Of a stretch of DNA of 40,557 nt, positions 1 to 40,557 are shown one piece after another (position 1 is the stretch's first letter; the number at the start of each line of letters is the position of its first letter). Source of the stretch: Halomicroarcula saliterrae (GTDB lineage Archaea; Halobacteriota; Halobacteria; Halobacteriales; Haloarculaceae); assembly GCF_031624395.1 (NCBI RefSeq), contig NZ_JAMQON010000010.1:1-40557 (forward strand), read 5' to 3'. The translations under genes and the position numbers were made by a program. The notes under the pieces were generated by a model that saw only the letters and a program-made list of their open reading frames with translations, ran no database searches and was not told where the DNA came from.

Positions 1-92
1 CCGTGCGTGCGCGAAGCTGGTGGCTCGAATTCCGTGAAATCATCCTCAAAGCCACCGTCTACAACCTTCGCCGGAGCGTCCGATATCCGTGA
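1..92 (+). CDS. C-terminal end of an IS5-type transposase (cut by window edge)
   Basis: An open frame enters from outside the window and ends with the TGA at 90-92. Its last residues read WWLEFREIILKATVYNLRR, closely resembling the C-terminal 'W(Y)xEFREIxLxxxVYNxRR' tail of haloarchaeal IS5-family DDE transposases, where the catalytic Glu lies just upstream. A terminal-repeat-like sequence follows within 20-30 bases, as expected for the right end of such an element. Only about 29 residues are visible, so intactness cannot be judged. The family call rests on recognition of this tail alone. Confidence 0.6.
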   Translation, partial: VRARSWWLEFREIILKATVYNLRRSVRYP

Positions 93-110
93 AATCCAGC
101 GCAGTGTACC

Positions 111-124
111 GAAACTACAGAGCC
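111..124. repeat. Right terminal inverted repeat of the IS5-type element
   Basis: GAAACTACAGAGCC reads on the complement as GGCTCTGTAGTTTC. The first eight bases match other IS-like ends in this window (GGCTCTGT at 15889 and 21558). It lies about 20 bases after the transposase stop codon, so it probably marks where the element ends. The left end is outside the window. Confidence 0.5.
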
Positions 125-131
125 CAATATC

Positions 132-230
132 TTAATTTGATGTCCGGCAATACGGGCAGTGCTGTTCTGTGACCTTCGAATTATAAATTCGGCCGCAAGC
201 AACGCATTCTTTGATGGGATTGTTGCTCAT
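132..230 (-). CDS. Tiny zinc-ribbon protein (32 aa)
   Basis: The minus strand has an ATG at 228-230 and TAA at 132-134, encoding a 32-residue protein with two knuckles, CVACGR and CPYCRT, separated by 13 residues. This is the spacing of a one-domain zinc ribbon. Haloarchaea encode many such micro-proteins with paired CxxC motifs. A strong AT-rich box begins about 20 bases before the ATG, consistent with a leaderless transcript. The 3' end lies only seven bases from the IS terminal repeat, so the insertion may have trimmed a longer gene or replaced its terminator. Function is unknown; protein or nucleic-acid binding is a family-level guess. Confidence 0.6.
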   Translation of the reverse strand: MSNNPIKECVACGRIYNSKVTEQHCPYCRTSN

Positions 231-240
231 ACGAGTCTTA

Positions 241-259
241 AGCTATAATATAATATAGC
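241..259 (-). promoter_or_regulatory. TATA box for the 32-aa zinc-ribbon gene
   Basis: The AT-rich, nearly self-complementary stretch GCTATAATATAATATAGC sits about 12-29 bases upstream of the minus-strand ATG. This fits a haloarchaeal TATA box with a start codon at or near the +1 position. Its near-palindromic form could also serve as a repressor site. Confidence 0.5.
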
Positions 260-463
260 AGTTCCCCTATTTTCTCGCCATCAGACAGTAGAAGGACTGT
301 ACTGACAGATTGAAAACCGCGAATAGGTCATTGTCAGGAATCCAGCAACGTGCGATTTGTCTCGTCGCGTGTGGACAGAGCCTTGAGACCTAAACTGAAA
401 TAATCCAGTTAACAGTAGTTATTTCACAGAGAAATGCGTTAGTCCTTGTAAGTGACCTCGAAT

Positions 464-1030
464 ATGGATTTGACCGATACCCCTCAGGATATACCGGGAG
501 ACGATGAAGAAGCCCCTGACTTCGATGCGTGGGAGTCTCCTGACGAGGTACTGAAGGAAGGACCGACCAGAGAGCGGATGCTGGATGTCATCATGCAGCT
601 ACGGGAGCCAACGAAGGTGTCTACCATCGCGACGCGAGCAGACTGTGACACAGAGACAGCCCGTGACTATCTCCAGTGGTTTGCTGAGATGGGGATGGTG
701 CGTGAGCTGTCCGGACGGCCTGTACGATATGAGCGAAACAACTCCTATCTGAAGTGGCGCAGAATCGAGCAGATTCGCCAACGGTACTCAGAGACAGAGA
801 TTGTGGCACGTCTCAAAGAGACGCTTGATGCGGCCACGGAGTATCGAGAACGCTTCGAAGTCGACTCTCCCGACGATGTCTCTCTTGTCGAGGAGAGCTA
901 TGAAGGGTCAGTAGAGGACATCTGGGAAGCGGTATCAAACTGGAAGACCCTCGAAGAGAGAGCAGCGCTGTTGGATGCTGCTCGCCGCGAGGATACGTCT
1001 GGCGGGCATACTGAGACAATCGATGCCTGA
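464..1030 (+). CDS. wHTH regulator, putative antitoxin of a TumE-like pair (DUF7342-like)
   Basis: The protein has an acidic N-terminus (about 30 aa), then a winged helix-turn-helix (about residues 35-90: ERMLDVIMQL..STIATRADCDTETARDYLQWFAEMGMV..RYERN). It continues as a helical tail with the RIEQIRQRYSETEIVARLKE..YRERFEVDSPDDV pattern typical of the haloarchaeal family catalogued as DUF7342. Its stop overlaps the start of the TumE-like toxin gene (ATGCCTGA), so the two are translationally coupled. By context it should be the DNA-binding antitoxin and autorepressor. A GTG at 452 in the same frame would add four residues; I chose the ATG at 464. No backbone element (TTTG-N16-GAGGG) precedes it, in line with a cargo role. 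Confidence 0.75.
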   Translation: MDLTDTPQDIPGDDEEAPDFDAWESPDEVLKEGPTRERMLDVIMQLREPTKVSTIATRADCDTETARDYLQWFAEMGMVRELSGRPVRYERNNSYLKWRRIEQIRQRYSETEIVARLKETLDAATEYRERFEVDSPDDVSLVEESYEGSVEDIWEAVSNWKTLEERAALLDAARREDTSGGHTETIDA

Positions 1031-1451
1031 GCGGGATACAGACGGTGTTGGTGGCATCGATAGCGATGTCTTAGAACGGATCGGACGACGTCTTCGTGGG
1101 AGTGCTCGTTTTGCAACTGTCGAATACCGCCCTGAGTATGCCCCGAACGCAGTCGTCGCCGAGTACGATCTCGGATATTTCCCCGCCGCCATAGAGCGTG
1201 CACATCTTCGCATCCGGTGGTTCAAAACGGATGATTTCAACATTCACTACTCCGAGCAGTATCGGGACGGAAACTCGTGGGAGTGCAGATGGGACCGTCA
1301 TCCGAACAGCCACAACGACCGGGAGCATTTTCATCCGCCGCCTGACGCAACGACGCCCGGTCAGAACATGAACTTCGAAAGCGACTGGCGTGCAGTTATT
1401 TCTGAGATTCTGTCGGAGTCAGATGAGCGTATTCAGTCATTCTGGGAGTGA
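1023..1451 (+). CDS. TumE/DUF6516-like toxin
   Basis: The 142-aa product carries the hallmark layout of TumE-type toxins: an N-terminal beta-rich part (EYRPEYAPNAVVAEYDL), a short RIRWFKTDDFNIHYSEQYRDG strand pair, the conserved WECRWDRHPNSHNDREHFHPPP histidine-rich segment, and a C-terminal helix ending in IQSFWE. TumE proteins are small toxins partnered with an HTH antitoxin and known from plasmid addiction modules. The start codon lies inside the end of the upstream antitoxin gene (4-base register shift), which decides against the longer frame beginning at 975. The cellular target of this family is not established from sequence. Confidence 0.75.
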   Translation: MPERDTDGVGGIDSDVLERIGRRLRGSARFATVEYRPEYAPNAVVAEYDLGYFPAAIERAHLRIRWFKTDDFNIHYSEQYRDGNSWECRWDRHPNSHNDREHFHPPPDATTPGQNMNFESDWRAVISEILSESDERIQSFWE

Positions 1452-1517
1452 TCGTAGTACCCTCTGTTAGGGTCGGTGAGAACTTTTCCCAGCTAGCCGC
1501 TTCGCTCTTCTCGGGTA

Positions 1518-1543
1518 TTTGCCGCAAAAGGGGACTGAGGGGG
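1518..1543 (+). promoter_or_regulatory. Backbone element copy a (orphan)
   Basis: TTTG, 15 bases, then GAGGGGG. The central part (CCGCAAAAGGGGAC) is a decayed version of the perfect C5-AAA-G5 hairpin in copies b and c. No gene begins immediately downstream; the RPA-RPAP start is about 270 bases away. Confidence 0.55.
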
Positions 1544-1688
1544 TCAGGGGTGTAGCGAATCACACCCGTCCACCGATTGATTCCATCGTTGCTCGCTTCC
1601 AACCGGGGCGAGTCAGCGTTCTCCTCCCGATTTCGGCTGTGAGGGCAGTGAGTAATTTCTCAGAAACCCGCTTCGCATTTCCCGCGTA

Positions 1689-1713
1689 TTAGCCCCCAAA
1701 GGGGGCTGAGGGG
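1689..1713 (+). promoter_or_regulatory. Backbone element copy b, before the RPA-RPAP gene
   Basis: TTAG, then CCCCC-AAA-GGGGG (perfect five-pair stem), CT and GAGGGG. This is nearly identical to copy c before the OB-TFS gene. An ATG directly follows the last G at 1714 and stays open into the RPA-RPAP frame, but the 34 extra residues look non-coding, so the element is placed in a roughly 100-base leader. Confidence 0.65.
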
Positions 1714-1815
1714 ATGTGGGGCGGAGCAGGTCCGAGAGATAGTTGTGATGTCACGACTATCGCGGTCTCGCATCTCGTGCCGGTCCACCCCGTGAATCCC
1801 CTCAGAGAGACGACC

Positions 1816-3411
1816 ATGAGTGTCAACACCAACTCCGACGTAGCGTCCCGTGCGGCAAACATCAGCGGCGAATTCGAGACAATCGGTGTCGACATGTCGC
1901 CGGCATCGGTCGAAGAGCAGATGGAGTCGATGACCGCGTTCAAGGTGCCTGTCGACGACGCACAGGTGGCGGTCGTTCGCAAGCTCATCGATGAGTTCGA
2001 CCTTTCGGACGACGACGTCTCCGAGGACCTCGCGGCTCTGGCGGGCTACAGTTCCGGTGGCGATCGGTCAGAGGACTTCGACCGAACGCTCCTCAGTGAG
2101 ATAGCGGACCTCGGCGACGAAGAGTGGGTGGACGTTCGAGCACAGGTCGTCGACCTCTGGGATGTAACGCACGACTCCATGGCTCAGGTCGGCCTCGTGG
2201 CAGACGAGAGTGCCCAGATGAAGTTCGTCAAGTGGGCGAAGAACACCGACGAGCTCCCGACTCTCGAAGAAGGTGTGACCTACGACTTCTCGTCGGTCAT
2301 CACCAACGAGTACGAGGGCAAATTCAGTATCTCGCTGAACAAAGCCAGTAGCGTCGTAGAGGCCGAACAGGAAGTCATCCCGGCCGACGGCTCTGTGAGT
2401 GCCACCGGGACGCTCGTCGCCATCGAGGATGGCTCTGGGCTCATCAAGCGCTGCCCGGAGGAGAACTGCAGTCGACTGGTGACGAACGGCCGCTGTGCTG
2501 AACACGGTGAGGTCGATGGTGAGTTCGACCTTCGTATCAAGGCGATTCTCGACGATGGTCAGTCGGCAGTCCGGGCGCTGTTCAACGACGAAATGACCGA
2601 AGCGGTCACTGGCATGAGCCTGGAGGAAGCTATCGAGATGGCGATGGAAACAGTGGATCCCACTGTCGTACTCAACGCCTTCCGAGACCAACTCATCGGC
2701 CGAACCTTCGAGGTCAGTGGTCCCGTCATCGGCGACTACTTCCTCGTCGACGATGTGGCCCAGACAGTCTACTCCAGTGAACAGCCTGGTCTGGAAGACG
2801 GTGCCCTCGATCCGGCACGAACGCAGCGCCAACCGGCCAAGCGTGTCTTTGCACAGGACCTGAATCAGGCGACGCACTCCTTCACCCGTCCCGAAGACGG
2901 TGAGGAGGACCGAGCGCCGAACTTATCACTGCTCCCCTCCGGTGAAGCAGCCAACCGGGTCTTCGTCGTTGGAACGCTCATGGAGACGAAGGATGTCGGG
3001 ACGGACTCAGAGTACTGGCGCGGGACGGTCATGGCGGCTTCTGAATCGGTCAGTGTCTACGCTGGTGAGTACCAGCCGGAGGCGATGCAGGTCCTCTCTT
3101 CGACCGAGACACCCTGCTATGTGGCTGTAATCGGGAAGATACACAGCTACGAAACGGATTACGGAATCAACGTCTCGCTCCAGCCGGAACACATTTCGGT
3201 GGTGGACGAAGCGGTTCGGGACTCGTGGGTAGCAGAGACGCTGGACGCTACGCAGGATAGACTGGACGCACTGGAAAGCGGTGAGACGGAGGAAGCAGAC
3301 GCTGTGTTGGCTGTCTACGAGGGGAATACGGACGACGTCGAGGCGGCGGTTGAGGACGCTGTCGACGAACTGGTAGCCGAGATGGACGTTCCGGAGACAC
3401 CAGCTCAGTAG
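1816..3411 (+). CDS. RPA (ssDNA-binding) fused to RPA-associated protein RPAP
   Basis: The 531-aa protein looks like two usually separate genes joined. Residues 1 to about 310 resemble haloarchaeal Rpa: a helical/OB N-terminal part, the OB segment VSATGTLVAIEDGSGLIKRCPE, and a zinc finger CPEENCSRLVTNGRCAEHGEVDG, followed by FDLRIKAILDDG. From about residue 345 the RPAP (COG3390) signature follows: RVFAQDLN, EEDRAPNLSLLPSGEAANRVF, VVGTL, VSVYAGEYQPEA and VAVIGK. In haloarchaeal chromosomes rpa and rpap are adjacent cistrons, so the fusion fixes their stoichiometry. The role should be coating ssDNA in replication and repair. The start is the ATG at 1816 (SVNTNSDVASRAA); a longer in-frame ATG at 1714 would translate the regulatory element's leader. 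The tail is Asp/Glu-rich. Confidence 0.85.
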   Translation: MSVNTNSDVASRAANISGEFETIGVDMSPASVEEQMESMTAFKVPVDDAQVAVVRKLIDEFDLSDDDVSEDLAALAGYSSGGDRSEDFDRTLLSEIADLGDEEWVDVRAQVVDLWDVTHDSMAQVGLVADESAQMKFVKWAKNTDELPTLEEGVTYDFSSVITNEYEGKFSISLNKASSVVEAEQEVIPADGSVSATGTLVAIEDGSGLIKRCPEENCSRLVTNGRCAEHGEVDGEFDLRIKAILDDGQSAVRALFNDEMTEAVTGMSLEEAIEMAMETVDPTVVLNAFRDQLIGRTFEVSGPVIGDYFLVDDVAQTVYSSEQPGLEDGALDPARTQRQPAKRVFAQDLNQATHSFTRPEDGEEDRAPNLSLLPSGEAANRVFVVGTLMETKDVGTDSEYWRGTVMAASESVSVYAGEYQPEAMQVLSSTETPCYVAVIGKIHSYETDYGINVSLQPEHISVVDEAVRDSWVAETLDATQDRLDALESGETEEADAVLAVYEGNTDDVEAAVEDAVDELVAEMDVPETPAQ

Positions 3412-3621
3412 GAGCCCTCGTTCTGGTTGTTCTTGCTTAGTAGAGATATCCAAGTGGGTTGAGGCTGCCTACGAGAATCGATCTGTGCAATGAGTGTATC
3501 GGGTGCCACCTCAACTCTGGTTTGTTCAATAGAGCCTCCCTAAGAATTGCTGGCTTGATTTTAGATAGAAGAAACTCATAGGTTTTATCCGAGACAATCA
3601 TATAAACGAACATGACTGACC

Positions 3622-3834
3622 ATGCCGAGAGCCACTCTTGATACTATAGAGGAGTTGCTTGAGAGTGTTCAAGACGATGTGACCGATTCGGAAACTATCT
3701 ATAAAATCAGAAGCGCACGGCAACTTCTCAACGTATTGCGACAGAAGCATGATGACCTTGACGAAGCCATCAATGAGACAGTTTCTGACGAAGAAATCAT
3801 CGAAAATCTAACCCAATTGGGATATCTGGATTGA
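3622..3834 (+). CDS. Small helical hypothetical protein (70 aa)
   Basis: The product is an acidic, predominantly helical 70-residue protein with heptad-like spacing (LDTIEELLESVQDDV, IRSARQLLNVLRQKHDDLDEAI) and no cysteines. It could be a coiled-coil or regulator subunit, but I do not recognise a family. An AT-rich stretch (TATAAAC) 15-20 bases upstream could supply a promoter. The coding bias is acidic like its neighbours. It stands alone between the RPA-RPAP gene and the convergent fic gene. Confidence 0.5.
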   Translation: MPRATLDTIEELLESVQDDVTDSETIYKIRSARQLLNVLRQKHDDLDEAINETVSDEEIIENLTQLGYLD

Positions 3835-3930
3835 ATTAGAGAGGCTATTGATACGGTCCCCACCTTCTGAACAGGTCTTCAAACGGAATTACGCCTGTAA
3901 AGGAATTCAACAACCGTTCCGTGCCGCTGC

Positions 3931-5076
3931 TCAGCTGAGAATATCGAAGACTTCGACCGCTTTGTACTCTTTCCCGCGCTCTTTCCCGGTTACCTCTTCA
4001 AGGAGCCCGTCTGCTTCGAGGTCATCCACGATCTTGTAGGCAGTGCGGCGTGAGACATCGAGGTAGTCCACCAGATCTGGAGCCGTAAAATACGGGTACT
4101 GAAGCAACTGTTGGGCAAACTTGTCCGTATTCGTGTTGCCGGAGTATTCCTTTTCGTAGCGCTCTTGTAGTTCTCTCAGCTGCTGTGTCCGTTCGTAGGA
4201 TGTCTCGGCTTGGCTTCTGAGCCCTTCGAGGAAGAACGTCAGCCACTCCTCCCACGCGCCTTCTTCACTCACAGCACGCATTCGCTCAACGTATTCGATT
4301 TTATTCCGGTTGAAGTACGCGCTGGGGTAGATGTATGGACTCTCGAGGTAGCCGTTCTTCGCAAGGTAAAGGATGATCAGGAGGCGTCCAAGCCGTCCAT
4401 TCCCATCTGAAAATGGATGGACTGTCTCGAAGTAATAGTGGATGATGGCGGCATCGACGAGTGGGTGATATTGGCCGCCCATCTGGATATAGGATTCAAG
4501 CGACTGCATCAGCGGGGTGAGTCCTTCCGGTGTCGGTGGGACAAACGGACGCTTTCCGGGTCTGGGGCTCGTCAGATGGACCATGTGGTCGCGGAAATCT
4601 CCGACCACGTCGCCATCATTGCGGACGTCTTCGAGAAGCATTGAATGGAGTTTTTTGATCAGCGAGAGCGTTATTTCCTCCCCGCTTTCGATCCGGTCGA
4701 GTCCATACGTCAGCGCGGCTTCGTAGTTGAGGGCCTCTTTCAGGTCTTTCTCGACTGTCGCGTCTTCGTCCCCCGAGGGATTCTGGGTGTGATATGCTTC
4801 GACGTCCTGGTACTCGACATCGGCGCCTTCGATACGTGCTGATTCGACCGCTTCGATACGGATAAGAGAAGTGTAGAGAACTGCAGCGAAATCGACCGTT
4901 GAGCTAATTCCGTCGACACGACCGATTTGATACGCTGCTTCAGAAACTAGATCATGCACCTGTGCAGAAATTTCGAGCTTTGGCTCTACCGGCAACGGCT
5001 CAGGTGAATAGTACGGATTTGGGTGATAGGGGACGTACTTTCCCGGTGCACTGTCGGGTAGGTCCTTCTCAGCCAT
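3931..5076 (-). CDS. Fic family AMPylase with C-terminal winged helix
   Basis: Fic proteins transfer AMP (or another nucleotide moiety) to target-protein hydroxyls. The canonical motif HPFSDGNGRLGR is complete at residues 220-231, including the catalytic His and the phosphate-binding GNGR. An N-terminal inhibitory helix motif (S-x3-E-G, SARIEG at 79-84) marks a class II, self-inhibited Fic. The region before it (30-80) matches the usual Fic_N layout. Residues about 320-381 form a wHTH (FAQQLLQYPYFTAPDLVDYLDVSRRTAYKIVDDLEADGLLEEV), so the protein can probably bind DNA. A palindrome over its own promoter fits autoregulation. At 381 aa it is full length. It is a solitary gene without the backbone element, so likely cargo (stress, toxin or defence). 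Confidence 0.9.
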   Translation of the reverse strand: MAEKDLPDSAPGKYVPYHPNPYYSPEPLPVEPKLEISAQVHDLVSEAAYQIGRVDGISSTVDFAAVLYTSLIRIEAVESARIEGADVEYQDVEAYHTQNPSGDEDATVEKDLKEALNYEAALTYGLDRIESGEEITLSLIKKLHSMLLEDVRNDGDVVGDFRDHMVHLTSPRPGKRPFVPPTPEGLTPLMQSLESYIQMGGQYHPLVDAAIIHYYFETVHPFSDGNGRLGRLLIILYLAKNGYLESPYIYPSAYFNRNKIEYVERMRAVSEEGAWEEWLTFFLEGLRSQAETSYERTQQLRELQERYEKEYSGNTNTDKFAQQLLQYPYFTAPDLVDYLDVSRRTAYKIVDDLEADGLLEEVTGKERGKEYKAVEVFDILS

Positions 5077-5114
5077 TTCAGTAGTCCAATGTCTCCCCTC
5101 TATTGGTATAGTTG

Positions 5115-5142
5115 TTTTTATACTCGGTATACGTATACTGAG
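5115..5142 (-). promoter_or_regulatory. fic promoter: TATA box overlapped by a palindromic operator
   Basis: On the minus strand a TATAAAAA box (5115-5122) lies about 40 bases before the fic ATG. Directly upstream, covering the BRE position, is a 20-bp palindrome at 5123-5142 (CTC-R-GTATACGTATAC-Y-GAG) with a single mismatched pair. An operator at this place would block TFB/TBP, and the wHTH of the Fic protein is the obvious candidate ligand. Confidence 0.65.
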
Positions 5143-5444
5143 TGAGAGGCCGCTGATGTAACATTCAGCGTGAATTGTATACGTGGAGGCGCTGATTCCT
5201 GCTCTATGTAAAGTGAGTATTTAAATAACTATATTAGTGTGGTGGGATACCTGACCGACATGTTAGATAGGTGGTGCTGCTGCACTTATCGTCCAGATTA
5301 TAATAGCGAATATCAGCCTAAGTAGGAGGGTGCGTGTGCCCTTACTTGATTAGGAGGGTAAGGAGGGCACGAACATTAGTAGGGGGTGCAGTAAGAAAAA
5401 CTAAGAGCCTGATATACACTGTCTTCAATATTTTTGATACTATT
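5143..5444. other. Intergenic region between fic and the DUF555 gene
   Basis: I see no convincing gene here. It holds a second GTATACGT half-site at about 5177-5184, an AT-rich tract (5218-5236), three short GGAGGG/GGGGG motifs at about 5324-5385, and a hairpin TGCCCTTAC (5337-5345) pairing with GTAAGGaGGGCA (5358-5369). The hairpin could end the minus-strand DUF555 transcript, but lacks a clear T-run. Confidence 0.35.
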
Positions 5445-5933
5445 TCAAGACAATGTCTTGTTATCTCCAGATTTGTTGGTGTTTCTGGAACTCGAACGAT
5501 CTGTAGCCCCCTGATGATTCTCTGCTGGAAGACCGAGTTCAGCAAACGAGACAGATGAATCCTCGATGTCGTCGACGGGGATCGAGTCGACGACTGTTAG
5601 TGGGATATCTTTCATCCGAGAGCCGAGTTCGCGTTTGACCAAGGTCGTGCTTTCATCTACTGAGCTGGCCTCTATTTCCACTGTAATGTCCAGAACGACC
5701 ATGGCGTAGCCGTGTGTGCAAAGCACTGCTTCCATCTCCCATTCACAGTTTGGGCAAGCAACGTCCTGGACCGATATATCGGCAGAGCGAACCGCCGAGG
5801 CGTCTGCTCGACGGCCTACCTCCGCAACGGCGATATTGATTGTATCTTGGACGCCTGGTGCCCCTGGCACGACCCACGGCAGCGTGAGTCGTACTTGATA
5901 CCAGTCTTCTGACTGCGCTACATCCGTGCTCAT
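5445..5933 (-). CDS. DUF555 / UPF0212 family protein
   Basis: The central 110 residues match the archaeal DUF555 (UPF0212) layout: a first strand WYQVRLTLPWVV, INIAVAEVGRR, a single CPNC knuckle inside VACPNCEWEMEAVL, a hydrophobic strand AMVVLDITVEIE, and a C-terminal VKRELGSRMKDIPLTVVD. The family is small, conserved in euryarchaea and of unknown function; the CxxC suggests metal binding. Compared with the usual ~115 aa, this copy has an extra C-terminal tail of about 45 hydrophilic residues (SSVSFAELGL...). It is transcribed alone. Confidence 0.75.
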   Translation of the reverse strand: MSTDVAQSEDWYQVRLTLPWVVPGAPGVQDTINIAVAEVGRRADASAVRSADISVQDVACPNCEWEMEAVLCTHGYAMVVLDITVEIEASSVDESTTLVKRELGSRMKDIPLTVVDSIPVDDIEDSSVSFAELGLPAENHQGATDRSSSRNTNKSGDNKTLS

Positions 5934-6068
5934 GGTGAACTGTTATCTGGAGTATTCGTCTTCCCACAGCTAGGCACATCGGGTGCTTCGTTGGCTGTTG
6001 AAACTGTGCTACTCTTCAAAATCTGGCTATGGATCATTATTGGGGGGGGTATCTAACGAGCGCCAGCA

Positions 6069-6151
6069 GGAGGGCTGACACATTGGAGGGCCATGACCCC
6101 TGTCCCGTTATCGACGAGGGGTAATTTGGTGGGCTGACTATGGAGGGCTAT
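6069..6151 (+). repeat. Pair of short direct repeats (GGAGGGCTGAC type)
   Basis: GGAGGGCTGACACATTGGAG at 6069 continues as GGCCAT, and GGTGGGCTGACTATGGAGGG at 6128 continues as CTAT. The two share GGxGGGCTGAC and a second GGAGGGC about five bases on. They lie in an 820-base gap without a clear gene, so they may be remnants or binding sites. Confidence 0.35.
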
Positions 6152-6165
6152 CTCACCCGCAAGCG

Positions 6166-6207
6166 GTGCATTGCAGGGGTTCGATTCAGGCTTTCTCCGC
6201 AATGCAC
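6166..6207. repeat. Nine-bp perfect inverted repeat GTGCATTGC/GCAATGCAC
   Basis: The arms are at 6166-6174 and 6199-6207 with a 24-base loop. The loop contains GGTTCGATTC, which looks like a tRNA T-arm core, but no complementary T-stem or anticodon arm can be folded. I see no adjacent gene that explains it. Confidence 0.4.
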
Positions 6208-6460
6208 TCTTTAGCGGGGATTGATATAATGACTCCAGAGTTACAACAGTTGCAACGGTGCCTGATTCTTATCGATATGGTTGGGTCCATCCAATCGATA
6301 GCGATCTTCAATTGTTGCCGCAGCGGTGAATCCGCTCCCATCTTGAGAACTCCTTGCTACCGAGCGATTCATACCGTCGATGGCCTGTGTGGAGTCCCAA
6401 AGAAGTGCGTACGAGCCCGCAAATTGCCTCTGTGGGTCGGTAGCAGAACCCCTGATGGAG

Positions 6461-6495
6461 GAATCCTCGCGCTTTAGCGCGCGGGAGATATCAAT
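6461..6495 (+). mobile_element. Relic right end of an IS200/IS605 (IS1341-type) element
   Basis: GAATCCTCGCGCTTTAGCGC followed by GCGGGAGATATCAA carries the CGCGC-TTTA-GCGCG hairpin and the GGGAG(G)ATxTCA end typical of TnpB-type elements in haloarchaea, compared with the intact right end at 35957. The preceding 200-300 bases do not encode a recognisable TnpB, so only the end or a badly decayed copy remains. Confidence 0.45.
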
Positions 6496-6546
6496 CTCGC
6501 AATTCGACTGACTCAAGAACTCAATGGGCGCATTTCTTACAACGCA

Positions 6547-6588
6547 TTAACCAACACTGGGTGGGTAAAGAACCGAATTGTTGGTTAA
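6547..6588. repeat. Inverted repeat TTAACCAACA...TGTTGGTTAA, copy 1
   Basis: Perfect 10-bp arms at 6547-6556 and 6579-6588 are separated by 22 bases. A second copy with identical arms and a 21-base spacer is at 15810-15850; the spacers are unrelated. It lies just past the 3' end of the minus-strand OB-fold gene. Confidence 0.6.
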
Positions 6589-6756
6589 GACAAGAGCACA
6601 CTCCCGCTCATGAGCCATCGAAGGGAAGAATAGAGATCTGAGTTCGTCGCTGAACTCGGGGGTGTTAGTGGTCGTTACAGTTCTGTTGGACAGTTGCAGC
6701 ACTCTCGTTGGTGTGAGAGACGTACCTTGAGATCCAAACGACGGTTCCAGTGGTGT

Positions 6757-8646
6757 TCAGTGGTGAACCTCCTGGGACCGGAGTTCTTCGTACTCAGAGC
6801 AGCTGTCGACACCAGCACGGTCGAGGCAGATTGGGTGATAGAACGCCCGGACACCGCTGTCGTAGGACATCGAGCCGGATTGCTGTTGGCACACCCAGCA
6901 GGCTGAGGAATCCCATGCACTATCCGAAGATAGGTGGGTATCAGTCTGCTCATCCGCTCCGTTGGAGATAGTCTCACTGGTGTTGGGCTGCGCTATCGTC
7001 GATTGACGGGTGACGGTAGCGATCTCGGCAGACATGATCCAATTCAGCCAGTCCGAATCGGGCCATTCAGTCGAGGTATCGCCAACATATCTCGCCATTG
7101 CGTTCGCAGATTCGCCCGTAGACTCGTCTTCACTGGCAGCGTTGCTGCGCTTGTGGGTCGGAGGCGTAGGGCGGTGTTGCGTTGGCGGTCGCCTCGTCGA
7201 CGTTCGCGCGGCTTTCTCGAGGATGCGAATGTCGCTATCCCATCGAGAATTCAGCGAGGGCTGGTCGTTGAATTCGCCTTTGCGGAAGTCCGTGAGACGA
7301 ACCAAATCGCCTTCGTTCGGTTCCACAAAGATGCTCTCAGACACAATCACCTCGCCGTCGGCATCGTCTGGATCCGAAGTCGAACGGGTGATGACTCGTT
7401 CGCTGGGTTTCCAGACTGCAACGTACGCGAAGCCGGAATCATCCTCCAGAATAAATCCAAACTTGATCTTCGGATTATCCGGATAATACACTCGCTTCAC
7501 TCGTCCCTGAGTGGAGACATACCCCCTCGTAGAGTAGGTATTGGTGTACTGGATGTTGCCGATCTTCAGGACGTTCCGAGGATCGTGTTTCTCCAGTTCT
7601 GACTGGCTCAGGACTGCAGATGAAAGATCCCGTCCATCTAACACGCAGCGTGCTAAGACGGATGCCATCTGGACAGGCGTCTTCGTTCGAATTTCGTGAG
7701 CATGCGGGAAGTCTGTGTAGAAGCGCTTGGCTTCAGCCAAGACTTCAGGCACACTCTCAGGATGATTTGCTTCGAGTTCTCGAAGCGGGTCTGACTGTTC
7801 CTGAATCGATTGTTCGAATCGCTCGCTACGTCGCTGTGGGACGATGCTGTTCTGCTCTTCGCGATAGATCGCTAAGGCATCAGTGTGTGCATCGAGTACA
7901 GCAGCAACGCCAGACGTCTGACCGTGTTGGTCGATTCCGTTGGTCACCTTCTTGAGCTCGTAATCGAGTGCAAGTCGGCGTTCGATACCGGGAATCGAGG
8001 ACCGCGAGTACTGCTCCGGGTTTGGAACGATTGCTCCGAGTGGGAGCGTCGAACCATCCGGGAGTGATACTTCGAGGTCGGTCGGTTCTATCCCCAAAGC
8101 AGACGCAGGCGTCTGCTCGGCTTTCGGGATGTAGTCACGCGAACGGAGTCGAAGCGTCCGGAAATCGAGTTGATTCCACGGGACGAGCTTCTGGTCCGTC
8201 GGAGTCGTGGTATCAGCGGAACCACTGGGGTAAGATTCATCGAGGCCAGAGGACACACCAACTAACTGGTCGCCAGTCGGATCGGTGAGTTTGTCTGCGC
8301 CTTTCAGGATGAGCGCACTGCTCGGCGGAACAGAGTCAGGTTCGGACAGTGCATCGGGTGCGCTGCCAATCACGTTGATCTCTGCCCTCCGTTCGTCGCT
8401 ACGAGAGGGTACCATGGGTTGCCCATCGAACCATCCGTAGCAGTCGCTCTCGGAGAGCGTTGCGCTTTCTTGCCCAGCCACGTCCCAGTCTGAAGGAATG
8501 TCGTCACTGCGAGCCTCGACCGCATCGAGGCCCATGTAGCGTCGGACATACGGGGACTGGGGAACGTCGCCATGGTGGGTGTCGGTACTACCGCTCTTCT
8601 TGTGATCGTCCTCGTTGGAGCGATCGCTGTTGCTGTCGCTGCACAT
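6757..8646 (-). CDS. Large OB-fold protein with C-terminal zinc knuckle
   Basis: The 629-aa protein is acidic and mostly unassigned. An OB-fold stands out at about residues 372-475: YVSTQGRVKRVYY, IKFGFILEDDSGFAYVAVWKPS, EPNEGDLVRLTDFRKGEFNDQPSL. This follows the same strand order as the OB-fold in the 601-aa protein encoded downstream on the other strand, so the two are probably distant paralogues binding ssDNA or RNA. A disordered Thr/Pro/Ser stretch (about 485-575) leads to a C-terminal knuckle CWVC...HPIC (about 578-605) that could bind zinc. Unlike the 601-aa protein it lacks the TFS ribbon, and no backbone element precedes it. A small inverted repeat GAAAGC/GCTTTC (8654-8673) sits just before the start. 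Function is unknown; RPA-like DNA binding is inferred. Confidence 0.6.
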   Translation of the reverse strand: MCSDSNSDRSNEDDHKKSGSTDTHHGDVPQSPYVRRYMGLDAVEARSDDIPSDWDVAGQESATLSESDCYGWFDGQPMVPSRSDERRAEINVIGSAPDALSEPDSVPPSSALILKGADKLTDPTGDQLVGVSSGLDESYPSGSADTTTPTDQKLVPWNQLDFRTLRLRSRDYIPKAEQTPASALGIEPTDLEVSLPDGSTLPLGAIVPNPEQYSRSSIPGIERRLALDYELKKVTNGIDQHGQTSGVAAVLDAHTDALAIYREEQNSIVPQRRSERFEQSIQEQSDPLRELEANHPESVPEVLAEAKRFYTDFPHAHEIRTKTPVQMASVLARCVLDGRDLSSAVLSQSELEKHDPRNVLKIGNIQYTNTYSTRGYVSTQGRVKRVYYPDNPKIKFGFILEDDSGFAYVAVWKPSERVITRSTSDPDDADGEVIVSESIFVEPNEGDLVRLTDFRKGEFNDQPSLNSRWDSDIRILEKAARTSTRRPPTQHRPTPPTHKRSNAASEDESTGESANAMARYVGDTSTEWPDSDWLNWIMSAEIATVTRQSTIAQPNTSETISNGADEQTDTHLSSDSAWDSSACWVCQQQSGSMSYDSGVRAFYHPICLDRAGVDSCSEYEELRSQEVHH

Positions 8647-9047
8647 GATCTAAGAAAGCAAGCCGATGCTTTCCGGTCTCTACAACGCTTGAACTGAGTA
8701 TAACTGTAGCTGATGATTAGAGAGCCATCTGGCGATTCTTGAAGGATAGCCACACAAAATCCACACATTGGCTGTGGAGTCTGGCTTCGGCTTCTGGGCG
8801 GGGCAATAGTGACTGTAGCTATAGGCCAATCTCGCATCTCAGCAGCGGCTCAGAAGTATCGAAAGGAAAGGCGAGGTTCGCCTTCCTAGATCATGTGGGA
8901 CCGTTCAAGGTCCAATTCTCTGTACGCTGAGCGTGGATATAACCATAGCGGTGTAGGTGGTTTTGATCCGGACGGCGTATCACGGCTCCAGAGGCAAGCA
9001 GATGTGTAAATGCACTATTCCATCGTCGAGATGTTCCCGAGTCAAGA

Positions 9048-9101
9048 ATGATACTCTAAAGTATCATACTCTGGAGTTTGATTATTGCGAGTATGATTTT
9101 G
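9048..9101. promoter_or_regulatory. Cluster of overlapping inverted repeats (possible operator)
   Basis: ATGATACT-CTAA-AGTATCAT is a perfect 8-bp inverted repeat at 9048-9067. It overlaps ATCATACTC (9063-9071), which pairs with GAGTATGAT at 9090-9098, and ACTC-TG-GAGT sits between them. The cluster lies in the 600-base gap between two divergent OB-fold genes, where a shared regulator could act. Apart from this cluster, the small repeat before the minus-strand gene and the element at 9178, I see nothing in 8647-9245. Confidence 0.45.
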
Positions 9102-9177
9102 CCGTCACGACTAGTTGACAGGCGAACAGTACTCACTCAGCTAGCCGTCCTCTTCACAGCCAACCTGTCCGCCAGTA

Positions 9178-9201
9178 TTTGCCCCCAAAGGGGGCTGAGG
9201 G
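9178..9201 (+). promoter_or_regulatory. Backbone element copy c, before the OB-TFS gene
   Basis: TTTG-CCCCC-AAA-GGGGG-CT-GAGGG, with a perfect five-pair stem. It is nearly identical to copy b and shares an upstream CAGCTAGCCG block with copy a. It lies 45-60 bases before the candidate start codons. Confidence 0.7.
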
Positions 9202-9260
9202 AGTTCGAGAGGAGGCGATAGTGACATCGTGGCCTTCATCCTCACGTGGTGTTCCAAGCA

Positions 9261-11066
9261 ATGAGAGCCAACTACAGACAGCGTGGACAGAACCGACTGA
9301 CGAACGCAGAGATCGAACAGGGTAGCCGCTTCGACGAATTAGATATGCGCGGCCTCTATGCGAGCCCGCATCTGCAGAGTGACTGCTTGGGGACTCGCTT
9401 GGAGAACGCCGGCGAACTGTTGCTCGCCGCTCGTTCCGAGCCCGAATACGATGAATTCGGGGAGCCAATCGAAGGCACCGGTCAGGTAGAACTCGACGCC
9501 CACTGGGTGAACGCTAGCCTCCGAACGAGCGTCGCTACGGATATCGACCCGATAGATCTGGCCGACGAGGATCTCACTGGCCTCCCACTGGAAGCGCAAG
9601 AGCGCCTGCATGGGCTTCGATCCGAACGCAAACGCCAGCGTGAGAAAGCCTTAGCTGCAGCTGTAATCGGTATCGACCGAGAGGCTCGTCGACGGGATGA
9701 ACTCCTCGATGAGCAGCGCAATCGTCGGGAGGACTACCTGGACCGCGTGCTCGGCGCTGGACTCACTCGCTACGATCCGTTTGAACGCCTCGACGGCGGG
9801 ACGGCAGCTACCGTTCGCGAGACGGCCGCGAAACTGTCTGATCGGTTGCTCACTGGCCCAACACTTGAGGCCCTTGAACACCGCCTTGCGGGCAAGGTTC
9901 TCGGTGGGCAGTCACTCTACACAGCGATGTCGAACCTTCAGGATGAGTGCTTCCAGGAGGCAGGCGTTATTCAGCCCATCGCGACGGTCCCTGTAATCCC
10001 ATCGAAGTACAACGTTGAGGCCGACATCCAGGGCGAGGTCACGACACTCTGGCAGCCAAAATCGTCGTCCCAACAGCAGGTCGGCATCATCAAAGACGAC
10101 ACGGGGACAATCAAGTTCACTATCTGGACCCGCTCAGGGCAGGATGTCATCCTCCACGAAGGCGACCTCGTCCGAATCGTCGCCGGAAAGGTCGGAAAGT
10201 ACAACGACCAAGCGACGCTAGCGGCGGATTCTGAGACGCTCATTACTATCATCGACCGGGGGGATGGGCCGGCGCCGCGGGGCGATATCGCTGACGTCGA
10301 CTGGGAGGCGGTCAAAGAGCGCAACATCAAGCGCGGAATCGAACAACCCCATCAAGTGCATTCGGCGAAGACGATCCCGGCTATGGGTGCGCCTGGTGTC
10401 GAGAAGGTTTCTCGTCCTGTCCATACACCACCCGACCGGCTTGATGAGTCGGAGGGCAACGGCGTCGACGCAGGTGAGTGGCTGAAGGCGACGGAAATCT
10501 ACGAAGAAGGTGGCGCGATTCCACTCCCCGAGTGGTGGCGGACTCAGGATAACGTCGTCACCGTCGACGTCGACGATGATGCCTCCAGTCAAGCAGTCAA
10601 CGCTGCTATCCAAGAAGTGGTCGCGAATACGTCAGCACCGGATGCTGAGCCTGCATCAGCTGGATGGGAGTCCGATGATACTGCTGAGACCGATGCCGAA
10701 CAGGTGGTCGTTCCCGATGGCGGTCAGACCATACACAAGGCTCCGATCCCTCCGGGGAAACGCCGATTCTGGGCGCTCATTCGTGATGAAGCGTTGTTCG
10801 GAACTGCATTGCAGTCCGTGAGTGAATCCGCGCCAGCGTCGACAGCAGCCAGCGAACTCGTGGGTGTCGCAGAACGGCAGGAAGATGTCGAAACGACAGC
10901 TATCTCAGAGCCGGATATCATCCTTCCGTCGACAAGTGCGACGTGTCCGGAGTGTACTCACGACCGGGCACACTATCGCCTCGTCCAGCTGCGTTCTATT
11001 GACGAACCTCCAACGAGAATGCTGACCTGCTGTAAGTGTGCTAATCGATGGCGAGAGGACAACTGA
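9261..11066 (+). CDS. OB-fold protein with C-terminal TFIIS/TFS-type zinc ribbon
   Basis: The 601-aa protein has three parts. The N-terminal ~240 residues are charged and helical (LRSERKRQREKALAAAVIG, RRDELLDEQRNRREDYLD). An OB-fold spans about 250-335 (VEADIQGEVTTLWQ, VGIIKDDTGTIKFTIWTRSG, LHEGDLVRIVAGKVGKYNDQ). An acidic linker leads to a zinc ribbon in the last 40 residues: CPECTHDRAHYRLVQLRSIDEPPTRMLTCCKCANRWRE. This is the TFIIS/TFS domain III pattern, including the acidic DE dipeptide before the third cysteine that TFIIS inserts into the RNA polymerase funnel to stimulate transcript cleavage. The combination suggests a nucleic-acid-binding protein that contacts RNA polymerase. GTG codons at 9246 and 9249 are alternative starts; I chose the ATG. 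Confidence 0.7.
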   Translation: MRANYRQRGQNRLTNAEIEQGSRFDELDMRGLYASPHLQSDCLGTRLENAGELLLAARSEPEYDEFGEPIEGTGQVELDAHWVNASLRTSVATDIDPIDLADEDLTGLPLEAQERLHGLRSERKRQREKALAAAVIGIDREARRRDELLDEQRNRREDYLDRVLGAGLTRYDPFERLDGGTAATVRETAAKLSDRLLTGPTLEALEHRLAGKVLGGQSLYTAMSNLQDECFQEAGVIQPIATVPVIPSKYNVEADIQGEVTTLWQPKSSSQQQVGIIKDDTGTIKFTIWTRSGQDVILHEGDLVRIVAGKVGKYNDQATLAADSETLITIIDRGDGPAPRGDIADVDWEAVKERNIKRGIEQPHQVHSAKTIPAMGAPGVEKVSRPVHTPPDRLDESEGNGVDAGEWLKATEIYEEGGAIPLPEWWRTQDNVVTVDVDDDASSQAVNAAIQEVVANTSAPDAEPASAGWESDDTAETDAEQVVVPDGGQTIHKAPIPPGKRRFWALIRDEALFGTALQSVSESAPASTAASELVGVAERQEDVETTAISEPDIILPSTSATCPECTHDRAHYRLVQLRSIDEPPTRMLTCCKCANRWREDN

Positions 11067-11067
11067 T

Positions 11068-11113
11068 TCAAAATCGTAAACAAAAACCCAGAATCATATA
11101 AATACGATTTTGA
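11068..11113. promoter_or_regulatory. Eleven-bp inverted repeat bracketing an AT-rich/TATA box
   Basis: TCAAAATCGTA (11068-11078) pairs perfectly with TACGATTTTGA (11103-11113). The 24-base loop contains CATATAAATA. It begins two bases after the OB-TFS stop codon, so it may act as terminator, as operator for a downstream promoter, or both. The loop lies about 180 bases before the next gene. Confidence 0.45.
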
Positions 11114-11276
11114 CTTGCAGTTTACGCAACTCCCTTACTAGACCGTTCAAAACACCCGGTTTCTTCCCTCCCAGTGAAGAGAAGAGAGCCGGTGAGTCTC
11201 TCACTCTGGGATTGTTATTCCCGCCTGTCAGCATCACGTGTCCTAAACTCACTCATCACCGCTTCCAAACACTATC

Positions 11277-11795
11277 ATGAGCTTTTACGCTTCTATCTCC
11301 GGCTACATCACGTACCATTCGAACGAACATCTCGAAGCTGTCCTTGACTATCTCAAAGATGGAGGCTGGATCAATGACAGCGAACAGTGGCTCGTTGACG
11401 GCGATTCAACTCACACCCGAGGCCAGCCCGCTGTCAATCACCACAGCAATTCTCTCCTCATCCCATTTGGACACTATCGCAATTTGGCCCGAGTGACGAC
11501 GGAACTTTTTGCAGGAGCGACTGATGGGTGCGTCGTCAGCGCATCTACCGATGGTTGCTTCGATGCCTGGCGTGAGACACCGCTCGACAGTGCTTCTGGT
11601 GTTTCACCGGGGGCAGGCGGAGCTGTTTCTTCGGTCGAATGCATCGATCTCCTTGACTACGCACGGCTCCGAGGGCTGGGAACGAGAACCCCCTGTGAAC
11701 CTGGATATATTGAGTGGCAGCAATCTGTAGTCGATGCGTTCCACGATGAGTACGATCCTGATCTCCCTGAGTCTCTGAGACCGGTCAATGGTTGA
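11277..11795 (+). CDS. Phage/plasmid-type conserved hypothetical (MSFYASI family)
   Basis: The 172-aa protein starts with MSFYASISGYITYHSNEHLE, followed by a helix plus DGGWINDSEQWL, then LLIPFGHYRNLARVTTELFA and CVVSASTDGCFDAW. This order (SFYAS, GGW, HYRNL, STDGCFD) is familiar from small uncharacterised proteins of actinophages and haloarchaeal mobile elements. No catalytic motif is visible. The C-terminal third (SVECIDLLDYARLRG...) is less conserved in my recollection. The family assignment is from memory of the motif order; the function is unknown. Confidence 0.6.
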   Translation: MSFYASISGYITYHSNEHLEAVLDYLKDGGWINDSEQWLVDGDSTHTRGQPAVNHHSNSLLIPFGHYRNLARVTTELFAGATDGCVVSASTDGCFDAWRETPLDSASGVSPGAGGAVSSVECIDLLDYARLRGLGTRTPCEPGYIEWQQSVVDAFHDEYDPDLPESLRPVNG

Positions 11796-11807
11796 GAAAA
11801 CGCTATC

Positions 11808-11883
11808 GTTATACCGATAACTCTTAGTGATTTTCACGGGGCAACACTAATACTGTTAGCTGTAATAACGATAACTAGTGATG
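11808..11883 (+). promoter_or_regulatory. Operator region of the AbiEi/AbiEii-like module
   Basis: An inverted repeat GTTAT-ACCG-ATAAC (11808-11821) overlaps a direct repeat CGATAACT..TAGTGAT (11815-11831). The repeat recurs as CGATAACTAGTGATG (11869-11883), running into the start codon. Repeated sites around a toxin-antitoxin promoter are typical of autorepression by the wHTH antitoxin. Confidence 0.5.
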
Positions 11884-12555
11884 ATGGAGTATAACGACGA
11901 GACGGCGGCTAAAATCATGTTGGCGATTCGTCCGGGGGATTCTATCCGACGGATCGCCCAGAAGATTGACGCCTCATACTCCTGGGTCTATGACTGGATT
12001 GAACGATTAGACGACGCGGACTTCATTCGTCGGGACGGCGGTGTCTATGTCGAGAACTACGCTATTAGAGATCGCTATTTCGATCTCATGGCGGCAATCT
12101 CGCAGTCGGTTTCTCCCTCAATAGACGATGGATACGTTATCCCCCACTTTGCCGAAATGTCGTTCGCCTACACGAAAATTGATAGCGTCTATGTCTGGAC
12201 TCATGGGGGATATCAGATAGCTCGGGGTCACGACGATTATCCGATTTTTCTCAAAGTTCGTGACCAGGATGTCGAGCGGTGGATCGCCTTCTTTGATGAG
12301 TTCGGTATCCCCAACTCAGTTGAAGAGCGATTAGATGAAAGTGTGCTTGATTCGCCGGTCTCGTACGTCCTCTTTCCCACTGCTGACGAGCTCGAACCTG
12401 AGTGGGTGGAGGGCAACCCTGTTATTTCACTCGACGAGACGATTTCTCATATGATGGAGAACCGTGTGAACTACGAACCGGCTTTGGAGATGATCGCTAC
12501 AGAATACGATCGGGATCTCGACGCTAGTCACGAGGATCCACGGTTGAAATCATGA
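11881..12555 (+). CDS. wHTH antitoxin-like regulator (AbiEi-like role)
   Basis: Residues about 5-60 form a winged helix (AAKIMLAIRPGDSIRRIAQKIDASYSWVYDWIERLDDADFIRRDGGVYV). The remaining ~160 residues form a mixed alpha/beta domain with a conserved-looking YVWTHGGYQIARGHDDYPIFLKV segment and a C-terminal helix. Its stop codon overlaps the start of the nucleotidyltransferase gene (ATGA), so the two are co-translated. The layout, DNA-binding protein first and nucleotidyltransferase second, is that of AbiE-type and MNT-like toxin-antitoxin systems, in which the first protein represses the operon. Three start codons lie in tandem (GTG 11878, ATG 11881, ATG 11884); I use the first ATG. The repeat array upstream runs into the start codon. 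Confidence 0.7.
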   Translation: MMEYNDETAAKIMLAIRPGDSIRRIAQKIDASYSWVYDWIERLDDADFIRRDGGVYVENYAIRDRYFDLMAAISQSVSPSIDDGYVIPHFAEMSFAYTKIDSVYVWTHGGYQIARGHDDYPIFLKVRDQDVERWIAFFDEFGIPNSVEERLDESVLDSPVSYVLFPTADELEPEWVEGNPVISLDETISHMMENRVNYEPALEMIATEYDRDLDASHEDPRLKS

Positions 12556-13247
12556 GTCTGGGTGAACGTGAAGCGGAGCTGTTAGACACACTTGAGGCTG
12601 TAATTGGGGCTGAACTCCCATATGTTCTAGTCGGAGGATGGGCAATTGCAGCCTTTAATCAGCGTTTCACGACCGATGTCGACGTTGTCATACCGGCCCA
12701 AGCACTAGAGGCGTATACCGATCTTCTGACTGAACGTAACTACGAGGTCACCGCCGATGTGAAGCGAAACGACCTGTATGAGGGGCGGACTGTCCGGTTC
12801 ACAAAAGATGTTGGGAATCCAGTCCAGTTCGATGCGATGGTTGATGCTTTGGGCTGTCGACAAACAGAGGCTGAGTGGTCTTATCGACACCTGGCAGAGC
12901 ATTCTATAGAGAAAGAACTGCGCACTGCTCGTCCGATTACAGCTCGGATTCCGGAACAAGAGTTACTGTTTTCTCTGAAACTTCACAGTGGTCGAAAAGC
13001 AGACACACGCGATCTGGTTGTTCTCGCTGCCGATGCTGATTTTGAACGAATCGGTCGACATCTTCACCGTGGAGAGCCAGAAAAACTCGCAGCACGCATC
13101 GAAATCGTTCTTGAGCGCCTCACCTCTCCAGATTTCGAAGATGCGTTTAAAGGGGTCTTCGAGCAAGCATCAGTACCAACACAGGATATTGATGCAGTAG
13201 CTGCCTTCCTTCGCGATCAGCTTCGACGTCTCGATACTGATCAGTGA
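12552..13247 (+). CDS. AbiEii-like nucleotidyltransferase (toxin partner)
   Basis: The polymerase-beta-type nucleotidyltransferase core is plain: GGWAIAAF (28-35) followed by FTTDVDVVI with the metal-binding DxD at 42-44, and a third candidate acid in VQFDAMVD (D94). Then come IPEQELLFSLKLHSGRKADTRDLVVLA, the KxxxxRxKDxxDL-like block of AbiEii/MNT enzymes, and a helical C-terminal half. Enzymes of this group add nucleotides to tRNA or to the partner protein; the exact substrate here is unknown. At 231 aa it is of normal length and shows no broken motif. It forms the second gene of the ATGA-coupled pair. Confidence 0.75.
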   Translation: MSLGEREAELLDTLEAVIGAELPYVLVGGWAIAAFNQRFTTDVDVVIPAQALEAYTDLLTERNYEVTADVKRNDLYEGRTVRFTKDVGNPVQFDAMVDALGCRQTEAEWSYRHLAEHSIEKELRTARPITARIPEQELLFSLKLHSGRKADTRDLVVLAADADFERIGRHLHRGEPEKLAARIEIVLERLTSPDFEDAFKGVFEQASVPTQDIDAVAAFLRDQLRRLDTDQ

Positions 13248-13285
13248 CTACCACTCTCATTTAGCCAGATAGCGCTTCACGCTGA

Positions 13286-13310
13286 TTTGTGCGCCCCTGT
13301 GGGATAGGGG
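13286..13310 (+). promoter_or_regulatory. Backbone element copy d, before the TFB gene
   Basis: TTTGTGCGCCCC, then TGTGGGATAGGGG. The distance from TTTG to the G-block equals that in the other copies, but the last block reads AGGGG rather than GAGGG. The motif is preceded by GCTGA as in copy e and lies 25 bases before the ATG. Confidence 0.6.
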
Positions 13311-13335
13311 CCGACGAACTGTTGTCCCGTATTTA

Positions 13336-14352
13336 ATGTCCACAGAATCTTCACCCGCAACTGGTCGTCGACAACAGAACCAAGACCGCGCAAAACACTC
13401 TACGGAAGAAACATCTTCGCGCCAGACACCATCGGAGCGCTGCTGTCCTGAGTGTGAGAGCGACGACTTGGTCGTTCAACAAAACGAAACGTACTGCGAG
13501 GGATGTGGCCTCGTTGTCCACCGTGACGACCTTGATCGTCGCCGGAGGTGGAACTACACCGAGAGTGGACGTGAGCCCGAACGGACTGGCTCTCCAAGCA
13601 CTCCTCGGCTCCACGACCGAGGCCTCTCGACCGATATCGGCTACTACCGGGACGGCGCCGGAAACCCGCTCGATTCGAATACTCAACGGCTGTTTTCGCG
13701 CCTCCGTCGCTGGGATGCTCAGTCGAAAGTCCCCTCAAAACGGGATAAATCGCTGCGGGATGGGCTTAGCGAGATTGCTCGGCTCATTAGCGTTCTGGAC
13801 CTCTCAGACACGATATTCGACGAAGCCGTGGATATCTATCGGAAAGCGTGGGGTGCGAACTTGCTCAAGGGTCGCTCCATCGAGGCGATTGCCAGTGGTA
13901 GTGTCTTCGCGGCCTGCCGACTGGAACAGCTACCCCGGCATAGAACTGAGGTGGCCGACGTCGCCCGTGTCGACAGTGATGCGATCAATAACGCCTATAC
14001 GCAGCTGAATCGGGAATTGGAATTGGCAATCCCACCACCCCTTCCGCAAGATTTCCTCCCACGTATTGCGTCGACAATCGGAGCGGGCAATTACATTGAA
14101 CAACGTGCCCGAGAGCTGCTTCTTTGTCCTGCGGTCGGCAGACTTTCGAATGGACGACCGCCGTCTGGGGTTGCAGCCGCCGCATTATATCACGTTCAGC
14201 AGGCTGAGACTGATGGAAAACGCGCATCTCAAAAGGCCATTGCTGAAGCTGGCTTCACTTCCGCACTCACCATTCGAACGATCTGGCGGAAGCTTCAGGA
14301 GCTCGAAAAGGAGGGTAAATTGTGCGACAACGCCGATACGACCCTTACCTAA
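13336..14352 (+). CDS. tfb: Transcription initiation factor TFB (plasmid-encoded)
   Basis: TFB binds TBP-TATA complexes and recruits archaeal RNA polymerase. This 338-aa copy has an N-terminal zinc ribbon (CPEC at 37-40, CEGC at 54-57) and a B-finger/linker region (DLDRRRRWNYTESGREPERTG, STDIGYYRDGAGNPL). Two cyclin-like core repeats follow, at about 125-215 (LSEIARLISVLDLSDTIFDEAVDIYRKAW..SIEAIASGSVFAACRLE) and about 225-325 (SNGRPPSGVAAAALYHVQ..SALTIRTIWRKLQEL). All hallmark segments are present, so it should be functional. Haloarchaea carry several TFBs that direct different promoter sets; a plasmid-borne one may favour plasmid genes. It has its own backbone element and is followed by pcna. 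Confidence 0.92.
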   Translation: MSTESSPATGRRQQNQDRAKHSTEETSSRQTPSERCCPECESDDLVVQQNETYCEGCGLVVHRDDLDRRRRWNYTESGREPERTGSPSTPRLHDRGLSTDIGYYRDGAGNPLDSNTQRLFSRLRRWDAQSKVPSKRDKSLRDGLSEIARLISVLDLSDTIFDEAVDIYRKAWGANLLKGRSIEAIASGSVFAACRLEQLPRHRTEVADVARVDSDAINNAYTQLNRELELAIPPPLPQDFLPRIASTIGAGNYIEQRARELLLCPAVGRLSNGRPPSGVAAAALYHVQQAETDGKRASQKAIAEAGFTSALTIRTIWRKLQELEKEGKLCDNADTTLT

Positions 14353-14418
14353 CACACCCGGCGGTAATCAGCCAAGCGGTAGCGTAGGACGATTGGAAAA
14401 GAACATCTCCAATGCTGA

Positions 14419-14444
14419 TTTGTCACCCCCGATGCGGTGAGGGG
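14419..14444 (+). promoter_or_regulatory. Backbone element copy e, before pcna
   Basis: TTTGTCACCCCC, then GATGCGGT and GAGGGG. This is one of the best matches to the consensus, and GCTGA precedes TTTG as in copy d. It lies about 90 bases before the pcna ATG. Confidence 0.7.
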
Positions 14445-14534
14445 AGATAAGCCTGCAAGTGTGCTACCAAGGAGCCACTGCATTCCTTGGATTTTCCCGC
14501 CACTGCGAATCTATCGCAGAGCAACTAATCGATT

Positions 14535-15551
14535 ATGAGCACGAACACTGAATCCACAGCAGACGCACAGCCCGAAGACGATATCGACAATCTGGAAATC
14601 GAAGCCGCCCCGGAAGGTACGGTTGAAGAAGACGATACTGACGCAACAAGAAACGAAGGCGTCGATGGTGAGGCTGACATCGACGGTGAGCCAGCAGCCG
14701 ACCTGACCGACGAGCAAGACACCAGTGAGGAGTCGATAGCGGAGGCTTCCGACGAAGCTGATGCCAAAGACGAGACTGAGGAGGAAAGCGTACTCACGGG
14801 CCCTCCAGAGCGCTTTCAGGCTGCGATCTTGGGTGGCGAACTCAAGAATTTTGTCTCAACGCTGCGAGTCCTCGTTGACGAGGCGAAACTGACTGTTGGA
14901 CCGGACGGCATTACTAGCAGAGCGGTTGACCCAGCGAACGTCGCGATGTACGATCTAGAACTGTCGGCTGCTGCATTCGAATCCTACGAGTCCAGTGACG
15001 GCTTGCTGGGAGTCAATCTGGAGCGATTCGAGTCCGTTCTAAAACTCGCAAAGAAAGATGATCTCGTCCAGGTTTCGTTCGACACTTCCACGTACAAGCT
15101 TCTCATCGTCATCGACGGTGTCGAGTTCACGATGGCGTGTATCGACCCCGATAGTATACGGCAAGAACCCGAGATTCCAGAGATGGAACTCCCAATCAAC
15201 CTTACCGTTGAGGGGAGTCAGATATCGCGAGCGGTGAAGGCTGCTGACATGGTCTCCGATCACATTGGATTCCGCTGCGTAGAAGCTGACGAAACAGTGT
15301 TCATCGAGGCTGAAGGTGATACCGATGACGTCTCGCTCAGACTCATTGCTGACGAATACGAGAGTCTAGACGCCGCTGACGGACGAGCACTATTCAGTCT
15401 TGACTACATCAAGAACATCTCCAAAAAGCTTCCCAAGACTGAGGATGTCACTCTCACATTCGGAGACCAATTCCCGATGCTGGTAGACTACGAAATTGCA
15501 GACGGCGAGTGTAGTGTCGCAGCGATGGTGGCTCCACGTATCGAGACCTGA
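14535..15551 (+). CDS. pcna: DNA sliding clamp PCNA with acidic N-terminal extension
   Basis: Residues about 88-338 are a complete archaeal PCNA: FQAAILGGELKNFVSTLRVLVDEAKLTVGPDGITSRAVDPANVAMYDLEL, then VNLERFESVLKLAKKDD, the interdomain connecting region around PEIPEMELPINLTVEG, and domain II ending LPMLVDYEIADGECSVAAMVAPRIE-like. The preceding ~87 residues are an extra tail almost wholly of Asp, Glu, Ala, Ser and Thr (TEEDDTDATRNEGVDGEADI), absent from the ~247-aa chromosomal form. PCNA tethers polymerases, FEN1 and ligase to DNA. The acidic tail could tune partner choice or distinguish the plasmid clamp from the host's. The stop codon overlaps the ATG of the small zinc gene. Confidence 0.92.
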   Translation: MSTNTESTADAQPEDDIDNLEIEAAPEGTVEEDDTDATRNEGVDGEADIDGEPAADLTDEQDTSEESIAEASDEADAKDETEEESVLTGPPERFQAAILGGELKNFVSTLRVLVDEAKLTVGPDGITSRAVDPANVAMYDLELSAAAFESYESSDGLLGVNLERFESVLKLAKKDDLVQVSFDTSTYKLLIVIDGVEFTMACIDPDSIRQEPEIPEMELPINLTVEGSQISRAVKAADMVSDHIGFRCVEADETVFIEAEGDTDDVSLRLIADEYESLDAADGRALFSLDYIKNISKKLPKTEDVTLTFGDQFPMLVDYEIADGECSVAAMVAPRIET

Positions 15552-15757
15552 TGACGGCCAGAGAGCGGCTCCGAATGCATCTCGTACAGGCATTGACGCG
15601 GGCGGAATCTCCAGATGTAATCGTGCATCTCCAGGCGGCCATTCGAGAATGCGATTCTCTGCCGCCGGCATCGTTAACTGAGTGTCCGATCTGTGGTTGC
15701 TGTGGTCTACCAGAACGCCTGCTTTCACATGACTGTTGCAACGGATGCGATAGGTAG
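15551..15757 (+). CDS. Small zinc-finger protein coupled to pcna
   Basis: The 68-aa protein has a helical N-terminus (TARERLRMHLVQALTRAESPDVIVHLQAAIREC) and a cysteine-rich C-terminus CPICGCCGL..CCNGC, a CPxCG-type knuckle pair. The ATG shares a base with the pcna stop (TGATG), so translation is coupled and the product probably works in the same process. Haloarchaeal mobile elements often encode such small helical/zinc proteins beside replication genes. Its binding partner is unknown. Confidence 0.6.
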   Translation: MTARERLRMHLVQALTRAESPDVIVHLQAAIRECDSLPPASLTECPICGCCGLPERLLSHDCCNGCDR

Positions 15758-15809
15758 CCGCATATTCGGTGGTTCACGCGGAAATCGGTGAGTGCAGCTC
15801 TCTCGCGGA

Positions 15810-15850
15810 TTAACCAACACGAGGCGCTACTCTATGCCACTGTTGGTTAA
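15810..15850. repeat. Inverted repeat TTAACCAACA...TGTTGGTTAA, copy 2
   Basis: Perfect 10-bp arms at 15810-15819 and 15841-15850 are separated by 21 bases. The arms match copy 1 at 6547-6588 exactly. Both copies sit in gaps at the 3' ends of converging genes. They may be terminators, regulator sites or recombination sites; together they bracket the block holding the OB-fold, AbiE-like, TFB and pcna genes. Confidence 0.6.
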
Positions 15851-15888
15851 ACTATCTCTGTTTTCCCGATCTGGAGGTTACCTGTGGC

Positions 15889-16672
15889 GGCTCTGTTGAA
15901 ATCCAATCCTTTAGATGGGTTCTCGTGTGATACAGTCAGTCAGTAGAACTGCTTATTGAGCGCTTCGTCCAAGTTGGAAGAACGGATAGGAAAGAATAGC
16001 AGTGTACACGATAATAGCTATAACAATCACATAGCTAATAAATCCACCCAAACCACCGTAAGTTGCCCCCCGGAAAATCTGTCGAACAGCGAACGGAGAC
16101 AGCAAACAAATGACCAGTGCCATGCTGAGATTGCGGTGAATTTGCTCAGTTGCAGCGCCGCGAACAGATGCGAATCCTGGCGCGGCTCCGGCAAGCCCAA
16201 TTTGAATGGCACCGACAACGGACATGAGAGGATATAGGATTAAAATTGCAGTAATCCCAAGAAGAGACCCTGTGACCCCGCTTACAAGGAAAATAGTTGT
16301 CGCTGGTTGATTAATATGCCTGTGACAAGCGACTGCAATACCAATAGTCACCGCAGCACTACCAACACCGATTGGATAGCCAATACCCAAGCCAACCGCT
16401 CTTATCGGATCAAGCACTGGTGCGACACCAATATCCATCAGAAAATCTTGATATAACACTGGAACAAGAATGAGCAAAATCCCAATAATACACGAAAGCA
16501 AACTCACTCTTTTATAATTATATGAGTTTTAAAACACAGCGTGCGGTAAGTATTTTCTCCTGACACCATCATTTGTCATTTTATCGATTCTCTGTACTGA
16601 GCGGGACGTTTCCTTTCTGTATTGACCGCGCAGAGCCAGAATCTATCACCTACTGAGGGTTTCAACAAAGCC
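15889..16672. mobile_element. Possible non-autonomous transposon carrying a membrane gene
   Basis: GGCTCTGTTGAAATCC at 15889-15904 and the inverted GGTTTCAACAAAGCC at 16658-16672 are near-perfect inverted ends. They have the GGCTxTGTTGAAA form common at haloarchaeal IS ends. The 784 bases between them hold a membrane-protein gene but no transposase. A possible short direct repeat CTGTG flanks both ends, though this is too short to be decisive. It could be a passenger-carrying relic or a chance pair of old IS ends. Confidence 0.45.
15953..16507 (-). CDS. Polytopic membrane protein, unknown function
   Basis: The 184-aa product is hydrophobic, with five to six predicted membrane helices: ILLILVPVLYQDFL, VGLGIGYPIGVGSAAVTIGIAVA, TIFLVSGVTGSLLGITAILILY, VGAIQIGLAGAA, LSMALVICLLSPFAV and YVIVIAIIVYTAILSYPFF. 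It has few charged residues and low GC relative to its neighbours. I recognise no family. It is flanked by IS-like inverted ends, suggesting it moved here. No partner gene is adjacent. Confidence 0.6.
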   Translation of the reverse strand: MSLLSCIIGILLILVPVLYQDFLMDIGVAPVLDPIRAVGLGIGYPIGVGSAAVTIGIAVACHRHINQPATTIFLVSGVTGSLLGITAILILYPLMSVVGAIQIGLAGAAPGFASVRGAATEQIHRNLSMALVICLLSPFAVRQIFRGATYGGLGGFISYVIVIAIIVYTAILSYPFFQLGRSAQ

Positions 16673-16782
16673 TCTGTGTCGTAGTACACGCAGTCATCGT
16701 GACCGGCTCGCCGTCGATACTGTCTTTCAAATTATGCAGGTCAGAGAAGAGAAAAGCAGACAAAAGGAGCAGAGTTGAGGAA

Positions 16783-17991
16783 TCAGGCATCCAGAGAGAG
16801 GACGATATCTGCATCCCACAGGAGGGTGTATTGGCTGTAATGTCCTTTTCCTTCACCAGTCCCCCGTCGGCTGCCCGCAATTTCTAGGAAACAGAGTTCG
16901 TTGAGCAATTGCCGTGTTCGTTCGGCTGATAGCGGATCGGCACCACTCTGCTCACACACGTCGAGATACGTCTCGCGTATCTTCATCGTCCGGAACCACT
17001 CCCGCTCAGGCTGGTTTTTCGTGAGATTCGCCAGCGCGATCAAGACATGTTTGCTGTGAGGAGGCAACCCCGATATGAGTTCGAGTAGACGGTCAACTTC
17101 TGCCGAAGCCCGTGCATCAGAGAGGTGAGATTCCTTCACCCGGTCGGCGTTTTCCTTATTCGCTTGGTCACCAGCATACCGAAGGAGTCGCATGGCCTTT
17201 CGAGCATCTCCGTGTTCTTTCGCGCTCAGAGCAGCCGCACGAGGAATCACCCCGTCGTCGAGAACTCCATCAGCAAAGGCATCAGTCCGATTCTGGAGAA
17301 TTTCCCGGATTTGACTGGCGTCGTAGGGCTCAAAGATGAATTCGTTGTGCCCGAACGAGCTCTTTGTCCGCTCGCTCATCTTCTCCCGGTAGTTAATTTT
17401 GTTCGACACTGCAATCACGCCAATCGGAACATCCACACTCCCGTCCTCTCCTGCCCGAGAAAGCGCCATCAACAGGTCGTCGTTATTGAGTTTGTCAACT
17501 TCATCGAGGATGATGATCGCAGCGTCGTAAAAATCATTCAGCACCGACCAGACTCGCTCGAAATACTCATTCTCGGAAATCCCTCGGGCTGGGAACGTCA
17601 TACTGCTCTCTGGTGGGTTGATTGCCCGACCGTACTTGCTCAGGGCGTCGGAGTTGCCCTTTGCCTGCTGGCAATTGACGTATCCCGTTGCAAGCCTCAC
17701 ACCGCGATTCTCCGCTTCTTCTTTAGCGATTTTTGAGACGTGCTTTGCGACGAGGGACTTTCCACAGCCCGTTTTCCCGTAGATGATGATCGAATTCGGC
17801 GGCTGACCAACGACTATTGGCCCGATCTCTTCTGCCACCTTCTCAATTTGTTCATCGCGACCGACGATGCGCTTCTCACTGGGGACATAGTCGATTTGGA
17901 GTATCTCCCGTTGTTCAAAGATTCCCCCACCACCCTCGTCGATATTCTCAAAGACACTGTGGATAGTGTCTGACCCATCTTCGCTATCCAT
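16783..17991 (-). CDS. orc1/cdc6: Orc1/Cdc6 replication initiator
   Basis: AAA+ initiators of this family bind origin repeats and load the MCM helicase. The protein shows the Orc1 N-terminal motif VPSEKRIVGRDEQIEKVA, Walker A GKTGCGKS (about residues 72-79 from this start), Walker B IIILDEVDKLN, sensor-1 VIAVSNK, the sensor-2 arm EHGDARKAMRLLRYAGD, and a C-terminal winged helix (VLIALANLTKNQPEREWFRTMKIRETYLDVCEQSG..GKGHYSQYTLLWDAD). At 402 aa it is full length. A TTG four codons upstream (18003) is also in frame; I chose the ATG at 17991. The origin repeats begin within 40-120 bases upstream on the other side of its promoter, the usual haloarchaeal arrangement, so this is very probably the plasmid's own initiator. 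Confidence 0.93.
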   Translation of the reverse strand: MDSEDGSDTIHSVFENIDEGGGGIFEQREILQIDYVPSEKRIVGRDEQIEKVAEEIGPIVVGQPPNSIIIYGKTGCGKSLVAKHVSKIAKEEAENRGVRLATGYVNCQQAKGNSDALSKYGRAINPPESSMTFPARGISENEYFERVWSVLNDFYDAAIIILDEVDKLNNDDLLMALSRAGEDGSVDVPIGVIAVSNKINYREKMSERTKSSFGHNEFIFEPYDASQIREILQNRTDAFADGVLDDGVIPRAAALSAKEHGDARKAMRLLRYAGDQANKENADRVKESHLSDARASAEVDRLLELISGLPPHSKHVLIALANLTKNQPEREWFRTMKIRETYLDVCEQSGADPLSAERTRQLLNELCFLEIAGSRRGTGEGKGHYSQYTLLWDADIVLSLDA

Positions 17992-18030
17992 TGTCAGAAT
18001 CAAACAGTTGTAACCGCAATAAAGATTTGG

Positions 18031-18049
18031 GGACCGAGTTAGGAGTAAT
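18031..18049 (+). repeat. Degenerate origin repeat
   Basis: GGACCGAGTTAGGAGTAAT keeps the ACC-N-AGTT-N-GGAGTAA core of the full repeats but lacks the GAGACAC half. Confidence 0.45.
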
Positions 18050-18111
18050 AATCTGGATATAGGCCCTGAGAGTCTTGATATATAGATTCCCGTCTTACGA
18101 AAAACTCAGTC

Positions 18112-18135
18112 GAGACACACCAGATTTTGAGTAAG
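18112..18135 (+). repeat. Origin repeat 1
   Basis: GAGACACACC followed by AGATTTTGAGTAAG. The consensus over the copies is GAGACACACC, a short variable part with TTT, then GAGTAAG. Confidence 0.75.
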
Positions 18136-18143
18136 GGGTTGCA

Positions 18144-18169
18144 GAGACACACACCAAATTTGGAGTAAG
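18144..18169 (+). repeat. Origin repeat 2
   Basis: GAGACACACACC followed by AAATTTGGAGTAAG, in the same orientation as repeat 1 with start-to-start spacing of 32 bases, about three helical turns. Confidence 0.75.
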
Positions 18170-18276
18170 AAATAGAAGAGAGGTGAGGTCGGAAAGAACC
18201 GCAGTTAGAGCTGTGCTTGTTGGTTTACACCTTCTGAACCTACTACACTACTACTTACTAGAATAGCTAGACTAGA

Positions 18277-18300
18277 GAGACACACCTAGTTTGGAGTAAG
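18277..18300 (+). repeat. Origin repeat 3
   Basis: GAGACACACC followed by TAGTTTGGAGTAAG. It is the same orientation as repeats 1 and 2, separated from them by about 105 bases. Confidence 0.75.
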
Positions 18301-18352
18301 AAAACCTCCCTAGACACCAGTATCTGACCCCCTATCCCACTGAATCTACATT

Positions 18353-18379
18353 CCTTACTCAAAATCAGGTGTGTGTGTC
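18353..18379 (-). repeat. Origin repeat 4 (inverted)
   Basis: CCTTACTCAAAATC followed by AGGTGTGTGTGTC is the reverse complement of the repeat, giving the opposing pair expected around a bidirectional origin. Confidence 0.75.
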
Positions 18380-18443
18380 GTCTGCTGACCTTCCAGATAC
18401 TGACATTTCAATTGGCACAATGGCCGCTTCCATTACCTGCCAA

Positions 18444-18469
18444 TTTGTTTCCCCCAAGGCGGCGTGGGG
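18444..18469 (+). promoter_or_regulatory. Backbone element copy f, before the 500-aa gene
   Basis: TTTGTTTCCCCC, then AAGGCGGC and GTGGGG. TTTG-to-G-block spacing is the same as in copies e, g and i; the last block reads GTGGGG instead of GAGGGG. It lies about 150 bases before the chosen ATG, between the origin and the gene. Confidence 0.6.
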
Positions 18470-18618
18470 TTGATGCCTGACTGGAGTGTCTCCTGAGTCC
18501 TTTGGCGCTCTCTCTAAGTCAACACCGGGGAAGTCTCAGTCAGGCTTATTACACTCCCACTCCGCTGTCTGCTCCATTTGCGGCTCTCCCTTTCTCTTTT
18601 ATACAATACAACAGTACA

Positions 18619-20121
18619 ATGTCAGCAAACTCACCCTCGCACTCTGACCAGCAGAGCGCAGTGACACCCAGTGAACAGAGCGCCGATGGATCGGCTGAAC
18701 CAACTTCACAGAAGAACGACTCGCCAACTGTACCGATAGCCGATCTTCTGAAACAGGAATCTGTCCTTCGGTTCGCTGGTCTCACTGAACACGATTCTCA
18801 GGACTATCCAAATGAACTCGAGAGTAACATGTGGTGTCGGTCGAGTACTCCACAGACGTTCAAAGATGTCGTAAAGGCACTCCCAGCAGCGTCTTCTGGT
18901 GAACTGTGGGCGACAAACGAGTTTATCGGGACTTCCGGAGACGTTGATATCGACGCTATACGCTCCGTCGAGGGGCTGGATATCGAGGCTCTGGAACGAG
19001 GCACTGGCTCAGCTCTGGAGACGATAGCACAACGGTCGGCTGCTGAACCTGTGGTGGACGTACAGGACCACCAGGACATCGTCGACGAGCGACGAAAAGC
19101 GTTACACGCTCTTGGCTACGATGTCAAATTTCGGTGGCAAATCGCCAGCGACTCATACACCATCATCAATCCGCAAGATGCGTATCTCCCAATCATCAGC
19201 GCCCTCCAGCAACGGGGAGAAGATGACGTATTCGGATGGGCTTCCTACCGGGATTGGGGTGGACTGTTGAAGATGGTCGTCGTCTGTCCAAGTCTTCGCC
19301 GTGTCGTCTCTGCCGGTGAGGAAGATCTGGAAGAACTGGATGACGATGGTCTCAAAGCTGCCACCTCCGAAGACGAAGCTCCGGAAACAGTGGTGTATGG
19401 AGGCTTTCAAACTGGCTACGATTTCCGGGGGACACAGACACTCTGGGCACGGCCTGTTCTATTCTTCCCGGCTTCTGGAACTGTCCTTCCCGACACAGGA
19501 AAGCGATACACCCGCCGCCACTACGGAAAGGCCACTGATGCGGCTCACGAACGGGCAAACAATCGGACTCCTATCAACGAGTGGTGGCGGTCGATCTACG
19601 ACGACATCGATACCCGGATGGTCACAGTCGAAACGGCAATTCAGCGGTCGCGGGCAATCGCGTATGACTTCGAAGAACTCCCGTTCAGTCTGCAGGAGTG
19701 TTACACGTACTGGGGGATCGCGAAGAAGTACGCCGAACGGGCGGCGAATCGAGCACAGACAATTGCCCGTCCGACAACTCGCCCAACCGTGTTCAATATC
19801 CAGTTGTCGTTGCTCATTGCGCTTCTTGAAGAGTACAATGGGTCGATGGCTTCGAATTCCTATCAAGAGTATATCGAAGTAGCCGGCGAGCTCTACCGGA
19901 CGCCGTCGATGATGATTCAACTGGCCATGCAGGAGCACGACAAGCAAACTACCGATTCAACTGACCGAGTGCTTCCCGGCGACCAGCAGACTCTATCTGA
20001 TTCGTTAGAAGATCTCATCGACATTCCTGGAATCTCCGTCGACTCGGAAGTGGATCTCTCGAACAAACAGGCCCAGCGTGTCCAACACGGTGTTCAGAGG
20101 CAATTGGACCACTTGGGATGA
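18619..20121 (+). CDS. Uncharacterised 500-aa protein (DUF932-like layout)
   Basis: After an acidic/Ser N-terminus (about 60 aa) comes a substantial folded region: YDVKFRWQIASDSYTIINPQDAYLPIISALQQRGED, WASYRDWGGLLKMVVVCPSLRRVV, TVVYGGFQTGYDFRGTQTLWARPVLFFP, and a helical end (AIAYDFEELPFSLQECYTYWGIAKKYAERAANRA, NIQLSLLIALLEEY). The order 'YxIINPxDA', rate-like strand pair and 'GYDFRGTxxLxxRPV' resembles phage/plasmid DUF932 proteins, but I cannot confirm homology. The gene starts beside the origin and has its own backbone element, so a role in replication or copy control is plausible. An in-frame ATG at 18502 would add 39 residues of poor quality; I chose the ATG at 18619. Confidence 0.65.
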   Translation: MSANSPSHSDQQSAVTPSEQSADGSAEPTSQKNDSPTVPIADLLKQESVLRFAGLTEHDSQDYPNELESNMWCRSSTPQTFKDVVKALPAASSGELWATNEFIGTSGDVDIDAIRSVEGLDIEALERGTGSALETIAQRSAAEPVVDVQDHQDIVDERRKALHALGYDVKFRWQIASDSYTIINPQDAYLPIISALQQRGEDDVFGWASYRDWGGLLKMVVVCPSLRRVVSAGEEDLEELDDDGLKAATSEDEAPETVVYGGFQTGYDFRGTQTLWARPVLFFPASGTVLPDTGKRYTRRHYGKATDAAHERANNRTPINEWWRSIYDDIDTRMVTVETAIQRSRAIAYDFEELPFSLQECYTYWGIAKKYAERAANRAQTIARPTTRPTVFNIQLSLLIALLEEYNGSMASNSYQEYIEVAGELYRTPSMMIQLAMQEHDKQTTDSTDRVLPGDQQTLSDSLEDLIDIPGISVDSEVDLSNKQAQRVQHGVQRQLDHLG

Positions 20122-20150
20122 CTGACTCTGCAGCAGCACGATGATACTAT

Positions 20151-20168
20151 TTTATAGATTCCGCGGAA
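20151..20168 (+). promoter_or_regulatory. TATA box and TTCCGCGGAA palindrome before a wHTH gene
   Basis: TTTATAG (20151-20157) lies 22-28 bases before the ATG, fitting a leaderless promoter. The perfect 10-bp palindrome TTCCGCGGAA (20159-20168) falls between the TATA box and the start, where a bound repressor would block initiation. Autoregulation by the downstream protein is the simplest reading. Confidence 0.55.
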
Positions 20169-20178
20169 AATATAATAT

Positions 20179-20766
20179 ATGTCTGAGAGTCCTACTCGAC
20201 ACTCCCATCCCCTCGATTTGATGCTCGCAGTATCTGATGTCGTGGTGAATAAGCGGTATGCCCAAATCTACGCTCAAGTGCTTACACTCGATACCCCGAC
20301 TGTCGAGGAGCTCTCTGAAGATCTTGATAGTTCGACCACCACTGTCTATGAGGACGTGAAGCACCTGGTTGAGAGTGGCATCCTTGAGCGCGTTACTGAG
20401 ACTCAGCCACACCGATATCAGGCCCGAGACATCGATCTCAACGTCCAAGCCGGAGATGAAACCTATGAGATTACGCCGGCGCTGTTCGTTGCTCTAGCTC
20501 GCAGTGGAACGAATGAGAATCTTCGATTGTTTATAGACCGTCACGGCACAGGCGGGCTTGCAGGCGCACTCGAGTACGCTCGTAACTACGTTCAGGGTCA
20601 GATGAACGCCCGAATTATGGCACGCGAGCAGGATATACCCGTTCTGGAAGCGGAGACCATTCTACAGGAGCTGCGTGACGTGCTCCTCGATGTCGAACCG
20701 GATCGAGAACAGAGTCCTGATATCGAAGAGGTGGAAGCCGAAGTTGACGATAGAAATTACGAGTGA
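20179..20766 (+). CDS. wHTH transcriptional regulator (DUF7437-like)
   Basis: The 195-aa protein opens with LDLMLAVSDVVVNKRYAQIYAQVLTLDTPTVEELSEDLDSSTTTVYEDVKHLVESGILERVTE, a clear winged helix-turn-helix over residues about 13-75. A second domain follows (YEITPALFVALARSGTNENLRLFIDRHGTGGLAGALEYARNYVQGQMNARIMARE), and the tail is acidic. The layout is common in haloarchaeal regulators catalogued as DUF7437, which usually sit next to VapBC or other small modules. Here vapBC follows after about 85 bases. The palindrome over its promoter suggests self-repression. Its regulatory target beyond itself is not evident. Confidence 0.7.
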   Translation: MSESPTRHSHPLDLMLAVSDVVVNKRYAQIYAQVLTLDTPTVEELSEDLDSSTTTVYEDVKHLVESGILERVTETQPHRYQARDIDLNVQAGDETYEITPALFVALARSGTNENLRLFIDRHGTGGLAGALEYARNYVQGQMNARIMAREQDIPVLEAETILQELRDVLLDVEPDREQSPDIEEVEAEVDDRNYE

Positions 20767-20797
20767 ACGGCGTCAAATTACGCCGTACCCCCGGGAC

Positions 20798-20825
20798 GCC
20801 TCCCAAATTTGGAGGCAAATTATTT
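20798..20825 (+). promoter_or_regulatory. vapBC promoter with GCCTCC/GGAGGC palindrome
   Basis: GCCTCC-CAAATTT-GGAGGC (20798-20816) directly precedes the AT-rich box AAATTATTTTT that lies about 25-34 bases before the vapB ATG. The site covers the BRE position, as expected of an AbrB/VapB autorepressor operator. The stem followed by a T-run could also end the upstream transcript. Confidence 0.5.
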
Positions 20826-20850
20826 TTGCGAGCAACTGTAATCTCTAACC

Positions 20851-21099
20851 ATGTCTCAGGAAGTCGAAGACGAAACTACGGTGAACGAGAGCTACTCGGT
20901 CACGGTTCCAGCAGCGGTACGCCGAGAAGCAGGTGTTGAGGCAGGCGATAAACTCCGTTGGCACGTCGACGAGGATGGGACACTCTCTGTTAAACTCGTG
21001 AAGCAACAGTACGGGGCATTTTCAGAGCTAGAGCCAGTTGATGTGGGTGAAGCAACTGACGCCGCCGAGGACCACGATCTCATCGCTGGAGACTATTGA
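20851..21099 (+). CDS. vapB: AbrB/SpoVT-fold antitoxin
   Basis: The 82-aa protein carries a swapped-hairpin AbrB domain (about residues 9-50: TVNESYSVTVPAAVRREAGVEAGDKLRWHVDEDGTLSVKLVK), the DNA-binding half of VapB antitoxins. A C-terminal tail (GAFSELEPVDVGEATDAAEDHDLIAGDY) would wrap into the toxin's active site. The stop codon shares a base with the VapC start. It is of normal length with no missing element. Confidence 0.85.
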   Translation: MSQEVEDETTVNESYSVTVPAAVRREAGVEAGDKLRWHVDEDGTLSVKLVKQQYGAFSELEPVDVGEATDAAEDHDLIAGDY

Positions 21100-21530
21100 T
21101 GGCCGCAGTCGTGGTTGACGCGAATATTCTCATTGCCGCCCGACTGTCTCGCGACCAGAACCACGAGCGAGGTGCCGCTATCTCCGAAGCTATCGATCAG
21201 GGCCAACTCCCAACAGCATATGTCCTTAGTGATGTCCTCGAAGAGGTCATCAATTATCTGCAAGCCCGGGGTGGGCATGATGTCGCTACTAAGACGCTGG
21301 ATGCACTCATCGAAAGTAGCGGATTCTCACTCAAACAGACACCAAAATCTGACTTTGACGCCGGCCGTTCGGTGTTCCGTCAGTACGAATCGCTCTCGTT
21401 AACTGACGCTGTTATCGTGGCAGCGATGCAGCGTGAGGACATTGAGTATCTCTACAGCTTCGATGACGGATTCGACAGTGTACCTGATATCACTCGTCTC
21501 ACCACGCCGGATAATCCGTTTGACCAGTAG
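21099..21530 (+). CDS. vapC: PIN-domain ribonuclease toxin
   Basis: VapC toxins are Mg-dependent ribonucleases that cut tRNA or rRNA. The PIN acids are all present: D7 in VVDANIL, E48/E49 in SDVLEEVINYL, D103 in SLTDAVIVAA, and D122/D123 in YSFDDGFD. At 143 aa it is full length. The ATG at 21099 overlaps the vapB TGA; a TTG one codon earlier is less likely. Together with the operator upstream it forms a complete type II module, likely plasmid-stabilising cargo. Confidence 0.87.
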   Translation: MAAVVVDANILIAARLSRDQNHERGAAISEAIDQGQLPTAYVLSDVLEEVINYLQARGGHDVATKTLDALIESSGFSLKQTPKSDFDAGRSVFRQYESLSLTDAVIVAAMQREDIEYLYSFDDGFDSVPDITRLTTPDNPFDQ

Positions 21531-21557
21531 TCAAAGGAGTTTGGAATTGCAATTCAG

Positions 21558-21573
21558 CGGCTCTGTTGAGATC
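21558..21573 (+). repeat. Solitary IS-like end (GGCTCTGTTGAGATCC)
   Basis: This matches the left end of the putative element at 15889 at 15 of 16 positions. No matching right end was found before the IS6-type insertion or after it, so it is probably the stump of an older IS disrupted by later insertions. The ~100 bases after it show no gene. Confidence 0.4.
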
Positions 21574-21676
21574 CTTCGTGGCCAAAGGGCCGATACGGTG
21601 AATCGTTCGATACAGTGAACTCAAATATCAGTCAACCTGGTGACTTACCCGGCACCTGTCAGGAACACCGTACGAG

Positions 21677-22374
21677 GGCGGTGTTTAGTTAAGCGTGAAA
21701 AGTGAGGCGGGCGAATTTCTTGGTGCTCTATGCCAGAAATCGTCCGCCTCAGCGGTAGTAGCGACTGGATAGATTTGGATTTTGTGGAACGCGAGCGGAC
21801 ACCCGAGCGAGCGATGAAGCTCGGTATTCAGATGCACGTGGCTGGTCTATCACTATCGAATACTATCTCTGTTCTTGATAATTTGGGTGTCAATCGTTCC
21901 AGAAAAGCCGTCCACGATTGGGTGCAAAAAGCCGATTTACAGCCAATCAGCGGCAAATCACCGAATCAGATTGCAGTCGACGAAACGGTGATTCGAATCA
22001 ACGATCAACAGTTCTGGCTGTACGCCGCCGCGAATCCGGCAACAAACGAAATTCTCCATCTACGGCTATTTTCGACCACTACAACCGCTCTCACCGAAAT
22101 ATTTCTCAAAGAACTGCAGCAAAAACATGATGTCGAAACCGCCGTATTTCTCGTAGATGGTGCGAAACACCTCCGAGCTGCCCTTCAACGAGCAGGCCTC
22201 CGATTTCAGACAGAACGCCACGGAAATCGGAACGCTGTCGAACGTATCTTTCGAGAAGTAAAACGACGAACCTCTTCTTTCTCAAACTGTTTCAGCCACG
22301 TCGAACCAAGTACAGCTGAAAATTGGCTCCAGAGTTTCGCTCGCTGGCACAATGCTCCAAACTAAACACGACCC
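21677..22374 (+). mobile_element. IS6-family insertion sequence
   Basis: The left end GGCGGTGTTTAGTT and the right end AACTAAACACGACC (inverted, two mismatches) bracket one transposase gene in about 700 bp. This is the size and layout of haloarchaeal IS6-family elements. No 8-bp target duplication is seen (CGTACGAG left, CCTCTGGA right), so the copy may have formed by cointegrate, deletion or recombination with the adjacent relic. Confidence 0.8.
21730..22365 (+). CDS. IS6-family transposase
   Basis: This 211-aa DDE transposase has a short N-terminal HTH region (PERAMKLGIQMHVAGLSLSNTISVLDNLGVNRSRKAVHDWVQKA) and the catalytic triad D84 (IAVDETVI), D143 (FLVDGAKH) and E171 (NAVERIFREVKRRT). 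The closing SFSNCFSHVEPSTAENWLQSFARWHN is the family's usual end. Full length and apparently active. The gene starts 50 bases inside the left end and stops at the right inverted repeat. Confidence 0.9.
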   Translation: MPEIVRLSGSSDWIDLDFVERERTPERAMKLGIQMHVAGLSLSNTISVLDNLGVNRSRKAVHDWVQKADLQPISGKSPNQIAVDETVIRINDQQFWLYAAANPATNEILHLRLFSTTTTALTEIFLKELQQKHDVETAVFLVDGAKHLRAALQRAGLRFQTERHGNRNAVERIFREVKRRTSSFSNCFSHVEPSTAENWLQSFARWHNAPN

Positions 22375-22383
22375 CTCTGGAGG

Positions 22384-22478
22384 GCGGTGTTTAGTTAAGC
22401 GCGAAAAGTGAGGCAGATGACGAACCTCCTCTTTTTCGAACTGTTTCAGCCACGTCGAACCAGAAACAGGTCACACAC
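22384..22478 (+). mobile_element. Internally deleted sister copy of the IS6 element
   Basis: Immediately after the intact element the left end appears again (GGCGGTGTTTAGTTAAGCGC, then GAAAAGTGAGGCAG), followed within 20 bases by ACGAACCTCCTC..CTGTTTCAGCCACGTCGAAC. That matches the 3' coding part of the transposase at 22266-22309. The whole middle of the gene is missing. This is a MITE-like relic or the leftover of a nested insertion and deletion. 22479-22570 shows nothing further. Confidence 0.7.
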
Positions 22479-22570
22479 TTACCGCGCCCAACGGCTACTT
22501 CTCAGAAGTCTATTAGAAAAGCCGTGCAAGACTTAGGGGGCGCACGTATCGGTTAAGATAGGGAGATTGC

Positions 22571-22966
22571 TCAGCAAATCGTGTACGTCGATGAGGGAGT
22601 ACCGTCTTCCTGAATCATCACATATGCGCCTCCATAACACTGATTCGTCTTGATAGTTACCTGCCCGGTTTCATTACGCGCAGTCCAATAGATCTGAAAC
22701 GTCTCGATACCTTCAGGAGACGCTCTATCGGTGTTGTATACCTCTCGGTCTTCGTCGGGGTCAAGTACATAACTCTGATTGTGAACGGTCTCCCCCGTCG
22801 CATTTCGTACAACAGTAATGTCGAACGATGCGCTCTCATTGCCATAGTTTTCGAGATACACTGGATGATCTGAGGCCGGTTGTTCCGAAGCGGGAGTCCC
22901 CATACATCCAGTTACGAATAATATCGCTGTGAAAGCACAGAACGCCTTCAGCCAGCGGTCTCGCAT
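22571..22966 (-). CDS. Small lipoprotein, secreted
   Basis: The 131-aa product has a signal peptide (RDRWLKAFCAFTAILFV) ending in a lipobox TGC at Cys21, so it should be lipid-anchored outside the membrane. The mature part is a single beta-rich domain (VYLENYGNESASFDITVVRNATGETVHNQSYVLDPDEDREVYN, then FQIYWTARNETGQVTIKTNQC) with several N-x-S/T sites and two late cysteines. Haloarchaea encode many such small immunoglobulin-like lipoproteins of unknown role. It stands alone. Confidence 0.7.
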   Translation of the reverse strand: MRDRWLKAFCAFTAILFVTGCMGTPASEQPASDHPVYLENYGNESASFDITVVRNATGETVHNQSYVLDPDEDREVYNTDRASPEGIETFQIYWTARNETGQVTIKTNQCYGGAYVMIQEDGTPSSTYTIC

Positions 22967-23104
22967 GACTTGAGCATATAGTAATCAGCATGAATACTTT
23001 CTGTTGAATACGCATTCGTACCAAGCGGTCGTTTCGTCCCATTTACCACCGGATAATAGGATTTCGACAGAAATAGCTTAGCGACCCACCGGTTCAGAGC
23101 TGAA

Positions 23105-23130
23105 TTTATCTCTCCCTGCTGGATGAGGAG
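23105..23130 (+). promoter_or_regulatory. Backbone element copy j, before the MoxR gene
   Basis: TTTATCTCTCCC, then TGCTGGAT and GAGGAG. TTTG is TTTA here and the last block is GAGGAG, but the spacing and flanking CTGA fit. It lies 28 bases before the ATG at 23159 and decides for that start over one at 23123. Confidence 0.5.
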
Positions 23131-23158
23131 TGCAGAACATGCCTCCACACATAGAAGC

Positions 23159-24772
23159 ATGTCTATCAATTCATCCACGACACAGACGAGTAGCGATGGG
23201 TCTCCGGAGGGACAGCGGGTTCTCTCCCACTTAGTCCACCGACTCCTGCGAGCCGAAGGAGGGAGTGTACCTGTCGAACGGGTCACGCTCAGAGTCTCGG
23301 ATTTCACTGACTTGAGCGACCAGCAAGCAGCAGACCTCATCGACGAAGGAGAGAAGAGCGGAATATACACACTCACACGCTCGAGTGGCGGTAGCGCAAC
23401 TATCGACAACGTCGTTCCCCAGGGAGAGGAACCGGAGGTGATTACCGCCGCATTTGGTCAGGGTCCACCAGACGACACTGTTGACTTCCGTATAATCGGT
23501 GTCGTAACTGATTCAATCAACGATGCACTCCAGGAAGCCGGCTACACTGACTTGGGGGCCCTCTCGGAGGCAGACATCGACGACCTCACACACTTGACTA
23601 GTACCCTCACTGAGAGCCGAGCTGAGGCTATTGTTGCGGAAGCTAAGCAACACGTTCCCGTTGGTCATACGCTGGCCGAGCGAGCGGCGTCGTACTATGC
23701 TCAGCGAAGCAATCCAGCAAGTGGCGTGGGTGAGGCCCGCGTTACTGATTTAACCAACATTACAGAGACAGTCGGTGAGCCGCGCTACCTCTCTAAAGGA
23801 TGGGATGCTGGCGATGAACGCGGGATGTACGTATCTGATGTCGGTCGCAACACGACTAAGCCAGTTCCGACTGGATTGCACATCCTCGATAATCCGGACT
23901 ACCCAGGTGTTCCCAAAGCAGAGACTCATCCCGATGCCAGCTACGATGCCCTGCCTGTTGGCGAGGATGGAGCAGTTATCCCTCCCGCTGTCCCCATCGA
24001 TCCGCGTCTTCAGCTCCCACTTGACGAACTCATTGCGAAGAAACTCGCACGAGGGCTCGTTCCTATCCGAGTGGTAGGCCCGCGAGGGTCGGGGAAGAAC
24101 TATCTTATCAAGTACCTCTGCCACAAGACAAATCGTGGCTATCAGTCCATCGACGTCGACCGGGCGACGGAGCCCGAGGACCTCTTTGGGCCACTTGTTC
24201 CCGACGGCGACGTGATCATCCCACGCAACGGCGCCGTGAAACAGGGGCTGATCAACGGCGATACAATCGTCATCAACGAGTTCCCTGTCATGCAAGCCGG
24301 GGCAGCGATTGCGCTGCACCGACTCCTGAACGAGGGGACACTCCTGGTCAAGAGCCACGGCGAACTTGTCGAACCACACCCCTCGGCGCGACTCATCATC
24401 ACGATGAATCCGCCAACCAGAGAATACAGAGACTCGGAACCGATGAACTCGGCGACGAGAGGGCGCTTTCGGTCGTTCGAGCAACCGTACATCCAAGATA
24501 TCGACGAGGAAGTCGAGACATTGTATCCGCAGGTCAACGGTGACACCGAAGTTGTGGACCGTACGACCCTGAAGCGAATCGTCCGGTTTGCTCACAAGAC
24601 CCGCGAAAACGAGAACTGGCCGACTCTCAGCACACGGAATCTCACAATCCTCTGTGAGCACATCGAAGACGGAGCATCCCCGAAAGCCGCTACAAAGAAT
24701 GAACTCTGGGCTGTGGCAGAACCCAATCAGTACCCGGAAGATGCTCACGAGACGCTGAACGATATTTTGTGA
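23159..24772 (+). CDS. MoxR-type AAA+ ATPase with wHTH and HhH domains
   Basis: The 537-aa protein starts with a winged-helix-like domain (VLSHLVHRLLRAEGGSVPVERVTLRVSDF..AADLIDEGEKSGIYTLTRSSG). A helix-hairpin-helix region follows at about 115-170 (VVTDSINDALQEAGYTDLGALSEADIDDLTHLTSTLTESRAEAIVAEA). The C-terminal half is an AAA+ module: Walker A GPRGSGKN (307-314), a Walker B-like TIVINEF in which the usual Asp is Asn373 before Glu374, sensor 1 in LIITMNPP, and an arginine-finger candidate ATRGRFRSF. MoxR ATPases act with vWA proteins as chaperone-like remodellers; the vWA gene of this window is 2.7 kb downstream and shares the same element. The wHTH and HhH suggest action on DNA. Asn in Walker B is odd for an active ATPase. 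Confidence 0.8.
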   Translation: MSINSSTTQTSSDGSPEGQRVLSHLVHRLLRAEGGSVPVERVTLRVSDFTDLSDQQAADLIDEGEKSGIYTLTRSSGGSATIDNVVPQGEEPEVITAAFGQGPPDDTVDFRIIGVVTDSINDALQEAGYTDLGALSEADIDDLTHLTSTLTESRAEAIVAEAKQHVPVGHTLAERAASYYAQRSNPASGVGEARVTDLTNITETVGEPRYLSKGWDAGDERGMYVSDVGRNTTKPVPTGLHILDNPDYPGVPKAETHPDASYDALPVGEDGAVIPPAVPIDPRLQLPLDELIAKKLARGLVPIRVVGPRGSGKNYLIKYLCHKTNRGYQSIDVDRATEPEDLFGPLVPDGDVIIPRNGAVKQGLINGDTIVINEFPVMQAGAAIALHRLLNEGTLLVKSHGELVEPHPSARLIITMNPPTREYRDSEPMNSATRGRFRSFEQPYIQDIDEEVETLYPQVNGDTEVVDRTTLKRIVRFAHKTRENENWPTLSTRNLTILCEHIEDGASPKAATKNELWAVAEPNQYPEDAHETLNDIL

Positions 24773-24868
24773 ATCTGCCTACGGCGGGAAGGGAGGTAGC
24801 CACTATCCGTCGTCATACTTACTTGCCCATCTTCTGTCTGTGTTACGTACTGCTATCAAATCGCGCAC

Positions 24869-25792
24869 TCATGGCGTCACCTCGTACTTTTCAGCTAGTT
24901 CCTGGAAGTCCTCCCACTCGGGAAGTCGAGACGTCCGCTGGTCTCCGCTGGTGTCGAGGTATGTGCAAAGATCGTCGACGACGTCGTCGACGCCGTACTT
25001 GGTGGCCTGAGCTCGGAGTTCGTCCCTGTCGATACTGGCGTGACTGAGCAAGAGTAGGCAATATGACTGAGCCCGTGCACCCGAATCAATCACGAGCATA
25101 TGGCAGCACAATATCTCCGGTGAGAGTTCACTCATCGTCTTCGAATAGAGGTAGTATCGGCGGTCACGGGCCAACAGCGGCAGGTCATATCGCTGGAATT
25201 GGTCCGGCCCTGTCGGAATGAAGTGTTCTTCGGTAATCTCAGTCGTCGTCTGGACAAGGAACTCGTCGAGGGCTTCCCACAGAATGGTGTACGTGTTGGC
25301 CTGTTGTTCGACAGTCTGGCGGTGACCGTGATGGGCAAGCTCACGAGCGAATGCACTCAACTGTTCGAAGCCGTCATTCAGTGCGTACGTCCCATTGTCG
25401 GTTTGGTAGACGATTCCCCGATGCTGAAGCGGGGAAAGCGCACGGTGGACGCTACTCCTGTGGACATCGGTGTGACGTGCGAGATCAGTTACAGTCCGTG
25501 GGGTATCGAGAAAGTAGCAAACACGGAGAGCAGCCCCTGACAACAGCTCCGGCCAGTCAATGTGTGAATACTGCTGCGTGAGAGCGGCGAGTAATTCGAG
25601 TGCTTTTGCGTCCGATAGTCGAATCTGCTTTGTCTTTCCTTGTCGACGTGTCTCGACGAGTCCAGACGTTTCGAGCTGTTCGACGAGTTTTGAGGTATAG
25701 CTGAGACTTCGATCGAGATTCGCCGCGAGCTCAGAGACCGTCTGCTCACCGCGGAGGGCAGTGAGGGCGCGAATCTCGCCTTCTGTGAGCAT
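24869..25792 (-). CDS. Regulator with two winged helices (MarR/ArsR-like)
   Basis: The 307-aa protein has one wHTH at residues 1-60 (EGEIRALTALRGEQTVSELAANLDRSLSYTSKLVEQLETSGLVETRRQGKTKQIRLSD) and a second at about 88-145 (LRVCYFLDTPRTVTDLARHTDVHRSSVHRALSPLQHRGIVYQTDNGTYALND). A C-terminal helical domain follows (SKTMSELSPEILCCHMLVIDSGARAQSYCLLLLSHASIDRDELRAQATKYGVDDVVDDLC). Proteins of this layout often precede a nucleotidyltransferase as the antitoxin of a two-gene module in haloarchaea, but no partner is adjacent here, so it may be an orphan. A TATA box lies about 25-30 bases upstream. The family call is recognition of architecture only. Confidence 0.7.
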   Translation of the reverse strand: MLTEGEIRALTALRGEQTVSELAANLDRSLSYTSKLVEQLETSGLVETRRQGKTKQIRLSDAKALELLAALTQQYSHIDWPELLSGAALRVCYFLDTPRTVTDLARHTDVHRSSVHRALSPLQHRGIVYQTDNGTYALNDGFEQLSAFARELAHHGHRQTVEQQANTYTILWEALDEFLVQTTTEITEEHFIPTGPDQFQRYDLPLLARDRRYYLYSKTMSELSPEILCCHMLVIDSGARAQSYCLLLLSHASIDRDELRAQATKYGVDDVVDDLCTYLDTSGDQRTSRLPEWEDFQELAEKYEVTP

Positions 25793-25813
25793 ACTGTTGC
25801 ATAATAGCGAATC

Positions 25814-25825
25814 AATATATAAATC
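25814..25825 (-). promoter_or_regulatory. TATA box of the two-wHTH regulator
   Basis: On the minus strand GATTTATATATT lies 22-33 bases before the ATG, the spacing of a leaderless haloarchaeal promoter. Confidence 0.5.
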
Positions 25826-25849
25826 ACTTCGGTATTTTGCAACGCCAAA

Positions 25850-25872
25850 CCGCTATTTCATAGCGGGTTTTT
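25850..25872 (+). terminator. Hairpin with T-run
   Basis: CCGCTAT-TTC-ATAGCGG (perfect seven-pair stem) is followed by GTTTTTT. It has terminator form for + strand transcription, yet no + strand gene lies just upstream, so it may block read-through from outside or be an element end. I see no supported gene in 25793-26195; a 107-aa minus-strand frame there looks like chance. Confidence 0.35.
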
Positions 25873-26195
25873 TACCATCGCCGAACTGATAACAGGTGTC
25901 CCCACCAGTACTGATTTAGAGAGCGCGAGTCCGGTCAGTACAGGCCATGGATGTCTCGTTTGTTTCTCTGCTTCCAGCATGGATAGGAGTACTTGGTCTT
26001 CACCATCCTTATATAGCCAGAGTGACATTCTACTGTACGGAATCACAGTTTCACACTGTGCGTTTGTCCCGACGATGAAGGGGCCGCTTGAACCGGGTCT
26101 ACCGGACGTGCAGGGGGTTATCCCTTGTTCTCTTCGCGTGGTCGTCACGCGGAACGCCTTAACAAACTCCGCATTCCGCACTACGAGCCACCACT

Positions 26196-26384
26196 ATGTC
26201 ACAAACCACCGACTCGGCGTCACTCGACAGCATGTTCGACGCCCTACGAAACCCGTACCGCCGACGAATCATGCTCGCTATCTCGGACCACAATCCACGC
26301 GATATAACTGAATTTACCCAAAACAAATTCGCATCCCCCACATTGGTCAATACAAGTGAACCAGTGAGAGAGACTGGTGATTGA
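26196..26384 (+). pseudogene. Truncated haloarchaeal HTH regulator
   Basis: The first ~40 residues (MSQTTDSASLDSMFDALRNPYRRRIMLAISDHNPRD) match the start of the common small haloarchaeal ArsR/DUF7344-type regulators, which run to about 100-120 aa. After FTQNKFAS the frame no longer resembles the family and stops at residue 62. It lacks the recognition helix and wing, which suggests an internal deletion. A complete domain is not recoverable in the other frames. Confidence 0.55.
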
Positions 26385-26409
26385 GCGGCTTGAAGTCATT
26401 TTTTGGTTC

Positions 26410-26790
26410 TTACGTATTATCCTTTATTATCTGTCGGCATGATTCAATGAATTCAACCAAGTCTCGACCGGCGTCTCGCGAAATGCTAATGAGAATTATT
26501 TCTGATTCTGAATATGGGAACTGAATTATACACGCGTTCTCATGGTAGTCAACTAGAGCACGTCGTTCCCCTACCGGTTTACCTTCAAGTCCGGGTGATA
26601 GAAATGGATCTTGAAGCCGGAATGTGTTTACGACTTCTCTGTATCCTTCTTTTGTATATTCTTGTTGTAGATCGTCATTGAGATAGTGGATGTCGAAATC
26701 GTCGTTCTTGATAATGACTACTGTCCGAAGACCGTGGCCAATGCGGTCATAGATGTACTCTGCAAGTATTTCTGCTGCCTGTTCGACCAT
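26410..26790 (-). CDS. DUF7522-like hypothetical protein
   Basis: The 126-aa protein follows the layout of a widespread haloarchaeal small family: an N-terminal helix (AAEILAEYIYDRIGHGLRTVVIIKNDDFDIHYLNDDLQQEY), a central charged helix, then two strands (ENACIIQFPYSESEIILISISRDAGRDL) and a final helix. The paired motif 'LRTVxxFxxxDxxxxYLRDDL' supports the DUF7522 call. The function is unknown. It is adjacent to the broken HTH gene, which ends 26 bases away on the other strand. Confidence 0.6.
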   Translation of the reverse strand: MVEQAAEILAEYIYDRIGHGLRTVVIIKNDDFDIHYLNDDLQQEYTKEGYREVVNTFRLQDPFLSPGLEGKPVGERRALVDYHENACIIQFPYSESEIILISISRDAGRDLVEFIESCRQIIKDNT

Positions 26791-27411
26791 ACAGCATTTT
26801 AATACCGGCCAGAATATAGTTACTTCTAACTGGATCTGTCATTATGGTAGACTACTCGGCCTTTCGCGTATCCCTGTGTAAAAAATTCGCCCGAATCTCA
26901 GTGCAGAAGCAGACACCGATACACCAGAAGGGAGGTTTCTCGGGGACCGAATCTTGAACGCACGCGACTCAATACCGGCTTCAGTATCTAATTACTGTCA
27001 TAGGCATTATTGGCTTTGTTGTAATCCTCAGAAGATGATACATTCTGACTCTGTGCGGTCAATACAAGCCAGTGAAGACTTGCTTCGTCACACTGACTTT
27101 GACCACTTGTGGTTACACTTTGAACACTCGAAATTATGGAACGCTTCCCCATCTTTGTTTTCTGTTCCCGTCGATGCGGCGAGAGGATATTCACATTCTG
27201 GGCACGCCGTAGTGGGCATATTGACCGTTTATCCCATACACAGAAACATCTATTGCCATGTTGGGCCGTGCAAATCACTTCGCACACCTACTGAGCAGAT
27301 AGTTCAGTAGTCTCTGAGTGAAACAAATTGAGGCATCGTGCTGACTACACTGTCTATATTCCGCACCAAAGTAAAATTTGGCGCAAAATAATATTTTTCA
27401 GGACCGGCTGG
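26791..27411. other. Gene-poor stretch with IS-end-like fragments
   Basis: No supported gene was found. GGCTTTGTTGTAATCC at 27012-27027 resembles the IS ends at 15889 and 21558. GTGCTGACTACAC at 27339-27351 is repeated at 38996-39008, and ACTGAGCAGAT nearby is the inverse of ATCTGCTCAGT at about 38929. Short Cys- and His-rich frames over 27040-27310 are unconvincing. The region probably contains remains of transposable elements, with the promoter zone of the downstream vWA gene at its end. Confidence 0.4.
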
Positions 27412-27437
27412 TTTGTGTCCCCCAACTCACAGAGGGG
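27412..27437 (+). promoter_or_regulatory. Backbone element copy i, before the HELLH-vWA gene
   Basis: TTTGTGTCCCCC, then AACTCACA and GAGGGG, with consensus spacing. It lies 25 bases before the GTG at 27462, which argues for that start; the frame is open further upstream through the element. Confidence 0.7.
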
Positions 27438-27461
27438 CGTTCCATTCAGGAGTTTTCAATC

Positions 27462-30233
27462 GTGCCGCCATCCGCCACTAAGCTCACCGCCAGAAGTATC
27501 GTCAACGAAATCAATCCCCAGGTGACTGAAGTTACTCGCCTGTCGTCCCAGCGGGCTGACCGACTGCGAGAGTTTATCTGCGGCCATCTACCTCCCGACA
27601 TATCGATCTCTGTCCGAGTCTCACTGGGTGTGCAGACCGCAGCCATGCTCCCTGCCGACGTCGACGCAGTTGTCTCATCAGATGCGACCGAAATCGAACG
27701 CAATCAAGCCGAAGCCCTCTTAGCCGATATCGATGCGGACTACTTGGTGCTGATAACGGGGAATGAGGCCGACTTAGACCGAATCCCACTCAACGATCAA
27801 CTCACTGCCGATCACGCACACCAGTTCGGACTCGCATTTCACGAACTGCTCCACATCCTCAAAACCGCTATTAGTGGCATCGGCGACCTCATCGAGGCTA
27901 GCGTCGAATCAAAGTACCACGAACAGGTTCACGACCTCATCAATATCATCGAGGATGGGGCAATCGAGTCAGAAGCGATTCACGGCGACAATTTCAGTGA
28001 CAACGCTGGCATCCGTCTGGAATTGACTCGGCGTCTCCACTCACAGACGCCAGAGGAGTTACCTGCGGACAAGTGCCTCAAATATTCTTTCTGGGACGCA
28101 GTGACTGGATATCTCTACGACAGAACTATTTTCGAGACTGGCACAATCGACTGCTTGCTCAACCCGAAGGATACACGACTCGAGTTCTTGACCGAGGTCG
28201 ATAGAGATGCGTTTCTTAACGTCCGGAAACAGCTGGATGAGATGGTCGACAGCGCCCTCAAAATACGGAGCGCAAGTCGAGAGGATACCGACCACGGACA
28301 TGATAAGACCGCTTCACTCCGCAGAGCACGGGTCGTAATCGACACCTGGAACAATGCCATCGAGCCGTTGCTCGAAGTAGACGACGAGCCCAAGCAAACT
28401 TCCAGCGAAGACGGTGCTACTGCTCCGGAAGTAGACAACAATGCTGCAAGGGGGGCTGAAGCAACCCACGAATCACAAAATGGTGATCGAGATGCAGATT
28501 CGAGCCGAAACGAAGGGGGGTTGTCAGATTCACTGACGACAGAACCCGCTGGTGACCAGGACGAGAATTTCGACACCGACGTTACACTCGACCGTCAAAC
28601 CACGGAGACGTCTGGACAGGATATCTTTGAGCAGCCGCTGATTACACCTGAGCCTGATTCGACTACACCGGGGAGGTTAGATCCGTCTGGTGGAGGCGGC
28701 GGAATTGAGCCAGAAACTGCTTCGGCATCGAATAGTTCCCCCTCCCAAAGAAGTCCAGAACGACCCTCGGATAATTTGGATAATATGGATGATCCGAGTT
28801 ATCAAGATACTGCAGGTGACCGGACTGAGGACGAAACTGTTGAACCACAAACGAAGGCGCAGGCAATCGCACAGGCGACGGAACGTGCAAGGGAGACACA
28901 GCAGGCCGATGATGGTCATCATGGGCAGGATGCGGTAGACGATGGTGACGACAAGCTGGAGTCAACAGCCAGTCAACTCACACTCGATACTTTCGAGCGA
29001 GACCGCCAACAAACCCCTGGAAATAATCCAAATTCGGAGGTTGAGGAGAGCGCCGGCGACGCCGAAGGAGGTTCGACGAATCTTCCCAGTCCCGATTTAC
29101 AAGGGTCGATATCATCACCTGACGCTGAGAGCAACCGTGATGACGCGGAGATGGGGCAGAGTGGCGGAGTCGATAGTATGGCCCCCGAACTGCCAAGCGT
29201 CGCTGAAATCCCATCAGGACCGGCTCACGGCCAGCAAGAAGATAGCTCCTCGAGAGGAGATACCGAGACCTTCGAGACGGCGCTCTCTCAAGACAAGCGA
29301 GCAGCCCACGGTGAAGCCACAAGAAATGGTATCGATGAAGAGGCCCTCGAAATTGAATTCGAGGCGCTAGCGGACCAATTCGCACGTGAGACAGGAGAAG
29401 AGCAGGAGAAATCGTCCGCTCCCTTAGAACAAGATGAAGGCTCGGCAGGCGGCCCCGGCAGCCTTGAGGAATTGAATGTCTTGCCAGTGGGTGGAACTCC
29501 CGTTCCGAGAAACGAGTGGGCTGACGTAGAGAAAAGTGCTGAGCGGGTCGGAGACACGCTCGATATGTATCTCAGGTTAGATCGGCGAAAGAGTGTTCGT
29601 CGAGGACTCACAGCCGGCGCGTACGACACCAGGGCAGGACATCGGTTGGCAATCGGAGACCCTCGTGTGTGTAAAAGTCGGACCCTCGGAAACGAGAAGC
29701 AGTACTCCTTGGTCCTTATTCTCGATCGGTCGGGGTCGATGCGGAGAGGGACACCCGCAAAAATTGATGTCGCCACGAAAGCCGTCGCACGATTCGCTGT
29801 CGCAGCCGAAGGGCTGGGAATCAACGTTGCAATCGTCGACTTCATCGACAACGAAGCCCGTCTTGCCAAGCCGTTCAGTGTCGACAGCAGGCACCTCCAG
29901 GCAACGTTGCTCGATACCTCCTGTGGCGGTGGGACGCCTCTGGCAGACGCTATCTCACTTGGGAACCAACTAGTGGAAACACAGCGTGACGAGCCGCTTA
30001 TCATCACAATGACGGATGGACTCCCCAGTGACAGCGACGATGTCGAAGTTCAGATTCGGGACTCAATCGCTCCAGTCTGTTCGCTGACGCTCGCAACGGA
30101 TTGTACCCCTGGGTCTCCTCCAGCTAGAGCAGAAGAACTAGCCCCGTATTTCGAGCGGGAGTCAGTAATCTACTCGGCCGAACGGCTTGATGATCGGCTA
30201 GAACAGTTCGCGAGTTTGCTCGCGGGCTTTTAG
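27462..30233 (+). CDS. Giant protein: HELLH metalloprotease-like N-terminus and C-terminal vWA domain
   Basis: The 923-aa protein has three parts. Residues 1-300 contain FHELLHILK with an HExxH zinc-protease motif at 127-131, followed by a downstream acid-rich IINIIEDGAIESE helix that could supply the third ligand. Residues about 310-690 are a disordered acidic linker rich in Asp, Glu, Ser and Gln. The C-terminal third is a von Willebrand A domain with the MIDAS motif DRSGS (755-759), the TDG motif (851-853) and the strands LVLILD, VAIVDFI and LIITMTDG. Such combinations resemble the CobT/ViaA-like vWA partners of MoxR ATPases. The start is the GTG at 27462 after CAGGAG. Confidence 0.8.
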   Translation: MPPSATKLTARSIVNEINPQVTEVTRLSSQRADRLREFICGHLPPDISISVRVSLGVQTAAMLPADVDAVVSSDATEIERNQAEALLADIDADYLVLITGNEADLDRIPLNDQLTADHAHQFGLAFHELLHILKTAISGIGDLIEASVESKYHEQVHDLINIIEDGAIESEAIHGDNFSDNAGIRLELTRRLHSQTPEELPADKCLKYSFWDAVTGYLYDRTIFETGTIDCLLNPKDTRLEFLTEVDRDAFLNVRKQLDEMVDSALKIRSASREDTDHGHDKTASLRRARVVIDTWNNAIEPLLEVDDEPKQTSSEDGATAPEVDNNAARGAEATHESQNGDRDADSSRNEGGLSDSLTTEPAGDQDENFDTDVTLDRQTTETSGQDIFEQPLITPEPDSTTPGRLDPSGGGGGIEPETASASNSSPSQRSPERPSDNLDNMDDPSYQDTAGDRTEDETVEPQTKAQAIAQATERARETQQADDGHHGQDAVDDGDDKLESTASQLTLDTFERDRQQTPGNNPNSEVEESAGDAEGGSTNLPSPDLQGSISSPDAESNRDDAEMGQSGGVDSMAPELPSVAEIPSGPAHGQQEDSSSRGDTETFETALSQDKRAAHGEATRNGIDEEALEIEFEALADQFARETGEEQEKSSAPLEQDEGSAGGPGSLEELNVLPVGGTPVPRNEWADVEKSAERVGDTLDMYLRLDRRKSVRRGLTAGAYDTRAGHRLAIGDPRVCKSRTLGNEKQYSLVLILDRSGSMRRGTPAKIDVATKAVARFAVAAEGLGINVAIVDFIDNEARLAKPFSVDSRHLQATLLDTSCGGGTPLADAISLGNQLVETQRDEPLIITMTDGLPSDSDDVEVQIRDSIAPVCSLTLATDCTPGSPPARAEELAPYFERESVIYSAERLDDRLEQFASLLAGF

Positions 30234-30263
30234 CCCCAGTTAGACGTCTGAGATCACCGCTAG

Positions 30264-30288
30264 TTTGTGGCCCCCAGTGGGGTGAGGG
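30264..30288 (+). promoter_or_regulatory. Backbone element copy g, before the SWIM gene
   Basis: TTTGTGGCCCCC, then AGTGGGGT and GAGGG. This is a near-ideal match lying 17 bases before the ATG and 31 bases after the vWA gene's stop. Confidence 0.7.
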
Positions 30289-30305
30289 CGCTTCGTCCGA
30301 ACTCC

Positions 30306-31307
30306 ATGAGCAATCCGACTATCGAATCTGCAGACGACCGTGTGCCACCGCTCTCGTTACCAGCTGGATCTCTCTCCCGTAGCGACCGGCGGTATGGGTA
30401 CGAGGTAGGCGTCGATCCGCCAGATATCGAACCCATAGAGCATCAAATCCGTCTCGATTTCATTAACGGCGAGCGGATTCGGTCCGACCACCTACTGAGC
30501 GATTACAACCATTGGACCTACGATGCTGATGATCCGTCTACCGACCCTTGGCTCCGAGGGCCGGCGAAACCGAATGGGCTGCAATTAGCTGAGGAGTCCT
30601 GTCTTTACCGGGTGAAAGAAGAAGAACGCTTCTTCGAATGCCCAGAGGACAGCGCTGTGATAGCGGATGCCCCAGTCTACCTTGCAGCACAATTAGAGGA
30701 GGTCAGAGAGCACGACGACACCGAAAGCGCACTCGAAAAAGCGAGAGAACGACGCGTAAACTGGTACCGAGAATCGATTCCCGGTAAGAATCTGTACCAG
30801 ATACTCAAGAAGTCGTCATATGGGACGCTCATCAGTGGCGGCAAAGGGCCATCACTGGCCACTGCTGCATTGACCGAGGACAATGTGTTTGAGGGAACAG
30901 TCGTTGTCAGTGAGGATACGGACCCGAAAAAATACGCCAGACAGCAGAACCTCCCGGAAGAGTTCGTCTATCGTGAGTCAGAATTCACCCATGCGGATTC
31001 GGATCCTGCTCCCTCTATCGTGGACTTTGGAATCGAATTGCCTGCACCACTCTTGATTGGTTGCTTCGTTAACGGCAGTCGGTATCCCTTCATTCCCTGG
31101 GGAGATGGATTGACCTGCTCCTGCCCGTACAAGCATGACCAGGCGTGGCGGGTCATGTGCAAACACGAATTGCTCGCGAGCAATATCTGTGGGTTCGAAT
31201 CGTCATCGATCTTCATCCCGAGTGTCAGGGGTATCGATATTCCACATCGGGAACGGCGATTCGTCAGTCCCGAAATAGTCGCGACGCACCGACCGACGAC
31301 CAACTGA
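30306..31307 (+). CDS. SWIM zinc-finger protein
   Basis: The 333-aa protein ends in a SWIM domain: TCSCPYKHDQAWRVMCKHELLA, a CxC-x11-CxH arrangement (C271, C273, C285, H287) that binds zinc and mediates DNA or protein contact, as in SWI2/SNF2, MuDR and Shu2-type recombination proteins. The first ~240 residues are acidic with a LYQILKKSSYGTLISGGKGP block and no recognised fold. It follows the vWA gene after a backbone element and is followed by the methylase-like gene after 22 bases, probably one operon. A GTG at 30267 inside the element is in frame but unlikely. Function is inferred only from the SWIM motif. Confidence 0.75.
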   Translation: MSNPTIESADDRVPPLSLPAGSLSRSDRRYGYEVGVDPPDIEPIEHQIRLDFINGERIRSDHLLSDYNHWTYDADDPSTDPWLRGPAKPNGLQLAEESCLYRVKEEERFFECPEDSAVIADAPVYLAAQLEEVREHDDTESALEKARERRVNWYRESIPGKNLYQILKKSSYGTLISGGKGPSLATAALTEDNVFEGTVVVSEDTDPKKYARQQNLPEEFVYRESEFTHADSDPAPSIVDFGIELPAPLLIGCFVNGSRYPFIPWGDGLTCSCPYKHDQAWRVMCKHELLASNICGFESSSIFIPSVRGIDIPHRERRFVSPEIVATHRPTTN

Positions 31308-31329
31308 GCCGACTTTCGTTTGTACACAC

Positions 31330-32124
31330 ATGACTACATTACTGGACGACGATATCCGAAAGAGGGTCACTGATCCTCTTGACTCGATTCATCAAGAAAC
31401 CGGAGACACCCCGTTTCGAGTGTTTTCCGACTGGGTCAACCTAACACTCGCGGGCTTCAGCGGTGATGAAGAAAGCTATCAGAAGACACTCAGCCGATAC
31501 AGGATCGACGGATTCGATGAGGATGCTGTAGACCGACTAGTCAATCTTCATGCTGAGGCTCTCGGGGGGTTAGTCCTCGGGTTGGAAGAGTCAAAGGAGG
31601 ATATTCTGGGAGGGGTGTACGAACACTACGGCCTTACTAGCGACCGCTTTGGTCAGTACTTCACACCAGGACCGGTAAGCCGAGCGATGGCAGCGATGAC
31701 TATTCCAGACGACGGGGATCTACGAGAGGCAACACTTGACGATCCTCTGGTCATCGGTGACATATCCGGGTGTGGGAGCGGACGACTCATTGTGGACAGT
31801 GCTCGACAGTTACGGACAGTTGCTCCCGAGGTCGCGGCAGTCTTCATTGGATACGAAAAGGATTCGCTGTGTGCGAAGATGGCAGTAATCAATTTCGTAC
31901 TCAACGACATCATCGGATACGTTCTCCTCGGTGACGCTCTGAAACTCAAGCCTCAGAAAGTGTGGTCAGCTGGAACAGGACGGATGCTCAAAGGGGAACG
32001 ACCAGTATCCGTATTGACTGCTGAAGAGACGGATTGGGTCGTGTCACGATTCTTCGGAGAGGAAGACAGAAACGCTGCTGAAGAAACCTCACAGGGATCT
32101 CTTGTCGACTTTGAACTAGGATAG
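31330..32124 (+). CDS. N6-adenine methylase-like protein lacking NPPY
   Basis: This 264-aa protein has the start of a type I/II adenine methylase: an N-terminal helical part, GQYFTPGPVSRAMA (residues 108 on, the usual 'GQFFTP' box) and the AdoMet-binding motif I, GDISGCGSGRL (about 143-153). Strands follow (AVFIGYEKDSLCAKMAVINFVLNDI, YVLLGDAL). The catalytic motif (N/D)PP(Y/F) is absent: after GDAL comes KLKPQKVWSAGTGR, so it cannot be a standard methyltransferase. Related HsdM-like proteins without NPPF also occur on conjugative elements and are commonly annotated 'N-6 DNA methylase'. It could be an AdoMet-binding regulator. Probably cotranscribed with the SWIM gene. Confidence 0.75.
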   Translation: MTTLLDDDIRKRVTDPLDSIHQETGDTPFRVFSDWVNLTLAGFSGDEESYQKTLSRYRIDGFDEDAVDRLVNLHAEALGGLVLGLEESKEDILGGVYEHYGLTSDRFGQYFTPGPVSRAMAAMTIPDDGDLREATLDDPLVIGDISGCGSGRLIVDSARQLRTVAPEVAAVFIGYEKDSLCAKMAVINFVLNDIIGYVLLGDALKLKPQKVWSAGTGRMLKGERPVSVLTAEETDWVVSRFFGEEDRNAAEETSQGSLVDFELG

Positions 32125-32188
32125 CCGATGCGGAGAGACTAAAACTACCGAGAGACCGGGTTGTAACGGTTGTAAACGCCTCTATTTT

Positions 32189-32482
32189 ATGCAGAATCTC
32201 GGCGTATTGCAATCCGTGAATGTCGCCCAAAGATATCCCACTCTCAGTCCTAAATCCGATGTCGAAGCCGATTCTTACAGGATGCTAACGATAATGGATG
32301 GTCCGGGTGTCAAAGGGTTAGAGCGGTATTGGCTCGGTTATTACCGAGAGGATCTACACGATGATGATGGATCGTTTCTGGCACGACCAGTGGGACATCA
32401 AGAGCTACCCCACCCGATGACACGACCTGAAATTGAAGACTGGGCACTTGACCGGTTGAGTATTCCTGACGACGCGTTCTAG
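32189..32482 (+). CDS. Small hypothetical protein
   Basis: The 97-aa frame has an acidic, haloarchaeal-looking C-terminal half (VKGLERYWLGYYREDLHDDDGSFLARP, RPEIEDWALDRLSIPDDAF). The first ~30 residues look less like coding sequence, so an internal ATG at 32282 or 32294 may be the true start. It lies in line after the methylase-like gene. No family was recognised. Confidence 0.45.
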   Translation: MQNLGVLQSVNVAQRYPTLSPKSDVEADSYRMLTIMDGPGVKGLERYWLGYYREDLHDDDGSFLARPVGHQELPHPMTRPEIEDWALDRLSIPDDAF

Positions 32483-32631
32483 AAATTGGGAGCATCAGAT
32501 AGAGTCTGAGTCGGTGGGTGGTCCCACCCTCCGCGAACTACTCTGGTTTATTTTCCGCGGGCGGACTGGCGGGAACGTGACGGCTATCTAGTGACGCCGT
32601 TAACGGAGTCTTTTCCGCCGACGAGGATATC

Positions 32632-33045
32632 ATGTCTACAGAGAATCCTAAGAAAAGCAGCTGCACAGAGAGATCGTTCGCGGTCCATCATCAGAGCATA
32701 TTCGTAGAAGATACGGTCAGCTCTGACGGTAGCGGCGAGACTGAACTGCTCGAAATCGATGACACGCCCTTCGAAACCACACTGTCTGACCACGGGCTGG
32801 ATATCGACACACAGGCCAGAACCCCACGAATCGACAGTGGAGGGAGCCAAGAGTTCGTCGATGACAGACCATTGTCTGCTATCCGAGCGAGCAACGGAGG
32901 GAACGGCACGGAGGGGAGACAAGAAGCACTCTTCGTCAACACCGAGGTTGACCAGCGGACGTTGGGTGGCGGCCAAGCCAACGCCAGGTGCCTGTTCGAA
33001 ACTGAACCTCGACAGAAATCCAGACTCAATGCCGATGAGGAATAG
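32632..33045 (+). CDS. Acidic hypothetical protein
   Basis: The 137-aa product is rich in Asp, Glu, Ser and Thr, apparently disordered, with an ordered end (EALFVNTEVDQRTLGGGQANARCLFET). The gene follows a weak version of the backbone element at about 32550-32575 (TTTATTTTCCGC..GGCGGG). I recognise no family. A long frame on the opposite strand overlaps it, but the acidic composition favours this strand. Confidence 0.45.
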   Translation: MSTENPKKSSCTERSFAVHHQSIFVEDTVSSDGSGETELLEIDDTPFETTLSDHGLDIDTQARTPRIDSGGSQEFVDDRPLSAIRASNGGNGTEGRQEALFVNTEVDQRTLGGGQANARCLFETEPRQKSRLNADEE

Positions 33046-33062
33046 CTTGTATCTCCTGCAGG

Positions 33063-33087
33063 TTTGTCTCACCCGACGAGATGATGG
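33063..33087 (+). promoter_or_regulatory. Backbone element copy m, overlapping a start codon
   Basis: TTTGTCTCACCC, then GACGAGAT and GATGG. TTTG, the C-block and the 16-base spacing are kept, and the last block is GATGG. The ATG codons at 33081 and 33084 lie inside the element, closer than in any other copy. Confidence 0.5.
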
Positions 33088-33374
33088 CTTCGAGAAGTAC
33101 AGATAGGAAACCTGGCCGGGAACAGCAAGTCTACGATGTCGTAATCGAAATAACTCTGGAAAATACCGACCGAGGGGTAGCTGATGAGTTCTCGATGGCA
33201 CTGCAGATTAGGGAACTCGACCTCGCCTCAATCGAGGTGATTCTATCGGTGGTTGCGCCAAACCAATGCGCTGCCTACGCCAGAGGGAACGCGCTAGCCC
33301 GGGCCGTACTGGATGCTGCCGGTCTCGTCGATGCATATCGTATCGGAGACGTCTCTCTAATCGAGGTACGATGA
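33081..33374 (+). CDS. Hypothetical protein, first gene of a two-gene operon
   Basis: The 97-aa product has alternating strands and helices (VYDVVIEITLENTDRGVADEFSMALQIREL, SIEVILSVVAPNQCAAYARGNALARAVLDAAGLVDAYRIGDVSLIEV) and looks like a compact alpha/beta domain. Its stop overlaps the next gene's ATG. Two tandem ATGs (33081, 33084) are possible. The family is unknown. Confidence 0.5.
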   Translation: MMASRSTDRKPGREQQVYDVVIEITLENTDRGVADEFSMALQIRELDLASIEVILSVVAPNQCAAYARGNALARAVLDAAGLVDAYRIGDVSLIEVR

Positions 33375-33619
33375 TGCTCGTCTGTCCGGAGTGTCTGGAG
33401 GGTAAATTCTCGTGGGTTGTCGAACAGGTTCAGTTCGGTGCAGTGTACGAACTGGAGAACGGGGGATACACCGAAGAGACTTGGAAAAACGGGGATATTG
33501 TGGGTGACGACATCGCTGACAACGGGGTATTCTGCTGTAGGTGCATGGAAGCTCGAGCCCACGAAGATCTTGTCCCGGCAAAAGGGGCTACTGACGACGC
33601 TGCAGTCGGGGCAGAATAA
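33371..33619 (+). CDS. Small zinc-ribbon protein
   Basis: The 82-aa protein starts with MMLVCPECLEGKFSW and has the second knuckle at FCCRCMEA, giving CPEC...CCRC, a one-domain zinc ribbon with a beta insert (YELENGGYTEETWKNGDIVGDDIADNG). It is translationally coupled (ATGA overlap) to the upstream gene. It may contact nucleic acid or a partner protein. No family beyond zinc ribbon was recognised. The start is the ATG at 33371; a longer frame from 33266 overlaps the upstream gene without support. Confidence 0.55.
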   Translation: MMLVCPECLEGKFSWVVEQVQFGAVYELENGGYTEETWKNGDIVGDDIADNGVFCCRCMEARAHEDLVPAKGATDDAAVGAE

Positions 33620-33737
33620 GGCCGGTTTCTACCTGTGTAGATCCAGTAGTGTTAAAAAACGGTTTTCAGAGCTTTCTATCAAGCCGTAGGATGTGTGAAA
33701 CGGACTCAACCGAGATAGATGCAGGAAATAGATACTA

Positions 33738-34199
33738 ATGAATGAATCCTTCCCAAAGACAGAGAGTGGTGAACCGGATTACGAACAGGCGATTGCGGAA
33801 TTGACGTTCGACGAAGCCACCCCGGCTTCGCCAGTGTATATCTCCGATGGTACGGAAACGCTGGGAGTTACCGGTGTGGATGAGAAGAGCGGCTCAGTCC
33901 GGTTGGAACATCACAGAGGCGGAACTGCGACAGCCGACATAGAACAGCTCTGGAACGACTGGGTAGACGGGGGACTCATTTACAAGCAAAAGCGATTCCT
34001 GAACACCGAAGAGAGCGTGTATAATACAGAGACACATGCGCCAGTCGCTCGAACGGTTATTGCTGACGCACTGAGTATTGCCCGAGATGAGCTGGGGGAT
34101 CTCGAATCACGTGCACCTGAGGGTGGTCCCTGGACAGAAGATGTTCGTAATACCATTACCCAGTTGCAGATGGCATTAGAGACGGGTGCAGAGCGGTAG
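33738..34199 (+). CDS. Hypothetical protein
   Basis: The 153-aa acidic protein has a beta-rich N-terminal half (SPVYISDGTETLGVTGVDEKSGSVRLEHHRGGTATADIEQLWNDWVDGGLIY) and a helical C-terminal half (VARTVIADALSIARDELGDLESR, VRNTITQLQMALETG). The coding quality is good and the start has no rival. No family was recognised. It lies 120 bases after the zinc-ribbon gene and before the DpdA-like gene. Confidence 0.5.
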   Translation: MNESFPKTESGEPDYEQAIAELTFDEATPASPVYISDGTETLGVTGVDEKSGSVRLEHHRGGTATADIEQLWNDWVDGGLIYKQKRFLNTEESVYNTETHAPVARTVIADALSIARDELGDLESRAPEGGPWTEDVRNTITQLQMALETGAER

Positions 34200-34315
34200 C
34201 AATTGGATTTTGGCGGATTAAGACGTACCAGAGTACACGATTTCGGCAATCTCAGCATAACGGAGCGATCCAGCACTACGCTGTGGAGAACTTCGGAACG
34301 TGAGATACAACTGAA

Positions 34316-34340
34316 TTTGTCAGCGACGAGCCTGTGGGCC
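34316..34340 (+). promoter_or_regulatory. Possible weak backbone element, before the DUF6610 gene
   Basis: CTGAATTTGTCAGCGAC, then GAGCCTGT and GGGCC. TTTGT and the spacing fit, but the C-block and the final GAGGG do not. It lies 26 bases before the ATG. Confidence 0.3.
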
Positions 34341-34366
34341 GCCAAATACCCGGTTACACCTTCATC

Positions 34367-35452
34367 ATGGGAAACTCCATTACTTCTAAGAATGTCGCGT
34401 CAGGGTCGACTGTTCAACCTGAAAGACGCTCAGAGGTACTCAATGACCACACCGATGTCGCCGAGAAAGTCGCACGAGCCCGACAAGCAAACTATGTTGC
34501 ATTTCTGTCTCGGCACCCATTCGCGACAGACGCATATGAGGCAGGCTTCGTGACCGGGATTCGTGAAGACTGTAGCCTGCAGACAAATGCTCTACGTAAC
34601 GTCGACGTCCCAATACTGATGTTGGATAATGACTTCAAGAATCCAGACCTGCAGAGATATCTGTCGCGATTTCGGGAGATCGAGCCCGAAATTGGTGTCG
34701 TCGGAGACGCACGTTCAGCCGATGAGGCACATATCTTAGTTGAGGAGGCCCGTAAGCTGAAAACAGAGTACCCAGACTCAACGCTCATCATAGTCCCAAA
34801 ATGCCACGAGGCAATCGAGATCATCGGTTCAGCCGATGTACCGGGCACAGAGATTGTATTAGGCTACTCAATGGGATACTCAGATATCCTGGCCTCAGAC
34901 TTCTCGGACTACTCGGACTGGCGTGGACGGCGTGTACACCTGCTAGGAGCAAGCCCCACCAAACAGTGGGAGGTGATTCAACAGTTGACCTCACCAACAT
35001 TGTTCGGCGATCCACCTGCAGATATCGTCGGGCTGGATTGGAACGGTGCGCACAAAGTCGCCTACATCGGTGAATATTGGAGTCGGGAAGGCTGGCAACG
35101 AAGCGACCATCTCTCCATCAGGGAAACAGTGAAGAAGAGCCTTCGTGAGATGCGCTTGTTCTGGAAAGAACGCGGTGTCTGGCCTCGTGAGGGGACGACC
35201 CCGGTTGACCGTTTAGGTGAGGCTGTCCAGGTGCCAGACGATGAGGTGTTTGCAAACGGAATGCACATCTCTGAAGCGGGTGACTACGAGGGTCCGGATG
35301 ATTGGGAGGATCGACTTGACCCCGAAGACGATGAGACGATACCACTCGAACATGCAATCGTTCACCAGTATACCGACGGCAGTATCCGGGCATTTCGCTC
35401 AGAAACCGAGCGGGTATACACCGAATACCACGAGGGCTTGATTACGCCGTAG
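34367..35452 (+). CDS. DUF6610 / TGT-DpdA-like transglycosylase-fold protein
   Basis: The 361-aa protein reads like a divergent member of the tRNA-guanine transglycosylase superfamily: VPILMLDNDF (81-90, the first-Asp region), EIGVVGDA (108-115), LIIVPKC (140-146), EIVLGYSMGY (162-171), RRVHLLGASPTKQ (188-200) and DIVGLDWNGAHKVAYIGEYW (219-238) with the candidate nucleophile D224. This order, and the 'HLLG(G)SP' box, is that of DpdA, which swaps guanine in DNA for preQ0, a host metabolite in haloarchaea that make archaeosine. It also fits the haloarchaeal DUF6610 family. No tRNA-binding zinc site is evident. The start is the ATG at 34367; the GTG at 34334 adds little. A DNA-modification role is inferred. 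Confidence 0.7.
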   Translation: MGNSITSKNVASGSTVQPERRSEVLNDHTDVAEKVARARQANYVAFLSRHPFATDAYEAGFVTGIREDCSLQTNALRNVDVPILMLDNDFKNPDLQRYLSRFREIEPEIGVVGDARSADEAHILVEEARKLKTEYPDSTLIIVPKCHEAIEIIGSADVPGTEIVLGYSMGYSDILASDFSDYSDWRGRRVHLLGASPTKQWEVIQQLTSPTLFGDPPADIVGLDWNGAHKVAYIGEYWSREGWQRSDHLSIRETVKKSLREMRLFWKERGVWPREGTTPVDRLGEAVQVPDDEVFANGMHISEAGDYEGPDDWEDRLDPEDDETIPLEHAIVHQYTDGSIRAFRSETERVYTEYHEGLITP

Positions 35453-35563
35453 ACAGTCCGTAGATAGCAAAACCCACAATCACCACAGACTGTGGGCGAG
35501 CCTGTCAGCCATCAACTCTGCAAGGGGATTGATAGCGTAAAAGAAGAACTCCACTGTGCCGAA

Positions 35564-35589
35564 TTTGTCTCCCCTAATAGAGGTGAGGG
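35564..35589 (+). promoter_or_regulatory. Backbone element copy h, before a small gene
   Basis: TTTGTCTCCCC, then TAATAGAGGT and GAGGG, with spacing one base longer than usual. The last G is only ten bases before the ATG, so here the GAGGG could act as a ribosome-binding site. Confidence 0.65.
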
Positions 35590-35599
35590 CTTGAATTCA

Positions 35600-35956
35600 A
35601 TGGACTCTATCACAGCGTCACAAACCGCTTCTCGACCACCCGGTTTCTCAGAGGAAAGCATCGCGCACATCCGCCGTGTAAAGCACCTTCGCGCTATCGT
35701 CAGAGAAGATCTCGGTCCGGATGTTGAGTGTGGCGGTCTGGAACAAAAAGTAGCCAGTTCACTGTATCACCACCATCCGTCGATTCGGCTCGAAGATGCA
35801 CTGGAACTGAAGTGCCATCTGAAAGAGCCGTCTACGGAGGGTTCGACAGACTCTGCTATCAAGGGCATCGTCGACGAAGCTTGTACACTACTGGAGAGCT
35901 GGGGTCGTCTCGGTCAGACCCAGTCTGAGGACCCGAATGCAGCCTTTGACTACTAG
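35600..35956 (+). CDS. Hypothetical protein under the backbone element
   Basis: The 119-aa product is largely helical with several His and Glu (FSEESIAHIRRVKHLRAIVREDLGPDVECGGLEQKVASSLYHHHPSIRLEDALELKCHLKE). It resembles no family I know. The frame is open back to 35492, but the element upstream and its spacing support the ATG at 35600. The TnpB-type insertion begins directly after the stop codon and may have removed the natural 3' end or a downstream partner. Confidence 0.55.
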   Translation: MDSITASQTASRPPGFSEESIAHIRRVKHLRAIVREDLGPDVECGGLEQKVASSLYHHHPSIRLEDALELKCHLKEPSTEGSTDSAIKGIVDEACTLLESWGRLGQTQSEDPNAAFDY

Positions 35957-36150
35957 TGACATCCTCCCCGTCGTAAACGACGGGGCTTCCCACACGGTGG
36001 GAATGCCAGTCAGTCGTCGCTGGCAGTGGGTTTCGACTCTTGAAACGTTGTGAGTGTCATCTGCGAGGGTGTCTCGCTCTGCTCACACTGAGTCGTGGCG
36101 GTGTCACAACCGCTCCCGTCCTGTGGCGAGTCATCGCCTGCTTGTTTCCA
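35957..36150 (-). ncRNA. Putative omega RNA at the 3' end of tnpB
   Basis: TnpB nucleases use an RNA formed from the 3' part of tnpB plus the element's right end, with the guide taken from DNA just past that end. The right-end hairpin and the overlap with tnpB are in place here; the guide would read into the 3' end of the 35600 gene (minus strand). Coordinates are inferred from family knowledge, not from a transcript. Confidence 0.4.
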
Positions 36151-37284
36151 CGGCAGACTCTCTCCCCACGGGTCTACGCGACGTGCGATGTTCGCACTCG
36201 CGTTAATATCTGCTTGGAACGTCGATACGTGGCACTCTGAGTTCTTGCACTTGAACTCGGCTTGCCGAGGGCGATACCCGATGTGCTTGCACGAGTGGCA
36301 CGTCTTCGAGGTGTACTGCGGGTGAACGTACCTGACTGGAATCCCGGCGTCCTTCGCCTTGTCCTCGATACGTCCCTGCAAGCGAGCGAAGGCCCACGAG
36401 TGCAAGCGTCGATTCATGTACTTCCCGTAGTCCAGTGATTCGCGGATGTACGCCAAGTCCTCCATCACGATAACTGGATTCACGAACTGACGAGCATACT
36501 CCACGGACTCACGAGAAGCCTTCTCGATGATGTCAGTGAGACGGTTCTGGTAGTACGAGAAACGTTCCTCGATACGCCACTCAGATGCGTCACGCTCTTG
36601 GAGTCGCTTGAGAGTAGTGAACATCTCTTTGCGGATTCGCTTGGCTTCCCTCCCGTTGATGAGGAGTGGTTTCGTGGGAGTGTCGTGTTGGAGGGCACAG
36701 CCCGTGACCAACATCGACTCGCCAATATCGAACCCAACCCGAGTCGGATTCTCGGGCAACTCAGAAGTGTCCTCGATTTCGTATTCAACAGTAACGTGGA
36801 GTGTCCACGTCTTCTGGTGTTTCTGCAAGCGAAGTTCGCCCACTTTGGTACTCGATTCCTCATCGAGCATCTCATCCCACAACTCCCCTTGTTCGGGATT
36901 CAAACGGAGTGGTATCCAGAAGTTGGTTCCCCGACCGGGTTGCGGAACGTTCCAACAGATTTCGTACTCACGCGATGTGTCGCGGTCGAACTTCCCGGCT
37001 CGATTCACGAATCGGAGCGGGTGTTCGTCGTCCAACTCGTTGGCGTTGTACGTGTTGTGGAGTTTCGGGACGTAGGATTTGAGGGCGTCTTTCGCTTGGT
37101 ACGGTAAGTTGTACGGTGTCACCACTTTGTTCGTGGCGCTCATCGTCTCACAGTCTTGCTCGAAGGCATCGTGGAGTGCGTCTCGGTATTCGGACAGCGT
37201 TTGCTGGAGGCGTTGCTCTTTGCACCACGTTGGGGGTGCGAGCGTGGCTTCCAGCGTTTTATTCGCCGTCTGAGTCGTTGACAT
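36010..37284 (-). CDS. tnpB: TnpB, RNA-guided nuclease of the IS605 group
   Basis: This 424-aa protein has the RuvC-like triad D186 (VGFDIGES), E275 (VIVMEDLAYIRE) and D359 (FQADINASANIA), with a zinc finger C329/C332/C346/C351 inserted before the last Asp. The N-terminal wedge/REC part is also present, so it should be full length and active. Family members cut DNA guided by an RNA made from the element's end. It starts inside the 3' end of the upstream 53-aa gene. The C-terminal tail after residue 370 overlaps the putative omega RNA. Confidence 0.9.
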   Translation of the reverse strand: MSTTQTANKTLEATLAPPTWCKEQRLQQTLSEYRDALHDAFEQDCETMSATNKVVTPYNLPYQAKDALKSYVPKLHNTYNANELDDEHPLRFVNRAGKFDRDTSREYEICWNVPQPGRGTNFWIPLRLNPEQGELWDEMLDEESSTKVGELRLQKHQKTWTLHVTVEYEIEDTSELPENPTRVGFDIGESMLVTGCALQHDTPTKPLLINGREAKRIRKEMFTTLKRLQERDASEWRIEERFSYYQNRLTDIIEKASRESVEYARQFVNPVIVMEDLAYIRESLDYGKYMNRRLHSWAFARLQGRIEDKAKDAGIPVRYVHPQYTSKTCHSCKHIGYRPRQAEFKCKNSECHVSTFQADINASANIARRVDPWGESLPWKQAGDDSPQDGSGCDTATTQCEQSETPSQMTLTTFQESKPTASDD

Positions 37285-37420
37285 CGTAGCCTTCGGATTC
37301 GAGTGCTTTGCGGAGGAGTTCGGGGTACGCTCGTGAGTGGCGTATCCCGTGGTCCCGGGCGTATTCCTTCAAGGCTTCGTGAAGTGGCCCGCCTCGCTCC
37401 ATATCGAAGTCGGCCCTCAT
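37259..37420 (-). CDS. Small protein overlapping the tnpB start (53 aa)
   Basis: The minus strand has an ATG at 37418-37420 and TAA at 37259-37261. The encoded residues include RADFDMERGGPLHEAL, KEYARDHGIRHSRAYPELLR and KALESEGYDVNDSDGE. The sequence is acidic and helical and was below the size cut-off of usual gene finding. It overlaps the tnpB ATG by 26 bases in another frame, so the two are likely translated from one message. Comparable small genes precede haloarchaeal tnpB in my memory, possibly as a regulator; this needs confirmation by comparison. Confidence 0.55.
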   Translation of the reverse strand: MRADFDMERGGPLHEALKEYARDHGIRHSRAYPELLRKALESEGYDVNDSDGE

Positions 37421-37506
37421 CCATCAAAACGTAAGAAGTAGCGTAAGTTAAAGATAACGGTCGGCATTCGGATTGAGCGTCAGAGCGTGGTTTGTTCAGG
37501 AATTGT

Positions 37507-37540
37507 CGATTCCCTCCCGGCCTGAAGGCCGGGATTCCCT
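37507..37540 (+). repeat. Hairpin CCCGGCC-TGAA-GGCCGGG
   Basis: A perfect seven-pair stem with a TGAA loop lies inside the flanking repeats GATTCCCTCC and GGGATTCCCTCC. It sits between tnpB and the 37553 gene and resembles the subterminal hairpins of IS200/IS605 ends. It may be the left end of the tnpB element. Confidence 0.5.
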
Positions 37541-37552
37541 CCTTGAAGGAAG

Positions 37553-37897
37553 ATGGCCACTGACCAGGCGGTGCTTGAAACGCTTCCTCCAGAGAAACTT
37601 CTCGCTGCTACAAGATTACGTGTCATCAGGGCAGCGATTCGAATGTTTACCGAGGTAGAGAGTCTCGACTACTATATTTCTCACGAGAGAAATAGTGGAG
37701 GACGGGAGGGGATACTCAGAATGCTTCGTGACCGGAAAAACGAACTCAGTGAGGCATCCGGCGGAAGCCCCCAAGATGGAAAATTGAAACAGTATCCAAC
37801 AAAGGCCGCCCACACGGAACCATTAGAGATGATCCACACGGAATACGAACCTCGTTTGATACGACGAGAGTTTGCACCGGACTGGAATGAGCTATAG
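37553..37897 (+). CDS. Hypothetical protein (possibly separated from its operon by the IS)
   Basis: The 114-aa product is helical and charged (LPPEKLLAATRLRVIRAAIRMFTEVESLDYYISHERNSGGREGILRMLRDRKNELSE..LIRREFAPDWNEL). I recognise no family. It starts right after the hairpin repeat at the edge of the TnpB-type insertion, so its promoter may have been replaced. Before the insertion it would have followed the 35600 gene. Confidence 0.5.
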   Translation: MATDQAVLETLPPEKLLAATRLRVIRAAIRMFTEVESLDYYISHERNSGGREGILRMLRDRKNELSEASGGSPQDGKLKQYPTKAAHTEPLEMIHTEYEPRLIRREFAPDWNEL

Positions 37898-37914
37898 ATA
37901 GTCGTGAGAAGAGT

Positions 37915-38598
37915 TCAGCCCGTCTCGCTGAAAACTTGCTTGACGGGGTAACGAAGCGCTGCTAGCCGGCTCAGATCGCCTTTTCGATACGGCACTGACC
38001 AGGTGCGAGTGTTCCCTTTCAGGTCTTTGCGGCCGATAATGATTCGTACCGGACCTCTCGGAGTCTTTGCGAGAGATAACCAACTCTCGCATAATGATGT
38101 TCCACGGAAACTTATTGATGGTCCTGATACCCACAGATTGCTATTCTCGTTCGAATACCCACGTTTGAACCAGGTTTGAGCGCTGTCCATGAACTGTTCA
38201 AACCGATCTGGTAATTCTTCGCCGATATGGCAGATGAGATATGATGAATTTCCCTTGTCAATGTCTTTCTTCCAGAACTCTAAGAAGACGTGATCAGACG
38301 GAGCTTGAATCACATTTACCCATGCTCGCTCTGTTCCCTTTCCGTGGAGCGATATAGAGGAAATTTTCTGCCAGCCGTCCGGTGATGTGCCCGAGTCATA
38401 GTAGCCCCGAAGCGGGGGGACCACTTCGAGGGCATGGGCACGGAGATATTCATCCGGGAACGGGACAGAAATCTCAACCGCATCGGGGGAGTCTGGTTTG
38501 AGGAGCTGTTGGACAACTTCAGAGTAGCCGTCGATATCTTCAGTAATTGGGATAGCGTGAGGCCATGGAGTCCGAAGTTGGTCTTCTCTAAAGCTCAT
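37915..38598 (-). CDS. Hypothetical protein
   Basis: The 227-residue product (from the ATG at 38598) contains EISVPFPDEYLRAHALEVVPPLRGYYDSG, GWQKISSISLHGKGTERAWVNVIQAPSDHVFLEFWKKDIDKG, SSYLICHIGEELPDRFEQFMDSAQTWFKRGY and a closing GPVRIIIGRKDLKGNTRTWSVPYRKGD. The pattern is an alpha/beta fold of unknown family. A longer in-frame start at 38715 would add 39 poorly convincing residues with hydrophobic character, so I prefer 38598. Confidence 0.5.
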   Translation of the reverse strand: MSFREDQLRTPWPHAIPITEDIDGYSEVVQQLLKPDSPDAVEISVPFPDEYLRAHALEVVPPLRGYYDSGTSPDGWQKISSISLHGKGTERAWVNVIQAPSDHVFLEFWKKDIDKGNSSYLICHIGEELPDRFEQFMDSAQTWFKRGYSNENSNLWVSGPSISFRGTSLCESWLSLAKTPRGPVRIIIGRKDLKGNTRTWSVPYRKGDLSRLAALRYPVKQVFSETG

Positions 38599-38755
38599 AT
38601 CATGGCCGTCGAAATCTTCCTGATAAGCCCAGTAGACTGTGTAGCCCGCCAGGAGAAGCTGAGGGGTTCCGAAGATAGGGAATAATGCACAGGTCGAGTG
38701 CCGACTGTTCAGCACTCTGAACTAGGTCTGGCACTCTGATTTACGACTGAAATAG

Positions 38756-38941
38756 GGATATTTGCCATTTCTCGTACATTATATACTCGTCAGCCGCGCC
38801 AAACGAGTTTTCGAGATGTGCCGGAAGCTGGATGAGTTCCTGGAATACAGAGGAGTGACCTCGATCTCGCTAAGGAGCTATCTGAAAACAGCTGCCAGGC
38901 TATTTATGCAGAACACATCCGATGAAACATCTGCTCAGTAA
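38756..38941 (+). other. Open frame remnant in a gene-poor gap
   Basis: A frame of 61 codons ends at TAA 38939-38941; its first ATG is at 38816. The visible product RAKRVFEMCRKLDEFLEYRG, TSISLRSYLKTAARLFMQNT is coherent and helical, like the C-terminal tail of a larger protein. I suspect a truncated transposase because GTGCTGACTACAC follows at 38996, a sequence also found in another IS-littered gap. No other feature is seen in 38716-39083. Confidence 0.35.
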
Positions 38942-39083
38942 GCGTGCACACTGATGAGCTCATTCAATAAAAGTGTCTAATGGAGTGATGCCACGGTGCT
39001 GACTACACGCTTTCTGAGAAAAGACGGCGATATCATTCAGTCACAGGTACTGATACCCAGAGTAGCATCCGTCTCTAATATGG

Positions 39084-40361
39084 ATGAACCAGAAAACATA
39101 TATCAGATCTATATCCATTACATCTATCTTGCAAAGAAGAGACTCAGCCGCTTCATTCACCCGAGCACGCTTGGCACTCGGGTTCGGGATTTCTCTCGGT
39201 ATTGCATATTTCCTCTATCGGCTTACTATCACTCCCGGTCAATTTGGAATTGATTTTGAGATATATCGAGCCGCCGCTGCAGACCTGCATGCGGGCAAGG
39301 TGGTCTATGGTCGTTCTCCTGTCGGCGTCTCAAATCTCACGTACCGCTATCCAATCGTATTATTGGCCCCGTTTTCGCTGTATCTCTTGGTTTCTCCGAT
39401 TACCGGCTTTGCTATCCATATTGCCGGGACAGTTCTTGTCAGCGTTTTACTTGGACTCACCATTGCGAAGGCAACCGAATCATACGGGCTGCAGCTGTCG
39501 AATTATGATCGTATCCTGATCTGTGGATTTATTGTAATCAGCCCAATTAGCGCACCATCGTTGGTAAATGGTAATATCAACCACCACATTGCATTGGCGC
39601 TGGGAATCGGTCTAATATGGATGGAACAGAACCGAGAACAACACGCTGGTGTTGCTCTTGGATTAGCAGCGCTTCCAAAGGTCTTCCCCGCTGCTATCGG
39701 CATTTGGTTAGTCTGGCGGCGAAAATGGTATACTAGTTTGGTTGCTATAATCACCGGTATCGGGGCGCTTACGGCTGGTGCCGTACTTTTTGGTTTAAAC
39801 CGCACACAGAGATATTTCGTTGAGGAGCTTCTCCCACGAGGGACTGCAAACGCTGTTTCAGGCGGCCTTTCACCGTCAAGTCTATACGTCACACTTCAGC
39901 GGCCTCTTTCCGTTATTTTCACCGATGCAAGCGGAACGGCTCTAACAGTACTCTCTCTTATAATAGTCGCCCCGGTAGTGGCCTACGCATATCTACAGAG
40001 TGAAGGTCGTATTCAACAGCTCATTGCGCTCCTCTCGACGTTGTGCGGAATTTTGCTAGTGATCCCCTCGTATACTATGTATTTCGTCCTCGTTTTTTAT
40101 CCGCTAATTCCGCTATTATATCTTCTCTCAGGATGGCCTGGTAGGATTTTCACGGCGGGTGTAATTTTCATGCAATTCACGTTGAAACTCCATGATGCGA
40201 CTATGCTGGTTCGCATGCTCAACTTACCTGTCTGGGGTACTGAAACGCTAGTTGTTAGCCTTCAAGCCTTCTATACGCTAGGCACGCCTGTCCTCTGGGG
40301 AACCATCGCTGTTCTCATAGCTGGCATTTGGCAGGTACATTCACAGCAATCTGAAAATTAG
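39084..40361 (+). CDS. GT87/DUF2029 family membrane glycosyltransferase-like protein
   Basis: The 425-aa polytopic protein shows the DUF2029/GT87 layout: DFEIYRAAAADLHAGKVVYG with the conserved acid-containing loop after the first membrane helix, LTYRYPIVLLAPFSLYLL, the 'NGNINHHIALALGIGLIW' box, and GVALGLAALPKVFPAAIGIWLVWRRKW. About ten membrane segments are visible. GT87 proteins use polyprenyl-phosphate sugars to build cell-envelope glycans, here perhaps surface-glycoprotein or lipid decoration. Full length. No partner gene is in view; it is the last gene of the window and appears unrelated to the replication backbone. Confidence 0.8.
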   Translation: MNQKTYIRSISITSILQRRDSAASFTRARLALGFGISLGIAYFLYRLTITPGQFGIDFEIYRAAAADLHAGKVVYGRSPVGVSNLTYRYPIVLLAPFSLYLLVSPITGFAIHIAGTVLVSVLLGLTIAKATESYGLQLSNYDRILICGFIVISPISAPSLVNGNINHHIALALGIGLIWMEQNREQHAGVALGLAALPKVFPAAIGIWLVWRRKWYTSLVAIITGIGALTAGAVLFGLNRTQRYFVEELLPRGTANAVSGGLSPSSLYVTLQRPLSVIFTDASGTALTVLSLIIVAPVVAYAYLQSEGRIQQLIALLSTLCGILLVIPSYTMYFVLVFYPLIPLLYLLSGWPGRIFTAGVIFMQFTLKLHDATMLVRMLNLPVWGTETLVVSLQAFYTLGTPVLWGTIAVLIAGIWQVHSQQSEN

Positions 40362-40393
40362 CGTAATAACACTGTGTTTTATCAGTATATTTC

Positions 40394-40414
40394 TGCCGAG
40401 CTATTAATTCGGCA
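40394..40414 (+). terminator. Weak hairpin after the GT87 gene
   Basis: TGCCGA pairs with TCGGCA across a nine-base AT-rich loop, 33 bases after the stop codon. It has terminator position but no T-run. The rest of the window (to 40557) shows no gene. Confidence 0.3.
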
Positions 40415-40557
40415 AAGTGATATTAGAAAGAGTGGCACTGTAGTTTCGCTAGCCGCGACAGCTACGACTGCGTTATCTCGGTAGAAAGCGAAGAGACAGA
40501 TTGGTTTGACATCCGAAATCCGCCTCTTCACCCGTGTTACGGTCGCTAAGTCTAAAT

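Follow-up and report, generated by a model that had tools for sequence, protein, structure and literature searches.

A predicted replication origin with clade-specific initiator boxes and a CTAG block beside orc1/cdc6 in Halomicroarcula saliterrae

The region 18029–18377 is very probably the replication origin of the C10 replicon of Halomicroarcula saliterrae and, as judged from sequence comparison, it would be bound and opened by the adjacent Orc1/Cdc6 protein. The window (the whole stretch of DNA analysed here, 40,557 nucleotides) is the entire contig C10 of a 4.2-Mb genome. The evidence is that the repeats are present, that they occur and diverge together with the initiator, that their layout is conserved, and that a CTAG-rich block is calculated to be of low stability. 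An earlier note had predicted an origin with initiator repeats beside orc1/cdc6, and this prediction is well supported by the co-occurrence of the boxes with one Orc clade, by the conserved layout and by membership in the family of the Haloarcula marismortui pNG100 origin.

Repeat boxes and the initiator gene

The features of the region are as follows.
16783–17991, minus strand: orc1/cdc6 initiator gene, 402 aa, with AAA+ part, Cdc6 lid and C-terminal winged helix
18016–18022, minus strand: putative orc1 TATA box CTTTATT, about 26 nt from the ATG (from the sequence and the conserved AATAAA..TT in the alignment)
18029–18050, plus strand: degenerate box ORB0, just upstream of the orc1 promoter elements
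18093–18111, minus strand: inverted degenerate ORB facing ORB1, with CTTAC.CAAAACT conserved in the origin alignment
18112–18135, plus strand: ORB1 (repeat search, mismatch search, 11-origin alignment)
18146–18169, plus strand: ORB2 (repeat search, mismatch search, 11-origin alignment)
18241–18278, no strand: CTAG block, candidate DNA unwinding element, with CTAG at 18258, 18267 and 18272 directly before ORB3
18277–18300, plus strand: ORB3, inner box of the convergent pair (repeat search, mismatch search, alignment, relatives)
18354–18377, minus strand: ORB4, inverted partner of ORB3 (repeat search, mismatch search, relatives)

The box sequence GACACACCnnnTTTnGAGTAAG is present as three direct copies and one inverted copy at 18112–18377, upstream of orc1/cdc6. 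The repeat search returned the direct copies at 18109–18138, 18143–18172 and 18274–18303, and the inverted copy at 18350–18379. Using the 22-mer GACACACCNNNTTTNGAGTAAG with at most three mismatches, four matches were detected in the 40.6-kb window, all of them at this place, versus 0.01 expected by chance, and 0 of 100 dinucleotide shuffles reached four. These results confirm the three direct and one inverted near-identical repeats described in the earlier note; repeated ORBs including an inverted pair flank orc above chance. In the whole 4.2-Mb genome, with at most two mismatches, the sole extra sites are four on contig C9 (72040–72297). The degenerate extra copy mentioned before is also real (ORB0, at about 18029–18050): almost every one of the eleven aligned origins keeps its ACCnnnTTAnGAGTAA. 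The 57%-identity Orc clade has counterparts of ORB0, likewise degenerate and close to the start of the gene, and ORB0 is a possible autoregulation site. Two elements had been overlooked, namely the inverted degenerate copy at about 18093–18111, which scores two mismatches in the relatives G006 and G009, and the CTAG block at 18241–18278.

The product of orc1 matches the Pfam families Cdc6_lid (1.1e-19) and Cdc6_C (1e-18) and NCBIfam TIGR02928 with 431.9 bits (cut-off 181). Its nearest solved structures are 2v1u and 2qby, each of which is an Orc1/Cdc6 protein. With 402 aa, AAA+ and winged-helix parts, and a gene adjacent to the repeats, it has the features taken here to define an origin-type initiator (more than 300 aa, both domains, adjacency). 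No second orc was found in a contig-wide search of C10. The placement of CTTTATT may fit a leaderless orc1 transcript.

Genes for TFB and a PCNA-like sliding clamp adjoin orc1 (13336–15551). This TFB/clamp/orc arrangement recurs on a 191-kb plasmid of Haloarcula pelagica and is absent from the other relatives viewed. A gene for a 500-aa protein is divergent from orc1 (18619–20121); it is syntenic only in H. pelagica among the relatives viewed, and its product gave no match in Pfam or NCBIfam. Farther away, the window contains a 606-aa ORF (9246–11066) with an unusual combination of an OB-fold-like stretch and a C-terminal TFIIS-type zinc ribbon, a short fragment of a DDE transposase (21730–22365), a MoxR-type AAA_5 ATPase with a 951-aa VWA protein (23123–30233), and a TnpB-like gene with a Cas12f1-like TNB domain (36010–37284). 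End overlap gave no support for C10 being a complete circular plasmid: the contig has no terminal repeat and its ends do not overlap. With regard to a viral link, the origin had no match in 50,697 phage records, and no exact ORB box was found in IMG/VR contigs.

Conservation among relatives and the proposed recognition code

Clusters of at least two boxes (at most one mismatch) were detected in exactly 10 of 32 genus genomes, and these ten are the genomes with an Orc at least 90% identical. The ORB sequence is common to the origins of close Orc homologues in all ten and matches clade and class; in one of them (G022), an insertion breaks up the array so that just a portion of it forms a tight cluster. 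Database hits and gene order put the window within or next to Haloarcula. The Orc proteins of Halomicroarcula rubra F13 and H. pelagica are 99.5% (by alignment) and 98.5% identical to the window Orc, respectively. A contig scan with the single Orc protein gave one close relative only, and the relatives were taken from whole-genome searches. The ORB3–ORB4 spacing is 72 bp in nine of nine clade members with an uninterrupted pair. In the alignment of eleven origins, the conserved islands are the four boxes, the degenerate box at the promoter, the inverted degenerate box and the block before ORB3, and the sequence between them is otherwise diverged. The orc–origin unit is kept, and the flanking genes vary from plasmid to plasmid. 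This comparison shows function-like constraint on the origin region at the sequence level.

Altered copies of the cassette were also observed. One decayed copy is located on contig C9 of the same genome (71320–72297, L031). Orc residues of approximately 1–32 and 229–401 remain, the frame breaks, and the AAA+ core (the middle of the AAA+ part) is lost; the four ORBs and the CTAG block are still present. This copy might act in trans on the C10 initiator or titrate it. The genome G006 has a second origin copy (C3, 4429–6010) with four boxes and a truncated orc (residues 182–402), on the same replicon as its intact cassette (302,298–303,885). In G022 (C4, 85470–86970; L083 and L078), an inserted IS1341-like TnpB element cuts ORB1 and ORB2 off from the CTAG block. 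ORB3 and ORB4 are still together with the block there, ORB4 with one further change. If the G022 origin still works, this split suggests that the block and ORB3/ORB4 form the core unit.

The window origin could be dormant or a relic, that is, a cassette carried into a replicon now copied from another origin or lying within a larger replicon. Decayed cassettes do exist, as seen in the C9 orc lacking its AAA+ core, in the truncated second orc of G006 and in the G022 origin split by a TnpB-type element. Among predicted haloarchaeal origins, some are dormant or deficient (PMC3528665), and dormant ones are also known from a further report (PMC4595724). The C10 orc, however, is intact, its four ORBs, their spacing and the CTAG block are conserved, and C10 carries only this orc; we regard dormancy as improbable. 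The repeats could also be only an operator for the transcription of orc1 and of the divergent 500-aa gene, with Orc or another factor as the regulator. A degenerate ORB at the orc1 promoter and boxes between divergent genes would agree with such control, but the boxes, unlike the divergent gene, are conserved between relatives, and the convergent ORB pair, the weak block and the clade-matched cores are features of origins. A purely regulatory role is very improbable.

For the preferred reading, a replication origin, we infer the following mechanism. The Orc1/Cdc6 protein from 16783–17991 would bind the four ORBs. Its winged helix would read the clade-specific core TTTnGAGTAAG, and its AAA+ domain the ACACC end that the relatives have in common; on the opposite strand this end reads GGTGT and may correspond to the 'G-string' of haloarchaea. 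Once bound to the convergent pair ORB3/ORB4, Orc would open the weak CTAG-rich block just outside ORB3, and the MCM helicase would be loaded there. ORB1 and ORB2 may assist or titrate Orc, and through the degenerate promoter ORB, Orc may regulate its own gene. In H. hispanica, origins depend on the co-located cdc6 (PMC3936714).

The boxes of relatives consist of ACACC, three free bases and an 11-base core. Relatives with Orc identities from 62 to approximately 43% were compared, together with several paralogues of the window genome. The ACACC half is common to all relatives examined, in a search that was anchored on ACACC or ACCCC and reaches only boxes with such an anchor. The core is TTTnGAGTAAG in the window origin, TTTCGAGTTAA at 62% Orc identity, TTCCGAGTTAG at 55–59%, TTTGGAGTCCA at 53%, and the canonical-like TTTCCGGTGAA at 47–49%. 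Core distance tracks Orc distance (Mantel r 0.57, p 0.004, one row per clade), and winged-helix distance tracks core distance among the nearer nine (r 0.63, p 0.0006). According to the IQ-TREE tree, every ORB class with more than one row is a single clade with bootstrap of at least 98%, and the class label changes 13 times on the Orc tree, the minimum being 13. In the first repeat scan, the flanks were weak or truncated at four loci (L047, L053, L097 and L106); the tree excludes L047, and L097 and L106 yielded no core. The winged-helix segment varies between ORB classes in the expected region, for example SAERTRQLLNEL, STDSIRGLLNEL and SLRRVRDLLKEH, and residues of this segment would touch the DNA.

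The window origin does not fit the canonical oriC1 type (TTTCC..GGTG/GGAAA core with the conserved chromosomal initiator), as its core differs. The canonical-core Orc (L002) and the oriC1-like Orc (L009) of the window genome are other genes, 47% and 33% identical. At the expected box end, GGTGTGTG(T) is present on the other strand as a possible G-string, with no run of four or more G. The observation that the repeats are unlike a TTTCCA..GGAAA-type ORB was correct: the window core is its own, and that consensus is close to the boxes of other Orcs, including L002. The 'distinct recognition code' proposed from this is supported for the 11-base core, which differs from the TTTCCGGTGAA of another Orc in the same genome, and does not extend to the ACACC half, which is common to the relatives examined. 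Haloarchaea are already known to have ORBs specific to clades (PMC3528665, PMC3936714), so a private core was to be expected and is not exceptional, a separate core per initiator clade being the norm for these origins. The data give a base-level view of initiator and boxes changing together, one half fixed and the other varying by clade. They also provide a ready set of Orc/box pairs to test how Orcs distinguish origins in cells with a dozen of them.

The CTAG block beside ORB3

CTAG is depleted in the window (49 found versus 78 expected; 1.2 per kb on average), and the densest cluster is that of the three copies within 18 bp that abut ORB3. Two further copies are located at 18286, inside ORB3, and at 18310. 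A looser second accumulation is present at 29970–30260. CTAG triples with gaps of at most 15 bases occur genome-wide only in the C10 block and its C9 copy. A search with a fixed-spacing CTAG pattern gave no match because the spacing varies, and a gapped pattern succeeded. The mean stability of the block is −1.15 kcal/mol per step versus −1.44 for the window, and 18241–18278 is an AT-rich candidate unwinding region (66% AT). The segment 18224–18303 is the least stable 80-mer of 17.8–18.65 kb, less stable than 99.7% of the window. A second candidate weak spot is found at 18039–18088. Unwinding between ORB3 and ORB4 was considered and rejected, as this gap is only 53% AT.

Measured from the ACACC of ORB3, CTAG begins at −24 and −15 in the eight other clade members whose ORB3/ORB4 pair is uninterrupted, and mostly at −10 and +4 too. 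Many members of the 57% clade carry CTAG at −25, −18 and −11 before the inner box, often with a further one at −6. Exceptions are L044, with CTAG beyond the inverted box, L099, with CTAG on both sides, and L103, without a clear block. In most origins the block ranks among the weakest local segments, and in several the weakest 40-mer is elsewhere.

The association extends to other Orc families. In ten genomes, 16 of 28 CTAG triples fall upstream of an Orc lid domain at a distance of no more than 2 kb; within 2.6 kb in either direction, the expected number is about half a triple. At ten CTAG-triple loci of other families, the CTAGs are in or near weak DNA; they are immediately 5' of an ACAC-type box in L125 and L127, and between the two inverted boxes in oriC1-like loci. 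The triples near Orc genes agree with Blow et al. (2016; PMC4752239), who found CTAG to be dense upstream of orc genes in those haloarchaea that have the orphan methylase. Enrichment near these genes is already known; in the open-access literature searched, we found no earlier report placing the block relative to ORBs, that is, of its locked position beside one. The window genome encodes, at 108732–109757 of contig C1, a 342-aa methylase with a TSPPY motif before the SAM motif, and the gene was found in 28 of 28 good genus genomes. By conservation and class (beta-class m4C), it is a candidate for the CTAG enzyme; NCBIfam gave no specific name. m4CTAG was shown in H. marismortui, and its function was stated as unknown (DasSarma et al., 2019). 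Ouellette et al. (2018) doubted a replication role of CTAG in H. volcanii.

Two readings of the block were weighed. It is quite possible, and compatible with the origin described above, that the block is only weak, easily opened sequence with no role for methylation. Most relatives have the block among their least stable stretches, and deletion of the H. volcanii CTAG methylase, together with other RM genes, caused no growth defect (PMC5867850). Against this reading, weak DNA alone would not favour CTAG: despite the depletion in the window, 38 of 71 TA steps in the block (54%) are within CTAG versus 34 of 617 in the flanks (5.5%; odds ratio 20), in a reduced set of thirteen related origins for which the p-value is only a guide. 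The other reading, tentative and on balance rather unlikely, is that the block is a fixed module of haloarchaeal orc1/cdc6 origins in which CTAG methylation, in the unwinding element and in ORB3, times re-firing. If this is true, haloarchaea would possess an archaeal counterpart of GATC/Dam/SeqA, and the conserved orphan CTAG methylase would gain its unexplained role. A position-locked block makes the purpose of this methylase simply testable on a small origin, and the block is the part of this origin most worth bench time.

Comparison with known systems

As in the report of Blow et al. (2016; PMC4752239), CTAG clusters upstream of orc, and the genome carries a conserved candidate CTAG methylase. 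That study reported density over 50 kb, whereas fixed positions beside one ORB are seen here. In E. coli oriC, GATC sites, Dam and SeqA offer an analogy only: a methylase site is clustered at the origin and overlaps one initiator box, but the modification here would be m4C on CTAG in an archaeal host. We know of no SeqA-like reader for the CTAG system.

Like the oriC1/oriC2-type origins of H. hispanica (PMC3936714), the window origin has ORBs adjoining the initiator gene, an inverted ORB pair, initiator–origin specificity and an ACACC end as a possible G-string counterpart. Unlike them, it has a different core, GGTGTGTG replaces the long G-run, and the weak block is outside the convergent pair, not inside. 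The closest system is the pNG100 origin of H. marismortui (PMC3528665), in which the four ORBs, the core, the layout and the CTAG block are conserved. Its Orc is 90.5% identical to the window Orc (at least 80% with the same core, TTTnGAGTAAG, was taken to define the family). The neighbour genes differ, the TFB and sliding-clamp genes being beside orc on the window contig. Wu et al. (2012; PMC3528665) counted the single orc of pNG100 as origin-associated and so predicted that origin. The window origin is an ordinary member of this known kind, with a clade-specific code.
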